A stretch of DNA of 64,000 nt. Source: Comamonadaceae bacterium. Lineage in GTDB: Bacteria; Pseudomonadota; Gammaproteobacteria; Burkholderiales; Burkholderiaceae_C. The notes under the pieces were generated by a model that was not told the DNA's origin, did no database searches, and saw only the letters and a program-made list of their open reading frames with translations. The stretch is from positions 62,001 through 126,000 of the forward strand of contig JAIYCG010000007.1 of assembly GCA_027488115.1 (NCBI GenBank). Reading direction: 5' to 3'. Numbering within the stretch: position 1 is the stretch's first letter; each line of letters opens with the position of its first letter. Below are positions 1 to 64,000 of the stretch, in pieces. Both the position numbers and the translations under genes were made by a program.

Positions 1-132
1 AGCTTTTTTTAAAATGTCCATGAGCTCTGTTCATCAAGAAATTTTTTCGGTCAGACCATAGGCGAAATGGCAAACTTAGATACTTGTTTGAGCTGCAGTT
101 GCAGGCTATCAATCCTGTTGAAGGATACTGAT

Positions 133-570
133 CTATTTCACTTCAAAATCAATTGAGCGATTACCTTGCCTACCAATCGTATCTTCAATCACCAAGGTTA
201 ACTTATGTTTTCCCTTAGGTAAATTGGCTTCTTGTACAAATACGCCTGATTCTGTGACCTTGGCAACATTGAGGATTCGCTTTGTAATATCAATTCCCAA
301 AGAGCCATAAAGTACTTTGAATGTATCTGGTTTAACGGCACTAGGCGGGGTTGGTTGAAACTTCAACTCTATGGGTGTGGGGCTGTTAACTGGGGTAGAC
401 AACTTCGGCGCAAAAAGCTCAATGACTGGCGCATCTTTTGGGGCAATTGATTTGGCCCTAAAAGGTGGAGTTGCATTGTTAGATGCGTTCATTTCATCTA
501 TTGATACAAGAAGTTGAGCGGAACAAGCCGATATGCTCAAGTAGAAAAGTATGCCAAGCAGTTTTTTCAT
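133..570 (-). CDS. Small lipoprotein of unknown function, last gene of caspase operon
   Basis: 145 residues. The N-terminus is a short hydrophobic stretch ending in the lipobox ISAC (Cys16), so the protein is probably lipidated and held in the outer or inner membrane facing the periplasm. The rest is Pro/Ser/Thr-rich for about 60 residues, then alternates hydrophobic and polar residues in a way that suggests a small beta-sandwich. I recognise no family. Its start overlaps the stop of the upstream OmpA-type gene by 4 nt, so it is probably translated with it. Function unknown; an envelope accessory of the caspase-fold protein is an inference from operon position only. Confidence 0.75.
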   Translation of the reverse strand: MKKLLGILFYLSISACSAQLLVSIDEMNASNNATPPFRAKSIAPKDAPVIELFAPKLSTPVNSPTPIELKFQPTPPSAVKPDTFKVLYGSLGIDITKRILNVAKVTESGVFVQEANLPKGKHKLTLVIEDTIGRQGNRSIDFEVK

Positions 571-1061
571 GGCTGCGTCGTAATTCTGACACGGCGATTT
601 TCTGCTGCATACGGCTTTTCAGGTACGAGAAGATCTGAAAATCCTTTGCCTTCACCTTTTAATCGATCGTTTTCAACACCCTTGGCAGTCAAATAGGCGA
701 TGACTGATTCTGCTCGACTTTGACTTAACTTCATGTTGTGCTGATCAGAACCTTGAGCATCTGTATGTCCTTCGACTTTGAACTTTAAATTTGCAAGACG
801 TTCACTTTTGAGGGCTGACACTAAATCATCCAAAAGAGGACGGCTTTCATTTTTTAGAACAGCAGAATCCAAATCAAATTGAATGACCAGATCGACACTT
901 TTAGGTCTAACAACGATGTTTCTTTTGCCAATGCTGCGAGTTTTTGGTTGATCCTCAGAGGGCGCTAATCTCTCAACCAAATCAGAAGCTGTACTTGACT
1001 TAAGTGGTGTTTGACTAAACGCAGTAGGGCTGACTAAGGATAACGCTAACAATAGTTTCAT
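567..1061 (-). CDS. OmpA-family peptidoglycan-binding protein
   Basis: 164 residues with a signal peptide (about 1-16) and a C-terminal OmpA domain (about 55-164). It shows the expected features: an IQFDLDSA strand, VEGHTDAQGSD (the GHTD motif), LSQSRAESVIAYL and a final NRRVRI segment. OmpA domains of this type bind the diaminopimelate peptide of peptidoglycan in the periplasm. There is no membrane barrel and no clear lipobox Cys, so it is a soluble or loosely attached wall-binding protein. It overlaps its neighbours by 4 nt on both sides. It may tether the operon's caspase-fold product to the cell wall (inference). Confidence 0.85.
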   Translation of the reverse strand: MKLLLALSLVSPTAFSQTPLKSSTASDLVERLAPSEDQPKTRSIGKRNIVVRPKSVDLVIQFDLDSAVLKNESRPLLDDLVSALKSERLANLKFKVEGHTDAQGSDQHNMKLSQSRAESVIAYLTAKGVENDRLKGEGKGFSDLLVPEKPYAAENRRVRITTQP

Positions 1062-2605
1062 TTGACCTCCTTAATGGTAAGGAGTTTTGCACCAAAGCTT
1101 TCAGAACGGCCATCCGAAGTCGTTAGGAAACTGATCAGTGCAGATCTTCCACCCATGTCATTGAGTGCGTAAGTGAAAGGTTCTGCTGCGGTTGGCTCGG
1201 CCATTACCAATGTGTTTAGTTTTCTGGGTGTGTCTGAAACCAGAACCAATAAATTGTTTGTTCCTGCTGGTCCTGCAGCTTTCACTTCCCAATCAGGCTT
1301 TGGAATGCGAACAGTCTGACCAGCTTTGATCGCGTTGTTTTTGTCTAGACCATTGGGGTACAAAACATAGAAGCTTTTGGCATCACTCCCAAGAAGTATT
1401 AAGTAGATGTAGCCGTCATGGCTTGATTTGACACTCAGATCTAAGTTGTCTTTGCCTATTTTCATGACTTGCTTAGACAGGTTCACATCTACGACTCTGC
1501 GAGGATTACGCTGTTGTTCAATGTCTTTGAGTGTTGCTAAAGATGCTAAGGCTGGCTCAGTCGCTGAAATTTTCTCAGATTCAGGTGTAGTTGAAGCTTG
1601 AGTATTCGCCGGAGACGCCGGAGTTGGCGAAGGTAGGGATGTAACCGTGGGAACGGTCAGCACGGCTGTGGGCCTGGTTGCCTCAACAGGAGCGGAAGAA
1701 ACAACAGCAGGAGGACGTTGTACTGGAATTAAATTCCTATTGCCTGTAACCGTAATATGGTGTGGCTTGATACCTTGTACGTTCTTTAAGCGGCTATCAA
1801 CAAAGTTCTGAGCGCACTGCTGTATTTCTTCTAAACTAACAGCGCCTGATAGGTTGGTATCTTTCGCCTGACCCAGAAGGCAGTCTCTGATACCTTGAGT
1901 TGCAAGTCCACCTTTTCCTGGCTCATCAAAACTAACTTCGTCGGGTCTAGAAGAAGAGACCTGAACAAAGTTCTCTTTGAGTGCACCAAGCTTTGTGACT
2001 TCAGGTAACAAGCTGCGGGTTTTGTAGTTTGAGATCACACTGCAAGCATCTCCGGAGGTGCTTGACTTCATGTAAAACTTGGGCGTTAGCTGATTTTGAA
2101 GCAGTGCCCGTGTTGGAGACTTAGGTGGAACAACCCCTTCAGAGTGACATGCATCTATCAGTGTGATGAACTTGTCTGAAGTCTTCGATATTTTTTGGGT
2201 TGCACCAGCAAACTCCTGATTTGTAATGGTTGAGCCTTCATAGGTCAGAAGTCCTTCAACGCATTCGTTCCCAACTTGTTGTCTTGTGCCGTGTCCCGAA
2301 AAATACACTAAGGTTCTAGAGCCTTCGCCTGATGATTCTCCTAACTGTTTCAATGCATCTAAGATATTTCCCTTGGTGGCCTCAGAATTCTTGAGGTACT
2401 TCACATTGTTATTGGGTATCCCCATGGCAGACGCAATCTTCGCTGCACTGACCATGTCATGCTTAACACCATCTAGAGAATTAACGCCTGAGTATCCATA
2501 TTCACCAACTCCAATAATTAAAGCTGACCTATTGGCCACAGGTTGGGCGACAGCAAAATTAGCCGAAATCAAAAGGGTGGCGATCCAAGTGATAGTTAAC
2601 TTCAT
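1058..2605 (-). CDS. Secreted caspase-fold (peptidase C14) protein with DUF4384-like C-terminus
   Basis: 515 residues. A signal peptide (1-20) is followed by a caspase/metacaspase domain (about 26-260) with the catalytic pair visible as FSGHG (His105) and IDACHS (Cys153). A Pro/Thr/Ala-rich linker of about 50-60 residues (from about 295) leads to a beta-rich C-terminal domain (about 370-480) that reads like DUF4384 (GYIYLILLGSDAKSFYVLYPN, then RIPKPDW). Caspase-fold proteins cleave after basic or acidic residues; the substrate here is unknown. The signal peptide places it in the periplasm, away from the cytosolic targets of most studied bacterial caspase homologues. It is second in a four-gene operon with 4-nt overlaps at each junction. 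Confidence 0.85.
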   Translation of the reverse strand: MKLTITWIATLLISANFAVAQPVANRSALIIGVGEYGYSGVNSLDGVKHDMVSAAKIASAMGIPNNNVKYLKNSEATKGNILDALKQLGESSGEGSRTLVYFSGHGTRQQVGNECVEGLLTYEGSTITNQEFAGATQKISKTSDKFITLIDACHSEGVVPPKSPTRALLQNQLTPKFYMKSSTSGDACSVISNYKTRSLLPEVTKLGALKENFVQVSSSRPDEVSFDEPGKGGLATQGIRDCLLGQAKDTNLSGAVSLEEIQQCAQNFVDSRLKNVQGIKPHHITVTGNRNLIPVQRPPAVVSSAPVEATRPTAVLTVPTVTSLPSPTPASPANTQASTTPESEKISATEPALASLATLKDIEQQRNPRRVVDVNLSKQVMKIGKDNLDLSVKSSHDGYIYLILLGSDAKSFYVLYPNGLDKNNAIKAGQTVRIPKPDWEVKAAGPAGTNNLLVLVSDTPRKLNTLVMAEPTAAEPFTYALNDMGGRSALISFLTTSDGRSESFGAKLLTIKEVK

Positions 2606-3096
2606 GGCACTCGTTTGACAAATTTGATGGCGTTGATGACGACTTCGCCCTTGTTGTTTCTCTCAAGCGTAATCACGGCGTTTCGGCCCTTGGCAGACTC
2701 GTAAATTCTTTCTGAATTGAATTTCGCAAATCCTTTAATGCTTGTGATCAAAGTTCCAACAAGGCTCAGTGCCGCTAAAGGGCTTCTTGCAATTAACTCA
2801 TTAGGGGGTGGTTCAACCAAAACTTTTCCGCCATCTGCTTCGACTACGGAAATCCATTTTTGTAATCGATCTGGAACATTATTGGGACTTACCTTGTCGA
2901 AGAAAGCGACTTCAACAGATGTGTTTTTATCTTGTAAAGAGTTAGACAAATCTCTGTCAAACTTTGAAATATCTAAAAAATTAATCTTTGCACCATTTGA
3001 TGTTGCCTCAATCCCTGAGGAGAGTGGTACGGTGCTTGCACAGGCTGCCAAAGCCAATGAAATAAGCACTCCAATTATTCTTGATGACATGTTCAT
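2602..3096 (-). CDS. Lipoprotein of unknown function, first gene of caspase operon
   Basis: 164 residues. The signal sequence ends in a clear lipobox, LAAC (Cys19). The mature part has no motif I recognise; it is mixed alpha/beta with a hydrophobic segment near residues 100-115. Its stop overlaps the start of the caspase-fold gene by 4 nt. It is the promoter-proximal gene of the four-gene operon and is divergent from a second caspase-fold gene across 131 bp of very AT-rich DNA, where both promoters must lie. Function unknown. Confidence 0.75.
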   Translation of the reverse strand: MNMSSRIIGVLISLALAACASTVPLSSGIEATSNGAKINFLDISKFDRDLSNSLQDKNTSVEVAFFDKVSPNNVPDRLQKWISVVEADGGKVLVEPPPNELIARSPLAALSLVGTLITSIKGFAKFNSERIYESAKGRNAVITLERNNKGEVVINAIKFVKRVP

Positions 3097-3227
3097 TTGC
3101 TTTGTTTAAGATTTGAGGTTTTGAGGATAAATTAAGTACTATTAAAGCATTAATGTTTGTATTTTAATTTCACACTTATAAGAATAGACTTTACTATTCA
3201 ATTGTCAATCTTTAAAAATTTTAAAAC

Positions 3228-4430
3228 GTGCAAATTTTGAAAACCTTGGTCATTTGTTTTTCAATGTTTTTTTGCCTTCAAGTCCAGGCAAAAAGAGTTG
3301 CGCTTGTCATTGGGAACGACAACTACCAAGCAGTCAGCAAATTACAAAAAGCTGGAAACGATGCTACAGCCATGTCCCGGGAATTAAGAAGCGCTGGCTT
3401 TGCTGTTCAGTTGCACCAAAATTTAAATTACCGTGGCACCGTTCGAGCCATCGAAGCCTTTGTCAGTGGCATTAGCGGTGGCGATGAAGTGGTGGTTTTT
3501 TATGCTGGGCATGGTGTGCAAATCAAGAATGGCAATTATTTGCTGCCAACAGATATTGAAGTCAACAGTGAAAGTGAAGTTGAAAAAACAGCCTATGACT
3601 TGTTGACTTTGACCGATAAGCTCGCAGATGCCAAACCTGCTTTCAGTCTGGTCATCATTGATGCTTGTAGAGATAACCCTCTAAAGTCAAAAGGAAGGTC
3701 GATCGGCAATGCGCGTGGCTTGAGTGCAATTGAGGCACCTAAGGGTCAGATGATTGTTTACTCTGCAAGCCGCGGCCAACAAGCGCTTGATCGCTTGCTT
3801 GAAAAGGATCCAAATCCAAATAGCGTTTTTACACGGGAATTGATCGCTCGAATGAAAAGTCCCGGTGTGAAAATTGAAGATCTGATGCGTGAAGTTCAGA
3901 ACTCCGTAGAAGAACTGGCGAAGTCTGTTAAGCACGAGCAAAGACCGGCCGTTTACAATGAAACACGTGGTAATTTTTACTTCTACAACTTTGGACAGAA
4001 TCAGCAAGCAAGCACAGCTGCTGCTGCTTCGATCGCATTAACGCCTGAAAAAAAAGAAGACAAATACTGGGAAGACGCCAAACTGATTGGCAACAAAGAA
4101 GCGTTGGAAGCTTATTTGACGCAGTATCCCGTGGGGCGATATGCTGCTTTGGCCAAAGCCTATTTGTCTCGACTGCAGGTTGGTGCTCTGCCAAACGCTC
4201 CAACGCTGTCCAATTCAGCGCCGTCGACTTCTGATTGGGCAAATTCCTCAAATCAAGTTAGCTTACCGGTCGCGGGAAATAGTGTGGATTGCAATCGTAT
4301 CAACGACAACAAAACCAACAAGGCTAAAGACAGCAACAACGATGCAGCCGATGTCGTAGTGATTTCAAGTCATTCGCGGCAAAAGAACGCCAACACTCAG
4401 GCGTCAATCAATTGCAATCGAGGCAAGTAA
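3228..4430 (+). CDS. Secreted caspase-fold protein (second copy), divergent from caspase operon
   Basis: 400 residues from a GTG start. A signal peptide (about 1-21, cleavage after VQA) is followed by a caspase domain (about 22-255). Catalytic residues are visible as FYAGHG (His95) and IIDACRDN (Cys147), with downstream segments GLSAIEAPKGQMIVYSAS and NSVFTRELI typical of C14 proteins. After a linker, DKYWEDAKLIGNKEALEAYL followed by YPVGRYAALA resembles the short repeat often fused to this family. The C-terminal 80 residues are Asn/Ser-rich and low complexity. It differs from its divergent neighbour in having no DUF4384 part. Periplasmic location is inferred from the signal peptide. Confidence 0.85.
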   Translation: MQILKTLVICFSMFFCLQVQAKRVALVIGNDNYQAVSKLQKAGNDATAMSRELRSAGFAVQLHQNLNYRGTVRAIEAFVSGISGGDEVVVFYAGHGVQIKNGNYLLPTDIEVNSESEVEKTAYDLLTLTDKLADAKPAFSLVIIDACRDNPLKSKGRSIGNARGLSAIEAPKGQMIVYSASRGQQALDRLLEKDPNPNSVFTRELIARMKSPGVKIEDLMREVQNSVEELAKSVKHEQRPAVYNETRGNFYFYNFGQNQQASTAAAASIALTPEKKEDKYWEDAKLIGNKEALEAYLTQYPVGRYAALAKAYLSRLQVGALPNAPTLSNSAPSTSDWANSSNQVSLPVAGNSVDCNRINDNKTNKAKDSNNDAADVVVISSHSRQKNANTQASINCNRGK

Positions 4431-4514
4431 TCTCTGGATATTGACCCGCACGCCTACGAAAATTGAATGTTGTGCTCTAGGCCTTGCAATGACTTGCTGG
4501 TAAACATTCCATTT

Positions 4515-5918
4515 TCATGCCAATCTGAAATTAGCTCTGATCATGCCCTCGTACAGTGATTTTTGATATTCAAATGTATTTGATTTTTCCAATACAGTAG
4601 CGTTGCCGTTGAAATGTGCCTTGGCCAAATTGGTAGCCAATTGTTTATGCAGCTGTGGGTACTTCATCAGAATTTTTTGTAAGATTTCTTTTGTAAGTTC
4701 ATAAATCAAAACATTTGTATTTGCCATCACTGTACTTTGATGGGGCAATCCAGAGATTAATGCTTCTTCGCCGAAGTACTCTGTAGCAATAAATCTTTGC
4801 TGCTCAACTTGTTCATCTCGACCCAAATAAGATCGCGAAACAATACCTTCAGCCACTATGAAAATAGTCTCAAGATTCTCTCCTCCATGCACTATACGAC
4901 TTGATGCACCAATCCGTCGTGACATCATTTCGTTAGCAAGATCAACCAGAATCTCTTGTGAAAATCCTGAAAACAGACGAATTTGCTGAACCAAATGATA
5001 AACATCTTGCCCTCTGTTTGAGATTTTTAGATCCTGATCAAAATCCAAACTTCTAGCAACCATGATGTTGGCAACTCGCAAACTTTCTAGGACGCTTTTG
5101 ATGATTGCATGATGCGATGCAGATTTATCCACGATGTCTGAAACTGTGTAACGAATTTCATAAAGAACACCAGACTCTTTAAGCTCGATGGCTCTTACAA
5201 CTGGGGGGGCAGAAAATTTAACCCCCACTGCATTGAGAGATCCAGCATACAAAATGCGCTCTGCACTATCAATTGAGACATCGTAGTCAATCTCGATCAA
5301 TAAATTTCGTTTGAATTGCCGGTCTGGTAAGTTGTAATTGGTAACCGAACATCCAAGGACTTCTATATTTGGAATGAATACAGTTTCAAGCAAATCCGTC
5401 AGAATAATTGTGTTTCGCCAGGTAATTTTTTGCACAATACCTTCATGGATACCTGACTTTGTTTGAATCTTGATTCGATCACCAACTTTGTAAGTGTCCT
5501 CAAAGTTCAGGCTAATTCCAACAGCTAACGCTACAGCAAAGTCTTTGAGTGCAAATCCCAAAATGGCAGCGGAGCCCGCACCTGTCACAACCAATGCAGA
5601 AATGTTTTGCTTAAAAACAAATGAAAGAATTAAGCATGCCCCAATAAAAATGATGATGGCTGAAAATATATCTCCAATCAAAGTAGGAACATTGACTTTA
5701 AGGACTCGTTCTAAATAGCCGTGAATAATTTCAATTTTCAAAACTTTGGCGATTAGCAAAGTAATGAAAAAACATAAAGTACCTACCAATAGTTGCTCAA
5801 TGTCTGATTCTGGAGAACCAGTCACCAATGACAGAGGCCCAGAGAATCCTTGTCCCAAGGCATTGAGCAAAGCAATGAAAAATGTTAAACCGACCAATAA
5901 GCGATATTGCTTGTTCAT
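4515..5918 (-). CDS. MscS-type mechanosensitive channel with C-terminal cyclic-nucleotide-binding domain
   Basis: 467 residues: about four membrane segments in the first 130, then an MscS pore/beta domain (about 105-270, with GDRIKI and KITWRNTIIL) and a cyclic-nucleotide-binding fold (about 320-445). The architecture matches the bacterial bCNG/MscS-CNBD group, which forms small ligand- or tension-gated channels. In the phosphate-binding cassette the segment is FGEEALISGLPHQSTV. The Arg that contacts the cyclic phosphate in CRP-like domains appears to be His, so classical cAMP binding is doubtful. It lies 29 bp after the dCache pseudokinase gene, probably in the same transcript. Confidence 0.88.
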   Translation of the reverse strand: MNKQYRLLVGLTFFIALLNALGQGFSGPLSLVTGSPESDIEQLLVGTLCFFITLLIAKVLKIEIIHGYLERVLKVNVPTLIGDIFSAIIIFIGACLILSFVFKQNISALVVTGAGSAAILGFALKDFAVALAVGISLNFEDTYKVGDRIKIQTKSGIHEGIVQKITWRNTIILTDLLETVFIPNIEVLGCSVTNYNLPDRQFKRNLLIEIDYDVSIDSAERILYAGSLNAVGVKFSAPPVVRAIELKESGVLYEIRYTVSDIVDKSASHHAIIKSVLESLRVANIMVARSLDFDQDLKISNRGQDVYHLVQQIRLFSGFSQEILVDLANEMMSRRIGASSRIVHGGENLETIFIVAEGIVSRSYLGRDEQVEQQRFIATEYFGEEALISGLPHQSTVMANTNVLIYELTKEILQKILMKYPQLHKQLATNLAKAHFNGNATVLEKSNTFEYQKSLYEGMIRANFRLA

Positions 5919-5947
5919 AGTGTGTTCACTCCGCTCACATTGAGTTG

Positions 5948-7765
5948 TTAAACAACACCGTTAAAGTGCAAAATAAAACCAGCTTCAGCTGAAGTTGTTG
6001 CAACAAGTTTGCCGCCGTAGTGCTCAATGATCAGCTTTGAAAGAAATAAGCCCATCAACTGATCTGTGAGGGGACCAGGGCCAACACCTGAGGAGAGCTC
6101 TCTCAAGAAAACCCTCGACTCATTCAAAATAGCAAAATCATTTGCAACTTCATCGAAGGGTAAACTTCCTGTGACAGTGATTGACATAGAACCTTGCATG
6201 TCCATGCCGCCGGAAATGATTAATGCATCTTGTCCATGAGCTGATACCGAGTATCGCAACAAATTAACAAAAGCTTTCTCTAACAATCCAGGGTTGGCTT
6301 GAATCTGTGGCAAGTCGTTTGGCAAGTTCATGTCAATTTTGAGCAGAGGATAGCGCTGTTGCAAATTCTCCTTCTCAATCGCCTGCACTAGCAAGCTTTG
6401 TATCGAAAGTCTCTCGCGTGCCATGTCGACAATGCCTTGTCGGAATTGCTCTACTTGAAGAAAGTCGGCGACGTAAGCTTGAAGTCGACTTGATTCATTC
6501 TCAATGAATAGCGCTTGTTGTTGGCTTTCACTGGCCAAATCTGGGTGCTTGGCCATTACTGCCTTTGTGAATGCAGTGATTTGTCCATTGATTGCAATGA
6601 GTGGCTTGTTGATAGCAGCCATTAAGTTGTAGAGATTTTGGCGTTTGACCAAATCCAAATCACTCAATTTTTGAATGGCAGCATCTCCTTGAATCAATCG
6701 CTCTTGTAGCAATCGCTTTTCTGCACCCACAGACCCTAGTATTCCAGCTCGGAAATGATCTATTTTGAAATATGCAAACAACAATGCTATCGACAAAATT
6801 ACAAATACAGACATGCTGCGCAATATCGATTTTTTCAATGCAGCAGAATAGGCGTTTGTTACCTCGTCCACCATTGCAATGGTGATGGTGGCAACGCCGG
6901 CAAAGTTATAGACTGGTATGGTTCGTACGAAAAAGACTTGGTCTCCATTTTCCAGAATCTGAAATTCTTTACCTCTAGAGTCGAAATTCAACCTCTTCAG
7001 TGTTTCTTGCGTGCTTTTATCCGCAAATTCATAAAAAACATCGCTGCCCATTGGCACATCAATGGCATCATTTTTGGGTCTTTCGACTTGAGTCAAGCGC
7101 TCTTGACTGACGCCCACAGCCCACTTAAATTGCGAATCGAGAGCTGCACCCTCTAACGGAATGCGAAAACTACTGACGTATTCAATCAACCCTTTAAATT
7201 GATCCTCCCATATGACGGGCACAATGGCACGAATACCCACCACCCCGCCTTGCCCTGTCTCTACAGTCATGATGCGGTCTTTGCGATCCATGGCTGCAAC
7301 AATGGACCGACGGAATTTAGAACCATCGAATTGGGCAAGGTCAGCAGCACCTGCCCTGTAAAACATCGTAGCCTGTGGAATCCAAAAGTTGAGTTGATCA
7401 ACGCTATGTCTTTTTTGCAAATACGCAAAATACGGATCAACGCGAGCACCCAAGGCCACTCGATCGCCTTTGGCAAAAGGTTCTATCGTGACTTTACTTT
7501 GCAGCAAAGTGTCTGCTGCAATGCCCATAGCACGAAACCGAGCTTTAACGAGTTCATTAAAAACAACTTCGAATTGCTTAGATCGTGAGTTGGTTAAGTC
7601 GATGTACTTTTCGGTTTCTGATTTGTAAAAAGAAGCACCGTAAAAAAGTGAGATGACTGAGCACAAAGCCAGTATGGCCGCAATGATGACGCCATTCATT
7701 TTTCCTCTCATACTACCTAAGGAGCTTGTTGCTGTGCTGGTTTGTTGAAATTCTTTTGTTTTCAT
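5948..7765 (-). CDS. dCache sensor with degenerate histidine-kinase core (pseudokinase)
   Basis: 605 residues: membrane helix at about 25-45, a large periplasmic double-Cache sensor region (about 50-300), a second helix near 310-330, then a kinase-like core. At the phosphoacceptor helix the usual SHELRTPL is replaced by MAAINKPL (about 382-389), so the His is missing. The N-box reads VNLLRYS (about 500-506), lacking the Asn that holds magnesium, and no DxGxG G1 box is seen. The end still shows a G2-like stretch (GPGPLTDQLMGLFLSKLIIEHYGG region). No response regulator gene is nearby. It probably senses a periplasmic ligand and acts through binding rather than phosphotransfer (inference). Confidence 0.8.
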   Translation of the reverse strand: MKTKEFQQTSTATSSLGSMRGKMNGVIIAAILALCSVISLFYGASFYKSETEKYIDLTNSRSKQFEVVFNELVKARFRAMGIAADTLLQSKVTIEPFAKGDRVALGARVDPYFAYLQKRHSVDQLNFWIPQATMFYRAGAADLAQFDGSKFRRSIVAAMDRKDRIMTVETGQGGVVGIRAIVPVIWEDQFKGLIEYVSSFRIPLEGAALDSQFKWAVGVSQERLTQVERPKNDAIDVPMGSDVFYEFADKSTQETLKRLNFDSRGKEFQILENGDQVFFVRTIPVYNFAGVATITIAMVDEVTNAYSAALKKSILRSMSVFVILSIALLFAYFKIDHFRAGILGSVGAEKRLLQERLIQGDAAIQKLSDLDLVKRQNLYNLMAAINKPLIAINGQITAFTKAVMAKHPDLASESQQQALFIENESSRLQAYVADFLQVEQFRQGIVDMARERLSIQSLLVQAIEKENLQQRYPLLKIDMNLPNDLPQIQANPGLLEKAFVNLLRYSVSAHGQDALIISGGMDMQGSMSITVTGSLPFDEVANDFAILNESRVFLRELSSGVGPGPLTDQLMGLFLSKLIIEHYGGKLVATTSAEAGFILHFNGVV

Positions 7766-7824
7766 GGCTTAAAATTGACTGAAGACACAAATTAAGTAGA
7801 TGTTAAGTTTGTCTTGATGATTAT

Positions 7825-7838
7825 TTGATGTAAATCAA
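7825..7838 (-). promoter_or_regulatory. Perfect FNR/Anr-type box upstream of dCache pseudokinase
   Basis: TTGAT-GTAA-ATCAA matches the FNR-family consensus TTGAT-N4-ATCAA at all ten fixed positions. Its centre is about 66 nt upstream of the pseudokinase ATG and no gene starts on the other side before the tRNA. This suggests oxygen-linked control of the pseudokinase-channel pair. I do not see a convincing -10 hexamer at the exact class II spacing, and the region is AT-rich, so confidence is moderate. Confidence 0.55.
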
Positions 7839-7921
7839 AAATTAGTTAATATAAATTGACATGCCAGAAGGCGGTGACCCGAAAAACTCAACCATTCGTT
7901 TCAATTCAATACGAAGACAAC

Positions 7922-7956
7922 AAAAAACCCGCTTCGTTAGAAAACGTGCGGGTTTT
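7922..7956 (-). terminator. Intrinsic terminator of tRNA-Arg
   Basis: Inverted repeat AAAACCCGC / GCGGGTTTT with a 15-nt loop. Read on the minus strand it ends in a run of six T. It lies 32 bp beyond the 3' end of the minus-strand tRNA gene and is the obvious terminator for it. Confidence 0.8.
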
Positions 7957-7988
7957 GATGCTTCATGACAATGTCTGAAACTGGTTCT

Positions 7989-8063
7989 TGGCGCCTCCGA
8001 CAGGAATCGAACCTGTATCTAGCGCTTAGGAGGCACTCGTTCTATCCATTGAACTACGGCGGC
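7989..8063 (-). tRNA. tRNA-Arg (anticodon CCT)
   Basis: The cloverleaf was folded by eye on the minus strand. D stem GTTC/GAAC, anticodon stem AGTGC/GCGCT with loop CTCCTAA (anticodon CCT at 8028-8030), T stem ACAGG/CCTGT with TTCGATT loop, discriminator G and an encoded CCA (7989-7991). The acceptor stem GCCGCCG/CGGAGGC has one G-A mismatch at pair 4-69. Six bases further out (8063-8069) there is a perfect complement, GCCTCCG, to the 3' acceptor strand. Reads AGG codons. Its 3' end faces the AT-rich region on the left. Confidence 0.92.
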
Positions 8064-8075
8064 GGAGGCTGAATT

Positions 8076-8372
8076 TTAGCCTTCAAATCCATCGACTAAC
8101 GCAATGTGGCCCTCTGAATTGGCCAGTCTGTGGGGCAGGATGGCCTGGTATTCAGGGCTGTTGTACCAAGCTTCTGCGGCTTCGCGGCTTGCAAATTCAA
8201 TCACCACGCGGCGATTGCCTTGTGCGGTGCCTTCAAGTTGCGTGCAATTGCCACCGCGGACCAAATAGCGTCCGCCATGCAGCGCCAGGGTGGAAGGCAC
8301 GTTTTGGGCGTATTTTGAATAACCCTCTGGGTTGTTGACGGTCACTTGTCCAATGAGGTAGGCCTTGGTCAT
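8076..8372 (-). CDS. DUF1330 family protein
   Basis: 98 residues of the ferredoxin-like alpha/beta-barrel DUF1330 family. It has the usual start (KAYLIGQVTVNNPEGYSKYA), the central GGRYLVRGG and the final VIEFASREAAEAWYNSPEYQAI stretch. Members are small cytosolic dimers of unknown activity. It follows the VWA gene by 31 bp on the same strand and may share its transcript. No signal peptide. Confidence 0.85.
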   Translation of the reverse strand: MTKAYLIGQVTVNNPEGYSKYAQNVPSTLALHGGRYLVRGGNCTQLEGTAQGNRRVVIEFASREAAEAWYNSPEYQAILPHRLANSEGHIALVDGFEG

Positions 8373-8403
8373 AGGGGCTCCTAAAAGTTGTTTGAATGCT
8401 TGT

Positions 8404-9588
8404 TTACTTGCTCATCATGCGCATGGCATCTTCCAAACCCTTCAGGGTGAGCGGAAACATGCGGTTGCTCATGAGTTGCTGGATGACCGCAATGCTTTGG
8501 CGATATTGCCAAACGCCTTGCGGCTCGGGGTTGATCCAAGCAAATTTGGGGAAGGTGTGGGTGAGTCGTTGCAGCCACTCTGCGCCCGCTTCTTCGTTGT
8601 TGTATTCCACGCTGCCGCCACGTTGCAAAATTTCGTAGGGGCTCATGGTGGCATCGCCCACAAAGATCAGTTTGTAGTCTTTGTTGTACTTGCGCAAGAT
8701 GTCCCAAGTAGAGAACTTTTCGGCATAGCGACGCTTGTTGTTCTTCCACATGAAGTCGTACACGCAGTTGTGAAAGTAATAAAACTCCAAGTGCTTGAAC
8801 TCTGCTTTGGCGGCCGAGAACAATTCTTCTACACGCGCAATGTGATCGTCCATCGTGCCGCCCACATCCATGAGCAACAGCACTTTTACATTGTTGTGTC
8901 GCTCTGGAATCATTTTGATGTCGAGGTAGCCTGCGTTGGCAGCTGTGGCGCGAATGGTATCGGGCAAATCGAGCTCTTCGGCAGAGCCTTCGCGCGCAAA
9001 TTTGCGCAGACGGCGCAAGGCCACCTTGATGTTGCGCGTGCCCAGTTCTTGGGTGTCGTCGTAATCGCGGTAGGCGCGTTGTTCCCACACTTTCACAGCG
9101 CTGCGTTGGCCGCCCTTGCCGCCAATGCGAATGCCTTGGGGGTTTTGGCCGCCATTGCCAAAGGGCGAAGTGCCGCCCGTGCCAATCCATTTGTTGCCAC
9201 CTTCGTGGCGCTCTTTTTGTTCTTCGAGCCGTTTCTTTAACGTCTCCATCAACTCATCCCAGCCCATTTTTTCAATGGCGGCTTTTTGTTCGGGCGTGAG
9301 TTCTTTATCTAAGATCTTTTGCAACCAATCGAGCGGTACTTCTTTGGTGAAGTCAGTGAGCATTTCAACGCCTTTGAAGTAAGCGCCAAAGGCTTTGTCA
9401 AACTTGTCGTAGTGCTTTTCGTCTTTCACCATGACCGTACGGCTTAGGTGATAAAAGTCGTCAATGCTGCAGGCATCAGAAGCGGGGCCCACCACGTTGG
9501 CTTGAAGCGCTTCAAGCACATTGAGGTACTCGCGAACAGACACCGGCAATTTGGCGGCACGAAGGGTGTAGAAAAAATCGATCAGCAT
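8404..9588 (-). CDS. VWA domain protein, CoxE-like partner of MoxR ATPase
   Basis: 394 residues. The C-terminal half holds a von Willebrand A domain with a metal site of the DVGGTMDDH form, typical of the CoxE-like group. The N-terminal half is helical and charged, with a Gly-rich linker (about 135-165). Such proteins work with MoxR AAA+ ATPases to insert metals or remodel complexes in the cytosol. The MoxR gene lies 0.9 kb upstream on the same strand, separated by an acetyltransferase and a small membrane protein. The client complex is not evident in this window. Confidence 0.85.
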   Translation of the reverse strand: MLIDFFYTLRAAKLPVSVREYLNVLEALQANVVGPASDACSIDDFYHLSRTVMVKDEKHYDKFDKAFGAYFKGVEMLTDFTKEVPLDWLQKILDKELTPEQKAAIEKMGWDELMETLKKRLEEQKERHEGGNKWIGTGGTSPFGNGGQNPQGIRIGGKGGQRSAVKVWEQRAYRDYDDTQELGTRNIKVALRRLRKFAREGSAEELDLPDTIRATAANAGYLDIKMIPERHNNVKVLLLMDVGGTMDDHIARVEELFSAAKAEFKHLEFYYFHNCVYDFMWKNNKRRYAEKFSTWDILRKYNKDYKLIFVGDATMSPYEILQRGGSVEYNNEEAGAEWLQRLTHTFPKFAWINPEPQGVWQYRQSIAVIQQLMSNRMFPLTLKGLEDAMRMMSK

Positions 9589-9591
9589 GGT

Positions 9592-10212
9592 TTAGGCCTT
9601 GCGCGTACGACTAAGTTGGTAGTCAAGGTGAGCCTTCACAGAAGGCCACTCGGTGTTCAAAATGCTGTAGACACATGTGTCGCGAAGTGCTCCCACGGCA
9701 TCGGGGTGGGTGTTGATTGCGTGATTGCGAAGAATGCCATCTAGTTTGGCACCCAAGCGCTCAATGGCTTTGCGACTTTGCTGGTTGAAAAAGTGAGTTC
9801 TAAACTCAACGGCAATGCAGTGAAGTTGCTCAAAAGCATGCGCCAATAAAAGGCGTTTGCATTGTGTATTGAGACTAGAGCGTTGCACATTGGCGCGGTA
9901 CCAAGTTGAGCCAATTTCAACGCGTTTGTTGGCAGCATCAATGTTCATGTAGGTGGTCATGCCTACGGCCTTGCCATCTCTGAGGACCGCAAAGGGCAAC
10001 ATGCTGCCTTGTTCGTGCAGTTTCAGGCGACGCAGGATTTCGTCGTTCATTTTTTCTGGCGTGGGTATGAAGGTATACCAATGGCGCCACAGTTCGCCAT
10101 CTTTCACGGCCTCTACCAAATCGTCGTGGTACTTCAGGCTCAAAGGAACCAAAGCCATGTTTTGTCCATGAAGCTCAATGGTTTGTGTGAATGAAGAGGT
10201 CGAATTCATCAC
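9592..10212 (-). CDS. GNAT-family N-acetyltransferase (RimJ/RimL-like)
   Basis: 206 residues. Residues about 15-190 follow the RimJ/RimL GNAT pattern: LVPLSLKYHDDLVEAVKDG at the start, GMTTYMNID and VEIGSTWY in the central strands, then LLLAHAFEQLHCIAVEFRTH and NQQSRKAIERLGA in the acetyl-CoA-binding and C-terminal helices. It transfers acetyl from acetyl-CoA to an amine; the substrate cannot be read from sequence. A GTG at 10212 or the ATG at 10209 could be the start; the ATG overlaps the upstream stop codon as TGATG. Confidence 0.85.
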   Translation of the reverse strand: MMNSTSSFTQTIELHGQNMALVPLSLKYHDDLVEAVKDGELWRHWYTFIPTPEKMNDEILRRLKLHEQGSMLPFAVLRDGKAVGMTTYMNIDAANKRVEIGSTWYRANVQRSSLNTQCKRLLLAHAFEQLHCIAVEFRTHFFNQQSRKAIERLGAKLDGILRNHAINTHPDAVGALRDTCVYSILNTEWPSVKAHLDYQLSRTRKA

Positions 10213-10472
10213 AAGTCTTTCTTGTTGGAATCACTCTCATGGCCATCGATTTGTTTGGTATTTTTAGCTTGTTGTTTTTGCCATCGACGTGACAATTGCA
10301 AGCCCAGCCCGCCGCCTAAACCAACCAACAAAATGCCGCCAATGCTGTCAGCACCATAGCCAGCAGCAAAAATATTCCATCCGAGCAGTTGGCCCAGCCA
10401 AAAACCAATCAGTGCACCACCGACAAAGCCGATGGCATCGGACACGCCTTCAAGCAATGGACTGCTAGACAT
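10209..10472 (-). CDS. Small Gly-rich membrane protein
   Basis: 87 residues with two hydrophobic, glycine-rich segments (about 13-32 and 40-60) and a basic then acidic C-terminal tail. It is probably an inner-membrane hairpin protein with both ends in the cytosol. I recognise no family. It sits between the MoxR gene (10 bp upstream) and the acetyltransferase gene (overlapping stop/start), so it belongs to the same operon. Its role in the MoxR/VWA system is unknown. Confidence 0.7.
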   Translation of the reverse strand: MSSSPLLEGVSDAIGFVGGALIGFWLGQLLGWNIFAAGYGADSIGGILLVGLGGGLGLQLSRRWQKQQAKNTKQIDGHESDSNKKDL

Positions 10473-10482
10473 GTTTAGAGTC

Positions 10483-11325
10483 TCAGCGGTTGCGTTGGTT
10501 CATGAAAACCAATTTTTCAAACAAGCTCACGTCTTGTTCGTTTTTAAGCAAGGCACCCACCAGCGGCGGCACGCTCACTTTTTGGTCTGCACTTTGCAAG
10601 GCTTCTAAAGGAATGTCTTCTGCCACCAAGAGCTTGAGCCAATCGAGCAGTTCGCTGGTAGAGGGTTTCTTTTTCAAACCAGGCAAACCGCGGACATCGT
10701 AAAAGTTTTTCAGAGCCACGGTCAGCAGCTCTTTTTTCAAATTGGGAAAGTGCACATCCACAATTTGCTTCATGGTGTCGGCTTCTGGAAACTTGATGTA
10801 GTGGAAGAAGCAGCGACGCAAGAAAGCATCGGGCAATTCCTTCTCGTTGTTAGAAGTGATAAACACCAGGGGCCGTGTTTTGGCCTTAATGATTTGACGT
10901 GTTTCGTAGCAATAAAACTCCATGCGATCTATTTCGCGCAGCAAGTCATTGGGGAACTCGATGTCGGCTTTGTCGATCTCGTCAATCAAAATGGCCACGG
11001 GCTCTTCCGCCGTGAAGGCTTGCCAGAGCACGCCCTTGAGGATGTAGTTTTCAATGTTCTTCACTTTTTCATCGCCCAATTGGCTGTCGCGCAGTCGGCT
11101 CACTGCGTCATATTCATACAGGCCTTGTTGTGCCTTGGTGGTTGATTTGATGTGCCACTGAATGAGTTTCAAGCCGAGAGCCTCTGACACCTCTTCGGCC
11201 AACATGGTCTTGCCCGTTCCCGGCTCGCCTTTGACAAGCAAAGGGCGCTTTAAAGTGATGGCAGCATTGACGGCCAGCTTCAAATCTTGCGTGGCAACGT
11301 AGTTTTCGGTCCCTTGAAATTTCAT
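10483..11325 (-). CDS. MoxR-family AAA+ ATPase
   Basis: 280 residues. Walker A is GEPGTGKTML (about 36-45), Walker B is VAILIDEIDKAD, and sensor 1 is FITSNNEKELPDAFLRRC with the arginine fingers. MoxR ATPases act as chaperones with VWA-domain partners during maturation of enzyme complexes. It is the first gene of the minus-strand run that includes a Gly-rich membrane protein, a GNAT enzyme and the VWA partner. It is divergent from the cytochrome c4 gene over a 119-bp promoter region. Confidence 0.92.
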   Translation of the reverse strand: MKFQGTENYVATQDLKLAVNAAITLKRPLLVKGEPGTGKTMLAEEVSEALGLKLIQWHIKSTTKAQQGLYEYDAVSRLRDSQLGDEKVKNIENYILKGVLWQAFTAEEPVAILIDEIDKADIEFPNDLLREIDRMEFYCYETRQIIKAKTRPLVFITSNNEKELPDAFLRRCFFHYIKFPEADTMKQIVDVHFPNLKKELLTVALKNFYDVRGLPGLKKKPSTSELLDWLKLLVAEDIPLEALQSADQKVSVPPLVGALLKNEQDVSLFEKLVFMNQRNR

Positions 11326-11394
11326 AATTGGCTACAAAAGTGGATTAAAAGTTATTAGAAATGAGAAAAGTCAGGATTGAGTAGGCTCACTAGA

Positions 11395-11420
11395 TATAAT
11401 TCCGCATTGATTTTCATCAG
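11395..11420 (+). promoter_or_regulatory. Promoter -10 and FNR-like box of cytochrome c4 gene
   Basis: A consensus TATAAT at 11395-11400 is the likely -10 of the cytochrome c4 gene; no good -35 is seen at 16-18 bp. Just downstream, TTGAT-TTTC-ATCAG (11407-11420) matches the FNR consensus at nine of ten positions and would overlap the start of transcription, a position that usually represses. Confidence 0.45.
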
Positions 11421-11444
11421 TCTTAGTTTGATTGTGCTCGCAAA

Positions 11445-12107
11445 ATGAACGCTTTGTTATCCTCATTGATCGCTTTAACTGTCGCTTCAGCGACCGTTTT
11501 CTCAGCCCACGCACAAGACGTGCAGGGCGACGCCAAAGCCGGCGAAGGCAAAATTGCCATGTGCATTGGTTGCCACGGCATCAAGGGCTATCAAGCCAGC
11601 TTTCCAGAGGTGTACCGGGTGCCAATGATCTCTGGCCAAAATGCCAAGTACATAGCCTCTTCTTTGAATGCCTACAAAAAAGGCGATCGCAAGCACCCCA
11701 CCATGCGCGGTATTGCCACCAGCCTGACTGACCAAGACATTGCTGACATTTCAGCCTACTACTCAAAACACGGCGTGGTTGAGGGCACAGCCCCTGTTGT
11801 GGCCAAAGCACCGGACGATAAAGTGGGCGAGTTGCTTAAAAAAGGCGCATGTGTGTCTTGCCATGGCGAGAACTTTTCTAAGCCCATTGACCCCAGCTAC
11901 CCCAAAATTGCAGGTCAGCACAAAGATTTCTTGTTTGTGGCTTTGAAGTCTTACAAAACTGAAAACCAAGCCACATGGGGCCGTGCCAACGGCGTCATGG
12001 GCGGCATTGCCAAGCAATACACCAACAACGAATTGAAAGCATTGGCTGCTTACATTGGTTCTTTGGATGGTGAACTGAAAACTGTTCCGCAGTCTAAATT
12101 CCGCTAA
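11445..12107 (+). CDS. Dihaem cytochrome c4-type electron carrier
   Basis: 220 residues with a signal peptide (1-23, cleavage after AHA). There are two haem c motifs, CIGCH (about 40-44) and CVSCH (about 136-140), with candidate axial Met residues in HPTMRG and GVMGG. Two similar halves are the hallmark of cytochrome c4, a periplasmic or membrane-attached carrier that feeds terminal oxidases. The aa3-type oxidase genes lie 6 kb downstream. Expression may respond to oxygen through the FNR-like site at its promoter. Confidence 0.9.
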   Translation: MNALLSSLIALTVASATVFSAHAQDVQGDAKAGEGKIAMCIGCHGIKGYQASFPEVYRVPMISGQNAKYIASSLNAYKKGDRKHPTMRGIATSLTDQDIADISAYYSKHGVVEGTAPVVAKAPDDKVGELLKKGACVSCHGENFSKPIDPSYPKIAGQHKDFLFVALKSYKTENQATWGRANGVMGGIAKQYTNNELKALAAYIGSLDGELKTVPQSKFR

Positions 12108-12120
12108 TTCTGTTCAGTCT

Positions 12121-12558
12121 TCAGTCTTTGGTTGCGTGCTTTTGCACGCAGTCAATGTAAACCTGGCCATCCGGCATTTTGCCGGCCCGTTGGCTCTCAA
12201 ATAGCATTCGACCCAAGCATTCCATCGTGGCGTGATGCGCCTCGTGCAAGGATTGCTTTTTGTGGCTTAGCAATTCAATGGCCTGCCTGATGCCGCGTGG
12301 CTGATCGATGCTGCACTGTTCGCTGATGGACAAATGCATGGAGAGGTGCAAAAAAGGGTTGTCGCGGTTTGGATCCACCACCAGCATGTTGGCCAGAGCG
12401 GCATCGACATCGGCCAACTCGGCATGGTATTCGGGGTGCTCATCCATCCATTGGCTGGCCAAAATTTCAATGGGCTCGAGTTGGGTGCCCGACCGAGATT
12501 TGGCATAAGCGCCACAAAAAAAACGCCTAACATCGGCTTGGGAAGGTTGTATCAGCAT
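12121..12558 (-). CDS. DUF1841 family protein
   Basis: 145 residues of the DUF1841 family, recognised by SQADVRRFFCGAYAKSRSG at the N-terminus, then ILASQWMDEHPEYHAEL and NPFLHLSMHLSISEQCSIDQPRGI. The HPEYH, HLSMHL and HDAHHATMECLGRML-like His clusters hint at a metal site, but no activity is known to me. No signal peptide or membrane segment. Convergent with the cytochrome c4 gene, 13 bp apart, with no visible terminator between. Confidence 0.82.
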   Translation of the reverse strand: MLIQPSQADVRRFFCGAYAKSRSGTQLEPIEILASQWMDEHPEYHAELADVDAALANMLVVDPNRDNPFLHLSMHLSISEQCSIDQPRGIRQAIELLSHKKQSLHEAHHATMECLGRMLFESQRAGKMPDGQVYIDCVQKHATKD

Positions 12559-12589
12559 GAGCCAATTGTCTCCTAGGTGGAATCAGGGC

Positions 12590-12618
12590 TTGAAATACCC
12601 CGCCGCCTGCACTATATT
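12590..12618 (+). promoter_or_regulatory. Sigma-70 promoter of thiolase operon
   Basis: TTGAAA (12590-12595), a 17-bp spacer and TATATT (12613-12618). Good hexamers at optimal spacing, about 40 bp upstream of the thiolase ATG. Confidence 0.65.
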
Positions 12619-12658
12619 GCATGCTTTCCCTAAACGACCCCTTCTTTAAAGTCAAACC

Positions 12659-13873
12659 ATGAGCAGCAACATCACACAAGCCTTCATTTGCGATGCTATC
12701 CGTACCCCTTTTGGTCGATACGGCGGCGCTTTGTCCAGTATTCGCACAGATGACCTTGGCGCAATTCCTTTGCGCGCCCTGATGGCCCGCAACCCGCAAG
12801 TGGACTGGGCTGCCGTGACTGACGTGTTTTATGGCAACGCCAATCAAGCCGGTGAAGACAATCGCAACGTGGCCCACATGAGCAGTTTGCTGGCAGGCCT
12901 GCCCATCGATGTGCCAGGTGCCACTTTGAACCGTTTGTGCGGCTCAGGTTTGGATGCGGTAGGTTCTGCGGCCCGCGCCATCAAGTCGGGCGAGGCTGGG
13001 TTAATGATTGCAGGCGGTGTTGAAAGCATGAGCCGCGCACCTTTTGTGATGCCCAAAGCTGAGACCGCTTTTAGCCGCAACAACGCTGTGTACGACACCA
13101 CCATTGGCTGGCGCTTCGTGAACAAATTGATGAAAGAAAAATACGGTGTGGACTCCATGCCAGAGACCGCCGAAAACGTGGCCACCGATTACAAAATTGA
13201 ACGCGAAGCGCAAGACCGCATGGCCTTGGCCAGCCAGATGAAAGCCGTGGCCGCTCAAAAGGCTGGCCACTTGGCGCGCGAAATCACGGCCGTCACCATT
13301 CCTCAGAAAAAGGGCGATGCCATTGTGGTCGACAAGGACGAGCATCCCCGCGAAACCAGCATGGAATCTTTGGCCAAACTCAAAGGCGTGGTGCGCCCTG
13401 ATGGCACGGTGACAGCAGGCAACGCCAGTGGCGTGAACGACGGCTCATGCGCCTTGTTGTTGGCCAATGAAACCTTGGCTGGCAAATATGGCCTCACACC
13501 CAAAGCGCGTGTGGTGGGCATGGCCACAGCGGGCGTGGCACCGCGTGTCATGGGCATTGGTCCTGCACCTGCTACTTTGAAAGTGCTGGCACAAACAGGT
13601 CTGAGCTTGGACCAAATGGATGTGATCGAATTGAATGAAGCGTTTGCGGCACAGGGCTTGGCCGTGCTGCGCATGTTGGGTTTGAAAGACGACGACGAGC
13701 GCGTCAATGCATGGGGCGGCGCCATTGCTTTGGGCCATCCTTTGGGCGCATCGGGTGCGCGCTTGGCCACGACTGCAATGAACCGTTTGCATGCCACGGG
13801 CGGCCGCTATGCGCTTTGCACCATGTGCATTGGCGTAGGCCAGGGCATTGCCGTTATCCTTGAACGCGTTTAA
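12659..13873 (+). CDS. pcaF: 3-oxoadipyl-CoA thiolase type acetyl-CoA acyltransferase
   Basis: 404 residues, full-length thiolase. The nucleophilic Cys lies in NRLCGSGLDAV, the catalytic His in GGAIALGHPLGASG and the second Cys in CTMCIGVGQG. The opening AFICDAIRTPFGRYGGALSS and the QGIAVILERV end are close to PcaF/PaaJ proteins, which cleave 3-oxoadipyl-CoA to succinyl-CoA and acetyl-CoA. No pcaIJ or paa genes are nearby, so a general acyl-CoA role is possible. First gene of an operon with a quinone-reductase-like enzyme (10 bp gap) and a MaoC hydratase. Confidence 0.88.
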   Translation: MSSNITQAFICDAIRTPFGRYGGALSSIRTDDLGAIPLRALMARNPQVDWAAVTDVFYGNANQAGEDNRNVAHMSSLLAGLPIDVPGATLNRLCGSGLDAVGSAARAIKSGEAGLMIAGGVESMSRAPFVMPKAETAFSRNNAVYDTTIGWRFVNKLMKEKYGVDSMPETAENVATDYKIEREAQDRMALASQMKAVAAQKAGHLAREITAVTIPQKKGDAIVVDKDEHPRETSMESLAKLKGVVRPDGTVTAGNASGVNDGSCALLLANETLAGKYGLTPKARVVGMATAGVAPRVMGIGPAPATLKVLAQTGLSLDQMDVIELNEAFAAQGLAVLRMLGLKDDDERVNAWGGAIALGHPLGASGARLATTAMNRLHATGGRYALCTMCIGVGQGIAVILERV

Positions 13874-13883
13874 GGATTTAAAA

Positions 13884-14882
13884 ATGACCGCAACGCTTAC
13901 AACACGTGCCGCTTGGTATGAAAAAAATGGCGAAGCCCGTGATGTCATGGTGCTGGGAACGTTACCACTTCAAGCGCCAGGTCCGGGTGAAGTGTGTGTG
14001 CGTTTGGCCACGTCAGGGGTCAATCCTTCCGATGTCAAGTCACGCCGTGCACGGCCTTTATCTGATCCATGGGTGGTGCCGCACAGCGATGGCGCAGGCA
14101 CCATTGAAGCGGTAGGTGAGGGTGTTTCCAAGCAGCGTCTCGGAGAGCGTGTATGGGTTTGGAATGCGCAGTGGCAGCGTGCGCATGGCACTGCTTCTGA
14201 AAGCATCGTGTTGCCTGAATCGCAGGCCGTGAAATTGCCAGACAACACCGATTTTGCGGCAGGTGCTTGCATGGGAATTCCGGGTTTGACGGCCGTTCAA
14301 GCGGTGCACTTGGCTGGTGACGAAACTTTGCGCGGCAAAAAAGTGTTGGTCACGGGCGCCTCTTCTGCGGTGGGTCACTACATCACGCAAATGGTGACGC
14401 AGTTAGGCGGACAAGTCATTGGCACAGTGGGTTCAGAAAAGAAGGCCGCGCACGCCAAGGCCGCTGGTGCTGTTGAAACCATTTTTTACAAATCAGAGCC
14501 AGTGGTAGAGCGCTTGAAAGCCTTCACGGGTGGCCGCGGCGTCGATGTCATCATTGACATGGACTTTGCAACCGCATCGCAGTGGGTGACGCAAGGCGGC
14601 TTGGCGCCGCACGGTCAATTGATTGGGTATGGCTCCAATGTGGTGGGTGACATTCCCCTCACTTTCCGCCCCATGTTGTTCAACTCGCTTGGCTTGAAAT
14701 TTTTCTTGGTTTACGACTTGTTGCCAACAGACAGAACCTGGTGTGTCAACCGCGTGAATGAATTGCTGGCAGCAGGTCAACTTCAACACACCATCGGTGC
14801 TCGATTCACCTTGGATCAAATTGTGAAAGCCCACGAAGCCGTTGAAGCCGGCCAACTAGGCAATGTCGTGATTGATCTCTGA
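13884..14882 (+). CDS. NADPH:quinone reductase-like MDR oxidoreductase
   Basis: 332 residues of the medium-chain dehydrogenase/reductase superfamily, zinc-free quinone-reductase branch. Visible are the GroES-like part (PGPGEVCVRLATSGVNPSDVKSR), the GIPGLTAVQAV hinge and an NADPH-binding region VLVTGASSAVGHYITQM followed by LGGQVIGTVGS. The ATG at 13884 was chosen because it lies after the thiolase stop; an earlier in-frame start would overlap that gene. Second in the operon with pcaF and maoC. Substrate unknown. Confidence 0.85.
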   Translation: MTATLTTRAAWYEKNGEARDVMVLGTLPLQAPGPGEVCVRLATSGVNPSDVKSRRARPLSDPWVVPHSDGAGTIEAVGEGVSKQRLGERVWVWNAQWQRAHGTASESIVLPESQAVKLPDNTDFAAGACMGIPGLTAVQAVHLAGDETLRGKKVLVTGASSAVGHYITQMVTQLGGQVIGTVGSEKKAAHAKAAGAVETIFYKSEPVVERLKAFTGGRGVDVIIDMDFATASQWVTQGGLAPHGQLIGYGSNVVGDIPLTFRPMLFNSLGLKFFLVYDLLPTDRTWCVNRVNELLAAGQLQHTIGARFTLDQIVKAHEAVEAGQLGNVVIDL

Positions 14883-14907
14883 CCAAAAGCTAGGTAGAGT
14901 GCTTCCA

Positions 14908-15363
14908 ATGAAAACATTTCAAACCCTTCAAGAACTCGCAGCGTGCATTGGCCAAACCGTGGCAGTGTCCCCATGGACTGAGATTACGCAAGAGCAAGTC
15001 AACATGTTTGCCGAGGCCACAGGCGATCACCAATGGATTCACATCGATGTGGAAAAAGCCAAGGCAGGCCCTTTTGGTGCGCCCATTGCGCATGGCTTTC
15101 TCACGCTGTCGCTCATTCCCAAGTTGTCGCAAAGCGCCATCAAAATTGAAAACGTGCGCATGGGCGTGAATTACGGCTTGAACAAAGTTCGCTTCACCTC
15201 GCCGGTGCCAGTGGGCAGCAAGTTGCGCGGCCACATGAAACTCTTGAATGCGGTGCCCATTGATGGCAATGGCATGCAGTTCACTTGGGAGATGAGCATC
15301 GAGCGTGAGGGCTCAGAAAAGCCCGCTTGCATTGCTGAATCATTGGCGCGTTATTACGTTTAA
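14908..15363 (+). CDS. MaoC-like enoyl-CoA hydratase
   Basis: 151 residues with a single hot-dog fold. The catalytic motif is FAEATGDHQWIH followed by PIAHGFLTLSLIP, the R-specific hydratase signature (Asp and His). It hydrates trans-2-enoyl-CoA to (R)-3-hydroxyacyl-CoA, linking fatty acid oxidation to storage polymer synthesis in related bacteria. Start taken at the ATG 26 bp after the quinone-reductase stop; an overlapping TTG start is possible. Third gene of the thiolase operon. Confidence 0.88.
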   Translation: MKTFQTLQELAACIGQTVAVSPWTEITQEQVNMFAEATGDHQWIHIDVEKAKAGPFGAPIAHGFLTLSLIPKLSQSAIKIENVRMGVNYGLNKVRFTSPVPVGSKLRGHMKLLNAVPIDGNGMQFTWEMSIEREGSEKPACIAESLARYYV

Positions 15364-15400
15364 GAAAATGACGCTAATGCAAGGCAAGTTTTAAATAACG

Positions 15401-15871
15401 CTAAGTTGGCATGGCAAAAGCATTTTGCCGCCATGCTTCATACACCGTGACTGCCACACTGTTGGACAAGTTCAAGCTGCGCTGACCATCCAGCATGGGC
15501 AGCTTCAAGCGGTTTTCTGGGGCAAAGCTTTCACGCAACTCTGGCGCGAGACCGCGCGTCTCTGCGCCAAACACCAGCCAATCGCCTTTTTGAAAAGGCG
15601 TGTCTTGCACAAAGCGTGTGCCGCGTGTGGTGAGTGCAAATACGCGCGCCAAGTTGGGTTGTTCAGTGGCTAAAAATTCGGCCCAGTTGGCATGTCGCTT
15701 GACTTTGGCGTACTCGTGATAGTCGAGCCCAGCGCGCCGCATGTGCTTGTCTTCCATTGAAAAACCCAGAGGCTCAATGAGGTGCAAGGCACAGCCTGTG
15801 TTGGCCGCAAGGCGAATCACGTTGCCCGTGTTGGGCGGAATTTCAGGTTCAACCAAAACAATTTGAAACAT
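15401..15871 (-). CDS. trmL: tRNA (cytidine(34)-2'-O)-methyltransferase
   Basis: 156 residues, SPOUT-class methyltransferase with the deep-knot sequence. It starts FQIVLVEPEIPPNTGNVIRL, has LIEPLGF, FALTTRGTR and VFGAETRGL, and ends in the SAM-binding LSNSVAVTVYEAWRQ. It methylates the 2'-O of the wobble nucleotide of leucine tRNAs. Length matches the family. Upstream is comF, same strand, 18 bp away. Confidence 0.93.
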   Translation of the reverse strand: MFQIVLVEPEIPPNTGNVIRLAANTGCALHLIEPLGFSMEDKHMRRAGLDYHEYAKVKRHANWAEFLATEQPNLARVFALTTRGTRFVQDTPFQKGDWLVFGAETRGLAPELRESFAPENRLKLPMLDGQRSLNLSNSVAVTVYEAWRQNAFAMPT

Positions 15872-15889
15872 GCCCCTATTGTCGTTGCA

Positions 15890-16552
15890 TTAAGCGGGTG
15901 TTCTGGCAAAGACCAACGCAGAAACATGGACAGCCCCTGCTTGCTTTAAAGCCGTGGCGGCTGCATTGAGCGTGGCGCCACTGGTCATGACATCGTCGAT
16001 TAGCATGACGCGTTGCCCTCTGAGTCGGGCCGCCATGAAAGGGTTGACTGCAAAGGCGCCTATTAAGTTGGTCATTCTTTCGCTGCGGGGCAGGGTACTT
16101 TGAGCAAGCGTGTTGCGCATTCTGAGCAAACTATCAGGGTGCGTTTTCTCACGGCTTAATTTCTCTGACAACAACAAGGATTGATTGAAGCCCCGTTCAG
16201 ACAAACGCTGGTCTGAAAGTGGAATGGGTACAAGAACATGTGCTTTGGCAATGGCGTCGGCCACAAAGGGGGTGCTTTGCATCAGCAATGCAAAATGCCT
16301 TGCCCATCCCGGTTGGCTGTGAAATTTGAATTGCGCAATGAGGGGCACCCAAGGCCATGCATAAGACATGGCCGACCAACACGCATTGAGTGAGGGCGGG
16401 CTTTGAAGACAAGCCTTACAAATTGCCAGGGTAGATTCTGCTGCGCACTGTTGGCACCTCATTGCGGGTTGACCAAATGCCGCCACACACGCATCGCAAA
16501 TGGCGTGGGATGGCCAAGCTTTGCAAATGGCGCATTGGCTAGGGAGGTACAT
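15890..16552 (-). CDS. comF: ComF-family phosphoribosyltransferase-like protein
   Basis: 220 residues. The N-terminus carries paired Cys motifs (CAICKAWPSHAICDAC, then CQQC and CKAC), a zinc-ribbon pattern. The C-terminal type I phosphoribosyltransferase domain has LVPIPLSDQRLSERGFNQS and the PRPP loop VMLIDDVMTSGATL. ComF is needed for DNA transformation in naturally competent bacteria, though many carriers are not competent. No other competence gene is in this window. Divergent from a methyltransferase gene 31 bp away. Confidence 0.9.
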   Translation of the reverse strand: MYLPSQCAICKAWPSHAICDACVAAFGQPAMRCQQCAAESTLAICKACLQSPPSLNACWSAMSYAWPWVPLIAQFKFHSQPGWARHFALLMQSTPFVADAIAKAHVLVPIPLSDQRLSERGFNQSLLLSEKLSREKTHPDSLLRMRNTLAQSTLPRSERMTNLIGAFAVNPFMAARLRGQRVMLIDDVMTSGATLNAAATALKQAGAVHVSALVFARTPA

Positions 16553-16583
16553 TGCAAATCAATATACTTCGCATACTGACCAA

Positions 16584-17546
16584 ATGGCAGTTCAAATTGC
16601 TTTCAATCGCATGCCTAACGATATTCCTCCAAGCCTAGACCCCATCGCTGCGCGCAGATGGGCAAACTTGGCTTTGGGTTCAAAGCCTTACAAGCCGCTT
16701 AGCGTCAGTTCGCCTTGGCTGCACGAAGAAGTAGCGCTGCGAATGCAAGAGCGACTTGAGTTCATTCGCTTGCAACCCACCTCTTGGGTTTGCTGGAACC
16801 CGATTCGCGCAGGCCTGAACGTTTTGGCATTGCTGAACAAGCGCTACCCCAAGGCCGTGGGCCATGTGTGGGCAGATCGACCCGGTGAAGCGCAATGGGC
16901 GCAAACACATTCAAGCGGGCCTTGGTGGAAACCATCGACTTGGCTTTATAAAAAATTAAAAGTTGCGCCTTTGAAAGCCCACAGCATGGACATGGTGTGG
17001 GCCAATATGTTGCTTCACCAAGCGGCCGATCCGCAAGCCTTGTTGGCCGAATGGCACCGTGTTTTAGCAGTTGATGGCTTTTTGATGTTTTCATGCTTGG
17101 GGCCAGACACCCTGCACGAATTGCGAGCGCTTTACGCACGCATGGGCTGGCCAATGCCCTCGCATGAATTTACCGACATGCACGACTGGGGTGACATGTT
17201 GGTGCACGCAGGTTTTGCAGAACCTGTGATGGACATGGAGAAAATTACCTTGACTTACGACAAGCCAGAAAAACTTGTTGAAGATTTGCGTAACTTAGGG
17301 CGTAATTTTCATGTCAGCAGATTTCAAGGATTGCGTGGCAAAAATTGGTACAACAATTTTCAACAGGCCCTGATGTCCTTGGCGCAAAAAGACTCGGAAG
17401 GCAGGCTGGCTCTCACTTTTGAGGTGGTTTACGGCCATGCATTGAAGCCCAAGCCGCGAATCAAAGTGACTTCACAAAGTGAAATTAACTTGAATGACAT
17501 GCGACAAATGCTTCAAAACCCCCAAAAGAAACGTGATCAAGTTTGA
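16584..17546 (+). CDS. BioC-like SAM-dependent methyltransferase
   Basis: 320 residues from the ATG at 16584; the ATG at 16611 is equally possible and neither has a strong ribosome site. IAARRWANLA near the start and the order of the later motifs (MDMVWANMLLHQAADPQALLAEWHRVLAVDGFLMFSCLG, LVHAGFAEPVMDMEKITLTY) fit the BioC family, which methylates malonyl-ACP at the start of biotin synthesis. The usual glycine-rich SAM motif I is poorly preserved here (WADRPGEAQWA), so the function is uncertain. Divergent from comF, as is common for this gene in Burkholderiales. Confidence 0.75.
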   Translation: MAVQIAFNRMPNDIPPSLDPIAARRWANLALGSKPYKPLSVSSPWLHEEVALRMQERLEFIRLQPTSWVCWNPIRAGLNVLALLNKRYPKAVGHVWADRPGEAQWAQTHSSGPWWKPSTWLYKKLKVAPLKAHSMDMVWANMLLHQAADPQALLAEWHRVLAVDGFLMFSCLGPDTLHELRALYARMGWPMPSHEFTDMHDWGDMLVHAGFAEPVMDMEKITLTYDKPEKLVEDLRNLGRNFHVSRFQGLRGKNWYNNFQQALMSLAQKDSEGRLALTFEVVYGHALKPKPRIKVTSQSEINLNDMRQMLQNPQKKRDQV

Positions 17547-17663
17547 GAAAGCGCAAAGAAGCCCTTCAACTCGGTTAAAATTTCTCGCGTTAACCCGAAT
17601 CACCAATGCTCTTTAGAGCGGTCAACGGTGTAACACTGTGCATTCCCTTTTTTAACTGTAGTG

Positions 17664-17677
17664 GTTTCATTTGAAAC
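17664..17677. repeat. Dyad in leader of coxB
   Basis: Inverted repeat GTTTCA-TT-TGAAAC, immediately before the GGAAG ribosome site (17680-17684). It may be an operator or a leader hairpin. No regulator can be named. Confidence 0.35.
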
Positions 17678-17696
17678 TTGGAAGTTTGTGAAAACT

Positions 17697-18869
17697 ATGA
17701 AGAGCATTTCCAACACATTGTCTTCTTTGCTCAGCAAAGCGGGTATTTGGGCTGGTGCATGGGTGGCAACAGCCGCCTACGCCGTCAACGATTTGCCAGG
17801 TGGTCCCGCGGTGAACCAACTGGACTTTCACCCCGCGGCCTCCAAAATTGCTGAAGAGCAGCACTCCCTTCATGTGTTCATGATGGTTTTGTGTTCCGTC
17901 ATTTTTGTGGCGGTTTTTTCGGTCATGTTCTATTCCATTTGGAAGCACCGCAAATCGGTGGGTCACAAACCTGCCACGTTCCATGAGTCCATGACGGTCG
18001 AAATTATTTGGACCATCGTTCCTTTCATCATCGTGATCTTGATGGCATTGCCCGCAACCAAAGTGTTGGTGGCCTCCAAAGACACCACCAACGCAGACCT
18101 CACTGTCAAAGCCACGGGCTACCAGTGGAAATGGGGCTATGACTACATCAAAGGTGAAGGCGAAGGCATTGGTTTTATCTCTACCTTGGACAACGCACAA
18201 CGCGAAATGTCCAACACAGGCAAGCCCTCCGGCGATGATTACCTCTTGAAAGTTGACAACGCCTTGGTGGTGCCCGTTGGCAAAAAAGTGCGCGTCATTA
18301 CGACAGCCAACGACGTGATTCACGCATTTGCTGTGCCTTCATTGGGTATCAAGCAAGATGCTATTCCAGGTTTCGTACGTGACACTTGGTTCCGCGCTGA
18401 GCGCGTGGGTGACTTCCATGGCCAGTGCCAAGAATTGTGCGGCAAAGAACACGCCTACATGCCTATTCATGTGAAAGTTGTTTCTGCTGAAGACTACACA
18501 AAGTGGGTCGATGCGGAGAAAAAGAAAATGGCAGCCAAAGCCGATGATCCAAACAAAGTCTGGGCATTGGAAGACTCACTCAAGCGCGGCGAAAAAGTGT
18601 ACGCAGCAAACTGCGTTGCTTGCCACCAAGCGACCGGCAAGGGCGCTGGCCCTATCAAGCCCCTTGACGGCGCTGCAGTGGTGCTCGACGCAGACAAGAC
18701 CAAGCAAATCATGGTCTTGTTGAATGGTCAAAACAACCAAACCATGCCCGCATGGAAACAACTGTCCGATACCGAAATTGCGGCAGTCATTACGTACACT
18801 AAAAATAATTGGTCTAACAAGACTGGGCAAGTGGTGCAACCGGCTGAAGTGCTGGCGGCCCGCAAGTAA
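17697..18869 (+). CDS. coxB: Cytochrome c oxidase subunit II with fused cytochrome c domain
   Basis: 390 residues from the ATG at 17697, preceded by GGAAG. A signal sequence (to about 30) and two membrane helices (about 55-85 and 100-125) lead to the cupredoxin domain with the CuA ligands in [15 protein letters not shown]. The C-terminal 100 residues form a cytochrome c domain with CVACH, so electrons can enter through a built-in haem. It is the first gene of the oxidase operon and belongs to the inner-membrane complex that reduces oxygen. An in-frame start 36 bp earlier lacks support. Confidence 0.95.
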
Positions 18870-18904
18870 TTTGGTACTTTGAAAAGTATTTAAAGGAAAT
18901 CAAA

Positions 18905-20527
18905 ATGAGCGCAGTTCTACATCCTCACGATCACGCCCACGGTCACGATGACCACCATGGTGCACCAGAAGGCTGGCGCCGTTGGGTGTTTGCCACCAAC
19001 CACAAAGACATTGGTACTTTGTATTTGTTGTTCAGTTTCGCCATGCTGATGATTGGTGGAGTTTTGGCCCTGCTCATTCGCGCCGAGTTGTTCCAGCCTG
19101 GCTTGCAATTGGTCAACCCTGAGTTGTTCAACCAATTCACCACCATGCACGGCCTCATCATGGTGTTCGGCGCCATCATGCCGGCCTTCGTGGGCTTTGC
19201 AAACTGGATGATTCCATTGCAAATTGGTGCGGCCGACATGGCCTTTGCCCGCATGAACAACTTCAGCTTCTGGCTCATGATTCCCGCTGCAGTCATGTTG
19301 GCCGGTTCTTTCTTCATGCCTGGTGGCGCGCCTGCTGCCGGTTGGACTTTGTACGCACCCCTGACATTGCAAATGGGCCCGTCCATGGACGCTGGTATTT
19401 TTGCCATGCACATCTTGGGCGCCTCTTCCATCATGGGCTCCATCAACATCATCGTGACCATTCTGAACATGCGTGCCCCTGGCATGACGCTCATGAAGAT
19501 GCCCATGTTTGCATGGACATGGCTCATTACTGCTTACTTGCTGATTGCCGTCATGCCTGTGTTGGCTGGCGCCATCACCATGACGCTGACTGACCGTCAT
19601 TTCGGTACCAGCTTCTTCAACCCAGCTGGTGGCGGCGACCCCGTCATGTACCAACACATCTTCTGGTTCTTTGGTCACCCCGAGGTGTACATCATGATCT
19701 TGCCGGCCTTCGGCATCATCAGCCAAGTGGTTCCTGCTTTCTCACGCAAGAAGCTGTTTGGTTACGCCTCCATGGTGTATGCCACTTCTTCCATTGCCAT
19801 TCTGTCTTTCATTGTGTGGGCCCACCACATGTTCACAACTGGCATGCCCGTCACTGGCCAGTTGTTCTTCATGTACGCCACCATGCTGATTGCAGTACCA
19901 ACCGCTGTGAAAATTTTCAACTGGATTGCCACCATGTGGCGTGGCTCCATGACGTTTGAAACACCCATGTTGTTTGCCATTGGCTTCATCTTCGTGTTTA
20001 CCATGGGCGGCTTCACAGGTCTGATTTTGGCCATGGCCCCCATCGACATTCAGTTGCAAGACACTTACTACGTTGTGGCCCACTTTCACTATGTGTTGGT
20101 TGCTGGTTCTTTGTTTGCCATGTTCTCGGGTGCCTACTACTGGTTGCCTAAGTGGACGGGTGTGATGTACAACGAAGGCCGCGGCAAGTTGCACTTCTGG
20201 TGGTCACTCATCTCCTTCAACATCACCTTCTTCCCCATGCACTTCTTGGGCTTGGCCGGTATGCCCCGTCGCTATGCCGATTACCCCATGCAGTTTGCCG
20301 ACTTCAACGCCATTGCGTCAGTGGGTGCGTTTTTCTTCGGTTTTGCACAGGTTTATTTCTTCTTGTTCGTGGTGCTGCCTTGCATGCGCGGCCAAGGCGA
20401 AAAAGCCGCACAGAAACCCTGGGAAGCAGCAGAGGGCTTGGAGTGGGAAGTTCCTTCCCCAGCTCCTTTCCACACCTTTGAAAACCCACCCAAGCTGGAT
20501 ACAACGGCTACCCGTGTCATTGGTTAA
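18905..20527 (+). CDS. ctaD: Cytochrome c oxidase subunit I (aa3-type)
   Basis: 540 residues and twelve membrane helices. Haem and CuB ligands are visible: [15 protein letters not shown] (low-spin haem His), [17 protein letters not shown] (CuB His and cross-linked Tyr), [11 protein letters not shown] (CuB His pair) and [10 protein letters not shown] (haem a3 and a His). The Glu of the D channel is in HPEVY. A His-rich N-terminal stretch is a normal feature in this group. An AAAGGAAAT ribosome site sits 5 bp before the ATG. Catalytic subunit of the oxygen-reducing, proton-pumping complex. Confidence 0.97.
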
Positions 20528-20545
20528 TGCAAGCACTGAAACATC

Positions 20546-20665
20546 ATGGCCTCAACCCCTGAACAAAAGAAAAGCAACGCCCGCTTAGGCCTCATTTTGG
20601 CCTCAGTGGCTGTGGTTTTCTTTGTGGGGTTCATGGTCAAAATGATTGTGCTCACCGCAAGGTAA
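20546..20665 (+). CDS. Cytochrome oxidase small assembly protein (39 residues)
   Basis: A very short gene: a basic N-terminus (PEQKKSNARLG) followed by one membrane helix (about 14-36) and a final TAR. It fills the gap between ctaD and ctaG exactly and resembles the single-helix assembly peptide found at this place in other Burkholderiales. It probably helps metal insertion or subunit assembly in the inner membrane. No strong ribosome site is seen, so translation may depend on ctaD. Easily missed because of its size. Confidence 0.75.
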   Translation: MASTPEQKKSNARLGLILASVAVVFFVGFMVKMIVLTAR

Positions 20666-20691
20666 GCACAAGCTTTTCACATACCAGCAGC

Positions 20692-21318
20692 ATGAGCCTC
20701 TACCGCGAAAATATCAAAATGGTGAGCAAGCTGGCCATCGTTGCGGCCAGCATGTTTGCTTTTGGTTATGCGCTTATTCCCATCTACAAACACATTTGTG
20801 AGATGACCGGCATCAACATTCTGTCCATTGCAGAGCGTCAAGTGCCCGGCAATGGTGCAGCGGGCAAAGACGTTAAGCCAGGCAACACCCAAATCGATTA
20901 TTCGCGCACCATCACTGTAGAGTTCGATGCCAATGCGCGTGGCCCTTGGGATTTCAAGCCAGCTCAGACTTCTGTGCAAGTGCATCCTGGCGAATTGGCC
21001 ACCGTCATGTACCAATTCCAAAATGTGCAAAACCGTCGCATGGCCGCACAAGCCATTCCCAGTTATGCGCCCAATCAAGCAGCAGCGCACTTCAACAAGC
21101 TGGAGTGCTTTTGCTTCAACCAATACACCTTAGAGCCTGGTGAGAAGAAAGAGTGGCCGGTTGCATTTGTGATTGACCCTAAGCTTTCTAAAGACGTCAC
21201 CACCATCACTTTGTCGTACACATTTTTTGAGGTGGGTGGCAAAACACCACCTGCCCCCGCATCCACACCTGTGGCAGCAGCACCTGTTTCATCGACCTCC
21301 TCCAAGGTGGGATCATGA
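20692..21318 (+). CDS. ctaG: Cytochrome c oxidase copper chaperone CtaG/Cox11
   Basis: 208 residues. One N-terminal membrane helix (about 10-32) anchors a periplasmic beta domain. The copper-binding ECFCFNQ motif is present, with the conserved TLEPGEKKEWPVAFVIDP following it. CtaG delivers copper to the CuB site of subunit I. The C-terminal 25 residues are Ala/Pro/Ser-rich. The stop overlaps the next start by 4 nt. Confidence 0.95.
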   Translation: MSLYRENIKMVSKLAIVAASMFAFGYALIPIYKHICEMTGINILSIAERQVPGNGAAGKDVKPGNTQIDYSRTITVEFDANARGPWDFKPAQTSVQVHPGELATVMYQFQNVQNRRMAAQAIPSYAPNQAAAHFNKLECFCFNQYTLEPGEKKEWPVAFVIDPKLSKDVTTITLSYTFFEVGGKTPPAPASTPVAAAPVSSTSSKVGS

Positions 21319-21524
21319 GCGGTTCTCAAGTTTCCTTTTTCCGCGCTGTGCAAGCAGTCCTGTGGTCCTTCATTGGTTTGAGAAAAAACAGTGAAGGCCA
21401 AGAAGACATGGCCAAACTCAACCCATTCCATGTGTTGGTGGTGGGCATTTCTTTGGCTTTGATTTTTGTCCTCGGCTTGATAGCCTTGGTCAATTGGGTG
21501 GTGGCTCAGCCCATCACTTTGTAA
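21315..21524 (+). CDS. DUF2970 small membrane protein
   Basis: 69 residues. The first half carries FFRAVQAVLWSFIGLRKNSEGQEDMAKLNP, the DUF2970 signature; the second half is one membrane helix (about 38-62). The family is found almost only between ctaG and ctaE in betaproteobacteria, pointing to an oxidase-related role, but the activity is unknown. Overlaps ctaG by 4 nt (ATGA). Confidence 0.85.
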   Translation: MSGSQVSFFRAVQAVLWSFIGLRKNSEGQEDMAKLNPFHVLVVGISLALIFVLGLIALVNWVVAQPITL

Positions 21525-21569
21525 TTTATTTTTGAGACAGATTTGGTTTAAGAGAGAGCAGGAGCAAGT

Positions 21570-22451
21570 ATGAGTTCTACAGCACACGGCACAACGCCTT
21601 ACTACTATGTGCCCCATCCATCACGCCATCCAGCCATGGCTGCATTTGGTTTGTTTTTGTTGATTCTGGGTGCAGGCCAATGGATCAACGGTGAGGAGTG
21701 GGGTAAGTATTCGCTGTTCGCCGGTTTAATTTGGTTCTTGGTTGTCTTGTTTCAATGGTTCCGTGACGCAGTCAACGAGAGCGAAAGCGGACAGTTTGGG
21801 CACAAAATTGATTTGTCATACCGTTGGAGCATGACTTGGTTCATTTTCTCTGAGGTCATGTTCTTTGGCGCTTTCTTCTCTGCTTTGTGGTGGGCGCGCT
21901 CACATTCATTGCCAGCATTGGGCAGCTTGGAAAATGCGCTTTTATGGCCTGATTTCAAAGCAGTGTGGCCCACCTTGGCTGCTGGCGCTACGGCTTCGCC
22001 TGCTGGCATTGTCGAACCCTTCCAAACCATGACGCCTTTTTGGTTGCCCACCATCAACACCGCTTTGTTGTTGACCTCTGGCGTCACCCTGACCATTGCC
22101 CACCACGCTTTGCAGCATGGCGATCGCAGCAAGACCATCAAGTTCATGTGGATGACGGTTATTTTGGGTCTGGTGTTCTTGTTCGTTCAAGGCTATGAAT
22201 ATGCCCACGCATGGTCTGACATGAACCTTAAATTGAGCTCTGGCGTTTATGGTTCTACTTTCTACATGCTCACCGGCTTCCACGGGTTCCACGTTTTCAT
22301 CGGCATGTTGATGCTCTTGTTCATCACCCTGCGTTTGCAAAAAGGTCACTTCACACAAGATCGCCACTTTGGTTTCGAAGGTGCTGCATGGTACTGGCAC
22401 TTCGTTGACGTGGTGTGGCTTGGTTTGTACATCTTGGTTTATTGGCTTTAA
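21570..22451 (+). CDS. ctaE: Cytochrome c oxidase subunit III
   Basis: 293 residues with seven membrane helices. Typical segments include YYYVPHPSRHPAMAAFGLF, SEVMFFGAFFSALWWARSH, HHALQHGDR and GFHGFHVFIGMLML, and the C-terminal FEGAAWYWHFVDVVWLGLYI. Subunit III stabilises the oxidase core and the proton channel entry in the inner membrane. The AGAGAGCAGGAGC stretch before the ATG supplies the ribosome site. Followed by a strong terminator at 22472-22498. Confidence 0.96.
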   Translation: MSSTAHGTTPYYYVPHPSRHPAMAAFGLFLLILGAGQWINGEEWGKYSLFAGLIWFLVVLFQWFRDAVNESESGQFGHKIDLSYRWSMTWFIFSEVMFFGAFFSALWWARSHSLPALGSLENALLWPDFKAVWPTLAAGATASPAGIVEPFQTMTPFWLPTINTALLLTSGVTLTIAHHALQHGDRSKTIKFMWMTVILGLVFLFVQGYEYAHAWSDMNLKLSSGVYGSTFYMLTGFHGFHVFIGMLMLLFITLRLQKGHFTQDRHFGFEGAAWYWHFVDVVWLGLYILVYWL

Positions 22452-22471
22452 TTTGGCAATGCCCTACAGCT

Positions 22472-22498
22472 AAAAAAGCGCCCATGGGCGCTTTTTTT
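22472..22498 (+). terminator. Intrinsic terminator of the cox operon
   Basis: Perfect palindrome built on AGCGCCC/GGGCGCT, preceded by A6 and followed by T7, 20 bp after ctaE. Because it is symmetrical with both A and T runs it can also stop the opposing small membrane-protein gene. Confidence 0.9.
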
Positions 22499-22530
22499 GT
22501 GAATCATTTGAGATCTTGCCGCCAGGTCAA

Positions 22531-22776
22531 TTAAGCACCAGCAGGAATGCCAGAAGGTTGGATGTAGCCCAATTTCCAGGCAATCAAGATGCAAATGAAG
22601 AGCACGATGGAGAAGCCAACGCGAAAAGCCAAGGCCTTGACCATGTTGCCTTTGGGCGCAATGGGTTTATCGGCACCCTCCGTGGTGTCTTTGACGCCAC
22701 TGCGCATCATGTAAAAGAGGGCGGAGGCCAGGCTGGCCAAAATGGCCAAGAACGCAAGTGCAACAATTATTTTCAT
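22531..22776 (-). CDS. Twin-transmembrane small protein
   Basis: 81 residues: membrane helix at about 3-23, a loop with KDTTEGADKPIAPKGNMVKALAFR, and a second helix at about 52-72. This is the twin-transmembrane protein (DUF2909-like) family usually seen between ctaE and surf1. Start at 22776 chosen because longer forms would run deep into surf1. Convergent with ctaE and divergent from surf1 with only 15 bp between the two starts. Function unknown, probably in oxidase assembly. Confidence 0.78.
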   Translation of the reverse strand: MKIIVALAFLAILASLASALFYMMRSGVKDTTEGADKPIAPKGNMVKALAFRVGFSIVLFICILIAWKLGYIQPSGIPAGA

Positions 22777-22791
22777 GATCGGAATTATCGG

Positions 22792-23568
22792 ATGAGTTGG
22801 AAGGCATTGACGTCGGCCTTGAAAAAGAACACAGGCTTTCAATCGGTCTTGTGGCTCTCGTTGGCGATTGTTGGCGTGGCCATCGCTTGTCAATTGGGAT
22901 TTTGGCAGTTGGGAAGAGCCCAGACCAAGCTCAATTGGCAAGCCGAAATGACGAAAAAAGCACAAATGCCCGTTCTCGAAGGCTCTTTTTTAGGAGGGGC
23001 TCAAGACTCAGAAGCAAACCGGGTGGTCCTGCAGCATCGACCCATTCAGTTGGAAGGCGAGTGGTTAAGCCAACACACGGTTTATTTGGACAACCGCCAA
23101 ATGAATGCCAGACCCGGCTTTTATGTGCTTACACCTTTGAAGGTGCAGGGCACCGGCGCCGTGGTATTGGTACAACGTGGCTGGGTGGGCCGCGACTTTA
23201 CCGACCGCACTCGGTTACCGGCCATTCAAACGCCTGCTGGCCCGGTTACGCTGAGCGGTCTGATAGCCTTGCCACCTTCAAAGCTTTACGCCCTCGGCGA
23301 AGAAGCCAAAACGGTAATACGGCAAAATCTAGACTTGAAAGATTTTCGTGTTGAGACTGGGTTGCCCTTGTTGGAAATCTCAGTCATTCAAACAGGCGCA
23401 GCCTCTGAAGGTTTGCTGCGTGAATGGCCCCAAGCCGCAACAGGTGTTGAGAAACACCATGGTTATGCCTTCCAATGGTTTGGATTGGCGCTTTTGATTG
23501 CATTGCTTTATGTCTGGTTCCAAATTGTCCGACCCCGTATCAAATCCAAAGTCATCGACTCCCACTGA
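22792..23568 (+). CDS. SURF1-family cytochrome oxidase assembly protein
   Basis: 258 residues. Helices near 18-38 and 228-248 bracket a periplasmic domain. Family marks: LGFWQLGRAQTK after the first helix, RPIQLEGEW, YLDNRQMNARPGFYVLTPL, VLVQRGWVGRDF and the final HHGYAFQWFGLALLIALLYVWF. SURF1 helps insert haem A into subunit I. Overlaps the next gene by 59 nt. Confidence 0.93.
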   Translation: MSWKALTSALKKNTGFQSVLWLSLAIVGVAIACQLGFWQLGRAQTKLNWQAEMTKKAQMPVLEGSFLGGAQDSEANRVVLQHRPIQLEGEWLSQHTVYLDNRQMNARPGFYVLTPLKVQGTGAVVLVQRGWVGRDFTDRTRLPAIQTPAGPVTLSGLIALPPSKLYALGEEAKTVIRQNLDLKDFRVETGLPLLEISVIQTGAASEGLLREWPQAATGVEKHHGYAFQWFGLALLIALLYVWFQIVRPRIKSKVIDSH

Positions 23569-24250
23569 AAACGCCCCGTGGGAAGATGCCCCTTTGGGCA
23601 TGACGGTTCACACCCTGCCCAATCCAAACGATGTCGTCATGGTCGATGAGAAGCGCACCCGAGCCGGCCGTTGGAAAATGTTGGCTGTTTTTTTGGTCTG
23701 CGCTTCGCCCGTCATTGCGTCTTACCTCACTTATTACGTCATTCGTCCTGAGGGTCGACGCAATCATGGTGAACTCATTAGCCCGCAGCGCACCTTTCCT
23801 GCCATGGAAGTTACCCAACTCAATGGCGAGAAAGTGGCTTTGAATTCACTCAAGGGACAGTGGCTGTTGGTCAGCGTGGCAGATGCAGCGTGCGATGAAA
23901 CGTGTCAAAAGCATTTGTACTTTCAGCGCCAACTGCGGGAGTCATTGGGCAAAGAAAAAGACCGCATCGATTGGGTGTGGCTGGCGACCGGCGATGCGCC
24001 CATCGACGCCAAACTGATGCCGGCTTTGGCGCAAGCCACTGTCCTGAGAGCCAGTACCCAAAGCATTTCTGAGTGGCTGCAACCAGCGGCAGGTCATCAG
24101 TTGTCAGAACATTTGTATGTGGTCGATCCCATGGGCAATTGGATGATGCGCTTTCCGCCTGGTATCGATTTGGCCGCTGCTGCCAAAGCTAAAAAAGACT
24201 TAGATCGACTCCTAAAAGCCTCTGCATTTTGGGACACACCCGGCCGTTAA
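23510..24250 (+). CDS. Membrane-anchored Sco/thioredoxin-like protein
   Basis: 246 residues. A 55-residue cytosolic N-terminal part, one membrane helix (about 56-75), then a thioredoxin-like periplasmic domain. ACDETCQKHL places a CxxxC pair where Sco proteins bind copper, and LSEHLYVVDPMGNWMMRFPPGID matches the later Sco-like strand. The conserved Sco His is not obvious. Its start lies inside surf1. The position between surf1 and ctaA points to copper or thiol handling for the oxidase. A separate canonical sco gene lies at 26316. Confidence 0.75.
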   Translation: MSGSKLSDPVSNPKSSTPTENAPWEDAPLGMTVHTLPNPNDVVMVDEKRTRAGRWKMLAVFLVCASPVIASYLTYYVIRPEGRRNHGELISPQRTFPAMEVTQLNGEKVALNSLKGQWLLVSVADAACDETCQKHLYFQRQLRESLGKEKDRIDWVWLATGDAPIDAKLMPALAQATVLRASTQSISEWLQPAAGHQLSEHLYVVDPMGNWMMRFPPGIDLAAAAKAKKDLDRLLKASAFWDTPGR

Positions 24251-24254
24251 ATCC

Positions 24255-25364
24255 ATGACCGAAGTCGACCTGTACAACCTTTCCCCCACTCTGCGATTGC
24301 TGGGCATGGGTGTGCTCATTGCGGTGCTGCCCTTGGTGTGGACTCTGTACAGCAATCGGCACCAGCCTGCGAACTCCAAACTTCGCGCCATCACGGTGCT
24401 CACTTTGTTCCTCACATTCGATTTGGTTTTGTTTGGCTCTTTCACAAGACTCACCGACTCTGGTTTGGGATGCCCCGATTGGCCCGGTTGTTATGGCAGT
24501 GCCAGCCCGATTGGCGCAGTGGCGCACATTGACGCCGCGCAAACTGCCATGCCAACAGGCCCTGTGACGCACAGCAAAGCGTGGATTGAAATGATTCATC
24601 GCTATTTGGCGACAGCGGTAGGCTTTTTAATTTTGGTTCTGGCTGTGAGCAGCGCTTGGCAGAAGTGGAAAGGGCATTTTGCTTCTCAAAGTGCTTGGCA
24701 AGTCAAGCCTTTGTGGGCGTGGTTCACCTTGCTGTGGGTCTGCATGCAGGGTGCGTTTGGTGCGCTCACTGTCACCATGAAACTCTTCCCTGCCATTGTC
24801 ACCTTGCACCTGTTGGGCGGTGTTGGTTTGCTGGTGTTGCTGTCTGCGCAAGTGGCTTGGAAGCCTGCTTCGCAGCGCCAAAGCATTGCCAAATTTCACC
24901 GTCAACTGATTTGGGCGGCGGCCATTTTTCTCACACTCCAAATTGCATTGGGTGCTTGGGTCAGTACCAATTACGCTGTGCTGGCCTGCAATGGCTTTCC
25001 AGATTGCAATGGCCAGTGGTGGCCAGCTTGGAACCTTCAAGGCTTTGAAATTTGGCGAAGCTTGGGCATGGATGCAAAGGGCCAGTATCTTCCTATGGAA
25101 GCCTTGGTGTCCATTCACTTTGTGCACAGGCTGATGGCGCTATGGGTGTTTTCCTTTGCAGCCTTCATGTTGTGGCAATTTAAAAAAGCCGAAGTCATGC
25201 CTGTCTTAACTCGCGTTCTATTTGCATTGTTAACGCTTCAACTGATCACGGGCTTGTCTAATGTGGTGTTAGATTGGCCCCTGCTTGCAGCGGTGGCGCA
25301 CACGGGCGGCGCAGGTGCCATCATGATGACCCTCACCTGGATGTTGAGCAGAAGCAAAATCTAA
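24255..25364 (+). CDS. ctaA: Haem A synthase (CtaA/Cox15)
   Basis: 369 residues, eight membrane helices. The signature [19 protein letters not shown] follows the second helix, with [16 protein letters not shown] and [11 protein letters not shown] supplying the haem-ligand His residues. It oxidises haem O to haem A. The second Cys pair, [13 protein letters not shown], is also present. Start 4 bp after the preceding stop, so the run from surf1 to ctaA is one transcript. Confidence 0.94.
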
Positions 25365-25401
25365 AGATGACCATGACTCTATTTTCAAAAAGGTTTGCCG
25401 C

Positions 25402-26298
25402 ATGAGCACCGCTGCCGAATTACAAGCTGGTTCACCTTGGCGCCAGTATTACGCGCTCATGAAGCCGCGCGTGGTGCAACTCATTGTGTTTTGCGCCCTC
25501 ATTGGCATGGTCTTGGCGGTGCCCGGTGTGCCCTCATGGAAAGAAGTGCAATTGGGTTTCATTGCCTGTGTGGGCATTTGGTTGGTAGCAGGTGCAGCAG
25601 CGGCCTTCAATTGCTTGATTGAAAAAAGCATTGACGCCCAAATGAAGCGAACGGCTTGGCGCCCCACGGCCAAGGGTCAACTGAGCGACATGCAAGCTTT
25701 GTTGTTCTCGGCTGTTTTGTGCAGCATCGGCTCTGTTATTTTGTACTTTGCGGTCAACCCGCTCACCATGTGGCTCACCTTCGCCACCTTTGTGGGCTAC
25801 GCCATCATTTACACCGTCATTTTGAAACCGCTCACACCGCAAAACATTGTGATTGGCGGTGCTTCTGGCGCCATGCCGCCGGTGTTGGGTTGGGCTGCCA
25901 TGACCAACGATGTGGGCCCCGAAGCACTCATTCTTTTCTTGATTATTTTCTTGTGGACACCGCCACATTTTTGGGCGCTGGCTTTGTACCGCGTGGAAGA
26001 CTATCGCAAGTCGGGCTTGCCCATGTTGCCCGTGACGCATGGCAATGAGTTCACCCGGCTTCAAGTTTTGCTTTACACATTTGTGCTCATGGCCTCATGC
26101 CTCATGCCGTTTGCTTATGGCATGAGCTCTTGGTTGTACCTTGTTGCGGCAGTTATTTTGAGCGTGATGTTCATTGGCTATGCTTGGGCTTTGTGGCGCA
26201 ATTACTCCGACGAGCTGGCGCGAAAGACCTTCAAGTTTTCGCTCATTCATTTGAGTGTTTTGTTTGCTGCTTTGTTGGTCGATCACTATTTGTTTTAA
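25402..26298 (+). CDS. ctaB: Protohaem IX farnesyltransferase (haem O synthase)
   Basis: 298 residues, UbiA superfamily with about nine membrane helices. The prenyl diphosphate-binding motif is [19 protein letters not shown], and the second aspartate-type region is the [19 protein letters not shown] stretch. It farnesylates haem B to haem O, the precursor of haem A for the aa3 oxidase. The gene follows ctaA by 37 bp. Confidence 0.95.
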
Positions 26299-26315
26299 AT
26301 GATTCAAAGTTTTTC

Positions 26316-26930
26316 ATGTTCAATAGCTTTCGTTTTTCTGCTTGGTTGAGACTCACTGGCGCCATGGCTGTCGTGATCTCATTGTTGGGGCTGAGTGCGT
26401 GTTCAGAACCTAAGCCTGCATTCAAAGGCGTTGACATCACGGGTGCCGATTACGCCAAAGAATTGAACCTGCCAGATCAAAATGGCCAGGTTCGCATGTT
26501 GAAAGACTTTTCTGGCAAATTGGTGGTGGTGTTTTTTGGTTACACCCAATGTCCCGATGTGTGCCCTACCACCATGCAAGAACTGGCAGAAGTAAAGCGC
26601 ATGTTGGGACCTGATGGCGACAAACTGCAAGCCGTGTTTGTCACGGTCGATCCTGAACGCGACACCACTGAGCTGTTGAAGGCGTATGTCGAGAACTTTG
26701 ACGCCAGCTTCGTAGCCTTAAGGCCCACGCAAGAGCAACTGCCAGCCATTGCCAAAGAATTCAAAATTTATTTCAAGCGGGTGGAGGGTAAAACGCCTAC
26801 CAGCTACACCATGGACCACTCTGCAGGCAGCTACACCTTCGATACGCAGGGCAGGGTGCGTTTGTTCAGTCGTTACGGCATGGGTGCGCAGGCCCTTGCC
26901 GATGATTTCAAGTTGTTGCTTAAAAAATAA
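26316..26930 (+). CDS. SCO1/SenC copper metallochaperone lipoprotein
   Basis: 204 residues from the ATG 17 bp after ctaB. The signal peptide ends in a lipobox LSAC, so the protein is membrane-attached. The copper motif FGYTQCPDVCPTTM supplies the CxxxC pair and YTMDHSAGSY the conserved His. VTVDPERDT is also typical. Sco proteins load copper into the CuA centre of subunit II. Convergent with rpoH, 6 bp apart, with no terminator visible. Confidence 0.94.
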   Translation: MFNSFRFSAWLRLTGAMAVVISLLGLSACSEPKPAFKGVDITGADYAKELNLPDQNGQVRMLKDFSGKLVVVFFGYTQCPDVCPTTMQELAEVKRMLGPDGDKLQAVFVTVDPERDTTELLKAYVENFDASFVALRPTQEQLPAIAKEFKIYFKRVEGKTPTSYTMDHSAGSYTFDTQGRVRLFSRYGMGAQALADDFKLLLKK

Positions 26931-26936
26931 GTGAAC

Positions 26937-27881
26937 TTACGCTTCTGCGTATTCCAACAAGGCCGCTTTCATCTTCTTCATGGCCGCCACTTCAATTTGG
27001 CGAATGCGCTCTGCGCTGACGCCAAACTCATCGGCCAAGTCGTGCAGGGTTAAGCCGCCAGAGCCATCGTCATTCACCTTGAGCCAACGCTCTTCCACAA
27101 TTCTGCGGCTGCGTTCGTCAAGCGATGCCAATGCCGTGGCAATGCCATCGCTGGCCATCACGTCTCGCTGGTGCGCCTCAATCATGGCAGTAGGTTCGTG
27201 GTGCGCATCGGCCAGGTAGGCGATGGGGCCATAGGCTACTTCGCCGTCGTCTGAGGGAGCGGGATCAAGCAGCACATCGCCGCCTGACATGCGCGTTTCC
27301 ATTTCCATCACTTCTTCACGTTTGACATTGAGGTCTTTGGCCATGCTGTCAATTTGCGCGGAGGTGAGGGTGTCGCGGTGCGTGCCTGTGGCTTCGTCGG
27401 CCTCAGCTTTGAGGCCTTGCTTCATGGAACGCAAGTTGAAAAACAATTTGCGTTGGGCCTTGGTGGTGGCCACCTTGACCATGCGCCAGTTCTTCAAGAT
27501 GTACTCGTGAATTTCGGCCTTGATCCAGTGCATGGCGTAGCTGACCAAGCGCACGCCTTGATCGGGGTCGAAGCGTTTGACGGCTTTCATCAAGCCGATG
27601 TTGCCTTCTTGAATGAGGTCGGCATGGGGCAGGCCATAGCCCAAGTACTGGCGGGCCACAGAGACCACCACACGCAAGTGCGAGAGCACCAGCTTTCCAG
27701 CGGCTTCTAAATCGTTTTCGTTTTTGAGTTTGCGTGCAAACTCTTGCTCTTGCTCGGGGGTGAGCATGGGCATGCGGTTGACTGCAGAGATGTACGCATC
27801 GAGGTGACCCAACGAAGGCACGACGGCCCATGGATTTTTCAGGGCGAGTGCAGTGTCGAGGGATCCAGCTAGGTTTGTCAT
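26937..27881 (-). CDS. rpoH: Heat-shock sigma factor RpoH (sigma-32)
   Basis: 314 residues from the ATG at 27881, which has AAAGGAG eight bases upstream; an in-frame ATG at 27899 lacks such a site. Region 2 reads LRVVVSVARQYLGYGLPHADLIQEGNIGLMKAVKRFDP, the RpoH box QRKLFFNLR follows, and region 4 has LHDLADEFGVSAERIRQIE. It directs RNA polymerase to heat-shock promoters. A perfect CIRCE operator 31 bp upstream suggests HrcA repression. Confidence 0.96.
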   Translation of the reverse strand: MTNLAGSLDTALALKNPWAVVPSLGHLDAYISAVNRMPMLTPEQEQEFARKLKNENDLEAAGKLVLSHLRVVVSVARQYLGYGLPHADLIQEGNIGLMKAVKRFDPDQGVRLVSYAMHWIKAEIHEYILKNWRMVKVATTKAQRKLFFNLRSMKQGLKAEADEATGTHRDTLTSAQIDSMAKDLNVKREEVMEMETRMSGGDVLLDPAPSDDGEVAYGPIAYLADAHHEPTAMIEAHQRDVMASDGIATALASLDERSRRIVEERWLKVNDDGSGGLTLHDLADEFGVSAERIRQIEVAAMKKMKAALLEYAEA

Positions 27882-27912
27882 ACCAGAACTCCTTTCCATA
27901 ATGGATCGGATT

Positions 27913-27939
27913 TTAGCACTCTCTTTGGTAGAGTGCTAA
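27913..27939. promoter_or_regulatory. CIRCE operator (HrcA site) of rpoH
   Basis: TTAGCACTC, nine bases, GAGTGCTAA: an exact match to the CIRCE inverted repeat. It lies between the AT-rich promoter (minus-strand TATAAA at 27946-27941) and the rpoH start. HrcA binding here would block transcription start or elongation, tying sigma-32 level to the HrcA/GroE feedback loop. Confidence 0.93.
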
Positions 27940-27960
27940 ATTTATAAGTTATTGATATTG

Positions 27961-27974
27961 TTGATATTTATCAA
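27961..27974 (-). promoter_or_regulatory. Perfect FNR-type half-site pair near rpoH promoter
   Basis: TTGAT-ATTT-ATCAA fits the FNR-family consensus fully and lies about 30 bp upstream of the likely rpoH promoter, overlapping the kdgK stop codon. The surrounding DNA is AT-rich, so chance is a real possibility. Confidence 0.35.
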
Positions 27975-28924
27975 TAAACCTGACGAGAAATGAGGTCTTC
28001 CATGGCTTCTGATGGAATTAAGGCCCCTCGGTGTTGAATGACCCTGGCTGCTAAGGCATTGCCAAATTCCGCGGCCAATGAGGTGTTCACACCTAGAAGT
28101 CGTCGACTCAAATAGCCCGCAGCAAAAGAATCTCCCGCTGCTGTGGTGTCAATCACGCGCTCAACTTTTTCGGTTGCAATGCTTTGCCAAGGCGCGTCAG
28201 AATCTTCACGCACCAAGGTGCTGTCAGAGCCTCGCTTGATGATCACTTCCGTAATGTTCAAGGACTGCGCATGTGTCAGCGCCTCCTTAAGTGAGACGGA
28301 TCCAAGCACGGCTTGGTGATCGTCTAAGGTGATCATGGCGGTGTTGCATACGGCAAATGCTTGGGCGTAAACCGCTTGAGCGACTAGTTGATTCGGCCAA
28401 AGCTTAGGCCTGAAATTGTTGTCGAACACTACACGGCAGCCATTTGCTTTTGCACGTCCGAGCATATCGAAGAGTCTTGTGCGAGAGGGGTCGTCCAGAA
28501 TGGCCAACGAGATGCCGCTGAAGTAGATGCAATCGTATTGGTGGACTGATTTTTCCAGGGCAGTTTCTACAGACTGAAAATAGGCGCGCGCTGCGCTGTT
28601 TTCTCGCCAGAAATGAAAGCGGCGCTCGCCCTTGTCGTCTGTTTCAATCAAATACATGCCAGGCAATTTGCCTTCAATGGTTTGAATGGCATTCAGGTTG
28701 AGACCCAAAGATGTCCATGCTTGTTTGAGTTGTTGGCTCAGCGCATCTACACCCAATCCCGTGGCATAGCTCACCTCAATCGCTTCACGCGTGGCGCAGC
28801 GACGCAAATAAACCGAGGTGTTGAAGGTGTCGCCACCATAAGACAAAACGCTAGGCCCAAATCCATTGGCTTGGACTTCCAACATGCATTCGCCTATTGC
28901 GATAAATTGAATGGGGTGATTCAC
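27971..28924 (-). CDS. kdgK: 2-keto-3-deoxygluconate kinase (PfkB family)
   Basis: 317 residues. PfkB signatures: GECMLEV and LSYGGDTFNTSVYLRR at the N-terminus, RRFHFWRENSAAR for substrate binding, FDNNFRPKLW, and DTTAAGDSFAAGYL with the catalytic Asp near the C-terminus. These details match KdgK, which phosphorylates 2-keto-3-deoxygluconate before aldol cleavage. It follows udh by 16 bp. This differs from the oxidative aldarate route implied by udh, gudD and garD. Confidence 0.88.
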   Translation of the reverse strand: MNHPIQFIAIGECMLEVQANGFGPSVLSYGGDTFNTSVYLRRCATREAIEVSYATGLGVDALSQQLKQAWTSLGLNLNAIQTIEGKLPGMYLIETDDKGERRFHFWRENSAARAYFQSVETALEKSVHQYDCIYFSGISLAILDDPSRTRLFDMLGRAKANGCRVVFDNNFRPKLWPNQLVAQAVYAQAFAVCNTAMITLDDHQAVLGSVSLKEALTHAQSLNITEVIIKRGSDSTLVREDSDAPWQSIATEKVERVIDTTAAGDSFAAGYLSRRLLGVNTSLAAEFGNALAARVIQHRGALIPSEAMEDLISRQVY

Positions 28925-28940
28925 ACAATGCGCTTAGCGT

Positions 28941-29765
28941 TTATTCACCATGCGACGCCATTTTGACAAATGCGCCACCTTGGTAAAGCGCGGCTTTGTC
29001 GTGTCGGTCAATGAGGGGTTGCCGCGCTTCGACTTCATGTCGAAAAATATCCGATGAATCGATTGGACGATAGCCAATGTGTTTGGCATGCGTGTTGTCC
29101 CACCATGAGGTTCGGTTGTCTGACATACCAAAGATGATGGTGTGGCCCACGATGGGGGCGATGAGGGCCGAGACCACCAAACGTTCTAAATCGTCAAAGC
29201 TGATCCATGTGGACAACATGCGTCTGTCTTTGGGCGCGGGCAGTGCAGAACCAATGCGAATGCTGACGGTTTCAATGCCCCAACGTGCCCAATACATTTC
29301 GGCCAAGTCTTCACCAAAGGCTTTCGACAAGCCATAAAAGCCGTCTGGCTTGGCGGGCATCTGGGTATCAATGACCTCATCTTGTCGATAAAAACCGGTG
29401 ACGTGATTGGAGCTGGCAAAGACAATTCTCTTGGTGCCTTGAAGCCGAGCTGCTTCATACAAATTCACCATGCCAATGATGTTGCTGGCTAAGATGGGTG
29501 CCCAAGCTTGTTCGGTTGAAATGCCGCCTAAGTGCACCACAGCATCAACACCCTTGAGCAAGGATTGCATCGCAGATGCATTGCTTAAATCTGCTGTTTG
29601 AATTTCTTCGCCAGAAGCGGCCGTACCTAAATCGAGTTGATCACTGACTCGAAGCACATCACAGTAAGCTTTAAGGCGTGGGCGTAACACATGACCCAGT
29701 TGTCCTGCGGCACCAGTGAGTAAAAGTTTTGGAAATACGATGGGAGACACTTTGGGGTTGAGCAT
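28941..29765 (-). CDS. udh: Uronate dehydrogenase
   Basis: 274 residues, extended SDR fold. The NAD motif is TGAAGQLG; VHLGGIS, FASSNHVTGFY and the YGLSK (Tyr/Lys) catalytic pair follow, then IRIGSALPAPKDRRMLSTW and DNRTSWWDN, both typical of Udh. It oxidises galacturonate or glucuronate to the aldarolactone with NAD. Second gene in the run gudD-udh-kdgK; 24 bp after gudD. Confidence 0.88.
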   Translation of the reverse strand: MLNPKVSPIVFPKLLLTGAAGQLGHVLRPRLKAYCDVLRVSDQLDLGTAASGEEIQTADLSNASAMQSLLKGVDAVVHLGGISTEQAWAPILASNIIGMVNLYEAARLQGTKRIVFASSNHVTGFYRQDEVIDTQMPAKPDGFYGLSKAFGEDLAEMYWARWGIETVSIRIGSALPAPKDRRMLSTWISFDDLERLVVSALIAPIVGHTIIFGMSDNRTSWWDNTHAKHIGYRPIDSSDIFRHEVEARQPLIDRHDKAALYQGGAFVKMASHGE

Positions 29766-29789
29766 GCATGCTTCCTAGAAATGAGTCGC

Positions 29790-31127
29790 TTATCTGACCA
29801 TCGCTGGCATTTTCGGGTTGAAAGTCCAGCCGGGGATCAGGTATTGCATGGCCATGGCATCGTTGCGTGCGCCCAAGCCGTGCTGCAAGTAAAGTTGATG
29901 TGCCGCTTCTACGGCATCCATGTTGAGCTTAACGCCCAAACCAGCTTGGGTGGGTACCTCAATCATGCCCCCTTTAATTTGCAGCGGTTCTTGCGTGAGG
30001 TACTGGCCATCTTGCCAAATCCAGTGCGTGTCAATGGCGGTCACTTTGCCCGGTGCGGCTGCCGCACAGTGCGTGAACATGGCCAATGACACATCGAAGT
30101 GGTTGTTGGAGTGTGAGCCCCAAGTGAGGTCATGCATTTGGCACAATTGCGCCACACGCACTGAGCCTTGGAGGGTCCAGAAGTGAGGGTCGGCCAAGGG
30201 AATGTCGACCGACTGCAATTGAATGCTGTGCGCCATCTCACGCCAGTCTGTAGCAACCATGTTGGTCGCAGTGGGCAAGCCCGTAGCGCGTTTGAATTCG
30301 GCCATCACTTCGCGGCCTGAGAACACACCTTCTGCGCCGCAAGGGTCTTCTGCATAAGCCATGGTGTTGCGGTGATCGCGCAGCAAACGGATGGCGTCTT
30401 TGAGCAGCCAACCGCCATTTGGATCGAGCGTGATGCGCGCTTCGGGAAAGGTTTCATGCAAGGCCACAATGGCTTCGATTTCTTCTTCAGCGCGAAGGGC
30501 GCCGCCTTTGAGTTTGAAGTCTTGGAAACCATAGCGGTCCTGTGCGGCTTGCGCTAAACACACAATGGCTTCGGGGGTGAGCGCCGTTTCATGGCGCAGA
30601 CGTTGCCAGTCGTTGTTGGCGTTGGGTTCGCTGTTGTAAGGCAGATCTGTTTTGAGACGATCGGCAATGTAGAACAAATAACCCAAGACTTGGACTTGTG
30701 AGCGTTGTTGGCCTTCACCCAAAAGCGCTGCAACTGGCACGCCTAAATGCTGACCTAACAGATCGAGCAAGGCGCTTTCGATGGCTGTCACTGCATGAAT
30801 GGCTACGCGCAAGTCAAAGGTCTGGTTGCCACGACCGCCCGCATCGCGATCGGCAAATTTTTGTTGCAAGCTGCTGAGCAAGTTCTTGGCGTTGCCAATG
30901 CTTTGGCCCTCTACCCAAGGGCGCGCGTCTTCAAGGGTCTTGCGAATCTTTTCACCGCCAGGCACTTCGCCAATGCCGGTGTTGCCGCTAGAGTCGGTCA
31001 GGATCAGGATATTGCGGGTGAAGAAGGGGCCATGCGCACCGCTCAGGTTCAGCAGCATGCTGTCTCTTCCTGCAACAGGAATGACTTGAAGTTTCACAAC
31101 GGCAGGGGCTTGGTGTTGGGCGGTCAT
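29790..31127 (-). CDS. gudD: Glucarate dehydratase
   Basis: 445 residues, enolase superfamily. The sequence shows [24 protein letters not shown], the KLKGG catalytic Lys region, LDPNGGW and YAEDPCG for metal ligands, and [11 protein letters not shown] with the C-terminal catalytic His. It removes water from glucarate to give 5-keto-4-deoxyglucarate. First gene of the minus-strand operon and divergent from garD over 59 bp that must contain both promoters. Confidence 0.93.
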
Positions 31128-31186
31128 AGGGTTTGTTCGGATGAGCTTGTGTCATTCTATGAGGGCGACAAGATATCATTGATCTC

Positions 31187-32764
31187 GTGAACCCTGACAT
31201 CCATCCTAGCATCGTGATGCACCCTGCAGACAACGTGGCCATTGTGGTGACGGCAGGTGGCTTGAAAGCGGGCGACCGTGTGCAAGCTGGTCAGACCTCC
31301 ATCCATCTTGTGCTGTTGAATGCGGTGCCACAAGGTCACAAAATTGCCTTGAACCACATTGCAGCTGGCCAAGCTGTGCTACGTTACAACGTCAATGTAG
31401 GCATCGCCAAAGTCGATATTCCTGCTGGCAGCTGGGTGCATGAGCGCTTGCTCGATGTGCCTGCTGCAAGAGATTTTCAAAATTTACCGATGGCCACTGC
31501 CCCACAAACTGCCATTGAGCCGCTAACGGGTTACACCTTTCAAGGCTATCGCAATGCCGATGGCTCTGTGGGCACACGCAATATCTTGGCCGTCACCACC
31601 ACGGTGCAGTGTGTGGCAGGTGTGGTGTCTTTAGCAGTGCAAAAAATCAAAGAAGAGTTGTTGCCCTTGTACCCCAACGTAGACGACGTGCTGGGCATTG
31701 AGCACACCTACGGTTGCGGTGTGGCCATCGATGCGCCCGATGCCATCATTCCCATTCGCACCTTGCGCAACATCAGCCTCAACCCCAATTTTGGCAATGA
31801 AGTGTTTGTGATCAGCTTGGGGTGTGAAAAATTACCACCGCAGCGCTTGCTGCCGCCAGGTAGTTTTCCGTTGGTCGATGAGCGCACAGCAACCGATGGA
31901 CCCGATACCATTTGCCTTCAAGACGATCAGCACGTAGGCTTCATGTCCATGTTGCAACACATCACAGAGGGGGCCAGACCACATCTTGAGCGCCTCAATG
32001 CCCGTCGCCGGGAAACCGTACCGGCAAGCGAACTGGTGGTGGGCGTTCAATGCGGTGGCAGTGACGCATTTTCAGGCGTCACCGCCAATCCCATCGTTGG
32101 CTTTGCAGCCGATTTGTTGGTGCGAGCAGGTGCCACCATCATGTTCAGTGAGAACACTGAAGTGCGCGATGCTGTTGAGCAACTCACACATCGGGCAAGT
32201 AACCCTGAAGTCGCACAAAGCATTGTGCGTGAACTCGATTGGTACGATCGCTATTTAGAACGCGGCCAAGCCGATCGAAGCGCCAACACCACGCCCGGCA
32301 ACAAAGCCGGTGGCTTGTCCAACATTGTTGAAAAAGCGATGGGCTCAATTGTGAAGAGCGGCACATTGCCCATTCAGCATGTATTGTCACCGGGCGAAAA
32401 ACTCAAATCCACCCAAAAAGGCTTGGTCTTTGCGGCCACGCCCGCCAGTGATTTCATTTGCGGCACATTGCAATTGGCTGCAGGTATGAACGTGCACGTC
32501 TTTACGACGGGACGGGGAACTCCCTATGGCTTACAAGCGTGTCCTGTCCTTAAAGTGGCAACACGCACAGACTTGGCCAAGCGTTGGCACGACTTGATGG
32601 ACTTGAACGCTGGTCGCGTGGCCGATGGCGACATCAGCATTGAAGAAGGTGGCTGGGAGTTGTTCAAACTGCTATTGGATGTGGCCAGTGGCCGCAAGAC
32701 ATGGGCCGAGCATTGGAAGTTGCACAACGCATTGGTGCTGTTCAATCCAGCGCCCATCACTTAA
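31187..32764 (+). CDS. garD: Galactarate dehydratase (UxaA/GarD family)
   Basis: 525 residues from a GTG start; an in-frame ATG ten codons later (31217 region) is the alternative. An N-terminal SAF-like part ([19 protein letters not shown]) is followed by the large UxaA/GarD domain with [50 protein letters not shown] and [10 protein letters not shown]. It makes 5-keto-4-deoxyglucarate from galactarate, an iron-dependent reaction. Followed 20 bp later by a Bug protein on the same transcript. Confidence 0.92.
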
Positions 32765-32784
32765 CAATCAATCAGGAGACAATC

Positions 32785-33780
32785 ATGAAATCACGCCGTC
32801 AATTTTTAACAACATCCGTGGCCTTTGCTGCTGGTTTGATCGCACCTGCAGCCTTTAGCCAAGCTGCACCTTGGCCGTCCAAACCCATCAATTACTTGGT
32901 GGCATTTCCTGCTGGCGGTACAACAGATATTTTGGCACGCTTGATTTCACAAAAACTAGGTACTGCATTGGGTACAACCCTGGTCATTGAGAACAAAGGT
33001 GGCGCTGGCGGTAGCGTGGGTTCAGAGGTGGCGGCTCGCGCGCCTGCAGACGGTTACCACTTGCTGGGTGGCACCATCAGCTCGCACGCCATCAATGTCA
33101 GCCTGTATCCCAAGCTAGGTTATGACCCAGTCAAATCATTCACACCTGTCTACATGTATGGCACCAACCCCGTTGTGTTGGTGGTGGCCGCCAACAGCCC
33201 CTATAAAACCTTGCGCGATTTGTTAACAGCTGCCAAAGCCAACCCAGGAAAGTTGTCAGGGGCATCTGCTGGTAACGGCACTTCGCAACATTTGGCCCAA
33301 GAACTATTGGCCTTTAAAGGTGATGTGAAGTTCACCCACATTCCCTACAAAGGCAGTGCACCTGCCATTCAAGACGTGATGAGCGGTCAAGTTGACTTCA
33401 TGTTTGACACCACAGTGGTCGCTGGCCCCCATATTCAAAGCGGCAAGCTTCGAGCGCTTGCAGTCACTTCGGCAAAACGTTTGACCGATTCATTGACCGA
33501 TGTGCCAACCGTCGCAGAATCTGGATGGCCAGGCACACAGGGGTTCGAGGTGGTATCTTGGCAAGCGCTTTTTGCCCCAGCTGGCACGCCCAAACCGATC
33601 GTCGATAAATTGCATGCCGAGATTCTGAAAATCATCCAAACACCCGACATGCAAGATCGCATTAAAGGACTAGGTATGCAGCCATCCAACATGACGCCTG
33701 ACCAAGTGCTTAGTTTTCAAAAAGCCGAAATTGAAAAATGGGCACAAGTGATTAAAGCCGCCAACATCAAAATCGACTGA
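32785..33780 (+). CDS. Bug-family periplasmic binding protein (TctC-like)
   Basis: 331 residues with the CAGGAGAC ribosome site. The N-terminus has a twin-arginine motif SRRQFL before the hydrophobic core, so export may be through Tat. The mature part starts WPSKPINYLVAFPAGGTTDILAR, the Bug hallmark, and has NKGGAGGSVGSEVAARAPADGY. Bug proteins bind carboxylic acids for tripartite tricarboxylate transporters. Its place after garD suggests an aldarate or uronate ligand. No TctA/TctB genes adjoin it; a tctBA pair lies 25 kb away. Confidence 0.9.
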   Translation: MKSRRQFLTTSVAFAAGLIAPAAFSQAAPWPSKPINYLVAFPAGGTTDILARLISQKLGTALGTTLVIENKGGAGGSVGSEVAARAPADGYHLLGGTISSHAINVSLYPKLGYDPVKSFTPVYMYGTNPVVLVVAANSPYKTLRDLLTAAKANPGKLSGASAGNGTSQHLAQELLAFKGDVKFTHIPYKGSAPAIQDVMSGQVDFMFDTTVVAGPHIQSGKLRALAVTSAKRLTDSLTDVPTVAESGWPGTQGFEVVSWQALFAPAGTPKPIVDKLHAEILKIIQTPDMQDRIKGLGMQPSNMTPDQVLSFQKAEIEKWAQVIKAANIKID

Positions 33781-33785
33781 GCTAA

Positions 33786-34610
33786 TCAGCTGCTGCGTCC
33801 CACCAGGCTGTAAGCGCTTGTATTGTTTTGTAACCATTGCTCTGACAGTGCTGCGCTTTGTTGTGCAGGATGAAAGTCGGCTTTCTTGTAGGCCTTCCAA
33901 TGGCCAATGTTGCTTCTGAACAAACCATCTTTGCTGAGCAACAACCGGTAGCCGCTCTTCCATGTACTGAGCTTGAACAAGCTGCCATCGCGCCACAGGT
34001 TGTGCATGGTTTGCAACATGACATCGGTGATGAAGGTCACGGTCACATAGTGAAAAATGCGAATGCGCCATTCTTCATTGCCGCCCAGTGCTTTGTAGAC
34101 GTCAAAGGCGGTACAACGGTGCTCGGCTTCTTCAGCGGCATGCCATTGCCACATGGTTCTGAGGCGAGGTTCTGTGCCTTCAAAAATTTCTGGGTGGCTT
34201 AAGAGCCAGTCGGCAAAGATGTCTGTGAAGTGCTCGGTGGCTGCAGTGGCTGCCAATTGCTGACGCACGTTTTGATGCGCATTGGCCTTGATGCGCTTGG
34301 CTGAGCGCTCAGCTATTTTGTTTTGAAAACCTTGCAATTCAATGTGGCCATTGAACAAAGCATGAATGCGCCGGTGGGTGGCCTCTTGGCCAATGAAGCC
34401 TTGAACTTCGGCCGCAAATTTTTCGCGCATGGCAGGGTCCATTTGTTTGGCACCTTCACGCACGGAGTCAATGAAAAATTGCTCACCAACAGGAAAGCTC
34501 ATTGACAGAGCATTGAAGAAGGCGGACTTGAATGCGTCGCCACCACACCAGCGTTGGTCAAAAGGTGTTGTGAGGTCAACCAATAATTTTCTAACTGCAA
34601 GTTCAGACAT
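33786..34610 (-). CDS. Predicted metal-dependent hydrolase (PF10118 type)
   Basis: 274 residues. The pattern of metal ligands looks like a ferritin-like di-iron helix bundle: FIGQEATHRRIH, ATEHFTD, and HAAEEAEHRCTAFDVY. These match the PF10118 'metal-dependent hydrolase' family, whose substrates are unknown. It begins WCGGDAFKSAFFNALSMSFPVGE. No signal peptide. Divergent from the first sulfatase across 187 bp that holds an inverted repeat, so it is probably part of the organosulfate cluster. Confidence 0.8.
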   Translation of the reverse strand: MSELAVRKLLVDLTTPFDQRWCGGDAFKSAFFNALSMSFPVGEQFFIDSVREGAKQMDPAMREKFAAEVQGFIGQEATHRRIHALFNGHIELQGFQNKIAERSAKRIKANAHQNVRQQLAATAATEHFTDIFADWLLSHPEIFEGTEPRLRTMWQWHAAEEAEHRCTAFDVYKALGGNEEWRIRIFHYVTVTFITDVMLQTMHNLWRDGSLFKLSTWKSGYRLLLSKDGLFRSNIGHWKAYKKADFHPAQQSAALSEQWLQNNTSAYSLVGRSS

Positions 34611-34679
34611 GTGGCTCTTTCAGGGGGCACCGAGGGTTTTGGAGGGCTTTTCGGTAAGCGCTTATTTTGCTATATTTTC

Positions 34680-34695
34680 CATACATTGATGTATG
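34680..34695. promoter_or_regulatory. Candidate operator between PF10118 gene and sulfatase 1
   Basis: Inverted repeat CATACAT-TG-ATGTATG, 7-bp arms. Its core TACA-N4-TGTA is shared with the palindrome at 44881-44900 next to the tetR gene, hinting at one regulator for both promoters. Eight fixed bases would occur about once by chance in a window this size. Confidence 0.4.
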
Positions 34696-34797
34696 TATCT
34701 ATGACATCCCTGTATTTAAAGGGTTTTTCTCTGATTTAGAGCAATGTCGTGAAGACTTCACATTCATGACAATGAAACCCACCTTTTTGGGCTATGC

Positions 34798-36489
34798 ATG
34801 TTAAAGAAAATTGTCATTGCTTTTGGATTGCTCTTTGCAGCTTTGGTGCTGGTGGTGGGCGGGCTTTATGTCAAGGGCGGCCAAGCCGAGGTGCTTTTGT
34901 GGGTGGTCAAAATCTTTTTAAGAGTGGAGCACGAACCTAACAGGGAAGTGACCTGGGCCATTCCAACGGGTAAACCAGCAAGTCCTCAAGCCAATGCGGC
35001 CAGTGCGGGCATCAAACCACCCAATGTCATTTTGATTGTGGCCGACGACTTGGGCTACAACGACATCACTTTAAATGGCGGTGGCCTGGCAAAAGGCACT
35101 GTGCCCACGCCCCACATCAACAGTTTGGCGCAGCAAGGTGCCAACTTTGAAACCAGCTATTCTGGTAATGCAACCTGTGCACCCTCCCGAGCCGCCATGA
35201 TGACTGGCCGGTATCCCACTCGTTTTGGATTTGAGTTCACGCCAACGCCCAAGCAGTTCATGAAAGTCATTGGCCACTACAAAGGCCCTAACCAAGTCCA
35301 TGACGCCATCTATCACGCCGAGCGTGAAAAAGATCTCATTCCCTACGAAACCATGGGCCTGCCACGCTCAGAGATTACGCTGGCCAAGTTGCTCAAAGGG
35401 CAAGGCTATCGCACCCTGCACGTGGGCAAGTGGCATTTAGGAGACTCTCCTGAATTTAGAGCCTACGAGCATGGCTTTGATGAGTCTTTGTCCTTCCCCC
35501 ATGCCAGCTCGCTTTACTTGCCAGAGAAAGATCCCAATGTGGTGAACGCTCAGCAATCGTTTGACATCATTGACAGATTTCAATGGGCGGCTGGTAGCTA
35601 TGGCATGCGCTTTAACAAAAGCGAACTCTTTAAGCCTCAACGTTATGTGACCGACTACCTGACTGACGAAGCTGAAAAAGCCATGGAGGCCAATCGACAT
35701 CAGCCCTTCTTCTTGTATTTGGCCTACACCGCGCCCCACACGCCCTTGCAAGCCACCAAAGAAGACTATGACGCACTGTCTCACATTGAAGACCACACAT
35801 TGCGTGTGTATGCCGCCATGGTTAGAAACTTAGACCGCAACATTGGCCGGGTGCTGCAAACTTTGAAAGACAAGGGCCTAGAAGACAACACCATTGTGAT
35901 TTTTACCAGCGACAACGGTGGCGCTCATTATGTGGGGCTCGAGGGTTTGAATAAACCCTACCGGGGATGGAAGGCCACGTTTTTTGAAGGCGGTATTCGA
36001 GTTCCCATGTTCATGCGGTGGCCAGCCGGCATTCCAAAGGGCGTGAAGCCGCAACTGCCCGTCAATCACATGGATATTTTCACAACGGTTGCCGCTGCCA
36101 CAGGCGCCAAGATGCCCATCGACAGGCCAATGGATGGCATCAATTTGTTGCCCCAAATAGCCAAGCCCAACGACAAAGGACCTGAGCGTTCCTTGTTTTG
36201 GCGAACCGATACGTATCGGGTCATTCGAAAAGGCGATTGGAAATTGCAAGTCACGCAAAACCCCCGAAAAGACTGGCTCTATCACCTGGCAACAGACCCT
36301 ACTGAGAAAGTCAATTTGGCCACCCAAGAGCCCGCCAGAGTGGCCAGCATGAAGATGGAGTTGGAAGCGTTCAATGCGACGCAAGTCAAACCCAGTTGGC
36401 CTTCAATGGCCGAGGCGGCCATTGGCATTGATAAAAATCTTCGCCAAAAATCTTTGCCAACTGACGAGTACATCTACTACGGCAACTGA
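34798..36489 (+). CDS. Sulfatase 1, N-terminally membrane-anchored (Cys-type)
   Basis: 563 residues. One hydrophobic helix (about 5-26) anchors it with the catalytic domain outside. Metal ligands in NVILIVADDLGYND; the sulfatase signature is CAPSRAAMMTGRY with Cys127 to become formylglycine; then GKWHLGD, YLAYTAPHTPLQA and IFTSDNGGAHY. It hydrolyses sulfate esters in the periplasm. The Cys must be converted by a formylglycine-generating enzyme; one is encoded at 47020-48075. Convergent with the 7-gene operon. Substrate unknown. Confidence 0.92.
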   Translation: MLKKIVIAFGLLFAALVLVVGGLYVKGGQAEVLLWVVKIFLRVEHEPNREVTWAIPTGKPASPQANAASAGIKPPNVILIVADDLGYNDITLNGGGLAKGTVPTPHINSLAQQGANFETSYSGNATCAPSRAAMMTGRYPTRFGFEFTPTPKQFMKVIGHYKGPNQVHDAIYHAEREKDLIPYETMGLPRSEITLAKLLKGQGYRTLHVGKWHLGDSPEFRAYEHGFDESLSFPHASSLYLPEKDPNVVNAQQSFDIIDRFQWAAGSYGMRFNKSELFKPQRYVTDYLTDEAEKAMEANRHQPFFLYLAYTAPHTPLQATKEDYDALSHIEDHTLRVYAAMVRNLDRNIGRVLQTLKDKGLEDNTIVIFTSDNGGAHYVGLEGLNKPYRGWKATFFEGGIRVPMFMRWPAGIPKGVKPQLPVNHMDIFTTVAAATGAKMPIDRPMDGINLLPQIAKPNDKGPERSLFWRTDTYRVIRKGDWKLQVTQNPRKDWLYHLATDPTEKVNLATQEPARVASMKMELEAFNATQVKPSWPSMAEAAIGIDKNLRQKSLPTDEYIYYGN

Positions 36490-36501
36490 AGACAGCGTGG
36501 C

Positions 36502-37413
36502 TTAGTTGGCGCGAATAAATTCAACCAAAACTTGCGCCACTTCTTCCCCTTTGTCTTCTTGAACAAAGTGACCGGCACCGCGAATTTGGGTGTGGTTTTG
36601 ATGGGCCGCACCTGGCACTGATTTTTGCCACATGCGCTCGCCCCCTTTGGTCACAGGGTCGCGGGTGGCAAACAAAGTGATGAAGGGCTTGGTCCATGCT
36701 TTGTACATGTCCCACGCTCGCTCGTTGGCTTCGCGCGCAGGGTTGCTTGGGTGAATGGGCACCAGGGTTGGAAATACTCTGGCACCCACTGCGTACCGAG
36801 CATTGGGGTAGGGCGCATCATAGGCGGCCACGGCAGCATCGCTCAAGCCTTGTGCGCAACCCGCGCGCACAATTTTGCCAATGGGAAACCAGGGGCTGTA
36901 CATGGCAAAGGCGCGCCAGATGTGAAATGCCCTTGGAATCTTTTCTTTGCCAGTGGGCAAGCCACCATTGCTCAGCGCAATGCGTGCAAAACGCTCTGGC
37001 ATTTCGGCCACCATGCGAAGGCCAATGAGGGAGCCCCAGTCTTGGCAAAACAAGGTAATGTCTTTGACATCCACCGATTCAAGCCAAGCACTCATCCACT
37101 GCACATGATTTTCGTAGGTGTAGTCGGAGCGCCTCGTGGGCTTGTCTGTGCGGCCAAAACCCACTTGATCGGGTACCAACACGCGCATGCCCGCATTGAC
37201 CAAGACCGGAATCATTTTGCGATAAAGAAATGACCAAGCCGGCTCTCCGTGCATCAGCAGCACCACGGGGCCATCTTTGGGGCCTTCGTCAATGTAGGCA
37301 ATGCGCAAGCCCCCAATTTCGGTGTAGTGAGGTTGGTATGCAAAGTCGGGCAGGTTCTGAAATCTATCCTCAGGCGTGCGAAGGAAGTGTTGAATGTGGG
37401 GGTGCTGGCGCAT
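36502..37413 (-). CDS. Haloalkane-dehalogenase-type alpha/beta hydrolase
   Basis: 303 residues. The pattern follows the DhlA group: LMHGEPAWSFLYR (oxyanion region), nucleophile Asp125 in FCQDWGS with the halide-stabilising Trp126 next to it, acid Asp252 in FATRDPVT and His282 in GAGHFVQED. These enzymes replace a halogen by hydroxyl; related proteins act on other esters or epoxides. No signal peptide. Last gene of the operon that also carries sulfatase 2; convergent with sulfatase 1. Confidence 0.85.
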   Translation of the reverse strand: MRQHPHIQHFLRTPEDRFQNLPDFAYQPHYTEIGGLRIAYIDEGPKDGPVVLLMHGEPAWSFLYRKMIPVLVNAGMRVLVPDQVGFGRTDKPTRRSDYTYENHVQWMSAWLESVDVKDITLFCQDWGSLIGLRMVAEMPERFARIALSNGGLPTGKEKIPRAFHIWRAFAMYSPWFPIGKIVRAGCAQGLSDAAVAAYDAPYPNARYAVGARVFPTLVPIHPSNPAREANERAWDMYKAWTKPFITLFATRDPVTKGGERMWQKSVPGAAHQNHTQIRGAGHFVQEDKGEEVAQVLVEFIRAN

Positions 37414-37436
37414 TTTGGAGTCAATTTTGAAATGGA

Positions 37437-38510
37437 TTAAAAACGTGAACTGGACTGAATGCTTTTTTGACCTGCAGGCAGACTTAAAACATCACCATCC
37501 TTGGCCACTTGAATTTTTCCCTTGAAAGCCTTGTCGGTACCTTTCAAGAAAACATCGACCAAGCCCGGAAGGGGCAAGGGCGGTGCAATGTGGTGAAGCA
37601 TCAAATACCCAACCTCTGCTTTGCTTGCAATTTGCGCGGCTTCTACGGGCGAGGTGTGGTAGTTGGTAATGTCTTTCATCAGTTGTTCAAGCTTGTCGCG
37701 CTTGGCATCATGAGCGCCCTCCTGGAGCAGCTTCATCATCTCCATGGACATGGCTTCGTGCATCAGCACATCGACACCCTTGGCTTCCCGTTCTACATGC
37801 GCTGATGGCGTGGTGTCACCACTGATCACGATGCTTCTGTCTTTGTATTTGATTTTGTAACCCACTGCCGGATGAATGGGCGCATGCGATACGCTGAATG
37901 CATATATTTGGGTGTCTGGGCTTTCAAATACCAAGGTGGCTTTATCGTCTTGCAGTCCAAATGTTTGGGGCACAGCGCCAAAGCCACTTTGAGGCAAAAC
38001 AGCTTCGCCATGATGGGCCACACGATAGCCTCGGTCCAAGCTGTAGGCTTGCATCAAGCCACTGACCACTGTTGCCACACCTTCGGGTCCGTACACATTC
38101 ACGGCTTGGGTGTTGGAATTGGACACCCAGCGTTGAAGCAACAATTCGCCTAGGCCATCAATGTGATCAGAGTGAAAGTGCGTCAAAAAGATGCCCTGAA
38201 TGTTGCCGGCATTGAAGCCCATTTTGTTGATGTTGCGCGCACTGGTGTTGCCTGCGTCAAACACAAAAAGTTGTTGGCCAGCTATGACCAAAGTGCAGGG
38301 GCCACCGCGCTTGTCATCCGGCATGGGAGAGCCTGCGCCACACACGGCAATGTGCAGACCATCGGGAAGATCTTTAAGCGGGTTACTGCCCATGCGCTGA
38401 GCTGTCACACGCTTAGCCACCATCAAGCTGACGGGTTCCCGAAAGACATACAAGCTGCCAGCTAAGAGCACAAGCACCATCAGGGCTGAGCCCAGTTTTC
38501 CAATTCGCAT
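37437..38510 (-). CDS. MBL-fold metallohydrolase, membrane-anchored
   Basis: 357 residues from the ATG at 38510, two bases after the SDR stop. An N-terminal hydrophobic helix (about 8-24) is a signal anchor. The beta-lactamase-fold metal site is THFHSDHIDG (His111, His113, Asp115, His116), with SGDTTPSAHV and MLHHIAPP supplying later ligands. The overall layout resembles RNase Z-like and AtsA-type arylsulfatases of the MBL fold. In a sulfatase cluster, a sulfate ester or lactone substrate is plausible. Confidence 0.82.
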   Translation of the reverse strand: MRIGKLGSALMVLVLLAGSLYVFREPVSLMVAKRVTAQRMGSNPLKDLPDGLHIAVCGAGSPMPDDKRGGPCTLVIAGQQLFVFDAGNTSARNINKMGFNAGNIQGIFLTHFHSDHIDGLGELLLQRWVSNSNTQAVNVYGPEGVATVVSGLMQAYSLDRGYRVAHHGEAVLPQSGFGAVPQTFGLQDDKATLVFESPDTQIYAFSVSHAPIHPAVGYKIKYKDRSIVISGDTTPSAHVEREAKGVDVLMHEAMSMEMMKLLQEGAHDAKRDKLEQLMKDITNYHTSPVEAAQIASKAEVGYLMLHHIAPPLPLPGLVDVFLKGTDKAFKGKIQVAKDGDVLSLPAGQKSIQSSSRF

Positions 38511-38512
38511 GT

Positions 38513-39304
38513 TCAAACTCCAAAAATTCGGGCCAATCGAACACCAAAGCCTTGAATCCACGGAGAGACATATCTCAACTTAGGTCGTGAGGCTTCAGAC
38601 GCTTTGACAATTTGTTTCACAATGCCCTGGGTACTTCGCGCTTCCAAGAATTTGAACGTGGCACGTTCTTGTTTTTGCATTTTCTCGGCTTGGTGTGCAA
38701 AGTAGGATGAGCTTCCCATCCACTTGTATTTGCTGTCAGTCATGGCTTGGTTGAAGCCGGTGTGAATGGCGCCAGGCTCAATGAGCGAGATGTGAATGTT
38801 TTTTTGAAGCTGGTCCATTTCGGCGCGCAGGCCAGCCCCCGCAGCGGAGAGTGCAAATTTACTCATGCTGTAGGGCATCAGAAAGGGCATGGGGACTCTG
38901 CCCGCAATAGAGCTCACCATCAGCACCGTCCCTTTTTCGCGCCGTATCATGCCGCGCAAAGCAATTTGGGTGAGCTCAAGGGTGCCAAACAAATTGACTT
39001 CGAAAATTTGTCGAACGCGTTGCATGTCCACTTCGGCCAAGGAACCCGATTCGCCCATGCCAGCGTTGTTGATCAAAACATCGATGGCATAGGGCTCGAT
39101 GAGCTGTCTGTCGGCTTTCAAGGTGATGTCAAGCTTGAAAACTTCCAAAGCTGTCCCTTGCTTGTGAGCCGCCATGCTGAGCGCTTCCGCTTGGGCCAGC
39201 GTTTGGGTGGTGGCCAGCACACGGTGCCCTCTGGCAGCCAAGGCCAATGCAGCGTCCTTGCCGATGCCAGAACCCGCGCCAGTGATCAAAATGGTTTTTG
39301 ACAT
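38513..39304 (-). CDS. Short-chain dehydrogenase/reductase
   Basis: 263 residues, classical SDR. Cofactor motif TGAGSGIGKDAAL, NNAGMGESG, catalytic Ser in MVSSIAGRVPMP and YSMSK (Tyr/Lys). It probably oxidises a hydroxyl to a ketone with NAD(P). Lies 15 bp after the beta-propeller gene and 2 bp before the MBL gene. An alcohol freed by a sulfatase would be a natural substrate (inference). Confidence 0.88.
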   Translation of the reverse strand: MSKTILITGAGSGIGKDAALALAARGHRVLATTQTLAQAEALSMAAHKQGTALEVFKLDITLKADRQLIEPYAIDVLINNAGMGESGSLAEVDMQRVRQIFEVNLFGTLELTQIALRGMIRREKGTVLMVSSIAGRVPMPFLMPYSMSKFALSAAGAGLRAEMDQLQKNIHISLIEPGAIHTGFNQAMTDSKYKWMGSSSYFAHQAEKMQKQERATFKFLEARSTQGIVKQIVKASEASRPKLRYVSPWIQGFGVRLARIFGV

Positions 39305-39319
39305 GCAAAAGTCGATTCG

Positions 39320-40597
39320 TTAAACAGAAGACACATAAATGCGCGACAGACGGTCCATCGAGCACCAGTAAAAATCACGTTGCCAACCTGCGCTGGGAAA
39401 CACCACACCCTGCATGAGGCCGCCGGTTTTCACTCGCGCTTTTTCTTGGCCTGTTTCAATGTCCAACACAAGCACTTGCTCGTTGAAGCGGCTGTAGTCA
39501 TTGACGCACATTTCGCCTGTGTTGGCAAACAGCAGCAAGTGGCTGGCTGCACCAAGCTGTTCATGGTGCCAAAGCGGTTTCAATTCAACATCGTGTTCAT
39601 TGCCATTTGGACTTGCGTGAATTCTCCAAGCACGCAAATGTCGGTTTGCAGAGTCATAGCCCACCACAATGCGGCGTTTTAAGTCGATCAAGGGCGGGTT
39701 CGTCACGCTGCCATGGGGCAAGCCACTGACCTCCCAGCTTTGATGCGATTGCGCGTTGTGCAGTGACACTCGAAGGAGGCGATTAGGGGCTTTGTGAATG
39801 CCAGCACCCAACATGCTCATGAAGTAATTGTGCTTGCCATTGTCCATGAACCATCCGTGCTCGCCATCAAGCACCATGTCCCAGCCATAGCTTTGGGGTG
39901 AGTCTTGCAGGTAATGAAACTCCCAATGGGCATCGCGAATCAATTGTTGCGAAGCATCATGCCAGTGGTATCTGAACACGCGGCTGACGCCCACCACATA
40001 CACCGTGTTGCCATGGGCGCTCAAACGGGCAATCGAAGCCTCAGGGCAAAGCACATCGCTGCTGGCTGCTTTGAAGCTGTCTGGGTCAAGGGTGGTGAGT
40101 TGAGCAGGACATGTGTCAGACAGATTCTTGGTGACCAGCAAGCCGTTGTCCAGCACCACAAAACTGTTGTACGGCTCATTGAGGGGTAACTCATGCGAGG
40201 CCACCGGTTGGCATTGCCTGTTCAGTTTGTGGGCATAGCGGCCGTAGACCACCATGATGTGTCCGTTGGCATGGATCGCCATGCCGCCCGGCCACATGGG
40301 CCCACCTGCTAGCCAGGGCGAACATTCAAGCGTTTCAAGCGTCACAGGGTCGATGCGCGATACTTTTGCTTGGGTTGCCAATCCCAAGTAGGAACGAACT
40401 GCAGAATGTGTCAGAAGAAACACTTCGCCAGGCGCACCCAAGACGGTCATGGTCGACATTTGCGTGCGTTTGGAAGTACACGCCAGTTTCATGCCGACCT
40501 GCAAATCTAAGCAAGCCGTGTTGTGCGGTGTTTGAAGCCTTGCAGGCCCTGCGTCTTCGCAAGGCCAAGGGCTGTCAAAGTAAGCAGTTGATGGCAT
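39320..40597 (-). CDS. Probable beta-propeller protein of unknown function
   Basis: 425 residues. No family recognised. The sequence is built of repeated beta-strand blocks of about 45-55 residues with short turns (GGPMWPGGMAIHANGHIMVVYG, DNGLLVTKNL, GNTVYVVGVSRVFRYH, GYDSANRHLRAWRIH), as in six- or seven-bladed propellers of the SMP-30/PQQ kind. No signal peptide or Cys-rich site. Fourth gene of the operon with sulfatase 2. It could be a lactonase, a binding platform or an enzyme; no evidence separates these. Confidence 0.65.
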   Translation of the reverse strand: MPSTAYFDSPWPCEDAGPARLQTPHNTACLDLQVGMKLACTSKRTQMSTMTVLGAPGEVFLLTHSAVRSYLGLATQAKVSRIDPVTLETLECSPWLAGGPMWPGGMAIHANGHIMVVYGRYAHKLNRQCQPVASHELPLNEPYNSFVVLDNGLLVTKNLSDTCPAQLTTLDPDSFKAASSDVLCPEASIARLSAHGNTVYVVGVSRVFRYHWHDASQQLIRDAHWEFHYLQDSPQSYGWDMVLDGEHGWFMDNGKHNYFMSMLGAGIHKAPNRLLRVSLHNAQSHQSWEVSGLPHGSVTNPPLIDLKRRIVVGYDSANRHLRAWRIHASPNGNEHDVELKPLWHHEQLGAASHLLLFANTGEMCVNDYSRFNEQVLVLDIETGQEKARVKTGGLMQGVVFPSAGWQRDFYWCSMDRLSRIYVSSV

Positions 40598-40606
40598 GGG
40601 GCTGGC

Positions 40607-42418
40607 TCAAGCGGCAGCTTGAATAAGAGCGCGCTGTTTGCGCCGACGCCAAAGCCAAAAAGTGCCCAACAAAAGAAATCCTAGGATGCCGATCAGATGC
40701 ACCTTGTATCTAGGCCAGTAAACAAACACCAGTGAGTTGATGATGACTTGTTGAATGGGGTCGTAGCCAGATGGCATTTCAAGCACGCCATTGGTTTTGG
40801 CCCATTTGGCGTAGTCTTGTTGCATACTCAAAAACAGATCTGGCAATTCCTGCTGCAGGTCTTGAGTTTCACCAGGGTCTTTGACGATGTTGAACAAATG
40901 CCATTGGCCATCGCCAACCGGTGCCATGTTGCTCAGCAATTTGTAGTCGCCTTTGAACAGAGCGCGGTTGCCAGACAACTCGTAACCCAGTATTTCATCG
41001 GGCCCCCGAACTCTTGTTGCATCGCCAGTGATGACGGGCATGAGGCTGTGTCCGCTTAAGGGGTAGATGGTCTGCCCTTTGTAGAGCGTGCCAGGATGTT
41101 GGACTCTGGCCAAGTCAAGCAAGGTCGGCACAATGTCATTCACGTGCGTGAGGCTGCCATGCACCTTGTTGATGGCAGTCTTTGGCAGATTGGGGATGCC
41201 CGAAATAATCAAGGGCACCCGGATGCCGCCTTCACCCGCAAAAAACTTGTAGGTACTCAAAGGCGCTGTGGCAGCACTTGCCCAGTTGGGGCCAATGATG
41301 CTGAAGGTGCCTTGGCTACCGAGTCGATCGAGTTCGCGATTGTAATTTTGATCCAACCACCATTTGCCGACGGCCACCGCATAAGGGTCTGAAGCTTCTG
41401 CACCGTTGTCAGACAGGAACATAAAGACAGTTTGATCAAATTCACCCGTTTCTTTCAAGTGGGTGATGAGGCGGCCAATGTGAAAGTCCATGGCCTCTGC
41501 CATGGCGGCATAAACTTCCATGCGCCGTGCTTGATAGGCTTTGTCTGATGCACTCAAAGAATTCCAAGCGACATGCGTTGAGGGCAAGTTGGCCATTTTG
41601 GAATGGGCGGGGACCAGCCCCAGCGCAATGGCTTTGTCGCGACGTTCATTGCGCAAGACATCCCAGCCAGCGTCATAGCGGCCTTTGTATTTGTCGATGA
41701 ACGATTGGGGCGCTTGAACAGGGATGTGGTTGGCCTGAAACGCAATATAAGCAAAAAAAGGCTTGTCTGATTTGGCATCCGCTCGAAGGTACTCAAGCGT
41801 TTTGCTGATGTAAAACTCTGAGGAGTAAAACGTCTTGGGCATCTTGGCTTCTTGGCCGTTGTCATACCAATACACTTTGTCGGTCAGGTCCATGTACAAC
41901 TTGCCTGTTTCCCAGTTGTCTGAACCGCTGTCGCCCATGACCAAGGACCGATCAAAGCCCCTGGCAGGCGGTAGGTTGTGAGCTTCTTTGCCCACATGCC
42001 ATTTGCCAGCCGCATAGGTTCTGTAGCCACTGTCTTGAAGCAAGCTTGAGACGGTCACCACTCGCTGATTAAGGACGCTCAAGTACCCAGCGCGACCCAC
42101 GTGCGATTGAGGGATGGTTTCCCGCATATTGCCCACGCCATTGAGGTGATTGTCGACACCCGTGAGGAGCATGGACCTTGTGGGTGAGCAAGATGCGCTC
42201 ACATGAAAATTTGAAAAACGTGTTCCAGATTGTGCCAACAGGTTGAGGTTGGGAGTTTGAATTTCACTGCCAAATGCACCCACGTCACTGAAGCCCCAAT
42301 CGTCTGCCAACATCACCACAATGTTGGGTCGTTTGGCCCAAACAGGTGAGCAAACCAAAAGTGCCGCACAGATGCAAATGGCTAGCCAGGTTTTCAGGGG
42401 ACTGCTTGAAATGGTCAT
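40607..42418 (-). CDS. Sulfatase 2 with C-terminal membrane anchor (Cys-type)
   Basis: 603 residues. Signal peptide (1-28), then NIVVMLADDWGFSDVGAFG metal site, signature SCSPTRSMLLTG with Cys77, GKWHVGKE, YIAFQANHIPVQAP and FLSDNGAEA. A C-terminal helix (about 570-590) followed by WRRRKQRAL leaves the enzyme anchored on the outer face of the inner membrane. It hydrolyses sulfate esters after formylglycine formation. The anchor is at the opposite end from that of sulfatase 1. Start lies 3 bp after the upstream stop. Confidence 0.92.
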   Translation of the reverse strand: MTISSSPLKTWLAICICAALLVCSPVWAKRPNIVVMLADDWGFSDVGAFGSEIQTPNLNLLAQSGTRFSNFHVSASCSPTRSMLLTGVDNHLNGVGNMRETIPQSHVGRAGYLSVLNQRVVTVSSLLQDSGYRTYAAGKWHVGKEAHNLPPARGFDRSLVMGDSGSDNWETGKLYMDLTDKVYWYDNGQEAKMPKTFYSSEFYISKTLEYLRADAKSDKPFFAYIAFQANHIPVQAPQSFIDKYKGRYDAGWDVLRNERRDKAIALGLVPAHSKMANLPSTHVAWNSLSASDKAYQARRMEVYAAMAEAMDFHIGRLITHLKETGEFDQTVFMFLSDNGAEASDPYAVAVGKWWLDQNYNRELDRLGSQGTFSIIGPNWASAATAPLSTYKFFAGEGGIRVPLIISGIPNLPKTAINKVHGSLTHVNDIVPTLLDLARVQHPGTLYKGQTIYPLSGHSLMPVITGDATRVRGPDEILGYELSGNRALFKGDYKLLSNMAPVGDGQWHLFNIVKDPGETQDLQQELPDLFLSMQQDYAKWAKTNGVLEMPSGYDPIQQVIINSLVFVYWPRYKVHLIGILGFLLLGTFWLWRRRKQRALIQAAA

Positions 42419-42421
42419 GAT

Positions 42422-43645
42422 TCAGGGTGTGGGGGGAAGATCGAACCGATCGTGCATGGCTTTTTCAATGACCCAGAATCGGTCTTGACCCCAGACGGCG
42501 GTGTCTTCAAATTTGAAGGAGGGAACTCCCCATAGACCTAGCGCAAAAAGTGCTTGTCGGTTTTGTTCTGCAACTGCGCGCCAATGCTGTTCATTGGTTT
42601 GGCTCTTCAAAATGTCTTTGGCAGCTTGCCAATTCAGCCCACACCGTTCTACGATGATCTTCAGATGGGCATCGGTACCCGCGTCCAAGCCCTCAGACCA
42701 AACGCCTTTCATGAAGGACATGACATAGGCCTCGGCCAGTTCGTGCATTTGAGCAAAAGGAATCAGGGCAAGCCCCCGCTCTGTGGGCTTGCCGACGGGG
42801 TCATTGAGTCTGCCAAAAGGCACGTTTTGAACAAATGCTTCACGCGCTGCATCAAGGCTGATGTATTTTCTTTTTTCGGCGGGTACGGGCAAGCCGCGCA
42901 TCACCATGGGCAGCACATAGCGCAAGTTAATTTGCACGCCATGGTCTTTGGCCCAAGGCAACAATTTGGCGCAACTGATGGCAGAGTAAGGGCTTCTGAA
43001 TGAGAAGAAAAAATCAATGCCAGTCCCCTCCGGCACAAAGTCCAGTGCTTGATATTGAGGGGTGAAAAAAAGTGGAGGGCGCGGGCCTTCTTGGGTTCCA
43101 TGAAATTGCGTTCCATGAGCTTTCTTTGAAAGACCCAATTCATGAAGACGGGCTTCTAAATGGTGCAGTCGGTCAATGCCCCAATACCATTCACCTTCAT
43201 AGTAAATCACACCACTCAAATAGTGGCCCCATTTTTTGCGCAAGCGGTGTGAAGAGGTGAGTGAAGCCTGGCTATTGTTCACAGACGCCTCTGCACGCTT
43301 GGTGAGTCTTGTCGGTTGAAGTTTGTATTGATGAGCCAAGCGAGCTGCATCGAGTTGGCTATAAGCCTTCAGTTTGTCACGCTCGGGGACTGCAGAATCT
43401 TCTGGCGGCCCCACCAAGTGTTGTAAAACTGAAACTGCGTATCTGCTTTGCAAAAGGGGTATGGCTTGAGCCAACAATTGCGAGTAAGGATCTTCCAACT
43501 CATGAAAGAAATGCAAGACGTGCGGACGTTGCTGTGCGTTGCGTTTAAGTTCAGCCTTTTGTCGCAGCGCAAGAAGGCGCTTGCGAGATAAAAAAAGTTG
43601 GCTGATGACAGGCATCAGCCAACTTTTGAGACTTCTGAAGGCCAT
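42422..43645 (-). CDS. Tandem DsbA/kappa-fold protein
   Basis: 407 residues with two thioredoxin-like DsbA domains. The first (about 42-190) starts HVLHFFHELEDPYSQLLAQA and the second (about 205-400) starts IDFFFSFRSPYSAISCAKLL and ends GVPSFKFEDTAVWGQDRFWVIE. Neither has a CxxC pair; the SPYS serine is that of 2-hydroxychromene-2-carboxylate isomerases and kappa glutathione transferases. No signal peptide. A perfect intrinsic terminator lies inside codons 7-18, so either the start is wrong or expression is attenuated. Confidence 0.75.
   Translation of the reverse strand: MAFRSLKSWLMPVISQLFLSRKRLLALRQKAELKRNAQQRPHVLHFFHELEDPYSQLLAQAIPLLQSRYAVSVLQHLVGPPEDSAVPERDKLKAYSQLDAARLAHQYKLQPTRLTKRAEASVNNSQASLTSSHRLRKKWGHYLSGVIYYEGEWYWGIDRLHHLEARLHELGLSKKAHGTQFHGTQEGPRPPLFFTPQYQALDFVPEGTGIDFFFSFRSPYSAISCAKLLPWAKDHGVQINLRYVLPMVMRGLPVPAEKRKYISLDAAREAFVQNVPFGRLNDPVGKPTERGLALIPFAQMHELAEAYVMSFMKGVWSEGLDAGTDAHLKIIVERCGLNWQAAKDILKSQTNEQHWRAVAEQNRQALFALGLWGVPSFKFEDTAVWGQDRFWVIEKAMHDRFDLPPTP
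43591..43627 (-). terminator. Strong intrinsic terminator within the start of the DsbA-like gene
   Basis: Perfect 15-bp arms (AAAAGTTGGCTGATG and its complement) with a five-base loop, followed on the minus strand by a T run. It lies 71 nt past the outer-membrane gene stop and overlaps the first codons of the next gene. Confidence 0.85.
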
Positions 43646-43697
43646 AGAAGTGAGGTTTGAAATTAAACCGCAACGACCTTAGGCATTCGAGCGCAAA

Positions 43698-44852
43698 TTA
43701 CCAAGCTTTGACCAAACGCAGTTGCAATGACTTGGCCACGATGGCGTTGCGGCCACCGAAGTTGTCGCTGAACTGCAAATTGAAGCCAGCATCCTTGCCA
43801 GGCAACTTGTATGAAACAAAGGGTCCGACACCATTGGTTTTGTATCGGTTGCCGCCAGCTGGTGCACCAACACCGGTGTCATCAGAAATTTGTTGGGTTG
43901 TGAACACATTGACACCATACGCCCAATCACCACTGACTTTCACAACGCCGCCTTCGGCATAAATAAAGTTACCGCTTTTGTAGTCGGTGTCTTTGTTGCG
44001 CGTGTTGAAGCCATAAGACACGCGACCGGCAATGGTCACGCCTGCATCCCAAGATGCGTCTGAGTGTTTGGGGTTGAGGTTGTAAGTAGCAGCAACACCT
44101 GGGCGCACAGTGTAGAAGTTGCCAAAGCCCGGGTTGGGTCCGCGATTCTTGTCAAACGAGCCTGTAGGTACAAACAAGGAAACGCCTGCGGCAACTTTCA
44201 GACGATCTTCATGACGCACCCACACAGTGGACAACTCGGCATCACCTAAGCCAGAAGTCTCAATGCTTTGGGCTTTGTTGGTGGCTCCGACACGCGCTTG
44301 AACTTGCGAATTGGCAGCGGCTGTGCCGGCAGTGAGCTGTCCAACAATGGCTGCGCTCAAGGGGGGTGTGGTTGCGGCTGGTGTCAGGGTGCCGGCGGGT
44401 TGAGTGACCACGTAATCGCGCTTTTGTTGAATGAAGGGCACGTTGATGGCAAATGCAATATGACCGTTGCCATAAGTGCTTTCTGTCAAGTAGCCGCCCA
44501 CCAAATTAATTTGGGTTTGGTCTTGGTTGAATGCCAAGCTGCCTTTTGGAAATGACACCGAGTAGGGCAAGGCGGGGTTGAGTTGAATGGGCGCAATAGG
44601 CGGTGGTGTCACATCGTTGCCGGATGCATCTGCAATTTTGTAGATCTGCAATTGGGTGAGGCTGGCAGTGCCAAAAAAGCCTGGTTTGTCTGCAGATGCT
44701 GCGATCTCGCCGCCAAAGGCGCCGATCGGTGCTTGGCGGAATTTGTAACTTTCGGCAGCTTGTACGTTCAAACTGCATGCCAATAAAGAAACCCAAGGTA
44801 AGGTAGCAAGTACGAACTGGCGAGCTGTTACTTTGTGCAGGGGATGAGTCAT
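43698..44852 (-). CDS. Outer-membrane beta-barrel protein (PF13557/SphA-like)
   Basis: 384 residues from the ATG at 44852, which has GGAG six bases upstream. Signal peptide (to about 32, after VQA), then alternating strands ending in the aromatic C-terminus LRLVKAW, typical for barrel insertion. The family is the phenol-degradation MetA/SphA type, thought to pass hydrophobic compounds through the outer membrane. A Thr/Ala-rich extracellular loop is seen (about 165-190). First gene after the promoter facing tetR, so it is probably the regulated import step. Confidence 0.82.
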   Translation of the reverse strand: MTHPLHKVTARQFVLATLPWVSLLACSLNVQAAESYKFRQAPIGAFGGEIAASADKPGFFGTASLTQLQIYKIADASGNDVTPPPIAPIQLNPALPYSVSFPKGSLAFNQDQTQINLVGGYLTESTYGNGHIAFAINVPFIQQKRDYVVTQPAGTLTPAATTPPLSAAIVGQLTAGTAAANSQVQARVGATNKAQSIETSGLGDAELSTVWVRHEDRLKVAAGVSLFVPTGSFDKNRGPNPGFGNFYTVRPGVAATYNLNPKHSDASWDAGVTIAGRVSYGFNTRNKDTDYKSGNFIYAEGGVVKVSGDWAYGVNVFTTQQISDDTGVGAPAGGNRYKTNGVGPFVSYKLPGKDAGFNLQFSDNFGGRNAIVAKSLQLRLVKAW

Positions 44853-44880
44853 GGGTGTCTCCATTAAATATGATTTGGAT

Positions 44881-44900
44881 TCAGTACACATGTGTATTGA
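44881..44900. promoter_or_regulatory. Candidate TetR operator, 20-bp palindrome
   Basis: TCAGTACACATGTGTATTGA is palindromic except for one base pair, with a perfect 12-bp core. It lies between the barrel gene and the tetR gene, 28 bp upstream of the barrel start. On the plus strand a TTGACA (44897-44902) overlaps it. Binding of the TetR protein would block both promoters. Confidence 0.7.
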
Positions 44901-44996
44901 CATTTCACTCTAGCACAGCAAAGATGAATACCAGTCTAGGGTTTTCGCTAGCGAGGGCTTTTTAATCGACGGATCTGGTGTGTTGCAAAATAGGAC

Positions 44997-45626
44997 ATGA
45001 CGCTTATGGACCCACAACCTCAAAATCAAAAAAACAAAACAATGAGTTCAGATGGCGCACGTTTGACGCGTGACCATTGGCTCGACGAAGCCTTTCAAGC
45101 GGTTGTGGTTGGGGGTTTTGAAAATGTCAAGGTCATGGCGCTGGCTGAAAAACTCAATGTCACGCGGGGCAGTTTTTATTGGCACTTCACTGACCATGCC
45201 GACTTGATTGGCAGTTTGTTGATGAGATGGAAATTAGCGCAACTTGAACTCGATGAAAAGTTGAAATCTCATCACAGTGGCAATCCCATCCAAGATCTTG
45301 AATTTGTGGTGGACGCCGCCTTTAACCAAGCTGGCTCAGAGCTTGAAAATCTTCGTTTCGAGCAAGCTTTGCGGGCCTTGAGTCATCTTCACAAAGAGGC
45401 GGCTCAGATGTTGGTCGAAGTTGATGCTGAACGCATGAACTTATTTGAAGCCAAATTTTTTGTCATTTTGAATGACCCCAAAAAGGCGCGTGATTTAGCA
45501 GCGCTTCTTTATTTGGCCATTGTGGGAGGCTACCAGGCGCTCAGTCGACCTGTGAACCCGCCCAATATCAGAGCTTATGTACAAGGTTTGATTTCAAACT
45601 ATTTGGTCTTGAAGCAGGTCACTTGA
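44997..45626 (+). CDS. TetR-family transcriptional regulator
   Basis: 209 residues. The HTH is at about 35-65 (GFENVKVMALAEKLNVTRGSFYWHFTDHADLI), the usual TetR DNA-binding region. The C-terminal two thirds form an all-helical ligand/dimer domain with no recognised effector motif. Divergent from the outer-membrane barrel gene, with a 20-bp palindrome between; it probably represses that operon until an inducer appears. An internal ATG at 45039 region could be used instead. Confidence 0.9.
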   Translation: MTLMDPQPQNQKNKTMSSDGARLTRDHWLDEAFQAVVVGGFENVKVMALAEKLNVTRGSFYWHFTDHADLIGSLLMRWKLAQLELDEKLKSHHSGNPIQDLEFVVDAAFNQAGSELENLRFEQALRALSHLHKEAAQMLVEVDAERMNLFEAKFFVILNDPKKARDLAALLYLAIVGGYQALSRPVNPPNIRAYVQGLISNYLVLKQVT

Positions 45627-45631
45627 GCGTT

Positions 45632-47023
45632 TTAGTCTAGTCTCTCTAGGGCGGGCATTTTCCATTGCCCATTCAGTGCCTTGTCCTCTGGCCAATACAA
45701 ACGCGCATTGAGTAAAAACGGCGCGCCCACCTGAACGGGCAGCCAATTGGCTGAGGCTTCTTTCTGAGCAGGGGGGGTGGCTTGCACCCAAAGGTCCAGA
45801 GAGCCATCTGCATTGAAGACCAATGGATCTCGATCACCGATGGCAAATCTTTGGATTGAATTGTCAATTAAAAATTCATCTGCCCCGTAAGCCGTGATGG
45901 ACCAAAAAGCTTTCACGGGTGGCAGCGCGTTGGCCGCAAAATGCAACCGGTATCGGTGCTGGCCATTCAGGGGTTTGCCTTGATGGTCTAGCGCAGTGTT
46001 GGGGTAGAGCGCATCTTCTGGCAAGTTGGCGCCAAGTCCCACCATGGCCACCGCAGCGCGCGTGTTGTAGTCGGTGCCATAACGGCCTAAGTTCAAGGGC
46101 GGGGTAGACCAACTTCCATCTTGAGGTTTGGTGTTCAAGGCCTTCATGACGCGTTGGTTGGCAATCCATCGGCCGATGCTGAAACTCATGTGATGCAGCC
46201 AGTTGATGTTCACTGCTTGCCCAGGCCTCATTTCAACTTGGGCCAATCTTGCAAGCAATGGGGCATCTTCTGCCGCCGGTGGGTTGTTCACCATCAGTTG
46301 CATGAGCCGATTGAAAAAATCAGGGGTGCTCATGGCTTTCATTTGTGCGACTGGCGGCAGGGAAGGCTCTGAACTGGCTTGCCAAAGGGGTGCAACTGGT
46401 GCAACTGGCTTTTGAGAGTTCGGGTTTGACAAAGGCAAGCTAGAGGGTGAGTCCCACTTTGAAAGGCGAAGGCGGTTTTGCAATTTATGCACAGTTGCTA
46501 AATCGGCTGCGCCGTTGGTTTGCGTTCTGCCAATGAGCCAAACCAGGTCGGTAGGCGATCTTAAAAGTGTCATGCCCTCGGGCACCTTGCCGCGCCATTC
46601 GGGTCCCGCTAGCAAGTAGGTCGCACCTTGATTGCCCGAGGTTCTGCTGCCAGGAGATGCAAACACATGGGTCCATGCATCCATGAAAGGCATCAGCTCA
46701 TAGCGCGTTTGATTGGCAGGCATTTCAAACACCCAGGGCCCCTGTTTCATGCTGATAAAGGCCGTGGTGTAAAGCGTATCGACATTGGGTCGAACCACAT
46801 CTTTAAATTGGGCGTTTGGAAATTGCCTAACCAAGCGCAATTGATTTTCGGGCCCGATGTATTTCGCGCTGTGCGCACGCGTCGTCTCCATCATGACCAA
46901 AGGGTAGCCATACAAATAAGCTTCAGCGCCAAGGGCAATCTTGTCTTTGATGAGAAGCAACAAGGCAGCCAACAAGGCCACGAAGACCAAAGCCGACAAC
47001 AGGATGCGTTTTGCAAGGCTCAT
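45632..47023 (-). CDS. DUF1254/DUF1214 protein, membrane-anchored
   Basis: 463 residues. One N-terminal helix (about 7-27), then a DUF1254 domain (AYLYGYPLVMMETTRA, RPNVDTLYTTAF) and a C-terminal DUF1214 domain (FWSITAYGADEFLIDNSIQRFAI, SLDLWVQATPP). The pair of domains is common in environmental bacteria but no activity is established. The start overlaps the stop of the formylglycine enzyme gene by 4 nt, so the two are co-translated. It may act on the same sulfated compounds (inference). Confidence 0.85.
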   Translation of the reverse strand: MSLAKRILLSALVFVALLAALLLLIKDKIALGAEAYLYGYPLVMMETTRAHSAKYIGPENQLRLVRQFPNAQFKDVVRPNVDTLYTTAFISMKQGPWVFEMPANQTRYELMPFMDAWTHVFASPGSRTSGNQGATYLLAGPEWRGKVPEGMTLLRSPTDLVWLIGRTQTNGAADLATVHKLQNRLRLSKWDSPSSLPLSNPNSQKPVAPVAPLWQASSEPSLPPVAQMKAMSTPDFFNRLMQLMVNNPPAAEDAPLLARLAQVEMRPGQAVNINWLHHMSFSIGRWIANQRVMKALNTKPQDGSWSTPPLNLGRYGTDYNTRAAVAMVGLGANLPEDALYPNTALDHQGKPLNGQHRYRLHFAANALPPVKAFWSITAYGADEFLIDNSIQRFAIGDRDPLVFNADGSLDLWVQATPPAQKEASANWLPVQVGAPFLLNARLYWPEDKALNGQWKMPALERLD

Positions 47024-48075
47024 GGCTGATAGATGGTTCGAAAGCCCAAATGGCTGACGGCCAAATCTTCTTCTTGCGCTTGCCTAGAACCTGCGCGGTA
47101 GCGCATGCAGTAATTGGGTGCACACAAAAATGAGCCGCCTTTGATCACGCGCGACTGAGGGCTAGAGTTGGCTTGAAGCGTTTTAAAAATAGGAGGTCTT
47201 TGCGCTTCGTCAGGGTCGAGTCCTTGGTTGGCGCTACCGCCCTTGCTGCTGATTGTGGATCTGTCGGCCACAAACACATCCGCCGTGAGTTCCCACACAT
47301 TGCCAATCATGTCAAACAGGCCATAGGCGTTGGGCGCATAGCAAGCCACGGGGGCTAAGCCTGCAAAGCCGTCTTCGCTGGCGTTGGCCATTGGGAAAAC
47401 ACCTTGCCATGTGTTGGCACTGGCAGGTTGGTCGTGCTGGCCCGGTAATTCCTTGGCGCCGGCGCGTGCTGCCCACTCCCACTGTGCTTCGGTTGGCAAA
47501 CGATGGCCCTTCCATTTGGCGTAGGCTTGAGCATCTTCGAAAGTGATGTGCACCACTGGAAATTGGCCGTAGTTGTCCACGCTGGAGCCCGGCCCTGCGG
47601 GGTGCTGCCAACTTGCGCCTGGAACGTATTGCCACCACTGCCGCGGGTCATCGCCGTAGGTCAGCTTGGCGGGTACCTTGAACACCACAGCACCAGGTTG
47701 GCGCATGGCTTCTGGCAAGCTGGCAATCAGTTGAGGGTTGACCGGTCGCTCTGCCACAGTCACGTAGCCCGTGGCTTTGACAAAGGCTGCAAATTCTGAA
47801 TTGGTGACCTCCGTGCGGTCCATCCAAAAACCTTTGACGCGCACATTGCGAACTGGTTTTTCTTCGGCATAAACGCTGTCGCCCATGTCGAACACACCCT
47901 CAGGAATCCAAACCATGCCAGGCCGAGGGGCAGCAGAAGAGGAGGCTGGCAGCTCGCATTGCAATTTGGCGGGCAGCACTTGCTTGGCGGAGGTCTTGTC
48001 CTGTGTCAACCAAAGAGTTGCTGCGGTTGCTAGCAAAATCAATGTGCTAAAGATGGACCATCGGAAAAATTTCAT
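47020..48075 (-). CDS. Formylglycine-generating enzyme with N-terminal export signal
   Basis: 351 residues. A signal anchor or signal peptide (about 5-23), then the FGE/SUMF1 domain (PGMVWIPEGVFDMGDSVYAEEKP, TEVTNSEFAAFVKATGY, LPTEAQWEWAARAG). The two active-site cysteines are in GGSFLCAPNYCMRYR (Cys318 and Cys323, spaced as in human FGE), followed by SHLGFR. It oxidises sulfatase Cys to formylglycine using copper and oxygen. Most bacterial FGEs act in the cytosol on unfolded sulfatase; here the signal suggests a periplasmic reaction. First gene of a pair with DUF1254. Confidence 0.9.
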   Translation of the reverse strand: MKFFRWSIFSTLILLATAATLWLTQDKTSAKQVLPAKLQCELPASSSAAPRPGMVWIPEGVFDMGDSVYAEEKPVRNVRVKGFWMDRTEVTNSEFAAFVKATGYVTVAERPVNPQLIASLPEAMRQPGAVVFKVPAKLTYGDDPRQWWQYVPGASWQHPAGPGSSVDNYGQFPVVHITFEDAQAYAKWKGHRLPTEAQWEWAARAGAKELPGQHDQPASANTWQGVFPMANASEDGFAGLAPVACYAPNAYGLFDMIGNVWELTADVFVADRSTISSKGGSANQGLDPDEAQRPPIFKTLQANSSPQSRVIKGGSFLCAPNYCMRYRAGSRQAQEEDLAVSHLGFRTIYQP

Positions 48076-48113
48076 GAACGCACTATAAATCTAAATTCAA
48101 GCAAAATAGGCCG

Positions 48114-49406
48114 ATGAATCTTTTTGAAACCAGTCGACAAGTGACAGTGCTAGGCGCTGGCATGGTTGGCGTTTCGTGTGCTTTGGCATTGCAGGCCAAG
48201 GGTTGGCGAGTGACCTTGGTCGATCAGCAAGCACCAGGCGAAGAAACATCCCACGGCAATGCCGGCGTGCTGTCTCGCAGTTCCTTGTTGCCATTCAATC
48301 GGCCTGGGCTTTGGCAGAGCCTTCCCTCCTTGTTGCTCAGACAAGGCTCCCATCTCAAAATCAGACCCAGTGCAATCACACATTGGCAATGGCTATGGCG
48401 TTTTCTTTGGCACGCCAAGCGCTCTTCATTTGAGGTCACCACCGTGGCTTTAGATGGCCTGATTCAATTGTCATCAGACACGCACCGCGCATGGTTGAAG
48501 AGAGCCCATGTTGAAAATCGATTGCGAGATACGGGTTGGCTATGGCCCTATGCCCACACCGATGCTTTTAAATCAGGCGCTGCATCCCGTGAGGTGTTGC
48601 AAGAATTTGGTGTCGCTACAGAAGTATTGAATGCGCCTGCGCTTCGAGCTTTGGAGCCTCATTTGGCGCCATCTTTCAGTCACGCTTTGTGGGTCAAAGA
48701 TGCTGCCTCAGTGGACAACCCGCGTGCTGTGGTGAAGGCCTATGCAGCGCAGTTTTTAGAAGCGGGTGGGCAATGGGTGCAATCCAAAGTCAGTGTCCTT
48801 CAACAGCGGCCCAGTGGCTGGCAATGGGTCGATCAAGCAGGAAGTGCTCATTGGACGCCCCATGTGGTGGTGGCGCTAGGGCCTTGGTCTGAGAGCTTGC
48901 TTGAAGCCAGTCAAGTGACGGCCAACTTCAAGGTCAACATGGGATTTGAGCGCGGTTACCATCGCCATTTTCAAACCGTCGAAGGTGTCAGTTTAGGACG
49001 CCCCATTTATGACCTGTCAGGCGCTTATGTTTTATCTCCCATGAAAGACGAGCAGGGTCAAGATGTCTTGCGATTGACCACGGGCGTCGAGTTGGCTGCA
49101 CGCGATGCGGCACCCAACTTGCAGCAGCTGGAATCTGCTGAAAACTCAGCGCGACGTGTCTTGCCCATGAAGTCGGCTGTCCCCCATTCCGATTGGCTAG
49201 GTAGCCGGCCCACCACGCCAGACAGCCGCCCCGTGATTGGGGAGGTGCCCAATGCACCTGGCTTGTGGTTGGCCTTTGGGCATCAGCACATTGGATTTAG
49301 CACGGGGCCAGGCACTGGGGTCTTGTTGTCTGAATTGATGTCAAGAGAGGCCACCAGCATTGACCCGCGGCCGTTTGCACCCGACAGGTTTGAAGCTCTT
49401 TTTTAA
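48114..49406 (+). CDS. FAD-dependent D-amino-acid-dehydrogenase-like oxidoreductase
   Basis: 430 residues, DAO fold. FAD motif VTVLGAGMVGVSCALALQAKG, then QQAPGEETSHGNAGVLSRSS, the substrate domain, and the C-terminal GSRPTTPDSRPVIGEVPNAPGLWLAFGHQHIGFSTGPGTG. This is the DadA-type layout, which passes electrons from D-amino acids to the quinone pool at the inner membrane. No dadX racemase nearby, so the substrate is uncertain. Overlaps ftsY tail to tail by 4 nt. Confidence 0.85.
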   Translation: MNLFETSRQVTVLGAGMVGVSCALALQAKGWRVTLVDQQAPGEETSHGNAGVLSRSSLLPFNRPGLWQSLPSLLLRQGSHLKIRPSAITHWQWLWRFLWHAKRSSFEVTTVALDGLIQLSSDTHRAWLKRAHVENRLRDTGWLWPYAHTDAFKSGAASREVLQEFGVATEVLNAPALRALEPHLAPSFSHALWVKDAASVDNPRAVVKAYAAQFLEAGGQWVQSKVSVLQQRPSGWQWVDQAGSAHWTPHVVVALGPWSESLLEASQVTANFKVNMGFERGYHRHFQTVEGVSLGRPIYDLSGAYVLSPMKDEQGQDVLRLTTGVELAARDAAPNLQQLESAENSARRVLPMKSAVPHSDWLGSRPTTPDSRPVIGEVPNAPGLWLAFGHQHIGFSTGPGTGVLLSELMSREATSIDPRPFAPDRFEALF

Positions 49407-50428
49407 TTGAGCAAAGCTTCAGCAAACTCACGTGCATCGAAAGTTTGCAGATCATCAAGTTGTTCGCCCACGCCAATGAAGTAAACAGGAATGGCTTTTT
49501 CACGGGCGATGGCGCACAGCACGCCCCCTTTGGCGGTGCCGTCTAATTTGGTCACAATCAGTCCAGTCAGGCCCAAGGCTTCGTCAAACGCCTTCACTTG
49601 CATGAGGGCGTTTTGCCCGGTGTTGCCGTCAATGACCAACAAGACTTCATGCGGCGCGCTGGCATCGGCTTTTTGAACCACCCGCTTGATTTTTTTCAAC
49701 TCTTCCATGAGGTGCAATTGAGTGGGCAAACGGCCCGCCGTATCCACCAGCACCACATCTCTGCCGCGAGCTTTGCCAGCAGACACCGCATCGAAGCTGA
49801 CTGCGGCAGGATCGCCGCCCTCTTGGCTGATGATTTCAACGGTATTGCGTTGAGCCCAAACTGCCAACTGCTCGCGGGCCGCAGCCCTGAAGGTGTCGGC
49901 AGCCGCTAACAACACACTGGCACCCTGGTCTGCCAAGTGGTGCGTGAGTTTGCCTATGGACGTCGTTTTGCCTGCCCCATTGACACCGGCCACCATCAAG
50001 ACCATGGGCTTTTGATTGCCGATGTGAAGTTGCTTTTGAAGGGGCAGCAGCAAATGGGTGATGGCCTCAATCAGCAAGGCTTTGACTGCTGATGGCTCTG
50101 TGGCTTTGGCCGCTTTGACGCGGGCTTTGAGGTCTTGTAGCAGGTGTTCGGTGGCTTTGACCCCTGTATCGGCCAACAGCAAAGCCGTCTCAAGCTCTTC
50201 GTAAAGCGCGTCGTCAATTTGTGTACCGGTAAAGACCGAAGCAAGACTACCGCCAGTTTTGCGCAGGCCCGCTTTGAGCTTGCTCAGCCAAGACTGCCGC
50301 GGTGCTTCAGTTGTTGGTACTTGCTCGGGTGGAGCTGCTGACGCTACCTGATTGACTAAAGGATTGGCAGGCGTAGACTTTTCATCAACAGCTGCTGTTT
50401 TGGAAAGAGAGCGAAAGAATCTGAACAT
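49403..50428 (-). CDS. ftsY: Signal recognition particle receptor FtsY
   Basis: 341 residues from the ATG at 50428; the long upstream extension would run into rsmD. A short A domain, then the NG domain with GVNGAGKTTSIGKL (G1), DTAGRLPTQLHLMEEL (G3), VTKLDGTAKGG (G4) and the C-terminal VGEQLDDLQTFDAREFAEALL. It docks SRP-bound ribosomes to the membrane for co-translational insertion. Divergent from rsmD, the common arrangement. Confidence 0.95.
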   Translation of the reverse strand: MFRFFRSLSKTAAVDEKSTPANPLVNQVASAAPPEQVPTTEAPRQSWLSKLKAGLRKTGGSLASVFTGTQIDDALYEELETALLLADTGVKATEHLLQDLKARVKAAKATEPSAVKALLIEAITHLLLPLQKQLHIGNQKPMVLMVAGVNGAGKTTSIGKLTHHLADQGASVLLAAADTFRAAAREQLAVWAQRNTVEIISQEGGDPAAVSFDAVSAGKARGRDVVLVDTAGRLPTQLHLMEELKKIKRVVQKADASAPHEVLLVIDGNTGQNALMQVKAFDEALGLTGLIVTKLDGTAKGGVLCAIAREKAIPVYFIGVGEQLDDLQTFDAREFAEALLN

Positions 50429-50509
50429 AGGGAGAGGAGTGTAGAGGCCTATTCTATGAAAACTTAAGGCCTGCTCCAAATCGTCCGACAACGCGGTAAG
50501 CTTGCGGTC

Positions 50510-51109
50510 ATGCCTACAAAACCCCTTATTCAAGCTGCCATTGGCTCACCTTCGCACGAAGTGCGCATCATCGGTGGCCAATGGAAGCGCAGCAAAATCA
50601 AAGTGCTCGATCGGCCCGGTTTGCGGCCCACACCCAACAGGGTGCGTGAAACTTTGTTCAATTGGTTGGGCCAAGACCTCAGGAGTTGGCGCTGTGTCGA
50701 CGCATTTTCGGGCACGGGTGCATTGGGTTTTGAGGCTGCTTCGCGTGGCGCTCAAAGCGTTTTGATGTTGGAACAAGACCCGCAGTTGGTGACACTCTTG
50801 TTGGAAACGCAAAAGCGCTTGAAGGCACAAACCGTCCAGATCCAAAAAGGCGATGCCATGATGGCGCTTCAGCGCTTAGCACCCAACAGCCTAGATTTGA
50901 TTCTTCTAGACCCGCCATTTGAAGCATCCTACTTTGAGAAAGCATTGCACTTTGCCGCCAATGCCCTTGTGCCTGAGGGTTGGGTTTATTTGGAAGCCCC
51001 AGAGCATTGGACCGATGAAGCCATTCAGGCCTGTGGTCTAGAGCCTGTGAAGTACATGAAAGCAGGTGCTGTTCACGCACATTTGCTGCAACGGCCATTC
51101 GAGGGATAA
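50510..51109 (+). CDS. rsmD: 16S rRNA (guanine(966)-N2)-methyltransferase
   Basis: 199 residues. N-terminus VRIIGGQWKRSKIKVLDRP followed by PTPNRVRETLFNWLG is the RsmD signature; DAFSGTGALGFEAASRGA binds SAM and LILLDPPFEASYFEKAL is the catalytic [DN]PP[FY] motif. It methylates G966 of 16S rRNA. Followed 26 bp later by coaD, probably in one transcript. Confidence 0.95.
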   Translation: MPTKPLIQAAIGSPSHEVRIIGGQWKRSKIKVLDRPGLRPTPNRVRETLFNWLGQDLRSWRCVDAFSGTGALGFEAASRGAQSVLMLEQDPQLVTLLLETQKRLKAQTVQIQKGDAMMALQRLAPNSLDLILLDPPFEASYFEKALHFAANALVPEGWVYLEAPEHWTDEAIQACGLEPVKYMKAGAVHAHLLQRPFEG

Positions 51110-51135
51110 TCCCCTCCAAACGATCAGGAGCCCCC

Positions 51136-51633
51136 ATGAGTCGCTCAGTTACCGCAGTTTATTCTGGCACCTTTGACCCCCTCACTCTGGGTCATGAAGA
51201 CGTGGTGTATCGCGCTTCGCAAATGTTTGACAAAGTGGTGGTGGCCGTGGCCACCGCGCACCATAAAAAAACACTGTTCACCCTTGAAGAGCGTTTGGCC
51301 ATGGCCCAAGAAGTGACGCAAGACATGGGCAATGTCAGTGTCTTGCCCTTCACGGGTTTGTTGTGCGATTTTGTGCACAGCCAAGGCGCGCGGGTCATTG
51401 TGAGAGGCTTGCGTTCAGTGACAGATTACGACTACGAAACACAAATGGCAGGCATGAACCGTCACTTGGCACCCGAAGTGGATACGGTGTTTTTGCACAC
51501 CAGTGCTTCGGTTCAGCACATCAGCAGCACCTTGGTTCGAGAAATTTCCAGCTTGGGCGGCAAGGTCGAGGGTTTGGTTTCCCCGGCTGTTCTCAAGGCG
51601 CTCCAAGCCGTCCAAGCTTTAAGGGCTGCATAA
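51136..51633 (+). CDS. coaD: Phosphopantetheine adenylyltransferase
   Basis: 165 residues. The nucleotidyltransferase motif YSGTFDPLTLGHEDVV (T/HxGH) is at the start; RGLRSVTDYDYETQMAGMNRHLAPEVDTVFL and SSTLVREISSLGG follow. It makes dephospho-CoA from 4'-phosphopantetheine and ATP. Full length for the family. Convergent with recJ. Confidence 0.96.
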   Translation: MSRSVTAVYSGTFDPLTLGHEDVVYRASQMFDKVVVAVATAHHKKTLFTLEERLAMAQEVTQDMGNVSVLPFTGLLCDFVHSQGARVIVRGLRSVTDYDYETQMAGMNRHLAPEVDTVFLHTSASVQHISSTLVREISSLGGKVEGLVSPAVLKALQAVQALRAA

Positions 51634-51641
51634 GCCCAGCC

Positions 51642-53357
51642 TTAAATTTCTGCCGCTTCGACCATGAAGCGAACGCGTTTTTGGCCCTGCCATTCGTCTA
51701 CATCCAATCGGTAAGCCAGTTTCACACGGGCTGGCAGAGGCTCGATTCGGCCAAACCAAATGCCATCGACGGGCTGGCCTTGGTGTTTGAGTTTGAGCGC
51801 CAGATGTTTCTCGCCTACCAATCGTTGTGAAACAACTTCAACTTCTTCGCTGAAAACTGGGGGGGCAAAACCTTGTCCCCAAACTTCTTTGTGCATCACA
51901 TCAATGAACTCCACGCGCCGATATTGCGCTTCCAGGGGGCCGTCGGTTTCGAGTTTGCGTTGCAGTGTGGCGGGCGACAAGAGTTGGCTTGCAACTTCCA
52001 TGAAGCAAGACTCAAACAATTCCAAATGCTCTTCCTCAATGGTGCAACCCGCTGCCATGGCGTGCCCGCCAAAGCGAAGCAAAATGTGCGGATGCTTTTT
52101 GGCCATGAGGTCGAGTGCATCGCGCAAATGAAACCCTGGAATAGACCGGCCAGAGCCTTTGAGTTCGTGCTCTTTGCCAGGTGCATTGCTGGCGGCAAAT
52201 ACAAAACAAGGTCGGTGAAATTTGTCTTTGATGCGAGAGGCCACAATGCCCACCACACCTTCATGAAAGTCGGGGTCAAAGACGCAGATGGCCGGCGGTG
52301 GTTCATCGCTGTCGTCAAACAAAGACTCTGCAATCTCCATGGCTTGCTGGCGCATGTCGCCTTCAATCTCTCGGCGCTCCCGGTTGATGGCATCTAGCTG
52401 TCGGGCCAGTTCATCGGCTCTGGCTGCGTCGTCAGTGCTAAGGCACTCAATGCCCAGCGTCATGTCAGACAAGCGGCCCGCAGCGTTGATGCGAGGGCCC
52501 AAGGCAAATCCAAAATCAAAGGTACTTGCTGTTTTGGCTTCGCGGCCAGCAGCTTTGAACAAGGCCGCCATGCCGACAGGCATCGAGCCCGCTCGAATGC
52601 GCTTCAAGCCTTGCGCCACCAAACGGCGGTTGTTGTTGTCCAGTTTCACCACATCGGCCACAGTGCCAAGGGCGACCAAAGGCAGCAGTGCATCCAGTTT
52701 GGGCTGTGTTTCTGCAGTGAAGATACCGCGCTGTCGCAACTCGGCACGCAGCGCCAACAACACATAAAACATCACACCCACTCCCGCCAATGATTTGCTT
52801 TCAAATTCGCAGCCTGGCTGGTTGGGGTTCACAATGACTTCTGCAGTGGGAAGCACGGCGGCTGGCAAGTGGTGGTCGGTCACCAACACTTTCAAGCCCA
52901 AAGCCTGAGCTCGGGCAACGCCCTCCAAGCTGGCGATGCCGTTGTCAACTGTGATCAGAACGTCTGCGCCAGATTGCTTGACGCGCTCGGCAATCGGGGC
53001 CGTCAGGCCGTAACCATCGACCACCCGATCGGGCACGATGTAACGCACGTGGCTTGCACCCAGCATGCGAAGCCCTCGCATGCCGACGGCGCAAGCGCTT
53101 GCACCATCGCAGTCGTAATCTGCGACGATGCACAAATGCTTTTGGCCTGCGATGGCATCTGCCAACAAAATGGCTGATGCATGGCTGCCTTTTAAAGTGG
53201 CGGGTGACAGTAACTTGGCCAGGCCATCGTCTAATTCTTCAGGACTCACAACGCCCCTGGCTGCAAACAACTTGGAGAGAAGGGGGTGCACGCCGGCCTG
53301 TTCGAGTGCCCAGGCGCTGCGCGGGGGCACATCGCGCGTTGATATTTTGAAACTCAT
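51642..53357 (-). CDS. recJ: Single-stranded-DNA exonuclease RecJ
   Basis: 571 residues from the ATG at 53357, which overlaps the upstream stop (ATGA). DHH-family motifs: VADYDCDGASACAVG, TVDNGIA, TDHHLPAAVLP and LGTVADVVKLDNNNR, then the DHHA1 region RFGGHAMAAGCTIEEEHLELF. It degrades single-stranded DNA 5' to 3' in recombination and mismatch repair. A longer start 38 codons earlier would overlap the upstream gene and lacks support. Confidence 0.95.
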   Translation of the reverse strand: MSFKISTRDVPPRSAWALEQAGVHPLLSKLFAARGVVSPEELDDGLAKLLSPATLKGSHASAILLADAIAGQKHLCIVADYDCDGASACAVGMRGLRMLGASHVRYIVPDRVVDGYGLTAPIAERVKQSGADVLITVDNGIASLEGVARAQALGLKVLVTDHHLPAAVLPTAEVIVNPNQPGCEFESKSLAGVGVMFYVLLALRAELRQRGIFTAETQPKLDALLPLVALGTVADVVKLDNNNRRLVAQGLKRIRAGSMPVGMAALFKAAGREAKTASTFDFGFALGPRINAAGRLSDMTLGIECLSTDDAARADELARQLDAINRERREIEGDMRQQAMEIAESLFDDSDEPPPAICVFDPDFHEGVVGIVASRIKDKFHRPCFVFAASNAPGKEHELKGSGRSIPGFHLRDALDLMAKKHPHILLRFGGHAMAAGCTIEEEHLELFESCFMEVASQLLSPATLQRKLETDGPLEAQYRRVEFIDVMHKEVWGQGFAPPVFSEEVEVVSQRLVGEKHLALKLKHQGQPVDGIWFGRIEPLPARVKLAYRLDVDEWQGQKRVRFMVEAAEI

Positions 53358-54325
53358 GAGGCAGAAACTCCGGAAGACAAGGCGTGCAATTCTTTGTTCA
53401 CTGAAACAGGCCTCAGCCAGCGTTGCAGCTTGTTGCGCCAAGTGGCGGGCTGCGGTCGATAGTGTCGCCAAGATGTGTCACTGCACAGGGTCAGTGTGAC
53501 ACTTTGAGGGTGGTCTAAGGCTTGGCACAAAGATGCGCCAAGCGTAGCGTCGATGTGCTCCCATGCCTGTTGCCAAAGCTTGAGATTGGATGACAGATCG
53601 GTGTTTCGCAAATCAGTGACCACGGCAAACTCGCTCGGATTTGGATAGAGCTGATCTAGGTTGCGATGAAGCCAAAATGAATTGACGGTCCAACGGCCAT
53701 TGAAGCTGCGCTCGTCGTTGACCGGATGTTGGTAAAGCAGCATTTGCATCTCGCTTTGCAAACGTTGCAATTTCTTGGCGTGCTGGTGTTCTGGCATCCA
53801 TGCTTTGATGCTTTGGCCCACCACCCTGTCAATGCTGGCCAAGGGCAAGCCTTCTAACAAGTCAGCAGACACGCGCCAAATCAGGGGACTTTCATACACA
53901 ACCGCAAGCCCGTCTTCCTGAAAGTAGGGTTGCATGGCAGACAAGAGTTGTCTGGACTCAGTTTCGTTCAAGGCCAACTCTTCGGGTTGCAACAAGACAA
54001 CATCGTTCATGCCAACTTGCCAATGGCAAGGCGTCATGAGGGCTTCTTTGCCCAAAGTCGGTTTGGCGCCCATGATTTGAGGCGCAGCTTCATGGGGCAT
54101 CAGAAAATCAAGCGGCGCTGCATCTGATGGGGTGAATTTGGAGACGCATGCCATTTGGCTGAATAATTTTTGCAGATTGGGCAAATACAATGAAGCCAGC
54201 GCATCTTCCACAGATTTGTGCAGAGTGGATGCTTCTTGGACGGCATGGGCGATCACCCAGTGTTGGATGGGTGCAAAGTCCTCATTAACCCGAGGTGTTG
54301 CGGTGCTTGTTAAACCTGCGTTCAT
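53354..54325 (-). CDS. RpfE-like/phosphoglycerate-mutase-like protein upstream of recJ
   Basis: 323 residues. A conserved gene in front of recJ in beta- and some gammaproteobacteria, often named RpfE-type regulatory protein or phosphoglycerate-mutase-like; I recall this family but see no clear catalytic motif. Notable segments are MTPCHWQVGMNDVVLLQPEEL, SPLIWRVSADLLEGLPLASIDRVVG, and NSFWLHRNLDQL. No signal peptide. Translationally coupled to recJ by a 4-nt overlap. Function unproven. Confidence 0.7.
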   Translation of the reverse strand: MNAGLTSTATPRVNEDFAPIQHWVIAHAVQEASTLHKSVEDALASLYLPNLQKLFSQMACVSKFTPSDAAPLDFLMPHEAAPQIMGAKPTLGKEALMTPCHWQVGMNDVVLLQPEELALNETESRQLLSAMQPYFQEDGLAVVYESPLIWRVSADLLEGLPLASIDRVVGQSIKAWMPEHQHAKKLQRLQSEMQMLLYQHPVNDERSFNGRWTVNSFWLHRNLDQLYPNPSEFAVVTDLRNTDLSSNLKLWQQAWEHIDATLGASLCQALDHPQSVTLTLCSDTSWRHYRPQPATWRNKLQRWLRPVSVNKELHALSSGVSAS

Positions 54326-54407
54326 GGCTGTATTGTCAGGGATGACACAATGCCCCTTCCAGACTTTTGGCTTGGGGTGATGTCAGCGTCTTAGAAAGTG
54401 GCCTTGA

Positions 54408-55685
54408 ATGAGCTTTGAATTTGCTTACGAGTTGGTTTTAGGTTGGCGCTATACCCGCGCAGGACGGGCCACGCGTCGAAATGGCTTCATCTCCTTTATT
54501 TCAGGCGTTTCCATGCTCGGCATTGGCTTGGGAGTGGCTGCCTTGGTCATTGTTTTGTCTGTCATGAACGGCTTTCAAAAAGAAGTGCGCGACCGCATGC
54601 TGAGCGTGGTCTCGCACATTGAGGTCGTTTCTGCAGATGGCGGCGCTTTACAGGATGTGAACGACACGCTCAAAGAAATTCGAGCCAACCCCAACGTGAT
54701 TGGCGCAGCCCCCTTCATTGCAGCGCAAGCCTTGTTGGCCAGGGGTGAGGACATGAAAGGCGTTTTGGTGCGAGGCATTGACCCCGCGCTAGAACCCAGC
54801 GTCATTGATTTGTCTGAGGGCGCTCAAGCCAAAAGCGCAGGCCTACTTGGCATCAATGCCCTCAAGCCTGGCGAATTTGGGGTGGTCCTTGGCATCGATT
54901 TGGCCCGGCAATTGGGCCTTCGAATTGGCGATCCCGTCACCCTCATCGCACCCAATGGACAAGTCACACCGGCGGGCGTGTTGCCCCGACTCAAACAAAT
55001 GCAGATGGTGGGGGTGTTCAACTCTGGCCACTACGAATATGACTCAGCTTTGGTCATGATGCATGTGGCCGATGCGGGCAAAATTTTTCGCTTAGAAGGC
55101 CCCACCGGCATTCGCCTCAAAATCAAAGATTTACACCAGGCTCGAGCCGTTGCCCGGCAGCTTGCGCCGTCATTGCCATTGGGCATGGGCATTCGCGATT
55201 GGACGCAGCAAAATCGGACGTGGTTTGCGGCAGTTCAAGTGGAGAAACGCATGATGTTCATTATTCTCACCCTCATTGTGGCGGTGGCCGCTTTCAACTT
55301 GGTCTCTACTTTGGTGATGACAGTCACCGACAAACGTGCAGACATTGCCATCCTGCGAACCCTGGGCGCCAGTCCGAAAAGCATCATGGGTGTTTTCATG
55401 GTGCAGGGCGCTTTGGTGGGCATCATAGGGACCTTGGGCGGCATGCTGTTGGGCTTGTTGATCGCCTTCAACATCGATGTCATCGTGCCTGCTTTGGAAG
55501 CCATTTTTCAAGCCAGCTTCTTGCCCAAAGACATCTACTTAATTAGCCGCATGCCAAGCGATCCACAAATGTCTGACATCTTGCCCGTGGTGCTTATTTC
55601 TTTGATGCTGTCATTCGTGGCGACGCTGTATCCCAGCTGGCGCGCTAGCCAAGTGAACCCTGCTGAGGCATTGCGTTATGAGTAA
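54408..55685 (+). CDS. lolC: Lipoprotein-releasing ABC transporter permease LolC/E
   Basis: 425 residues: N-terminal helix (about 28-50), large periplasmic domain (about 50-275), then three helices (about 280-410). Family marks: [14 protein letters not shown]-like start, [19 protein letters not shown]-type [43 protein letters not shown] and the end [18 protein letters not shown]. It extracts lipoproteins from the inner membrane for transfer to LolA. A single permease gene is typical when LolC and LolE are merged in one. Confidence 0.93.
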
Positions 55686-56391
55686 TCTTGCGAGTCATCT
55701 TGAGAGCAAGGTCAAGCAACAACCGGTGCTCGAAGTCCGAGGCTTGAGCAAGCGATTTTCGGAGGGCGGCCTCAGCGTGTCTGTCTTGCAAGGCGTTGAC
55801 CTCACGGTGCAAGCCGGCGAGACTGTGGCCATTGTGGGTGCTTCAGGCTCAGGCAAAAGCACCCTCATGCACTTAATGGGTGGCCTCGACTCGCCCTCTC
55901 AGGGGCAGGTGTTGTTGCAGGGACAAGACTGGTCTGATTTCAATGCTTCCGAACAAGGCTCAAGACGCAACCGCCTGCTGGGTTTTGTGTACCAGTTTCA
56001 CCACTTGTTGCCCGAATTCACAGCCCAAGAAAATGTGGCCATGCCGCTTTGGATTCGCCGAATGTCAAAGCCCGCAGCGAATGCCACGGCCTTAGAAAGA
56101 TTGGCCCAAGTGGGGCTACAAAATCGTGCTTTGCACCGGCCCGCTGAGCTGTCTGGTGGAGAGCGTCAAAGGGTGGCCATTGCCCGCGCCATGGTCACTC
56201 AACCGGCCTGCGTTTTGGCCGATGAACCCACCGGCAACCTAGACCGAGCCACCGCTGAAAGTGTGTTTGATCTGATGTTAAGCACCGCTGAGAAACAAGG
56301 CACCGCCTTTGTGGTGGTCACGCACGATCAGCAGCTTGCAGCGCGCTGCAGCCGCGTTCTCCGATTAGACCAAGGCGTGCTACAGCCATGA
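55678..56391 (+). CDS. lolD: Lipoprotein-releasing ABC transporter ATPase LolD
   Basis: 237 residues. Walker [20 protein letters not shown] loop [12 protein letters not shown], signature [15 protein letters not shown], Walker [12 protein letters not shown] and H loop VVTHDQQLA. It powers the LolC/E permease. Overlaps lolC by 8 nt and tatD by 4 nt, so all are one transcript. Confidence 0.96.
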
Positions 56392-57260
56392 GCATGCGCT
56401 GGGTAGACAGCCATTGCCATTTGGATGCGCCAGAGTTTGATCTAGATCGCAGCGCAGTCATTCAAAAAGCTCAAGCGCAGGGCGTTGTTGGGTGCGTGAT
56501 GCCAGCCGTTCAGGCCAAAGATTTTTTGCCCTTGCAAAAGCTGGCCCAAGAATTTCAACAAGCCTATGCCTTGGGCATCCACCCTTTGTATGTGCCGCAG
56601 GCTCAGGAACAAGACTTGGCGTTTTTAGAACAATGCCTTGAAAGTGCTTTATCCCTAGCTGCCAGTGGTCAGAGACATGACGCGCGATTGGTAGCGCTTG
56701 GAGAAATTGGTTTGGATTTTTTTGTGCCGGCATTGTGCGAACCCGCCATGCGAGACAAACAAGAGTTCTTCTACCATGCTCAATTGAAGATGGCCCAAAA
56801 GTTCAAGTTGCCTGTCATTCTGCATGTGCGCAAATCGGCCGATGAATTGTTAAAGGGGCTCAGACGCCATGCAGTGCAGGGCGGTATTGCGCACGCCTTC
56901 AATGGCAGTTTTCAGCAAGCCCACACCTTCATTGAAATGGGCTTTGCTTTGGGATTTGGCGGCGCGCTCACCTTTGAGCGCGCCTTGCAATTGAGGCGAT
57001 TGGCCACAGAACTGCCCCTCTCAGCCTTGGTGCTAGAAACAGATGCCCCCGATATACCGCCCCACTGGATTTACAAAACACAATCTGAACGACAATCAAA
57101 TCTATTCAACGTGAGTCAAGCGCGCAATGAACCTGCAGAACTGCCGCGCATTGGCGCAGTCCTTGCCTCGTTGCGCAATGTCACTGATTCAGTCATTGCG
57201 AGTTCAACATTTGTCAACACGCAGCGTGTGTTACCGCAGCTTCAATTTTTCAAAACCTGA
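56388..57260 (+). CDS. TatD-family metal-dependent DNase/hydrolase
   Basis: 290 residues, TIM barrel. The metal-binding pair is WVDSHCHLD, with [10 protein letters not shown] (Glu), [14 protein letters not shown] (His), [10 protein letters not shown] (His) and [10 protein letters not shown] (Asp) in order. TatD proteins act as 3'-5' exonucleases and hydrolases in the cytosol. Overlaps lolD by 4 nt at the start and the next gene at its stop. Confidence 0.92.
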
Positions 57261-58018
57261 TGAGCAAAACCAAACGCCTTGAGCTTCCTGAAGTGAACTT
57301 CTCTGAAGATGGCGAGTCGCGCTATTTGCATTTGGGTACGCCTTGGATTCAGGGTTCGATGAAGATCAAAGAACCCTTTGAAATTGACCTTGAATATGTG
57401 CAACGCATGATGGCAGGTTTGCTCTTTTTGAAGGGCACCTCGGTGGCCGGGCGGCATGCCATGCAATTGGGCTTGGGCGCAGCCAGCCTCACCAAGTTTT
57501 GTTACAAGAAGCTGCGCTGGACATGCACCGCCATTGAACTCAACCCTGGTGTCTTGCATGCCTGCCGGGGTTGGTTCAAATTGCCTGAAGATGGCCCGCG
57601 CATGCGAGTGATCATTGCCGACGCGGCAGAAGAAATTCAAAGCGATGAGTGGTTAGGCGTCGTCGATGTGTTGCATGTCGATTTGTATGACCACGAAGCT
57701 GCGGCGCCAGTGCTAGACAGTGTTGAGTTTTATCAAAATTGCCGCGCATTGCTGACCGATGAAGGCACCATGACGGTCAATTTATTTGGCCGCACGTCGA
57801 GCTACGAAAAGAGCTTGGCCAAAATGGCGGAAGCATTTGGTGAGGATGCCTTGTGGGTATTCAAACCAACACGGGAAGGCAACACGGTGGTCATGGCACA
57901 ACGCATGGCAAGCCGGCCCCAAAAAGAGCAATTGCTTTTGCAAGCGCAAGCCGTTGAAAACAGGTTTGGGCTGCCAGCTACCCAATGGTTGAAAGTTTTC
58001 AAACCCTTGGTGAAGTGA
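57260..58018 (+). CDS. Spermidine-synthase-like (polyamine aminopropyltransferase fold) protein
   Basis: 252 residues. A Rossmann methyltransferase-like core with QLGLGAASLTKFCYKKLRWTCTAIELNPGV, RVIIADAAEEI and the DVLHVDLYDHEAA segment corresponds to the spermidine synthase fold. The N-terminal strand domain is shortened. Real polyamine activity is uncertain, as many proteins of this group are not enzymes of that path. Start overlaps the tatD stop. Confidence 0.75.
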   Translation: MSKTKRLELPEVNFSEDGESRYLHLGTPWIQGSMKIKEPFEIDLEYVQRMMAGLLFLKGTSVAGRHAMQLGLGAASLTKFCYKKLRWTCTAIELNPGVLHACRGWFKLPEDGPRMRVIIADAAEEIQSDEWLGVVDVLHVDLYDHEAAAPVLDSVEFYQNCRALLTDEGTMTVNLFGRTSSYEKSLAKMAEAFGEDALWVFKPTREGNTVVMAQRMASRPQKEQLLLQAQAVENRFGLPATQWLKVFKPLVK

Positions 58019-58046
58019 GTTTATTTCTGAAAACGCCAAAAACTTA

Positions 58047-58056
58047 GGGTTAACCC
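58047..58056. repeat. Palindrome upstream of tctB
   Basis: GGGTTAACCC, perfect 10-bp palindrome in the 145-bp spacer before tctB; a possible regulator site, weak on its own. Confidence 0.25.
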
Positions 58057-58163
58057 AAGCGTTGAATGAGATTATTTACCAATGAGTAGGTGAAACCCAC
58101 ATTTTTAATTGACACATTTGGGCTCAAAATCCGCCATCCCAAACTTTTTGGAGGAGTGTCCCT

Positions 58164-58652
58164 GTGAAAATCAAAAGTCAAAAAGACTTTTTCTCTGGCC
58201 TGATGTTCACCATTGTCGGTGCAGCATTTGCCTATGGAGCAACAAGTTACAACGTTGGTACCGGTGCGCGCATGGGCCCTGGCTACTTTCCTCTTTTACT
58301 TGGCGTGATCTTGGCCCTGTTGGGTGCCACGATTTTGTTCAAGTCCTTGGTGGTTGAAACCCCTGATGGCGAGCCGGTCGGTGCATGGGCTTGGAAGCCT
58401 TTGGTCTTCATCATTGCTGGCAACTTGTTGTTCGGCATTTTGTTGGGCGGTTTGCCTAGCCTCGGTTTGCCAGCAATGGGTTTGATCGCGGCTATTTTTG
58501 GAACCACCATTGTGGTCAGCTTGGCAGGCGATGAATTCAGTTTGAAAGAAACTGTTGTCTTGAGCGCCATCTTGTCTGTGATGAGCTATGCGGCGTTCAT
58601 CTTGCTGCTGAAATTGCAGTTCCCTGTGTGGCCAACTTTCATCAGCGGCTAA
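58164..58652 (+). CDS. tctB: TTT transporter small permease TctB
   Basis: 162 residues from a GTG with a strong GGAGGAG site eight bases upstream. Four membrane helices. Opening KDFFSGLMFTIVGAAFAYGATSYNVGTGARMGPGYFPLLLGVILALLGA is typical for TctB. With TctA it forms the membrane part of a tripartite tricarboxylate transporter. No TctC is adjacent. Followed 11 bp later by tctA. Confidence 0.93.
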   Translation: MKIKSQKDFFSGLMFTIVGAAFAYGATSYNVGTGARMGPGYFPLLLGVILALLGATILFKSLVVETPDGEPVGAWAWKPLVFIIAGNLLFGILLGGLPSLGLPAMGLIAAIFGTTIVVSLAGDEFSLKETVVLSAILSVMSYAAFILLLKLQFPVWPTFISG

Positions 58653-58663
58653 GGAGTTTATAA

Positions 58664-60175
58664 ATGGAACTATTTGACAACTTGGCGATGGGTTTTGGTG
58701 TTGCATTCACCTTCCAAAATCTACTTTACGCTTTCATTGGCTGTTTGTTGGGCACCCTGATCGGTGTGCTCCCAGGCATTGGCCCTGTGGCAACCATTGC
58801 CATGCTCTTGCCTGCCACTTATGCATTGCCCCCCATTGCGGCATTGATCATGTTGGCCGGTATTTATTACGGCGCCCAATACGGTGGTTCAACCACGGCT
58901 ATTTTGGTGAACTTGCCTGGCGAGTCTTCGTCTGTCGTGACCGTGATTGACGGTTACCAGATGGCTCGCAAAGGCCGTGCAGGTCCTGCTTTGGCAGCGG
59001 CTGGATTAGGCTCTTTCTTTGCAGGTTGCGTCGGAACTTTGATCTTGGCTGCCTTTGCTGCACCTTTGACTGAAGTGGCCTTCAAGTTCGGTCCTGCCGA
59101 ATACTTCTCTCTCATGATTCTGGGTTTGATCGGTGCCGTGGTTTTGGCCTCTGGTTCCTTGCTCAAAGCGGTTGCCATGATTGTTCTGGGCTTGCTGCTT
59201 GGTTTGGTCGGTACCGACGTGAATTCTGGCGTAGCCCGCTTTAGCTTTGACATTCCTGAACTCACAGACGGCATTGGTTTTATTACCATTGCCATGGGTG
59301 TGTTTGGTTATGGTGAGATCATTGCCAACTTGTCGCAGCCTGAAGACAAGCGTGAAGTCTTTACCGGCAAAGTCACTGGCTTGTTCCCCACCAAAGAAGA
59401 CTTCAAGAACATGATTCCTGCGGTTTTGCGGGGTACAGCCATTGGCTCTATGTTGGGTATCTTGCCTGGTGGCGGTGCTTTGTTGGCAGCTTTTGCGGCT
59501 TACACCATCGAGAAGAAAACCAAGCTGCGTCCTGGTGAAGTGCCATTCGGCCAAGGCAATATTCGCGGCGTTGCAGCGCCTGAGTCTGCCAACAACGCGG
59601 GTGCGCAAACTTCCTTCATTCCATTGCTGACCTTGGGTATTCCCCCCAATGCCGTGATGGCCTTGATGGTGGGTGCCATGACCATCCACAACATTCAGCC
59701 TGGCCCCCAGGTGATGACCAGCAACCCTCAGTTGTTCTGGGGTCTGATTGCCTCCATGTGGATTGGCAATGCCATGTTGATCATCTTGAACTTGCCGCTC
59801 ATCGGCATGTGGATCAAGTTACTCACTGTGCCTTACCGTTGGTTGTTCCCCGCCATTGTGCTGTTCTGTGCCATTGGCGTTTACTCCACCAACAACAACA
59901 CCTTTGACATTTGGTTGGTCGGTGCCTTTGGCGTGATCGGTTATGTGTTCATCAAATTGGGCGTGGAACCTGCACCATTGTTGCTAGGCTTCATCTTGGG
60001 CCCCATGATGGAAGAGAACTTGCGCCGTGCACTGCTGTTGTCTCGCGGTGACTGGTCGGTGTTTCTCACACGAGGTTTGTCAGCAAGCTTGCTGGCAGCA
60101 GCGGCCGTGTTGCTCATCATCGTGCTCTTGCCTTCAGTCAAGTCCAAGCGCGAAGAAGCCTTCGTCGAAGAATGA
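58664..60175 (+). CDS. tctA: TTT transporter large permease TctA
   Basis: 503 residues with 11-12 membrane helices. Family marks: GTLIGVLPGIGPVATIAMLLP, YGAQYGGSTTAILVNLPGESSSVVTVIDG, GAALGSMLGILPGGGALLAAFAAY-type repeat, and PESANNAGAQTSFIPLLTLGIPPNAV. It carries carboxylates with a periplasmic Bug partner, probably encoded elsewhere. Ends before a strong terminator. Confidence 0.95.
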   Translation: MELFDNLAMGFGVAFTFQNLLYAFIGCLLGTLIGVLPGIGPVATIAMLLPATYALPPIAALIMLAGIYYGAQYGGSTTAILVNLPGESSSVVTVIDGYQMARKGRAGPALAAAGLGSFFAGCVGTLILAAFAAPLTEVAFKFGPAEYFSLMILGLIGAVVLASGSLLKAVAMIVLGLLLGLVGTDVNSGVARFSFDIPELTDGIGFITIAMGVFGYGEIIANLSQPEDKREVFTGKVTGLFPTKEDFKNMIPAVLRGTAIGSMLGILPGGGALLAAFAAYTIEKKTKLRPGEVPFGQGNIRGVAAPESANNAGAQTSFIPLLTLGIPPNAVMALMVGAMTIHNIQPGPQVMTSNPQLFWGLIASMWIGNAMLIILNLPLIGMWIKLLTVPYRWLFPAIVLFCAIGVYSTNNNTFDIWLVGAFGVIGYVFIKLGVEPAPLLLGFILGPMMEENLRRALLLSRGDWSVFLTRGLSASLLAAAAVLLIIVLLPSVKSKREEAFVEE

Positions 60176-60195
60176 TTTAGAAACACTTTGAGTCT

Positions 60196-60224
60196 AAACG
60201 GCACCCTCGGGTGCCGTTTTTTTT
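60196..60224 (+). terminator. Intrinsic terminator of tctBA
   Basis: Stem AAACGGCACCC / GGGTGCCGTTT followed by a T run, 21 bp after the tctA stop. Confidence 0.9.
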
Positions 60225-60251
60225 TGGCCTGTCGTCACTCTCATGCCACGA

Positions 60252-60302
60252 TGTGACTTTAGGTCACAAATTTCCTGACACAATCAGCTTTTGAATTCAA
60301 AA
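60252..60302. promoter_or_regulatory. Two dyads upstream of gamma-glutamyltransferase gene
   Basis: TGTGAC-TTTAG-GTCACA (60252-60268) and the perfect 14-bp palindrome TTTTGAATTCAAAA (60289-60302), both in the short promoter region of the next gene. The first resembles a CRP site but its half-sites are one base too far apart. Regulators unknown. Confidence 0.45.
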
Positions 60303-60349
60303 TATTTGGGCCCTTCTATACCCATTCACAGATCAATTTGGACACCACC

Positions 60350-61972
60350 ATGAGCTTTGATTTCAGCACCCCTTATTCGTCTGCGCGCCTGCCCCTGTTT
60401 GCTCGCAACATTGTTTCCACTTCGCACCCGTTGGCTGCTCAAGCCGGTTTGCGCATGATGCTCAAGGGCGGCAATGCCGTGGATGCAGCCATTGCAGCCG
60501 CTGCAGCCATGACCATCACCGAGCCCGTCAGCAACGGCTTAGGTTCTGATGCTTTTTGTATTTTGTGGGATGGCAACAAACTGCACGGTCTGAATGCGTC
60601 TGGTCCTGCACCGCAAGCTTGGACCCCAGAGTATTTCCACAACAAATATGGACAAGATGCTGTCAACCCACCCAAGCGGGGCTGGGACTCGGTCACGGTG
60701 CCAGGCGCTGTGGGTGCATGGGCCGCCATGAGCGAGCGATTTGGCAAATTGCCTTTTGCCGATCTGATGCAGCCTGCCATTGAAATTGCCGAACGCGGCT
60801 ACCTGATGCCTGTGGTGGTGCAACAAAAATGGGATGCAGCCACACCCTTGCTGCAATCTTTGCCCGGTTTTGCCGAAAGCTTTTTGCCTTGGCGCCGTGC
60901 GCCCAATGTGGGCGAATTGTTCCAATTCAAAGCAGCTGCCAAGGGCCTTCGAGCCATTGCAGAAACCAAAGGTCGTGCCTTTTATGAAGGCGAAATTGCA
61001 GAAGCCTTGGTGCGCTTTTCCAACCAACACGGTGGCGCCATGTCCTTGCAAGATTTGGCAGCCTATCGACCTGAATGGGTCGAGCCCATTGCGCAAAACT
61101 ACCGTGGCTACACCTTGCATGAAATTCCGCCCAATGGCCAGGGCATTGCGGCCCTCATTGCATTGGGTATTTTGGACAACTTCGACATTGCCAGCATGAA
61201 AGTGGATGGCATCGATTCTCAACATCTGCAAATTGAAGCCATGAAGCTGGCCTTTGCCGATGTGTACCGCTATGTGGCCGATCCACGTTACATGGAAGTC
61301 ACCCCAGCTCAAATGCTCGACCCCGCTTACCTAAAGAGCCGCGCCCAACTCATTGACATGAAGAAGGCGCAAGATTTCAAAGCGGGCAATCCTGTGAAGG
61401 GCGGCACCATTTACCTCACTGCTGCCGACGAAAACGGCATGATGGTCAGCTTTATTCAAAGCAACTACATGGGCTTTGGCTCGGGCGTGGTCGAACCGAC
61501 CTACGGCGTTAGCTTGCAAAACAGAGGTTTTGGCTTCAGCACCGATTTGAAGGGCGCCAACGCTGCCAACTTGGTTGCGCCTGGTAAACGGCCTTTCCAA
61601 ACCATCATTCCTGCTTTCCTGACCAAGGACGGGCAACCTGTCATGAGTTATGGCGTGATGGGGGGGAACATGCAACCGCAAGGCCACATGCAAACCTTGG
61701 TGCGCATGCTTGACTATGGTCAAAACCCTCAAACCGCATGCGATGCGCCGCGCTGGCGCTTCAACGAGGGTTTGTCTATCAATGCAGAAGCCAACATGGA
61801 CCGCAACACGGTGCAAGGCCTGAACGATTTGGGTCACCAACTCGAAGTCATCAACGACTCTTACCAAGACTTCGGCGCAGGCCAATTTATTTGGCGCATG
61901 GGTGACACCAAGGTCGAGGGCTACGTTGCAGCTTCCGATCCTAGGCGAGATGGTCAGGCGGTTGGCTTTTGA
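60350..61972 (+). CDS. Gamma-glutamyltransferase family protein (YwrD-like)
   Basis: 540 residues from the ATG at 60350; a TTG four codons earlier is the alternative. Ntn-hydrolase fold. N-terminal SSARLPLFARNIVSTSHPLAAQAGLRMMLKGGNAVDAA and GLGSDAFCILWDG are typical; self-cleavage would expose Thr in KGGTIYLTAAD (about residue 355), and SNYMGFGSGVV supports the cytosolic YwrD-type branch. No signal peptide. It hydrolyses or transfers gamma-glutamyl groups. Confidence 0.85.
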   Translation: MSFDFSTPYSSARLPLFARNIVSTSHPLAAQAGLRMMLKGGNAVDAAIAAAAAMTITEPVSNGLGSDAFCILWDGNKLHGLNASGPAPQAWTPEYFHNKYGQDAVNPPKRGWDSVTVPGAVGAWAAMSERFGKLPFADLMQPAIEIAERGYLMPVVVQQKWDAATPLLQSLPGFAESFLPWRRAPNVGELFQFKAAAKGLRAIAETKGRAFYEGEIAEALVRFSNQHGGAMSLQDLAAYRPEWVEPIAQNYRGYTLHEIPPNGQGIAALIALGILDNFDIASMKVDGIDSQHLQIEAMKLAFADVYRYVADPRYMEVTPAQMLDPAYLKSRAQLIDMKKAQDFKAGNPVKGGTIYLTAADENGMMVSFIQSNYMGFGSGVVEPTYGVSLQNRGFGFSTDLKGANAANLVAPGKRPFQTIIPAFLTKDGQPVMSYGVMGGNMQPQGHMQTLVRMLDYGQNPQTACDAPRWRFNEGLSINAEANMDRNTVQGLNDLGHQLEVINDSYQDFGAGQFIWRMGDTKVEGYVAASDPRRDGQAVGF

Positions 61973-62874
61973 CGCAAACCCAGTCAGCTAAATTTTCATC
62001 GGGTTTGCTGTTGGCCGCTGCGGGGTCCATCGCCTTCAGCGGCAAAGCAATCATTGTCAAACTGGCCTACCAGCATGGCGTTGATGCCATCACCTTGGTC
62101 ATGTTTCGCATGCTGTTTGCCGTGCCCTTTTTCATTGCCATGGCTTGGTGGGCTGGCCGCAAACAAGCACCGCTCACTCGCCAAGATGTGTGGGGTGTTT
62201 TAGGACTGGGTTTTTCGGGTTACTACCTGTCGAGCTTTCTTGATTTTTTGGGTTTGCAGTACATCAGCGCATCCTTTGAGCGTCTCATTCTGTACCTCAA
62301 CCCAACCTTGGTATTGATGCTGGGATGGGTGCTTTACAAGCGCAAAATTTCTTACCGCCAGGGTGTTGCCATGGCCGTGAGTTACAGCGGCGTGCTGTTG
62401 GTGTTTGGTCATGAGGTTTCCTTGGTGGGTGAGCATGTGGCTTTGGGTGCTGCTTTGGTTTTTGCCAGTGCCATCACTTATGCCATCTACCTCACCTACA
62501 GCGGTCAACTTGTGCAGCGCTTGGGTTCTTTGCGATTGGCGGGCTTGGCCACCACGGTGGCATGCATATTTTGCATTTTGCAGTTCGTCATGATGAAGCC
62601 GCTGTCCGCTTTGAATGTAGCGCCGGAAGTCATTTGGCTGTCTATGCTGAATGCCATCGTGTGTACCGTATTGCCCGTGCTCATGGTGATGATGGCCATT
62701 GAAAGAATTGGCCCCGGCTTAACGTCGCAAATTGGCATGATTGGACCGATGTCCACATTGACCATGGGCACATTTTTGTTGAATGAGCCTTTCAATGCTT
62801 GGATTTTGATGGGCACAGCCTTGGTCTTGGGCGGCGTGTTTTGGGTCACCAAAGCCCCCAAAGTTGTTGAATAA
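61969..62874 (+). CDS. EamA-type (DMT superfamily) transporter
   Basis: 301 residues with ten membrane helices in two EamA repeats; GLLLAAAGSIAFSGKAIIVKLAYQHGVDA opens the first and SLRLAGLATTVACIFCILQFVMM the second half. Exports or imports small metabolites; ligand unknown. It begins at a TTG that overlaps the stop of the gamma-glutamyltransferase gene, so peptide or amino acid export is a reasonable guess. Confidence 0.85.
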   Translation: MTQTQSAKFSSGLLLAAAGSIAFSGKAIIVKLAYQHGVDAITLVMFRMLFAVPFFIAMAWWAGRKQAPLTRQDVWGVLGLGFSGYYLSSFLDFLGLQYISASFERLILYLNPTLVLMLGWVLYKRKISYRQGVAMAVSYSGVLLVFGHEVSLVGEHVALGAALVFASAITYAIYLTYSGQLVQRLGSLRLAGLATTVACIFCILQFVMMKPLSALNVAPEVIWLSMLNAIVCTVLPVLMVMMAIERIGPGLTSQIGMIGPMSTLTMGTFLLNEPFNAWILMGTALVLGGVFWVTKAPKVVE

Positions 62875-62910
62875 AATAGACCGCAGTGGTCTGATATTGA
62901 AGGAGTCATC

Positions 62911-63708
62911 ATGGATTTAGGAATTCAAGGCAAGTGGGCTTTGGTCGGCGGCGCCAGCAAAGGCTTGGGCTGGGGCTGTGCCCGTGCGCTGGCTTTAGAA
63001 GGCGTGAATGTGGTCATGGTGGCACGTGGCGCCGAGGTCTTAAACAAAGCCGTAGCCGACTTGCAAAAAGAAGCGCCTGGCGTCAAGCTCATTCCCGTGG
63101 CAGCCGACATCACCACGGAAGCAGGCCGAGCTGCTTTATTTTCTGTGGCAGGAGGGCCTGGCAAAGACTTTGACATGGTGGTCACCAACGCTGGTGGCCC
63201 GCCCCCTGGCGACTTTCGCAGTTGGGACCGTGAAGCTTGGATCAAAGCCGTTGATGCCAACATGCTCACACCCATTGAACTCATCAAGGCAACGGTCGAT
63301 GGCATGGCAGCTCGCGGCTTTGGCCGCATCGTGAACATCACCTCCAGCTCTGTCAAATCACCCATTGATATTTTGGGCTTGTCGAACGGCGCTCGAAGTG
63401 GCTTGACTGGTTTTGTGGCGGGTGTGGCACGCACCAAAATTGCAGCGCAAGGTGTCACCATCAACAACATCTTGCCTGGCAAATTTGACACCGATCGAAT
63501 TCGCACCACGGTGGAAGCCACATCGCAAAAAACAGGCAAATCGGTGGCAGAAATTCGTGCCCAACAACAGGCTCAGGTGCCCGCTGGCCGCTACGGCACA
63601 CCGCAAGAATTTGGTGCGCTGTGTGCCTTCATTTGCAGCCAGCAAGCTTCCTACATCACGGGTCAAAACTTTTTGACCGATGGTGGTGCTTATCCAGGCA
63701 CTTACTGA
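62911..63708 (+). CDS. Short-chain dehydrogenase/reductase
   Basis: 265 residues, classical SDR with unusual details: the cofactor motif GGASKGLGWGCARALA, VTNAGGPPPGDFRSWDREAW, and NITSSSVKSPIDILGLSNGARSG, where the Tyr of YxxxK seems replaced (LSNGARS), suggesting it belongs to the divergent 3-oxoacyl-ACP reductase-like group. The end has NFLTDGGAYPGTY. Ribosome site GAAGGAG precedes the ATG. Confidence 0.82.
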   Translation: MDLGIQGKWALVGGASKGLGWGCARALALEGVNVVMVARGAEVLNKAVADLQKEAPGVKLIPVAADITTEAGRAALFSVAGGPGKDFDMVVTNAGGPPPGDFRSWDREAWIKAVDANMLTPIELIKATVDGMAARGFGRIVNITSSSVKSPIDILGLSNGARSGLTGFVAGVARTKIAAQGVTINNILPGKFDTDRIRTTVEATSQKTGKSVAEIRAQQQAQVPAGRYGTPQEFGALCAFICSQQASYITGQNFLTDGGAYPGTY

Positions 63709-63709
63709 T

Positions 63710-64000
63710 TCAGCGCTTAGAAGAAACCAAGATACCGCTCACGATCAGGCCAAAAGCCACAACGTGATAGATCTTGGGCAGGTCACCTAAGAACACGGTC
63801 GACATGATGGCGGCAAACAGCGGTGTGAGGTTGGCAAAGAAGCCCGCCACCGCTGGCCCCGCAGTTTGCACGCCCAAGCCCCAGCACCTGTAAGCCAGCA
63901 CTGCAGGACCGACAGACACGAAAGCCAGGGCGGCATAAAGCGGCGGACCCCACTCAATGTGTGCATCGGTCAGAGCCCATTCTGCGCCAGTGAACATGCC
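63710..64000 (-). CDS. EamA-type transporter, C-terminal part (runs off the right edge)
   Basis: The last 96 or so residues of an EamA/DMT protein: three to four membrane helices ending VAFGLIVSGILVSSKR, with AGFFANLTPLFAAIMSTVFLGDLP typical of the second EamA repeat. The 5' end lies beyond the window. Convergent with the SDR gene, one base between the stops. Confidence 0.8.
   Translation of the reverse strand, partial: GMFTGAEWALTDAHIEWGPPLYAALAFVSVGPAVLAYRCWGLGVQTAGPAVAGFFANLTPLFAAIMSTVFLGDLPKIYHVVAFGLIVSGILVSSKR

Follow-up and report, generated by a model that had tools for sequence, protein, structure and literature searches.

A candidate module for degrading and dehalogenating long-chain aliphatic sulfate esters in a Comamonadaceae bacterium

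What compound would a bacterium degrade with two sulfatases, a sulfatase-maturing enzyme and a haloalkane dehalogenase encoded side by side? This combination is found in a Comamonadaceae bacterium (GenBank assembly GCA_027488115.1), within a 64,000-nucleotide stretch of contig JAIYCG010000007.1, hereafter the window. A first-pass annotation had proposed a new organosulfate and organohalide catabolic cluster here, and all 12 genes that it named are present between positions 33786 and 48075, together with two operator-like palindromes. Residue counts in the following list and below refer to alignment rows, among them the query itself and three contigs that are repeats (L150, L152 and L157).

33786..34610, minus strand: PF10118 protein ("predicted metal-dependent hydrolase"; PF10118, 244 bits)
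34682..34693, no strand: operator-like palindrome TACATTGATGTA, between the divergent PF10118 and sulfatase A genes (motif count; same place in relatives)
34798..36489, plus strand: sulfatase A, N-terminal membrane anchor, motif CAPSR (PF00884, 209 bits; TM-like from residue 5)
36502..37413, minus strand: haloalkane dehalogenase (HLD), subfamily I, no signal or anchor (NF002043, 442.3 bits against a cut-off of 265)
37437..38513, minus strand: metallo-beta-lactamase-fold (MBL) hydrolase, N-terminal anchor, start codon at about 38510 (PF12706/PF00753)
38513..39304, minus strand: short-chain dehydrogenase/reductase (SDR; PF00106, 139 bits; YxxxK in 52/52 rows)
39320..40597, minus strand: 425-residue protein, the "propeller" of the first-pass annotation, without Pfam or NCBIfam family
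40607..42418, minus strand: sulfatase B, signal peptide, motif CSPTR, C-terminal membrane anchor (PF00884, 196 bits; TM-like from residues 10 and 572)
42422..43645, minus strand: tandem thioredoxin-fold protein (PF01323; C-terminal half like 2-hydroxychromene-2-carboxylate isomerase, 41 bits)
43698..44903, minus strand: outer-membrane barrel (PF13557, 92 bits; shorter form 91.5 bits)
44885..44896, no strand: operator-like palindrome TACACATGTGTA, between the outer-membrane protein (OMP) operon and TetR (motif count; same place in relatives)
44997..45626, plus strand: TetR-family regulator, divergent from the operon (PF00440)
45632..47023, minus strand: DUF1254/DUF1214 protein, N-terminal membrane anchor (Pfam scan, hydropathy)
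47020..48075, minus strand: formylglycine-generating enzyme (FGE) with both active-site cysteines, GGSFLCAPNYCMRYR (PF03781, 238 bits)

The main operon is as tightly packed as had been claimed, with gaps of 3 bases between the sulfatase B and DsbA-fold genes, 9 between propeller and sulfatase B, 15 between SDR and propeller and 23 between HLD and MBL; from the coordinates, DUF1254 and FGE overlap by 4 bases, and MBL and SDR also overlap. In a Pfam scan, 11 of the 12 cluster proteins scored above a curated cut-off (PF10118, PF00884 twice, alpha/beta hydrolase, MBL fold, SDR, PF01323, PF13557, TetR_N, DUF1254 with DUF1214, and FGE-sulfatase). The locus does not extend to the flanking sugar-acid, DAO and ftsY genes. 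Our interpretation, to which we give a probability of about 0.6, is that it serves, under TetR control, the breakdown of sulfate-esterified long-chain aliphatic compounds and includes a dehalogenation step. Its basis, computed directly, is the gene set, the conserved residues, the co-occurrence, a common palindrome, an acyl-CoA ligase in several relatives and fad genes in one relative. The earlier proposal stands as to one coherent locus, apparently for organosulfate catabolism, that encodes a haloalkane dehalogenase-like hydrolase and sulfatases that appear to face the periplasm; the sulfated steroids and halogenated phenols named among its substrates fit less well.

Both sulfatases combine a PF00884 match above cut-off, the C-x-P-x-R motif and the metal Asp/Asn of type I (S1) enzymes. 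The motif Cys, Pro and Arg are kept in 21 of 21 rows for sulfatase A and in 74 of 75 for sulfatase B, the last row being gapped. They look to be formylglycine-type enzymes and are predicted to face the periplasm. Their nearest solved structures, S1 carrageenan sulfatases (6prm) for A and the arylsulfatase 1hdh (422 bits), which we take to be that of Pseudomonas, for B, share family and motif with them; in contrast to these, the window's sulfatases are membrane-tethered and tied to an apparent lipid regulon. Two of the genome's five sulfatases and one of its four FGE-family proteins are encoded at the locus. This FGE joins PF03781 to two active-site cysteines, C318 and C323, kept in 30 of 30 rows. 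It matches its nearest solved relative 6s07 (196 bits) and the human-type 1y1e over nearly the full length, both cysteines included, and differs from them by an N-terminal membrane segment, so that maturation would occur after export. That the enzyme is probably exported was read from this N-terminal hydrophobic stretch, which a crude hydropathy scan did not flag at a cut-off of 1.6. Among 88 loci, 31 carry an FGE alone, seven a radical-SAM maturase alone (identity checked with TIGR03942 on one member), none both and 50 neither, a mutual exclusion that is weak by itself, at about 5% by chance in our own arithmetic.

In the PF10118 protein, E76, H79, H83, E126, H127, H157, E160, E161, E163 and H164 are among the residues invariant in 26 rows, which suggests a bound metal. 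The MBL protein keeps HxHxDH in 56 of 56 rows; its best solved match is 8gyg, deposited as an arylsulfatase (97 bits), and its top NCBIfam model, RNase Z, reaches 179 bits, under the cut-off of 363. The tandem DsbA-fold call needs amending: the C-terminal half does match 2-hydroxychromene-2-carboxylate isomerase, the CxxC of DsbA oxidoreductases occurs in 0 of 58 rows, and the first half counts as a second copy on the word of the first-pass annotation and an ELEDPYS stretch, without a family match. A profile of the "propeller" gave only E-values of 0.67 and 0.85 against solved structures; its nearest recognised upstream gene is sulfatase B in 84 of the 90 loci with sulfatase B, and the locus thereby gives this no-Pfam partner a context. 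The barrel probably starts at 44852, judging from signal-peptide-like sequence, and the palindrome would then lie upstream of its gene.

To follow the set in relatives, neighbouring genes were counted by tblastn, and 94 candidate loci were collected, of which one (L130) was dropped as a duplicate. The remaining 93 are loci and not genomes, at least three genomes having given two contigs each, and the identity thresholds applied drop weak paralogues. Within 60 genomes of the genus, the propeller gene is present in 24, sulfatase B (at least 56% identity) in the same 24, and the dehalogenase (at least 63% identity) in 22 of these and in none of the 36 others; the two of the 24 in which it was not found carry their sulfatase on contigs of 3.9 and 4.6 kb. 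These counts concern linked genes and are not independent events. Other genera hold the same set, partly reordered and between different flanks, so the scattering in relatives that would have spoken against a cluster is not what we find. In a distant group the propeller, dehalogenase, MBL and GST-like genes adjoin one another and the 20-kb stretch gave no match to a sulfatase, so that desulfation may be an add-on. In the order of one such distant match (G482), 16 of 121 genomes have the propeller; among 15 loci read, HLD, MBL and GST-like genes lie beside it in five, a sixth shares further neighbours but its contig stops too soon, and nine have different neighbours. Overall the set is rare, as sampling found the propeller in 1 of 250 genomes of the order (by a single protein) and, by profiles, in 2 of 369 of the class, 11 of 399 of the family and 1 of 378 of the phylum, the window's own genome counted each time.

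The dehalogenation step depends on what had been called a "dehalogenase-type hydrolase", now sharpened to a clear haloalkane dehalogenase match (442 against 265 for NF002043). Its nearest solved relatives, 6f9o, 4mj3 and 5esr (presumably DpcA, DmrA and DccA), are haloalkane dehalogenases of subfamily I, alike in sequence, length and catalytic pentad; we know of none among the solved members that adjoins sulfatases. The pentad, D125, W126, W166, D252 and H282, comprises an Asp nucleophile, a catalytic Asp and His and two halide-binding Trp, and is intact in 46 of 46 rows. Because enzymes of this type attack aliphatic carbon-halogen bonds, halogenated phenols were ranked low as substrates; subfamily I is known mainly from man-made haloalkanes. 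The enzyme was found in 48 of the 93 loci and in 19 of the 30 loci of at least 17 kb, so that contig truncation leaves some absences unexplained.

These absences (45 of 93 loci, some of which are truncated) lend some weight to an unlikely alternative, a module of the same kind for a halogen-free substrate such as plain long-chain alkyl sulfates or alkanediol disulfates, whose dehalogenase-like enzyme would cut some other bond. A sulfatase, alcohol oxidation and an acyl-CoA synthetase suffice for alkyl sulfates in the SLF module (slfRCHSL) of Psychrobacter plasmid pP62BP1, which degrades SDS with lauryl aldehyde as the inducing intermediate (PMC10779009). Like the present set, SLF groups a sulfatase with alcohol oxidation, a fatty-acid-CoA synthetase and a regulator encoded on the spot; its sulfatase is an alkyl sulfatase, its regulator is of the AraC/XylS type, and it has an aldehyde oxidoreductase. 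Our locus differs by its formylglycine sulfatases and adjoining maturase, TetR, haloalkane dehalogenase, no-Pfam partner, barrel, DUF1254 and PF10118 proteins. An alkyl sulfatase of the SdsA type, as we assume that of SLF to be, is missing from it, with no match to the alkyl-sulfatase family in Pfam and NCBIfam scans of the cluster, and fatty-acid-CoA synthetase or acyl-CoA ligase and fad genes are absent from the window's own locus. Against a halogen-free substrate stand the whole pentad, both halide-holding Trp included, the clear family match and the presence of the enzyme in 22 of the 24 genus genomes that carry the set.

How would such a module be controlled? The palindrome TACA-N4-TGTA was noticed by eye in an intergenic printout and then tested. 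The window has two sites against 0.19 expected, and TACACATGTGTA is the sole exact match of a wider consensus in the genome. Upstream of TetR, 45 of 60 regions contain it exactly and 51 within one mismatch, the exact form missing from 15; it ranked best of 2,816 palindromes tested, random windows giving a mean of 1.5 and a maximum of 6 in 60. The separate OMP, PF10118/sulfatase A and TetR operons have it in common, and of 94 sites, 89 precede a listed gene; for the altronate, TctC, DAO and FtsY genes the figure is 0 of 34. Palindromes with one mismatch, counted elsewhere in the genomes, are roughly as numerous as a control pattern and include a recurring one at a flagellar-type promoter, and were left out of the evidence. 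An ungapped 14-mer comparison of intergenic stretches detected no operator sharing, and some members of the set have no orthologue of the window's TetR. We regard TACA-N4-TGTA as a candidate operator, with TetR as its putative binder.

The same palindrome bears on the substrate. It precedes a long-chain acyl-CoA ligase in all five ligase-bearing loci of the 93-locus set, and also in three genomes where ligase, PF10118, DUF205 and SulfC genes lie on one strand; one of the three has fadB, fadA and an acyl-CoA dehydrogenase-like gene in divergent orientation from the site. A ligase at least 55% identical to the palindrome-linked one occurs in just 5 of 93 loci. It is of the long-chain FadD type (825 bits, just under the subfamily cut-off of 869), and the fadB and acyl-CoA dehydrogenase scores are well under theirs. 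The palindrome together with ligase and beta-oxidation genes in relatives points to a long-chain aliphatic substrate, not to steroids or halogenated phenols. We accordingly consider it improbable that the locus serves sulfated steroids, sterols or terpenoids, whose rings would be opened by SDR, flavin monooxygenase (some relatives) and CoA genes. An FMO-like flavoprotein family (PF00743 on one member) does occur in 14 of the 80 loci read out of 211, at a median of 39 bases from the propeller gene, and SDR and thiolase genes recur among neighbours in relatives. However, the ligase reaches only 234–246 bits against steroid-24-oyl-CoA synthetase, the hydrolase matches haloalkane dehalogenase at 442 but the steroid hydrolase HsaD at 46, and no steroid ring-opening enzyme is among the recurring neighbour families scanned, a part of all neighbours.

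A loose neighbourhood of independent hydrolases held by linkage would agree with genes on separate operons and an order that varies between genera; all-or-none occurrence in the 60 genus genomes and a palindrome common to separate operons, absent from the flanking genes checked, make it very improbable. Desulfation of algal polysaccharides, brought to mind by the carrageenan sulfatases nearest to sulfatase A, is hardly credible given a PF13557-type barrel, an acyl-CoA ligase behind the common palindrome in relatives and the recurring neighbour families scanned, none of which is a glycoside hydrolase or a lyase.

For the TetR-controlled module that we favour, we infer the substrate class, the order of steps, the entry of the alcohol and TetR as the palindrome binder. 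A sulfated amphiphile would pass the outer membrane via the barrel and lose its sulfate in the periplasm to the two inner-membrane-tethered formylglycine sulfatases, matured by the adjoining FGE and, in some relatives, perhaps by the radical-SAM maturase. The freed alcohol would enter the cell (no transporter for alcohol or sulfate was recognised) and be oxidised by the SDR, the dehalogenase would exchange halogen for hydroxyl, and a long-chain acyl-CoA ligase would activate the chain for beta-oxidation. TetR at TACA-N4-TGTA would repress until released by an intermediate. As to the compound itself, we tentatively put forward, as possible and still rather doubtful, the chlorosulfolipids, polychlorinated long-chain alkyl sulfates of freshwater golden algae. 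This class, described in the 1960s and reported also from the sea, includes a disulfate form; two sulfatases would serve two sulfate positions, the dehalogenase C-Cl bonds and beta-oxidation the chain.

Organosulfate catabolic modules as such are already known. The claim that no pathway with this gene combination had been described agrees with the open-access PMC papers searched: in none did we find periplasmic formylglycine sulfatases and an adjoining maturase linked to a haloalkane dehalogenase and to beta-oxidation by a single apparent regulator. The palindrome linking the operons is new here. Were chlorosulfolipids the substrate, this would be the first bacterial pathway known for these lipids, none having been known to us earlier; freshwater bacteria would consume lipids of flagellates that graze on bacteria, and a dehalogenase subfamily would gain a natural substrate. 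The fate of an algal lipid class described in the 1960s would also become testable in carriers that seem to be cultured isolates.

Plasmid carriage was considered and rejected: the propeller had no match in 72,556 plasmid records, and the DsbA-fold protein matched 45, none over more than 80% of its length (the best 20 of the 45 cover 45–51%). Separately, pairwise protein distances gave rank correlations of 0.44–0.90 among eight cluster genes and 0.28–0.75 with FtsY (45–91 pairs), to which we give no weight because repeated contigs are included, without a test. The carrier bacteria seem to live mostly in fresh water, and two that hold most of the set, Limnohabitans sp. G3-2 and Comamonadaceae bacterium G21597-S1, have record titles that suggest cultured isolates.

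All twelve genes claimed by the first-pass annotation at 33786..48075 are present as stated, with a Pfam family above cut-off in 11 of them, in a draft genome of 2.95 Mb, where the window spans 62001-126000 of contig C7. The GC content of the locus is 50-55% throughout; sugar-acid genes (altronate dehydratase type, TctC receptor, enolase type) form its left flank, and an FAD oxidoreductase and ftsY its right flank. The annotation treated the genes as one set, a reading that scattering of the genes in relatives would contradict. Of 60 genomes sampled from the genus, 24 have the gene for the protein labelled the propeller, and the same 24 have sulfatase B at an identity of at least 56% (next full-length match, 38%). 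The haloalkane dehalogenase (HLD), at least 63% identical, is present in 22 of these (next best match, 39%); in the two genomes without a match, sulfatase B sits on a contig of 4.6 kb (G299) or 3.9 kb (G306). The remaining 36 genomes lack all three genes at these thresholds. Several close relatives have the same genes adjoining, flanked by the same altronate and ftsY genes, and in a second tier, mostly 45-70% identical (barrel about 30%), gene order differs but content is much alike. Three genomes from other genera of the family (loci L151, L153 and L155) carry the block SulfC-FGE-DUF1254 / TetR / OMP-DsbA-sulfatase B-propeller-SDR-MBL-HLD, where SulfC is a third sulfatase and FGE the formylglycine-generating enzyme, among flanking genes that differ, as judged by eye. 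The set is thus kept together in the genus and in other genera, so the objection from scattering fails: the locus is real and conserved.

One scan of 84,980 species returned 211 loci with propeller relatives, and neighbourhoods were taken from the best 80. By record name, 78 of these 80 are betaproteobacteria (Burkholderiales, Comamonadaceae, Limnohabitans, Rhodoferax and others); of the other two, one is named Singulisphaera and one only proteobacterium. Almost all of the best 80 are metagenome bins, and record names such as Baikal, LacPavin, PowLak, pond and Limnohabitans indicate fresh water; many further sample codes presumably stand for lakes, ponds and reservoirs. The resulting freshwater link, drawn from the best 80 of 211 loci, where freshwater bins may be over-represented, is suggestive only. 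Among the loci that span 17 kb or more (30), the most frequent genes are sulfatase B (28), DsbA-fold (27), TetR (25) and MBL (24), followed by sulfatase A (21, SulfC included), SDR and HLD (19 each), FGE (16), OMP (15), PF10118 (14) and DUF1254 (9). Where the window has a single DUF1254/DUF1214 protein, L100, L117, L121, L124 and L131 encode each of the two families in a small gene of its own (family checked on one member each).

The locus is apparently co-regulated by one switch, as suggested by an operator-like palindrome with only two sites in the window (0.19 expected; 2 reached in 1 of 100 shuffles):

TACA-N4-TGTA, between the divergent PF10118 and sulfatase A genes
TACA-N4-TGTA, between the OMP operon and the TetR gene

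When palindromes of 256 half-sites and 11 spacers were compared upstream of 60 TetR genes, this one was the commonest, in 45 regions (51 with at most one mismatch); the runners-up, in 23 and 19, are both nested in it, and the next reached 11. Random windows of the same loci gave a mean of 1.5 of 60 over 200 draws (maximum 6). Across 1.38 Mb there are 94 sites, 89 of them upstream of a listed gene: TetR 45/60, OMP 23/30, PF10118 18/30, sulfatase A 9/24, sulfatase B 12/73, DsbA-fold 11/60, HLD 6/47, acyl-CoA ligase 5/5 and SulfC 1/19. No site precedes the usually operon-internal propeller (0/88), SDR (0/57) and MBL (0/61) genes, nor the flanking altronate (0/10), TctC (0/7), FtsY (0/9) and DAO (0/8) genes. 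When 16 whole genomes were scanned for a wider consensus, one mismatch being permitted, exact matches came up at 17 places in 13 of the 14 carriers and nowhere in the two genomes without the locus. Sixteen of these places are at the locus, its ligase block, or a PF10118 gene on another contig; the remaining one (G291:C19:3984), placed by coordinate only, is about 2 kb away. The carrier without an exact site is Limnohabitans G3-2 (G273), where no orthologue of this TetR was found in the stretch examined. Near-palindromes like CAATACAGTNNTGTCTTG, recurring in several genus members (L188-L192, L198) between genes judged by eye to be of flagellar type, are probably another regulator's site.

In three genomes (G733, G917 and G780) the palindrome precedes a long-chain-fatty-acid-CoA ligase gene; behind the ligase, on its strand, come PF10118, a small uncharacterised protein and SulfC, with FGE after SulfC in G733 and G917. 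The G733 ligase scores 825 bits with NF005463, below the cut-off of 869, and 234 as steroid-24-oyl-CoA synthetase. From the same palindrome in G780 diverge a fadB-like gene (482 bits vs a cut-off of 870), fadA (NF005494, 760 vs 615) and a gene resembling acyl-CoA dehydrogenases (98 bits at best, far short of the cut-off). Families recurring in the best 80 of 211 loci, defined as similarity clusters with one member of each scanned, include GST-like proteins (17), FMO-like flavoproteins (14), acyl-CoA dehydrogenases (11) and acyl-CoA ligases (9). Because of these ligase and fad genes at the palindrome and the recurring acyl-CoA families, sulfated long-chain aliphatics are the likely substrate, which would be channelled to beta-oxidation. 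The nearest described system that we found, the SLF module of Psychrobacter for alkyl sulfates, follows a similar logic, but its sulfatase and regulator differ from those of the locus, and excerpts of its description name no dehalogenase in the module (PMC10779009).

Since the locus includes a dehalogenase, a halogen in the substrate would be expected, and halogenated sulfated aliphatics are plausible. The boldest reading would be chlorosulfolipids, which excerpts of PMC13413282 describe as natural, polychlorinated long-chain alkyl sulfates, first described in Ochromonas danica, a golden alga of fresh water, afterwards in Poterioochromonas malhamensis, and recently detected in coastal sea water as well, correlating with diatoms and dinoflagellates; an excerpt of PMC11767188 terms danicalipin A the chief constituent of the cell membrane in O. 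danica. In the open PMC subset we found no paper on their bacterial breakdown. Against a tight link, these lipids occur beyond fresh water, and about half of the loci gave no dehalogenase match. In addition, a distant group in the same class, whose genomes measure 0.8-1.2 Mb (L140 in G482, L174, L175, L178 and L187), clusters propeller, HLD (327 bits vs a cut-off of 265 in G482), MBL and GST-like genes, and the 20 kb around the G482 copy contain no match to a sulfatase. The dehalogenating part may therefore predate the desulfating part.

The 425-aa propeller protein (39320-40597) is a candidate new enzyme: it has no family in Pfam or NCBIfam and no credible relative among solved structures, and in 84 of the 90 loci that carry it, within a de-duplicated set of 93, its nearest recognised upstream gene is sulfatase B.

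Judged by their conserved residues, the enzymes look intact: the HLD pentad D125, W126, W166, D252, H282 (46/46 rows), the C, P, R motif of sulfatase B (74/75, one gapped) and sulfatase A (21/21), FGE C318 and C323 (30/30), MBL HxHxDH (56/56) and SDR Tyr and Lys (52/52) are all retained. L112 has two different HLD matches at a single locus, 50% and 68% identical to the window's. The tandem DsbA-fold protein has CxxC in 0 of 58 rows, which sets it apart from ordinary DsbA oxidoreductases; in its C-terminal half it matches 2-hydroxychromene-2-carboxylate isomerase (41 bits). A hydropathy scan found hydrophobic segments in sulfatase A, sulfatase B, MBL and DUF1254, found none in the HLD, SDR, propeller, DsbA-fold and PF10118 proteins, and did not flag the FGE segment. 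Over 88 loci, a count that takes in three repeated contigs, 31 have FGE alone, 7 a radical-SAM sulfatase maturase without FGE (one identified by TIGR03942, 487 bits vs 349, the others by similarity), 50 neither and none both; the window's genome has 3 more FGE-family proteins outside the locus. SulfC (L150:639-2162 and 20 further rows), absent from the window's locus, is about 49% identical to sulfatase A, adjoins FGE in relatives and has CTVSR or CTISR in place of CxPxR in 19 of the 21 rows, a count that takes in repeats (the other 2 unmatched). The PF10118 protein (33786-34610), named a metal-dependent hydrolase, has an invariant Glu/His pattern with ExxH twice; this resembles ferritin-like di-metal proteins, so the protein could conceivably act as an oxygenase.

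Elsewhere in the window, positions 1-8000, with 6 ORFs of 164-605 aa, have a GC content of 41-44% vs 49-55% in the rest and are possibly an acquired stretch.
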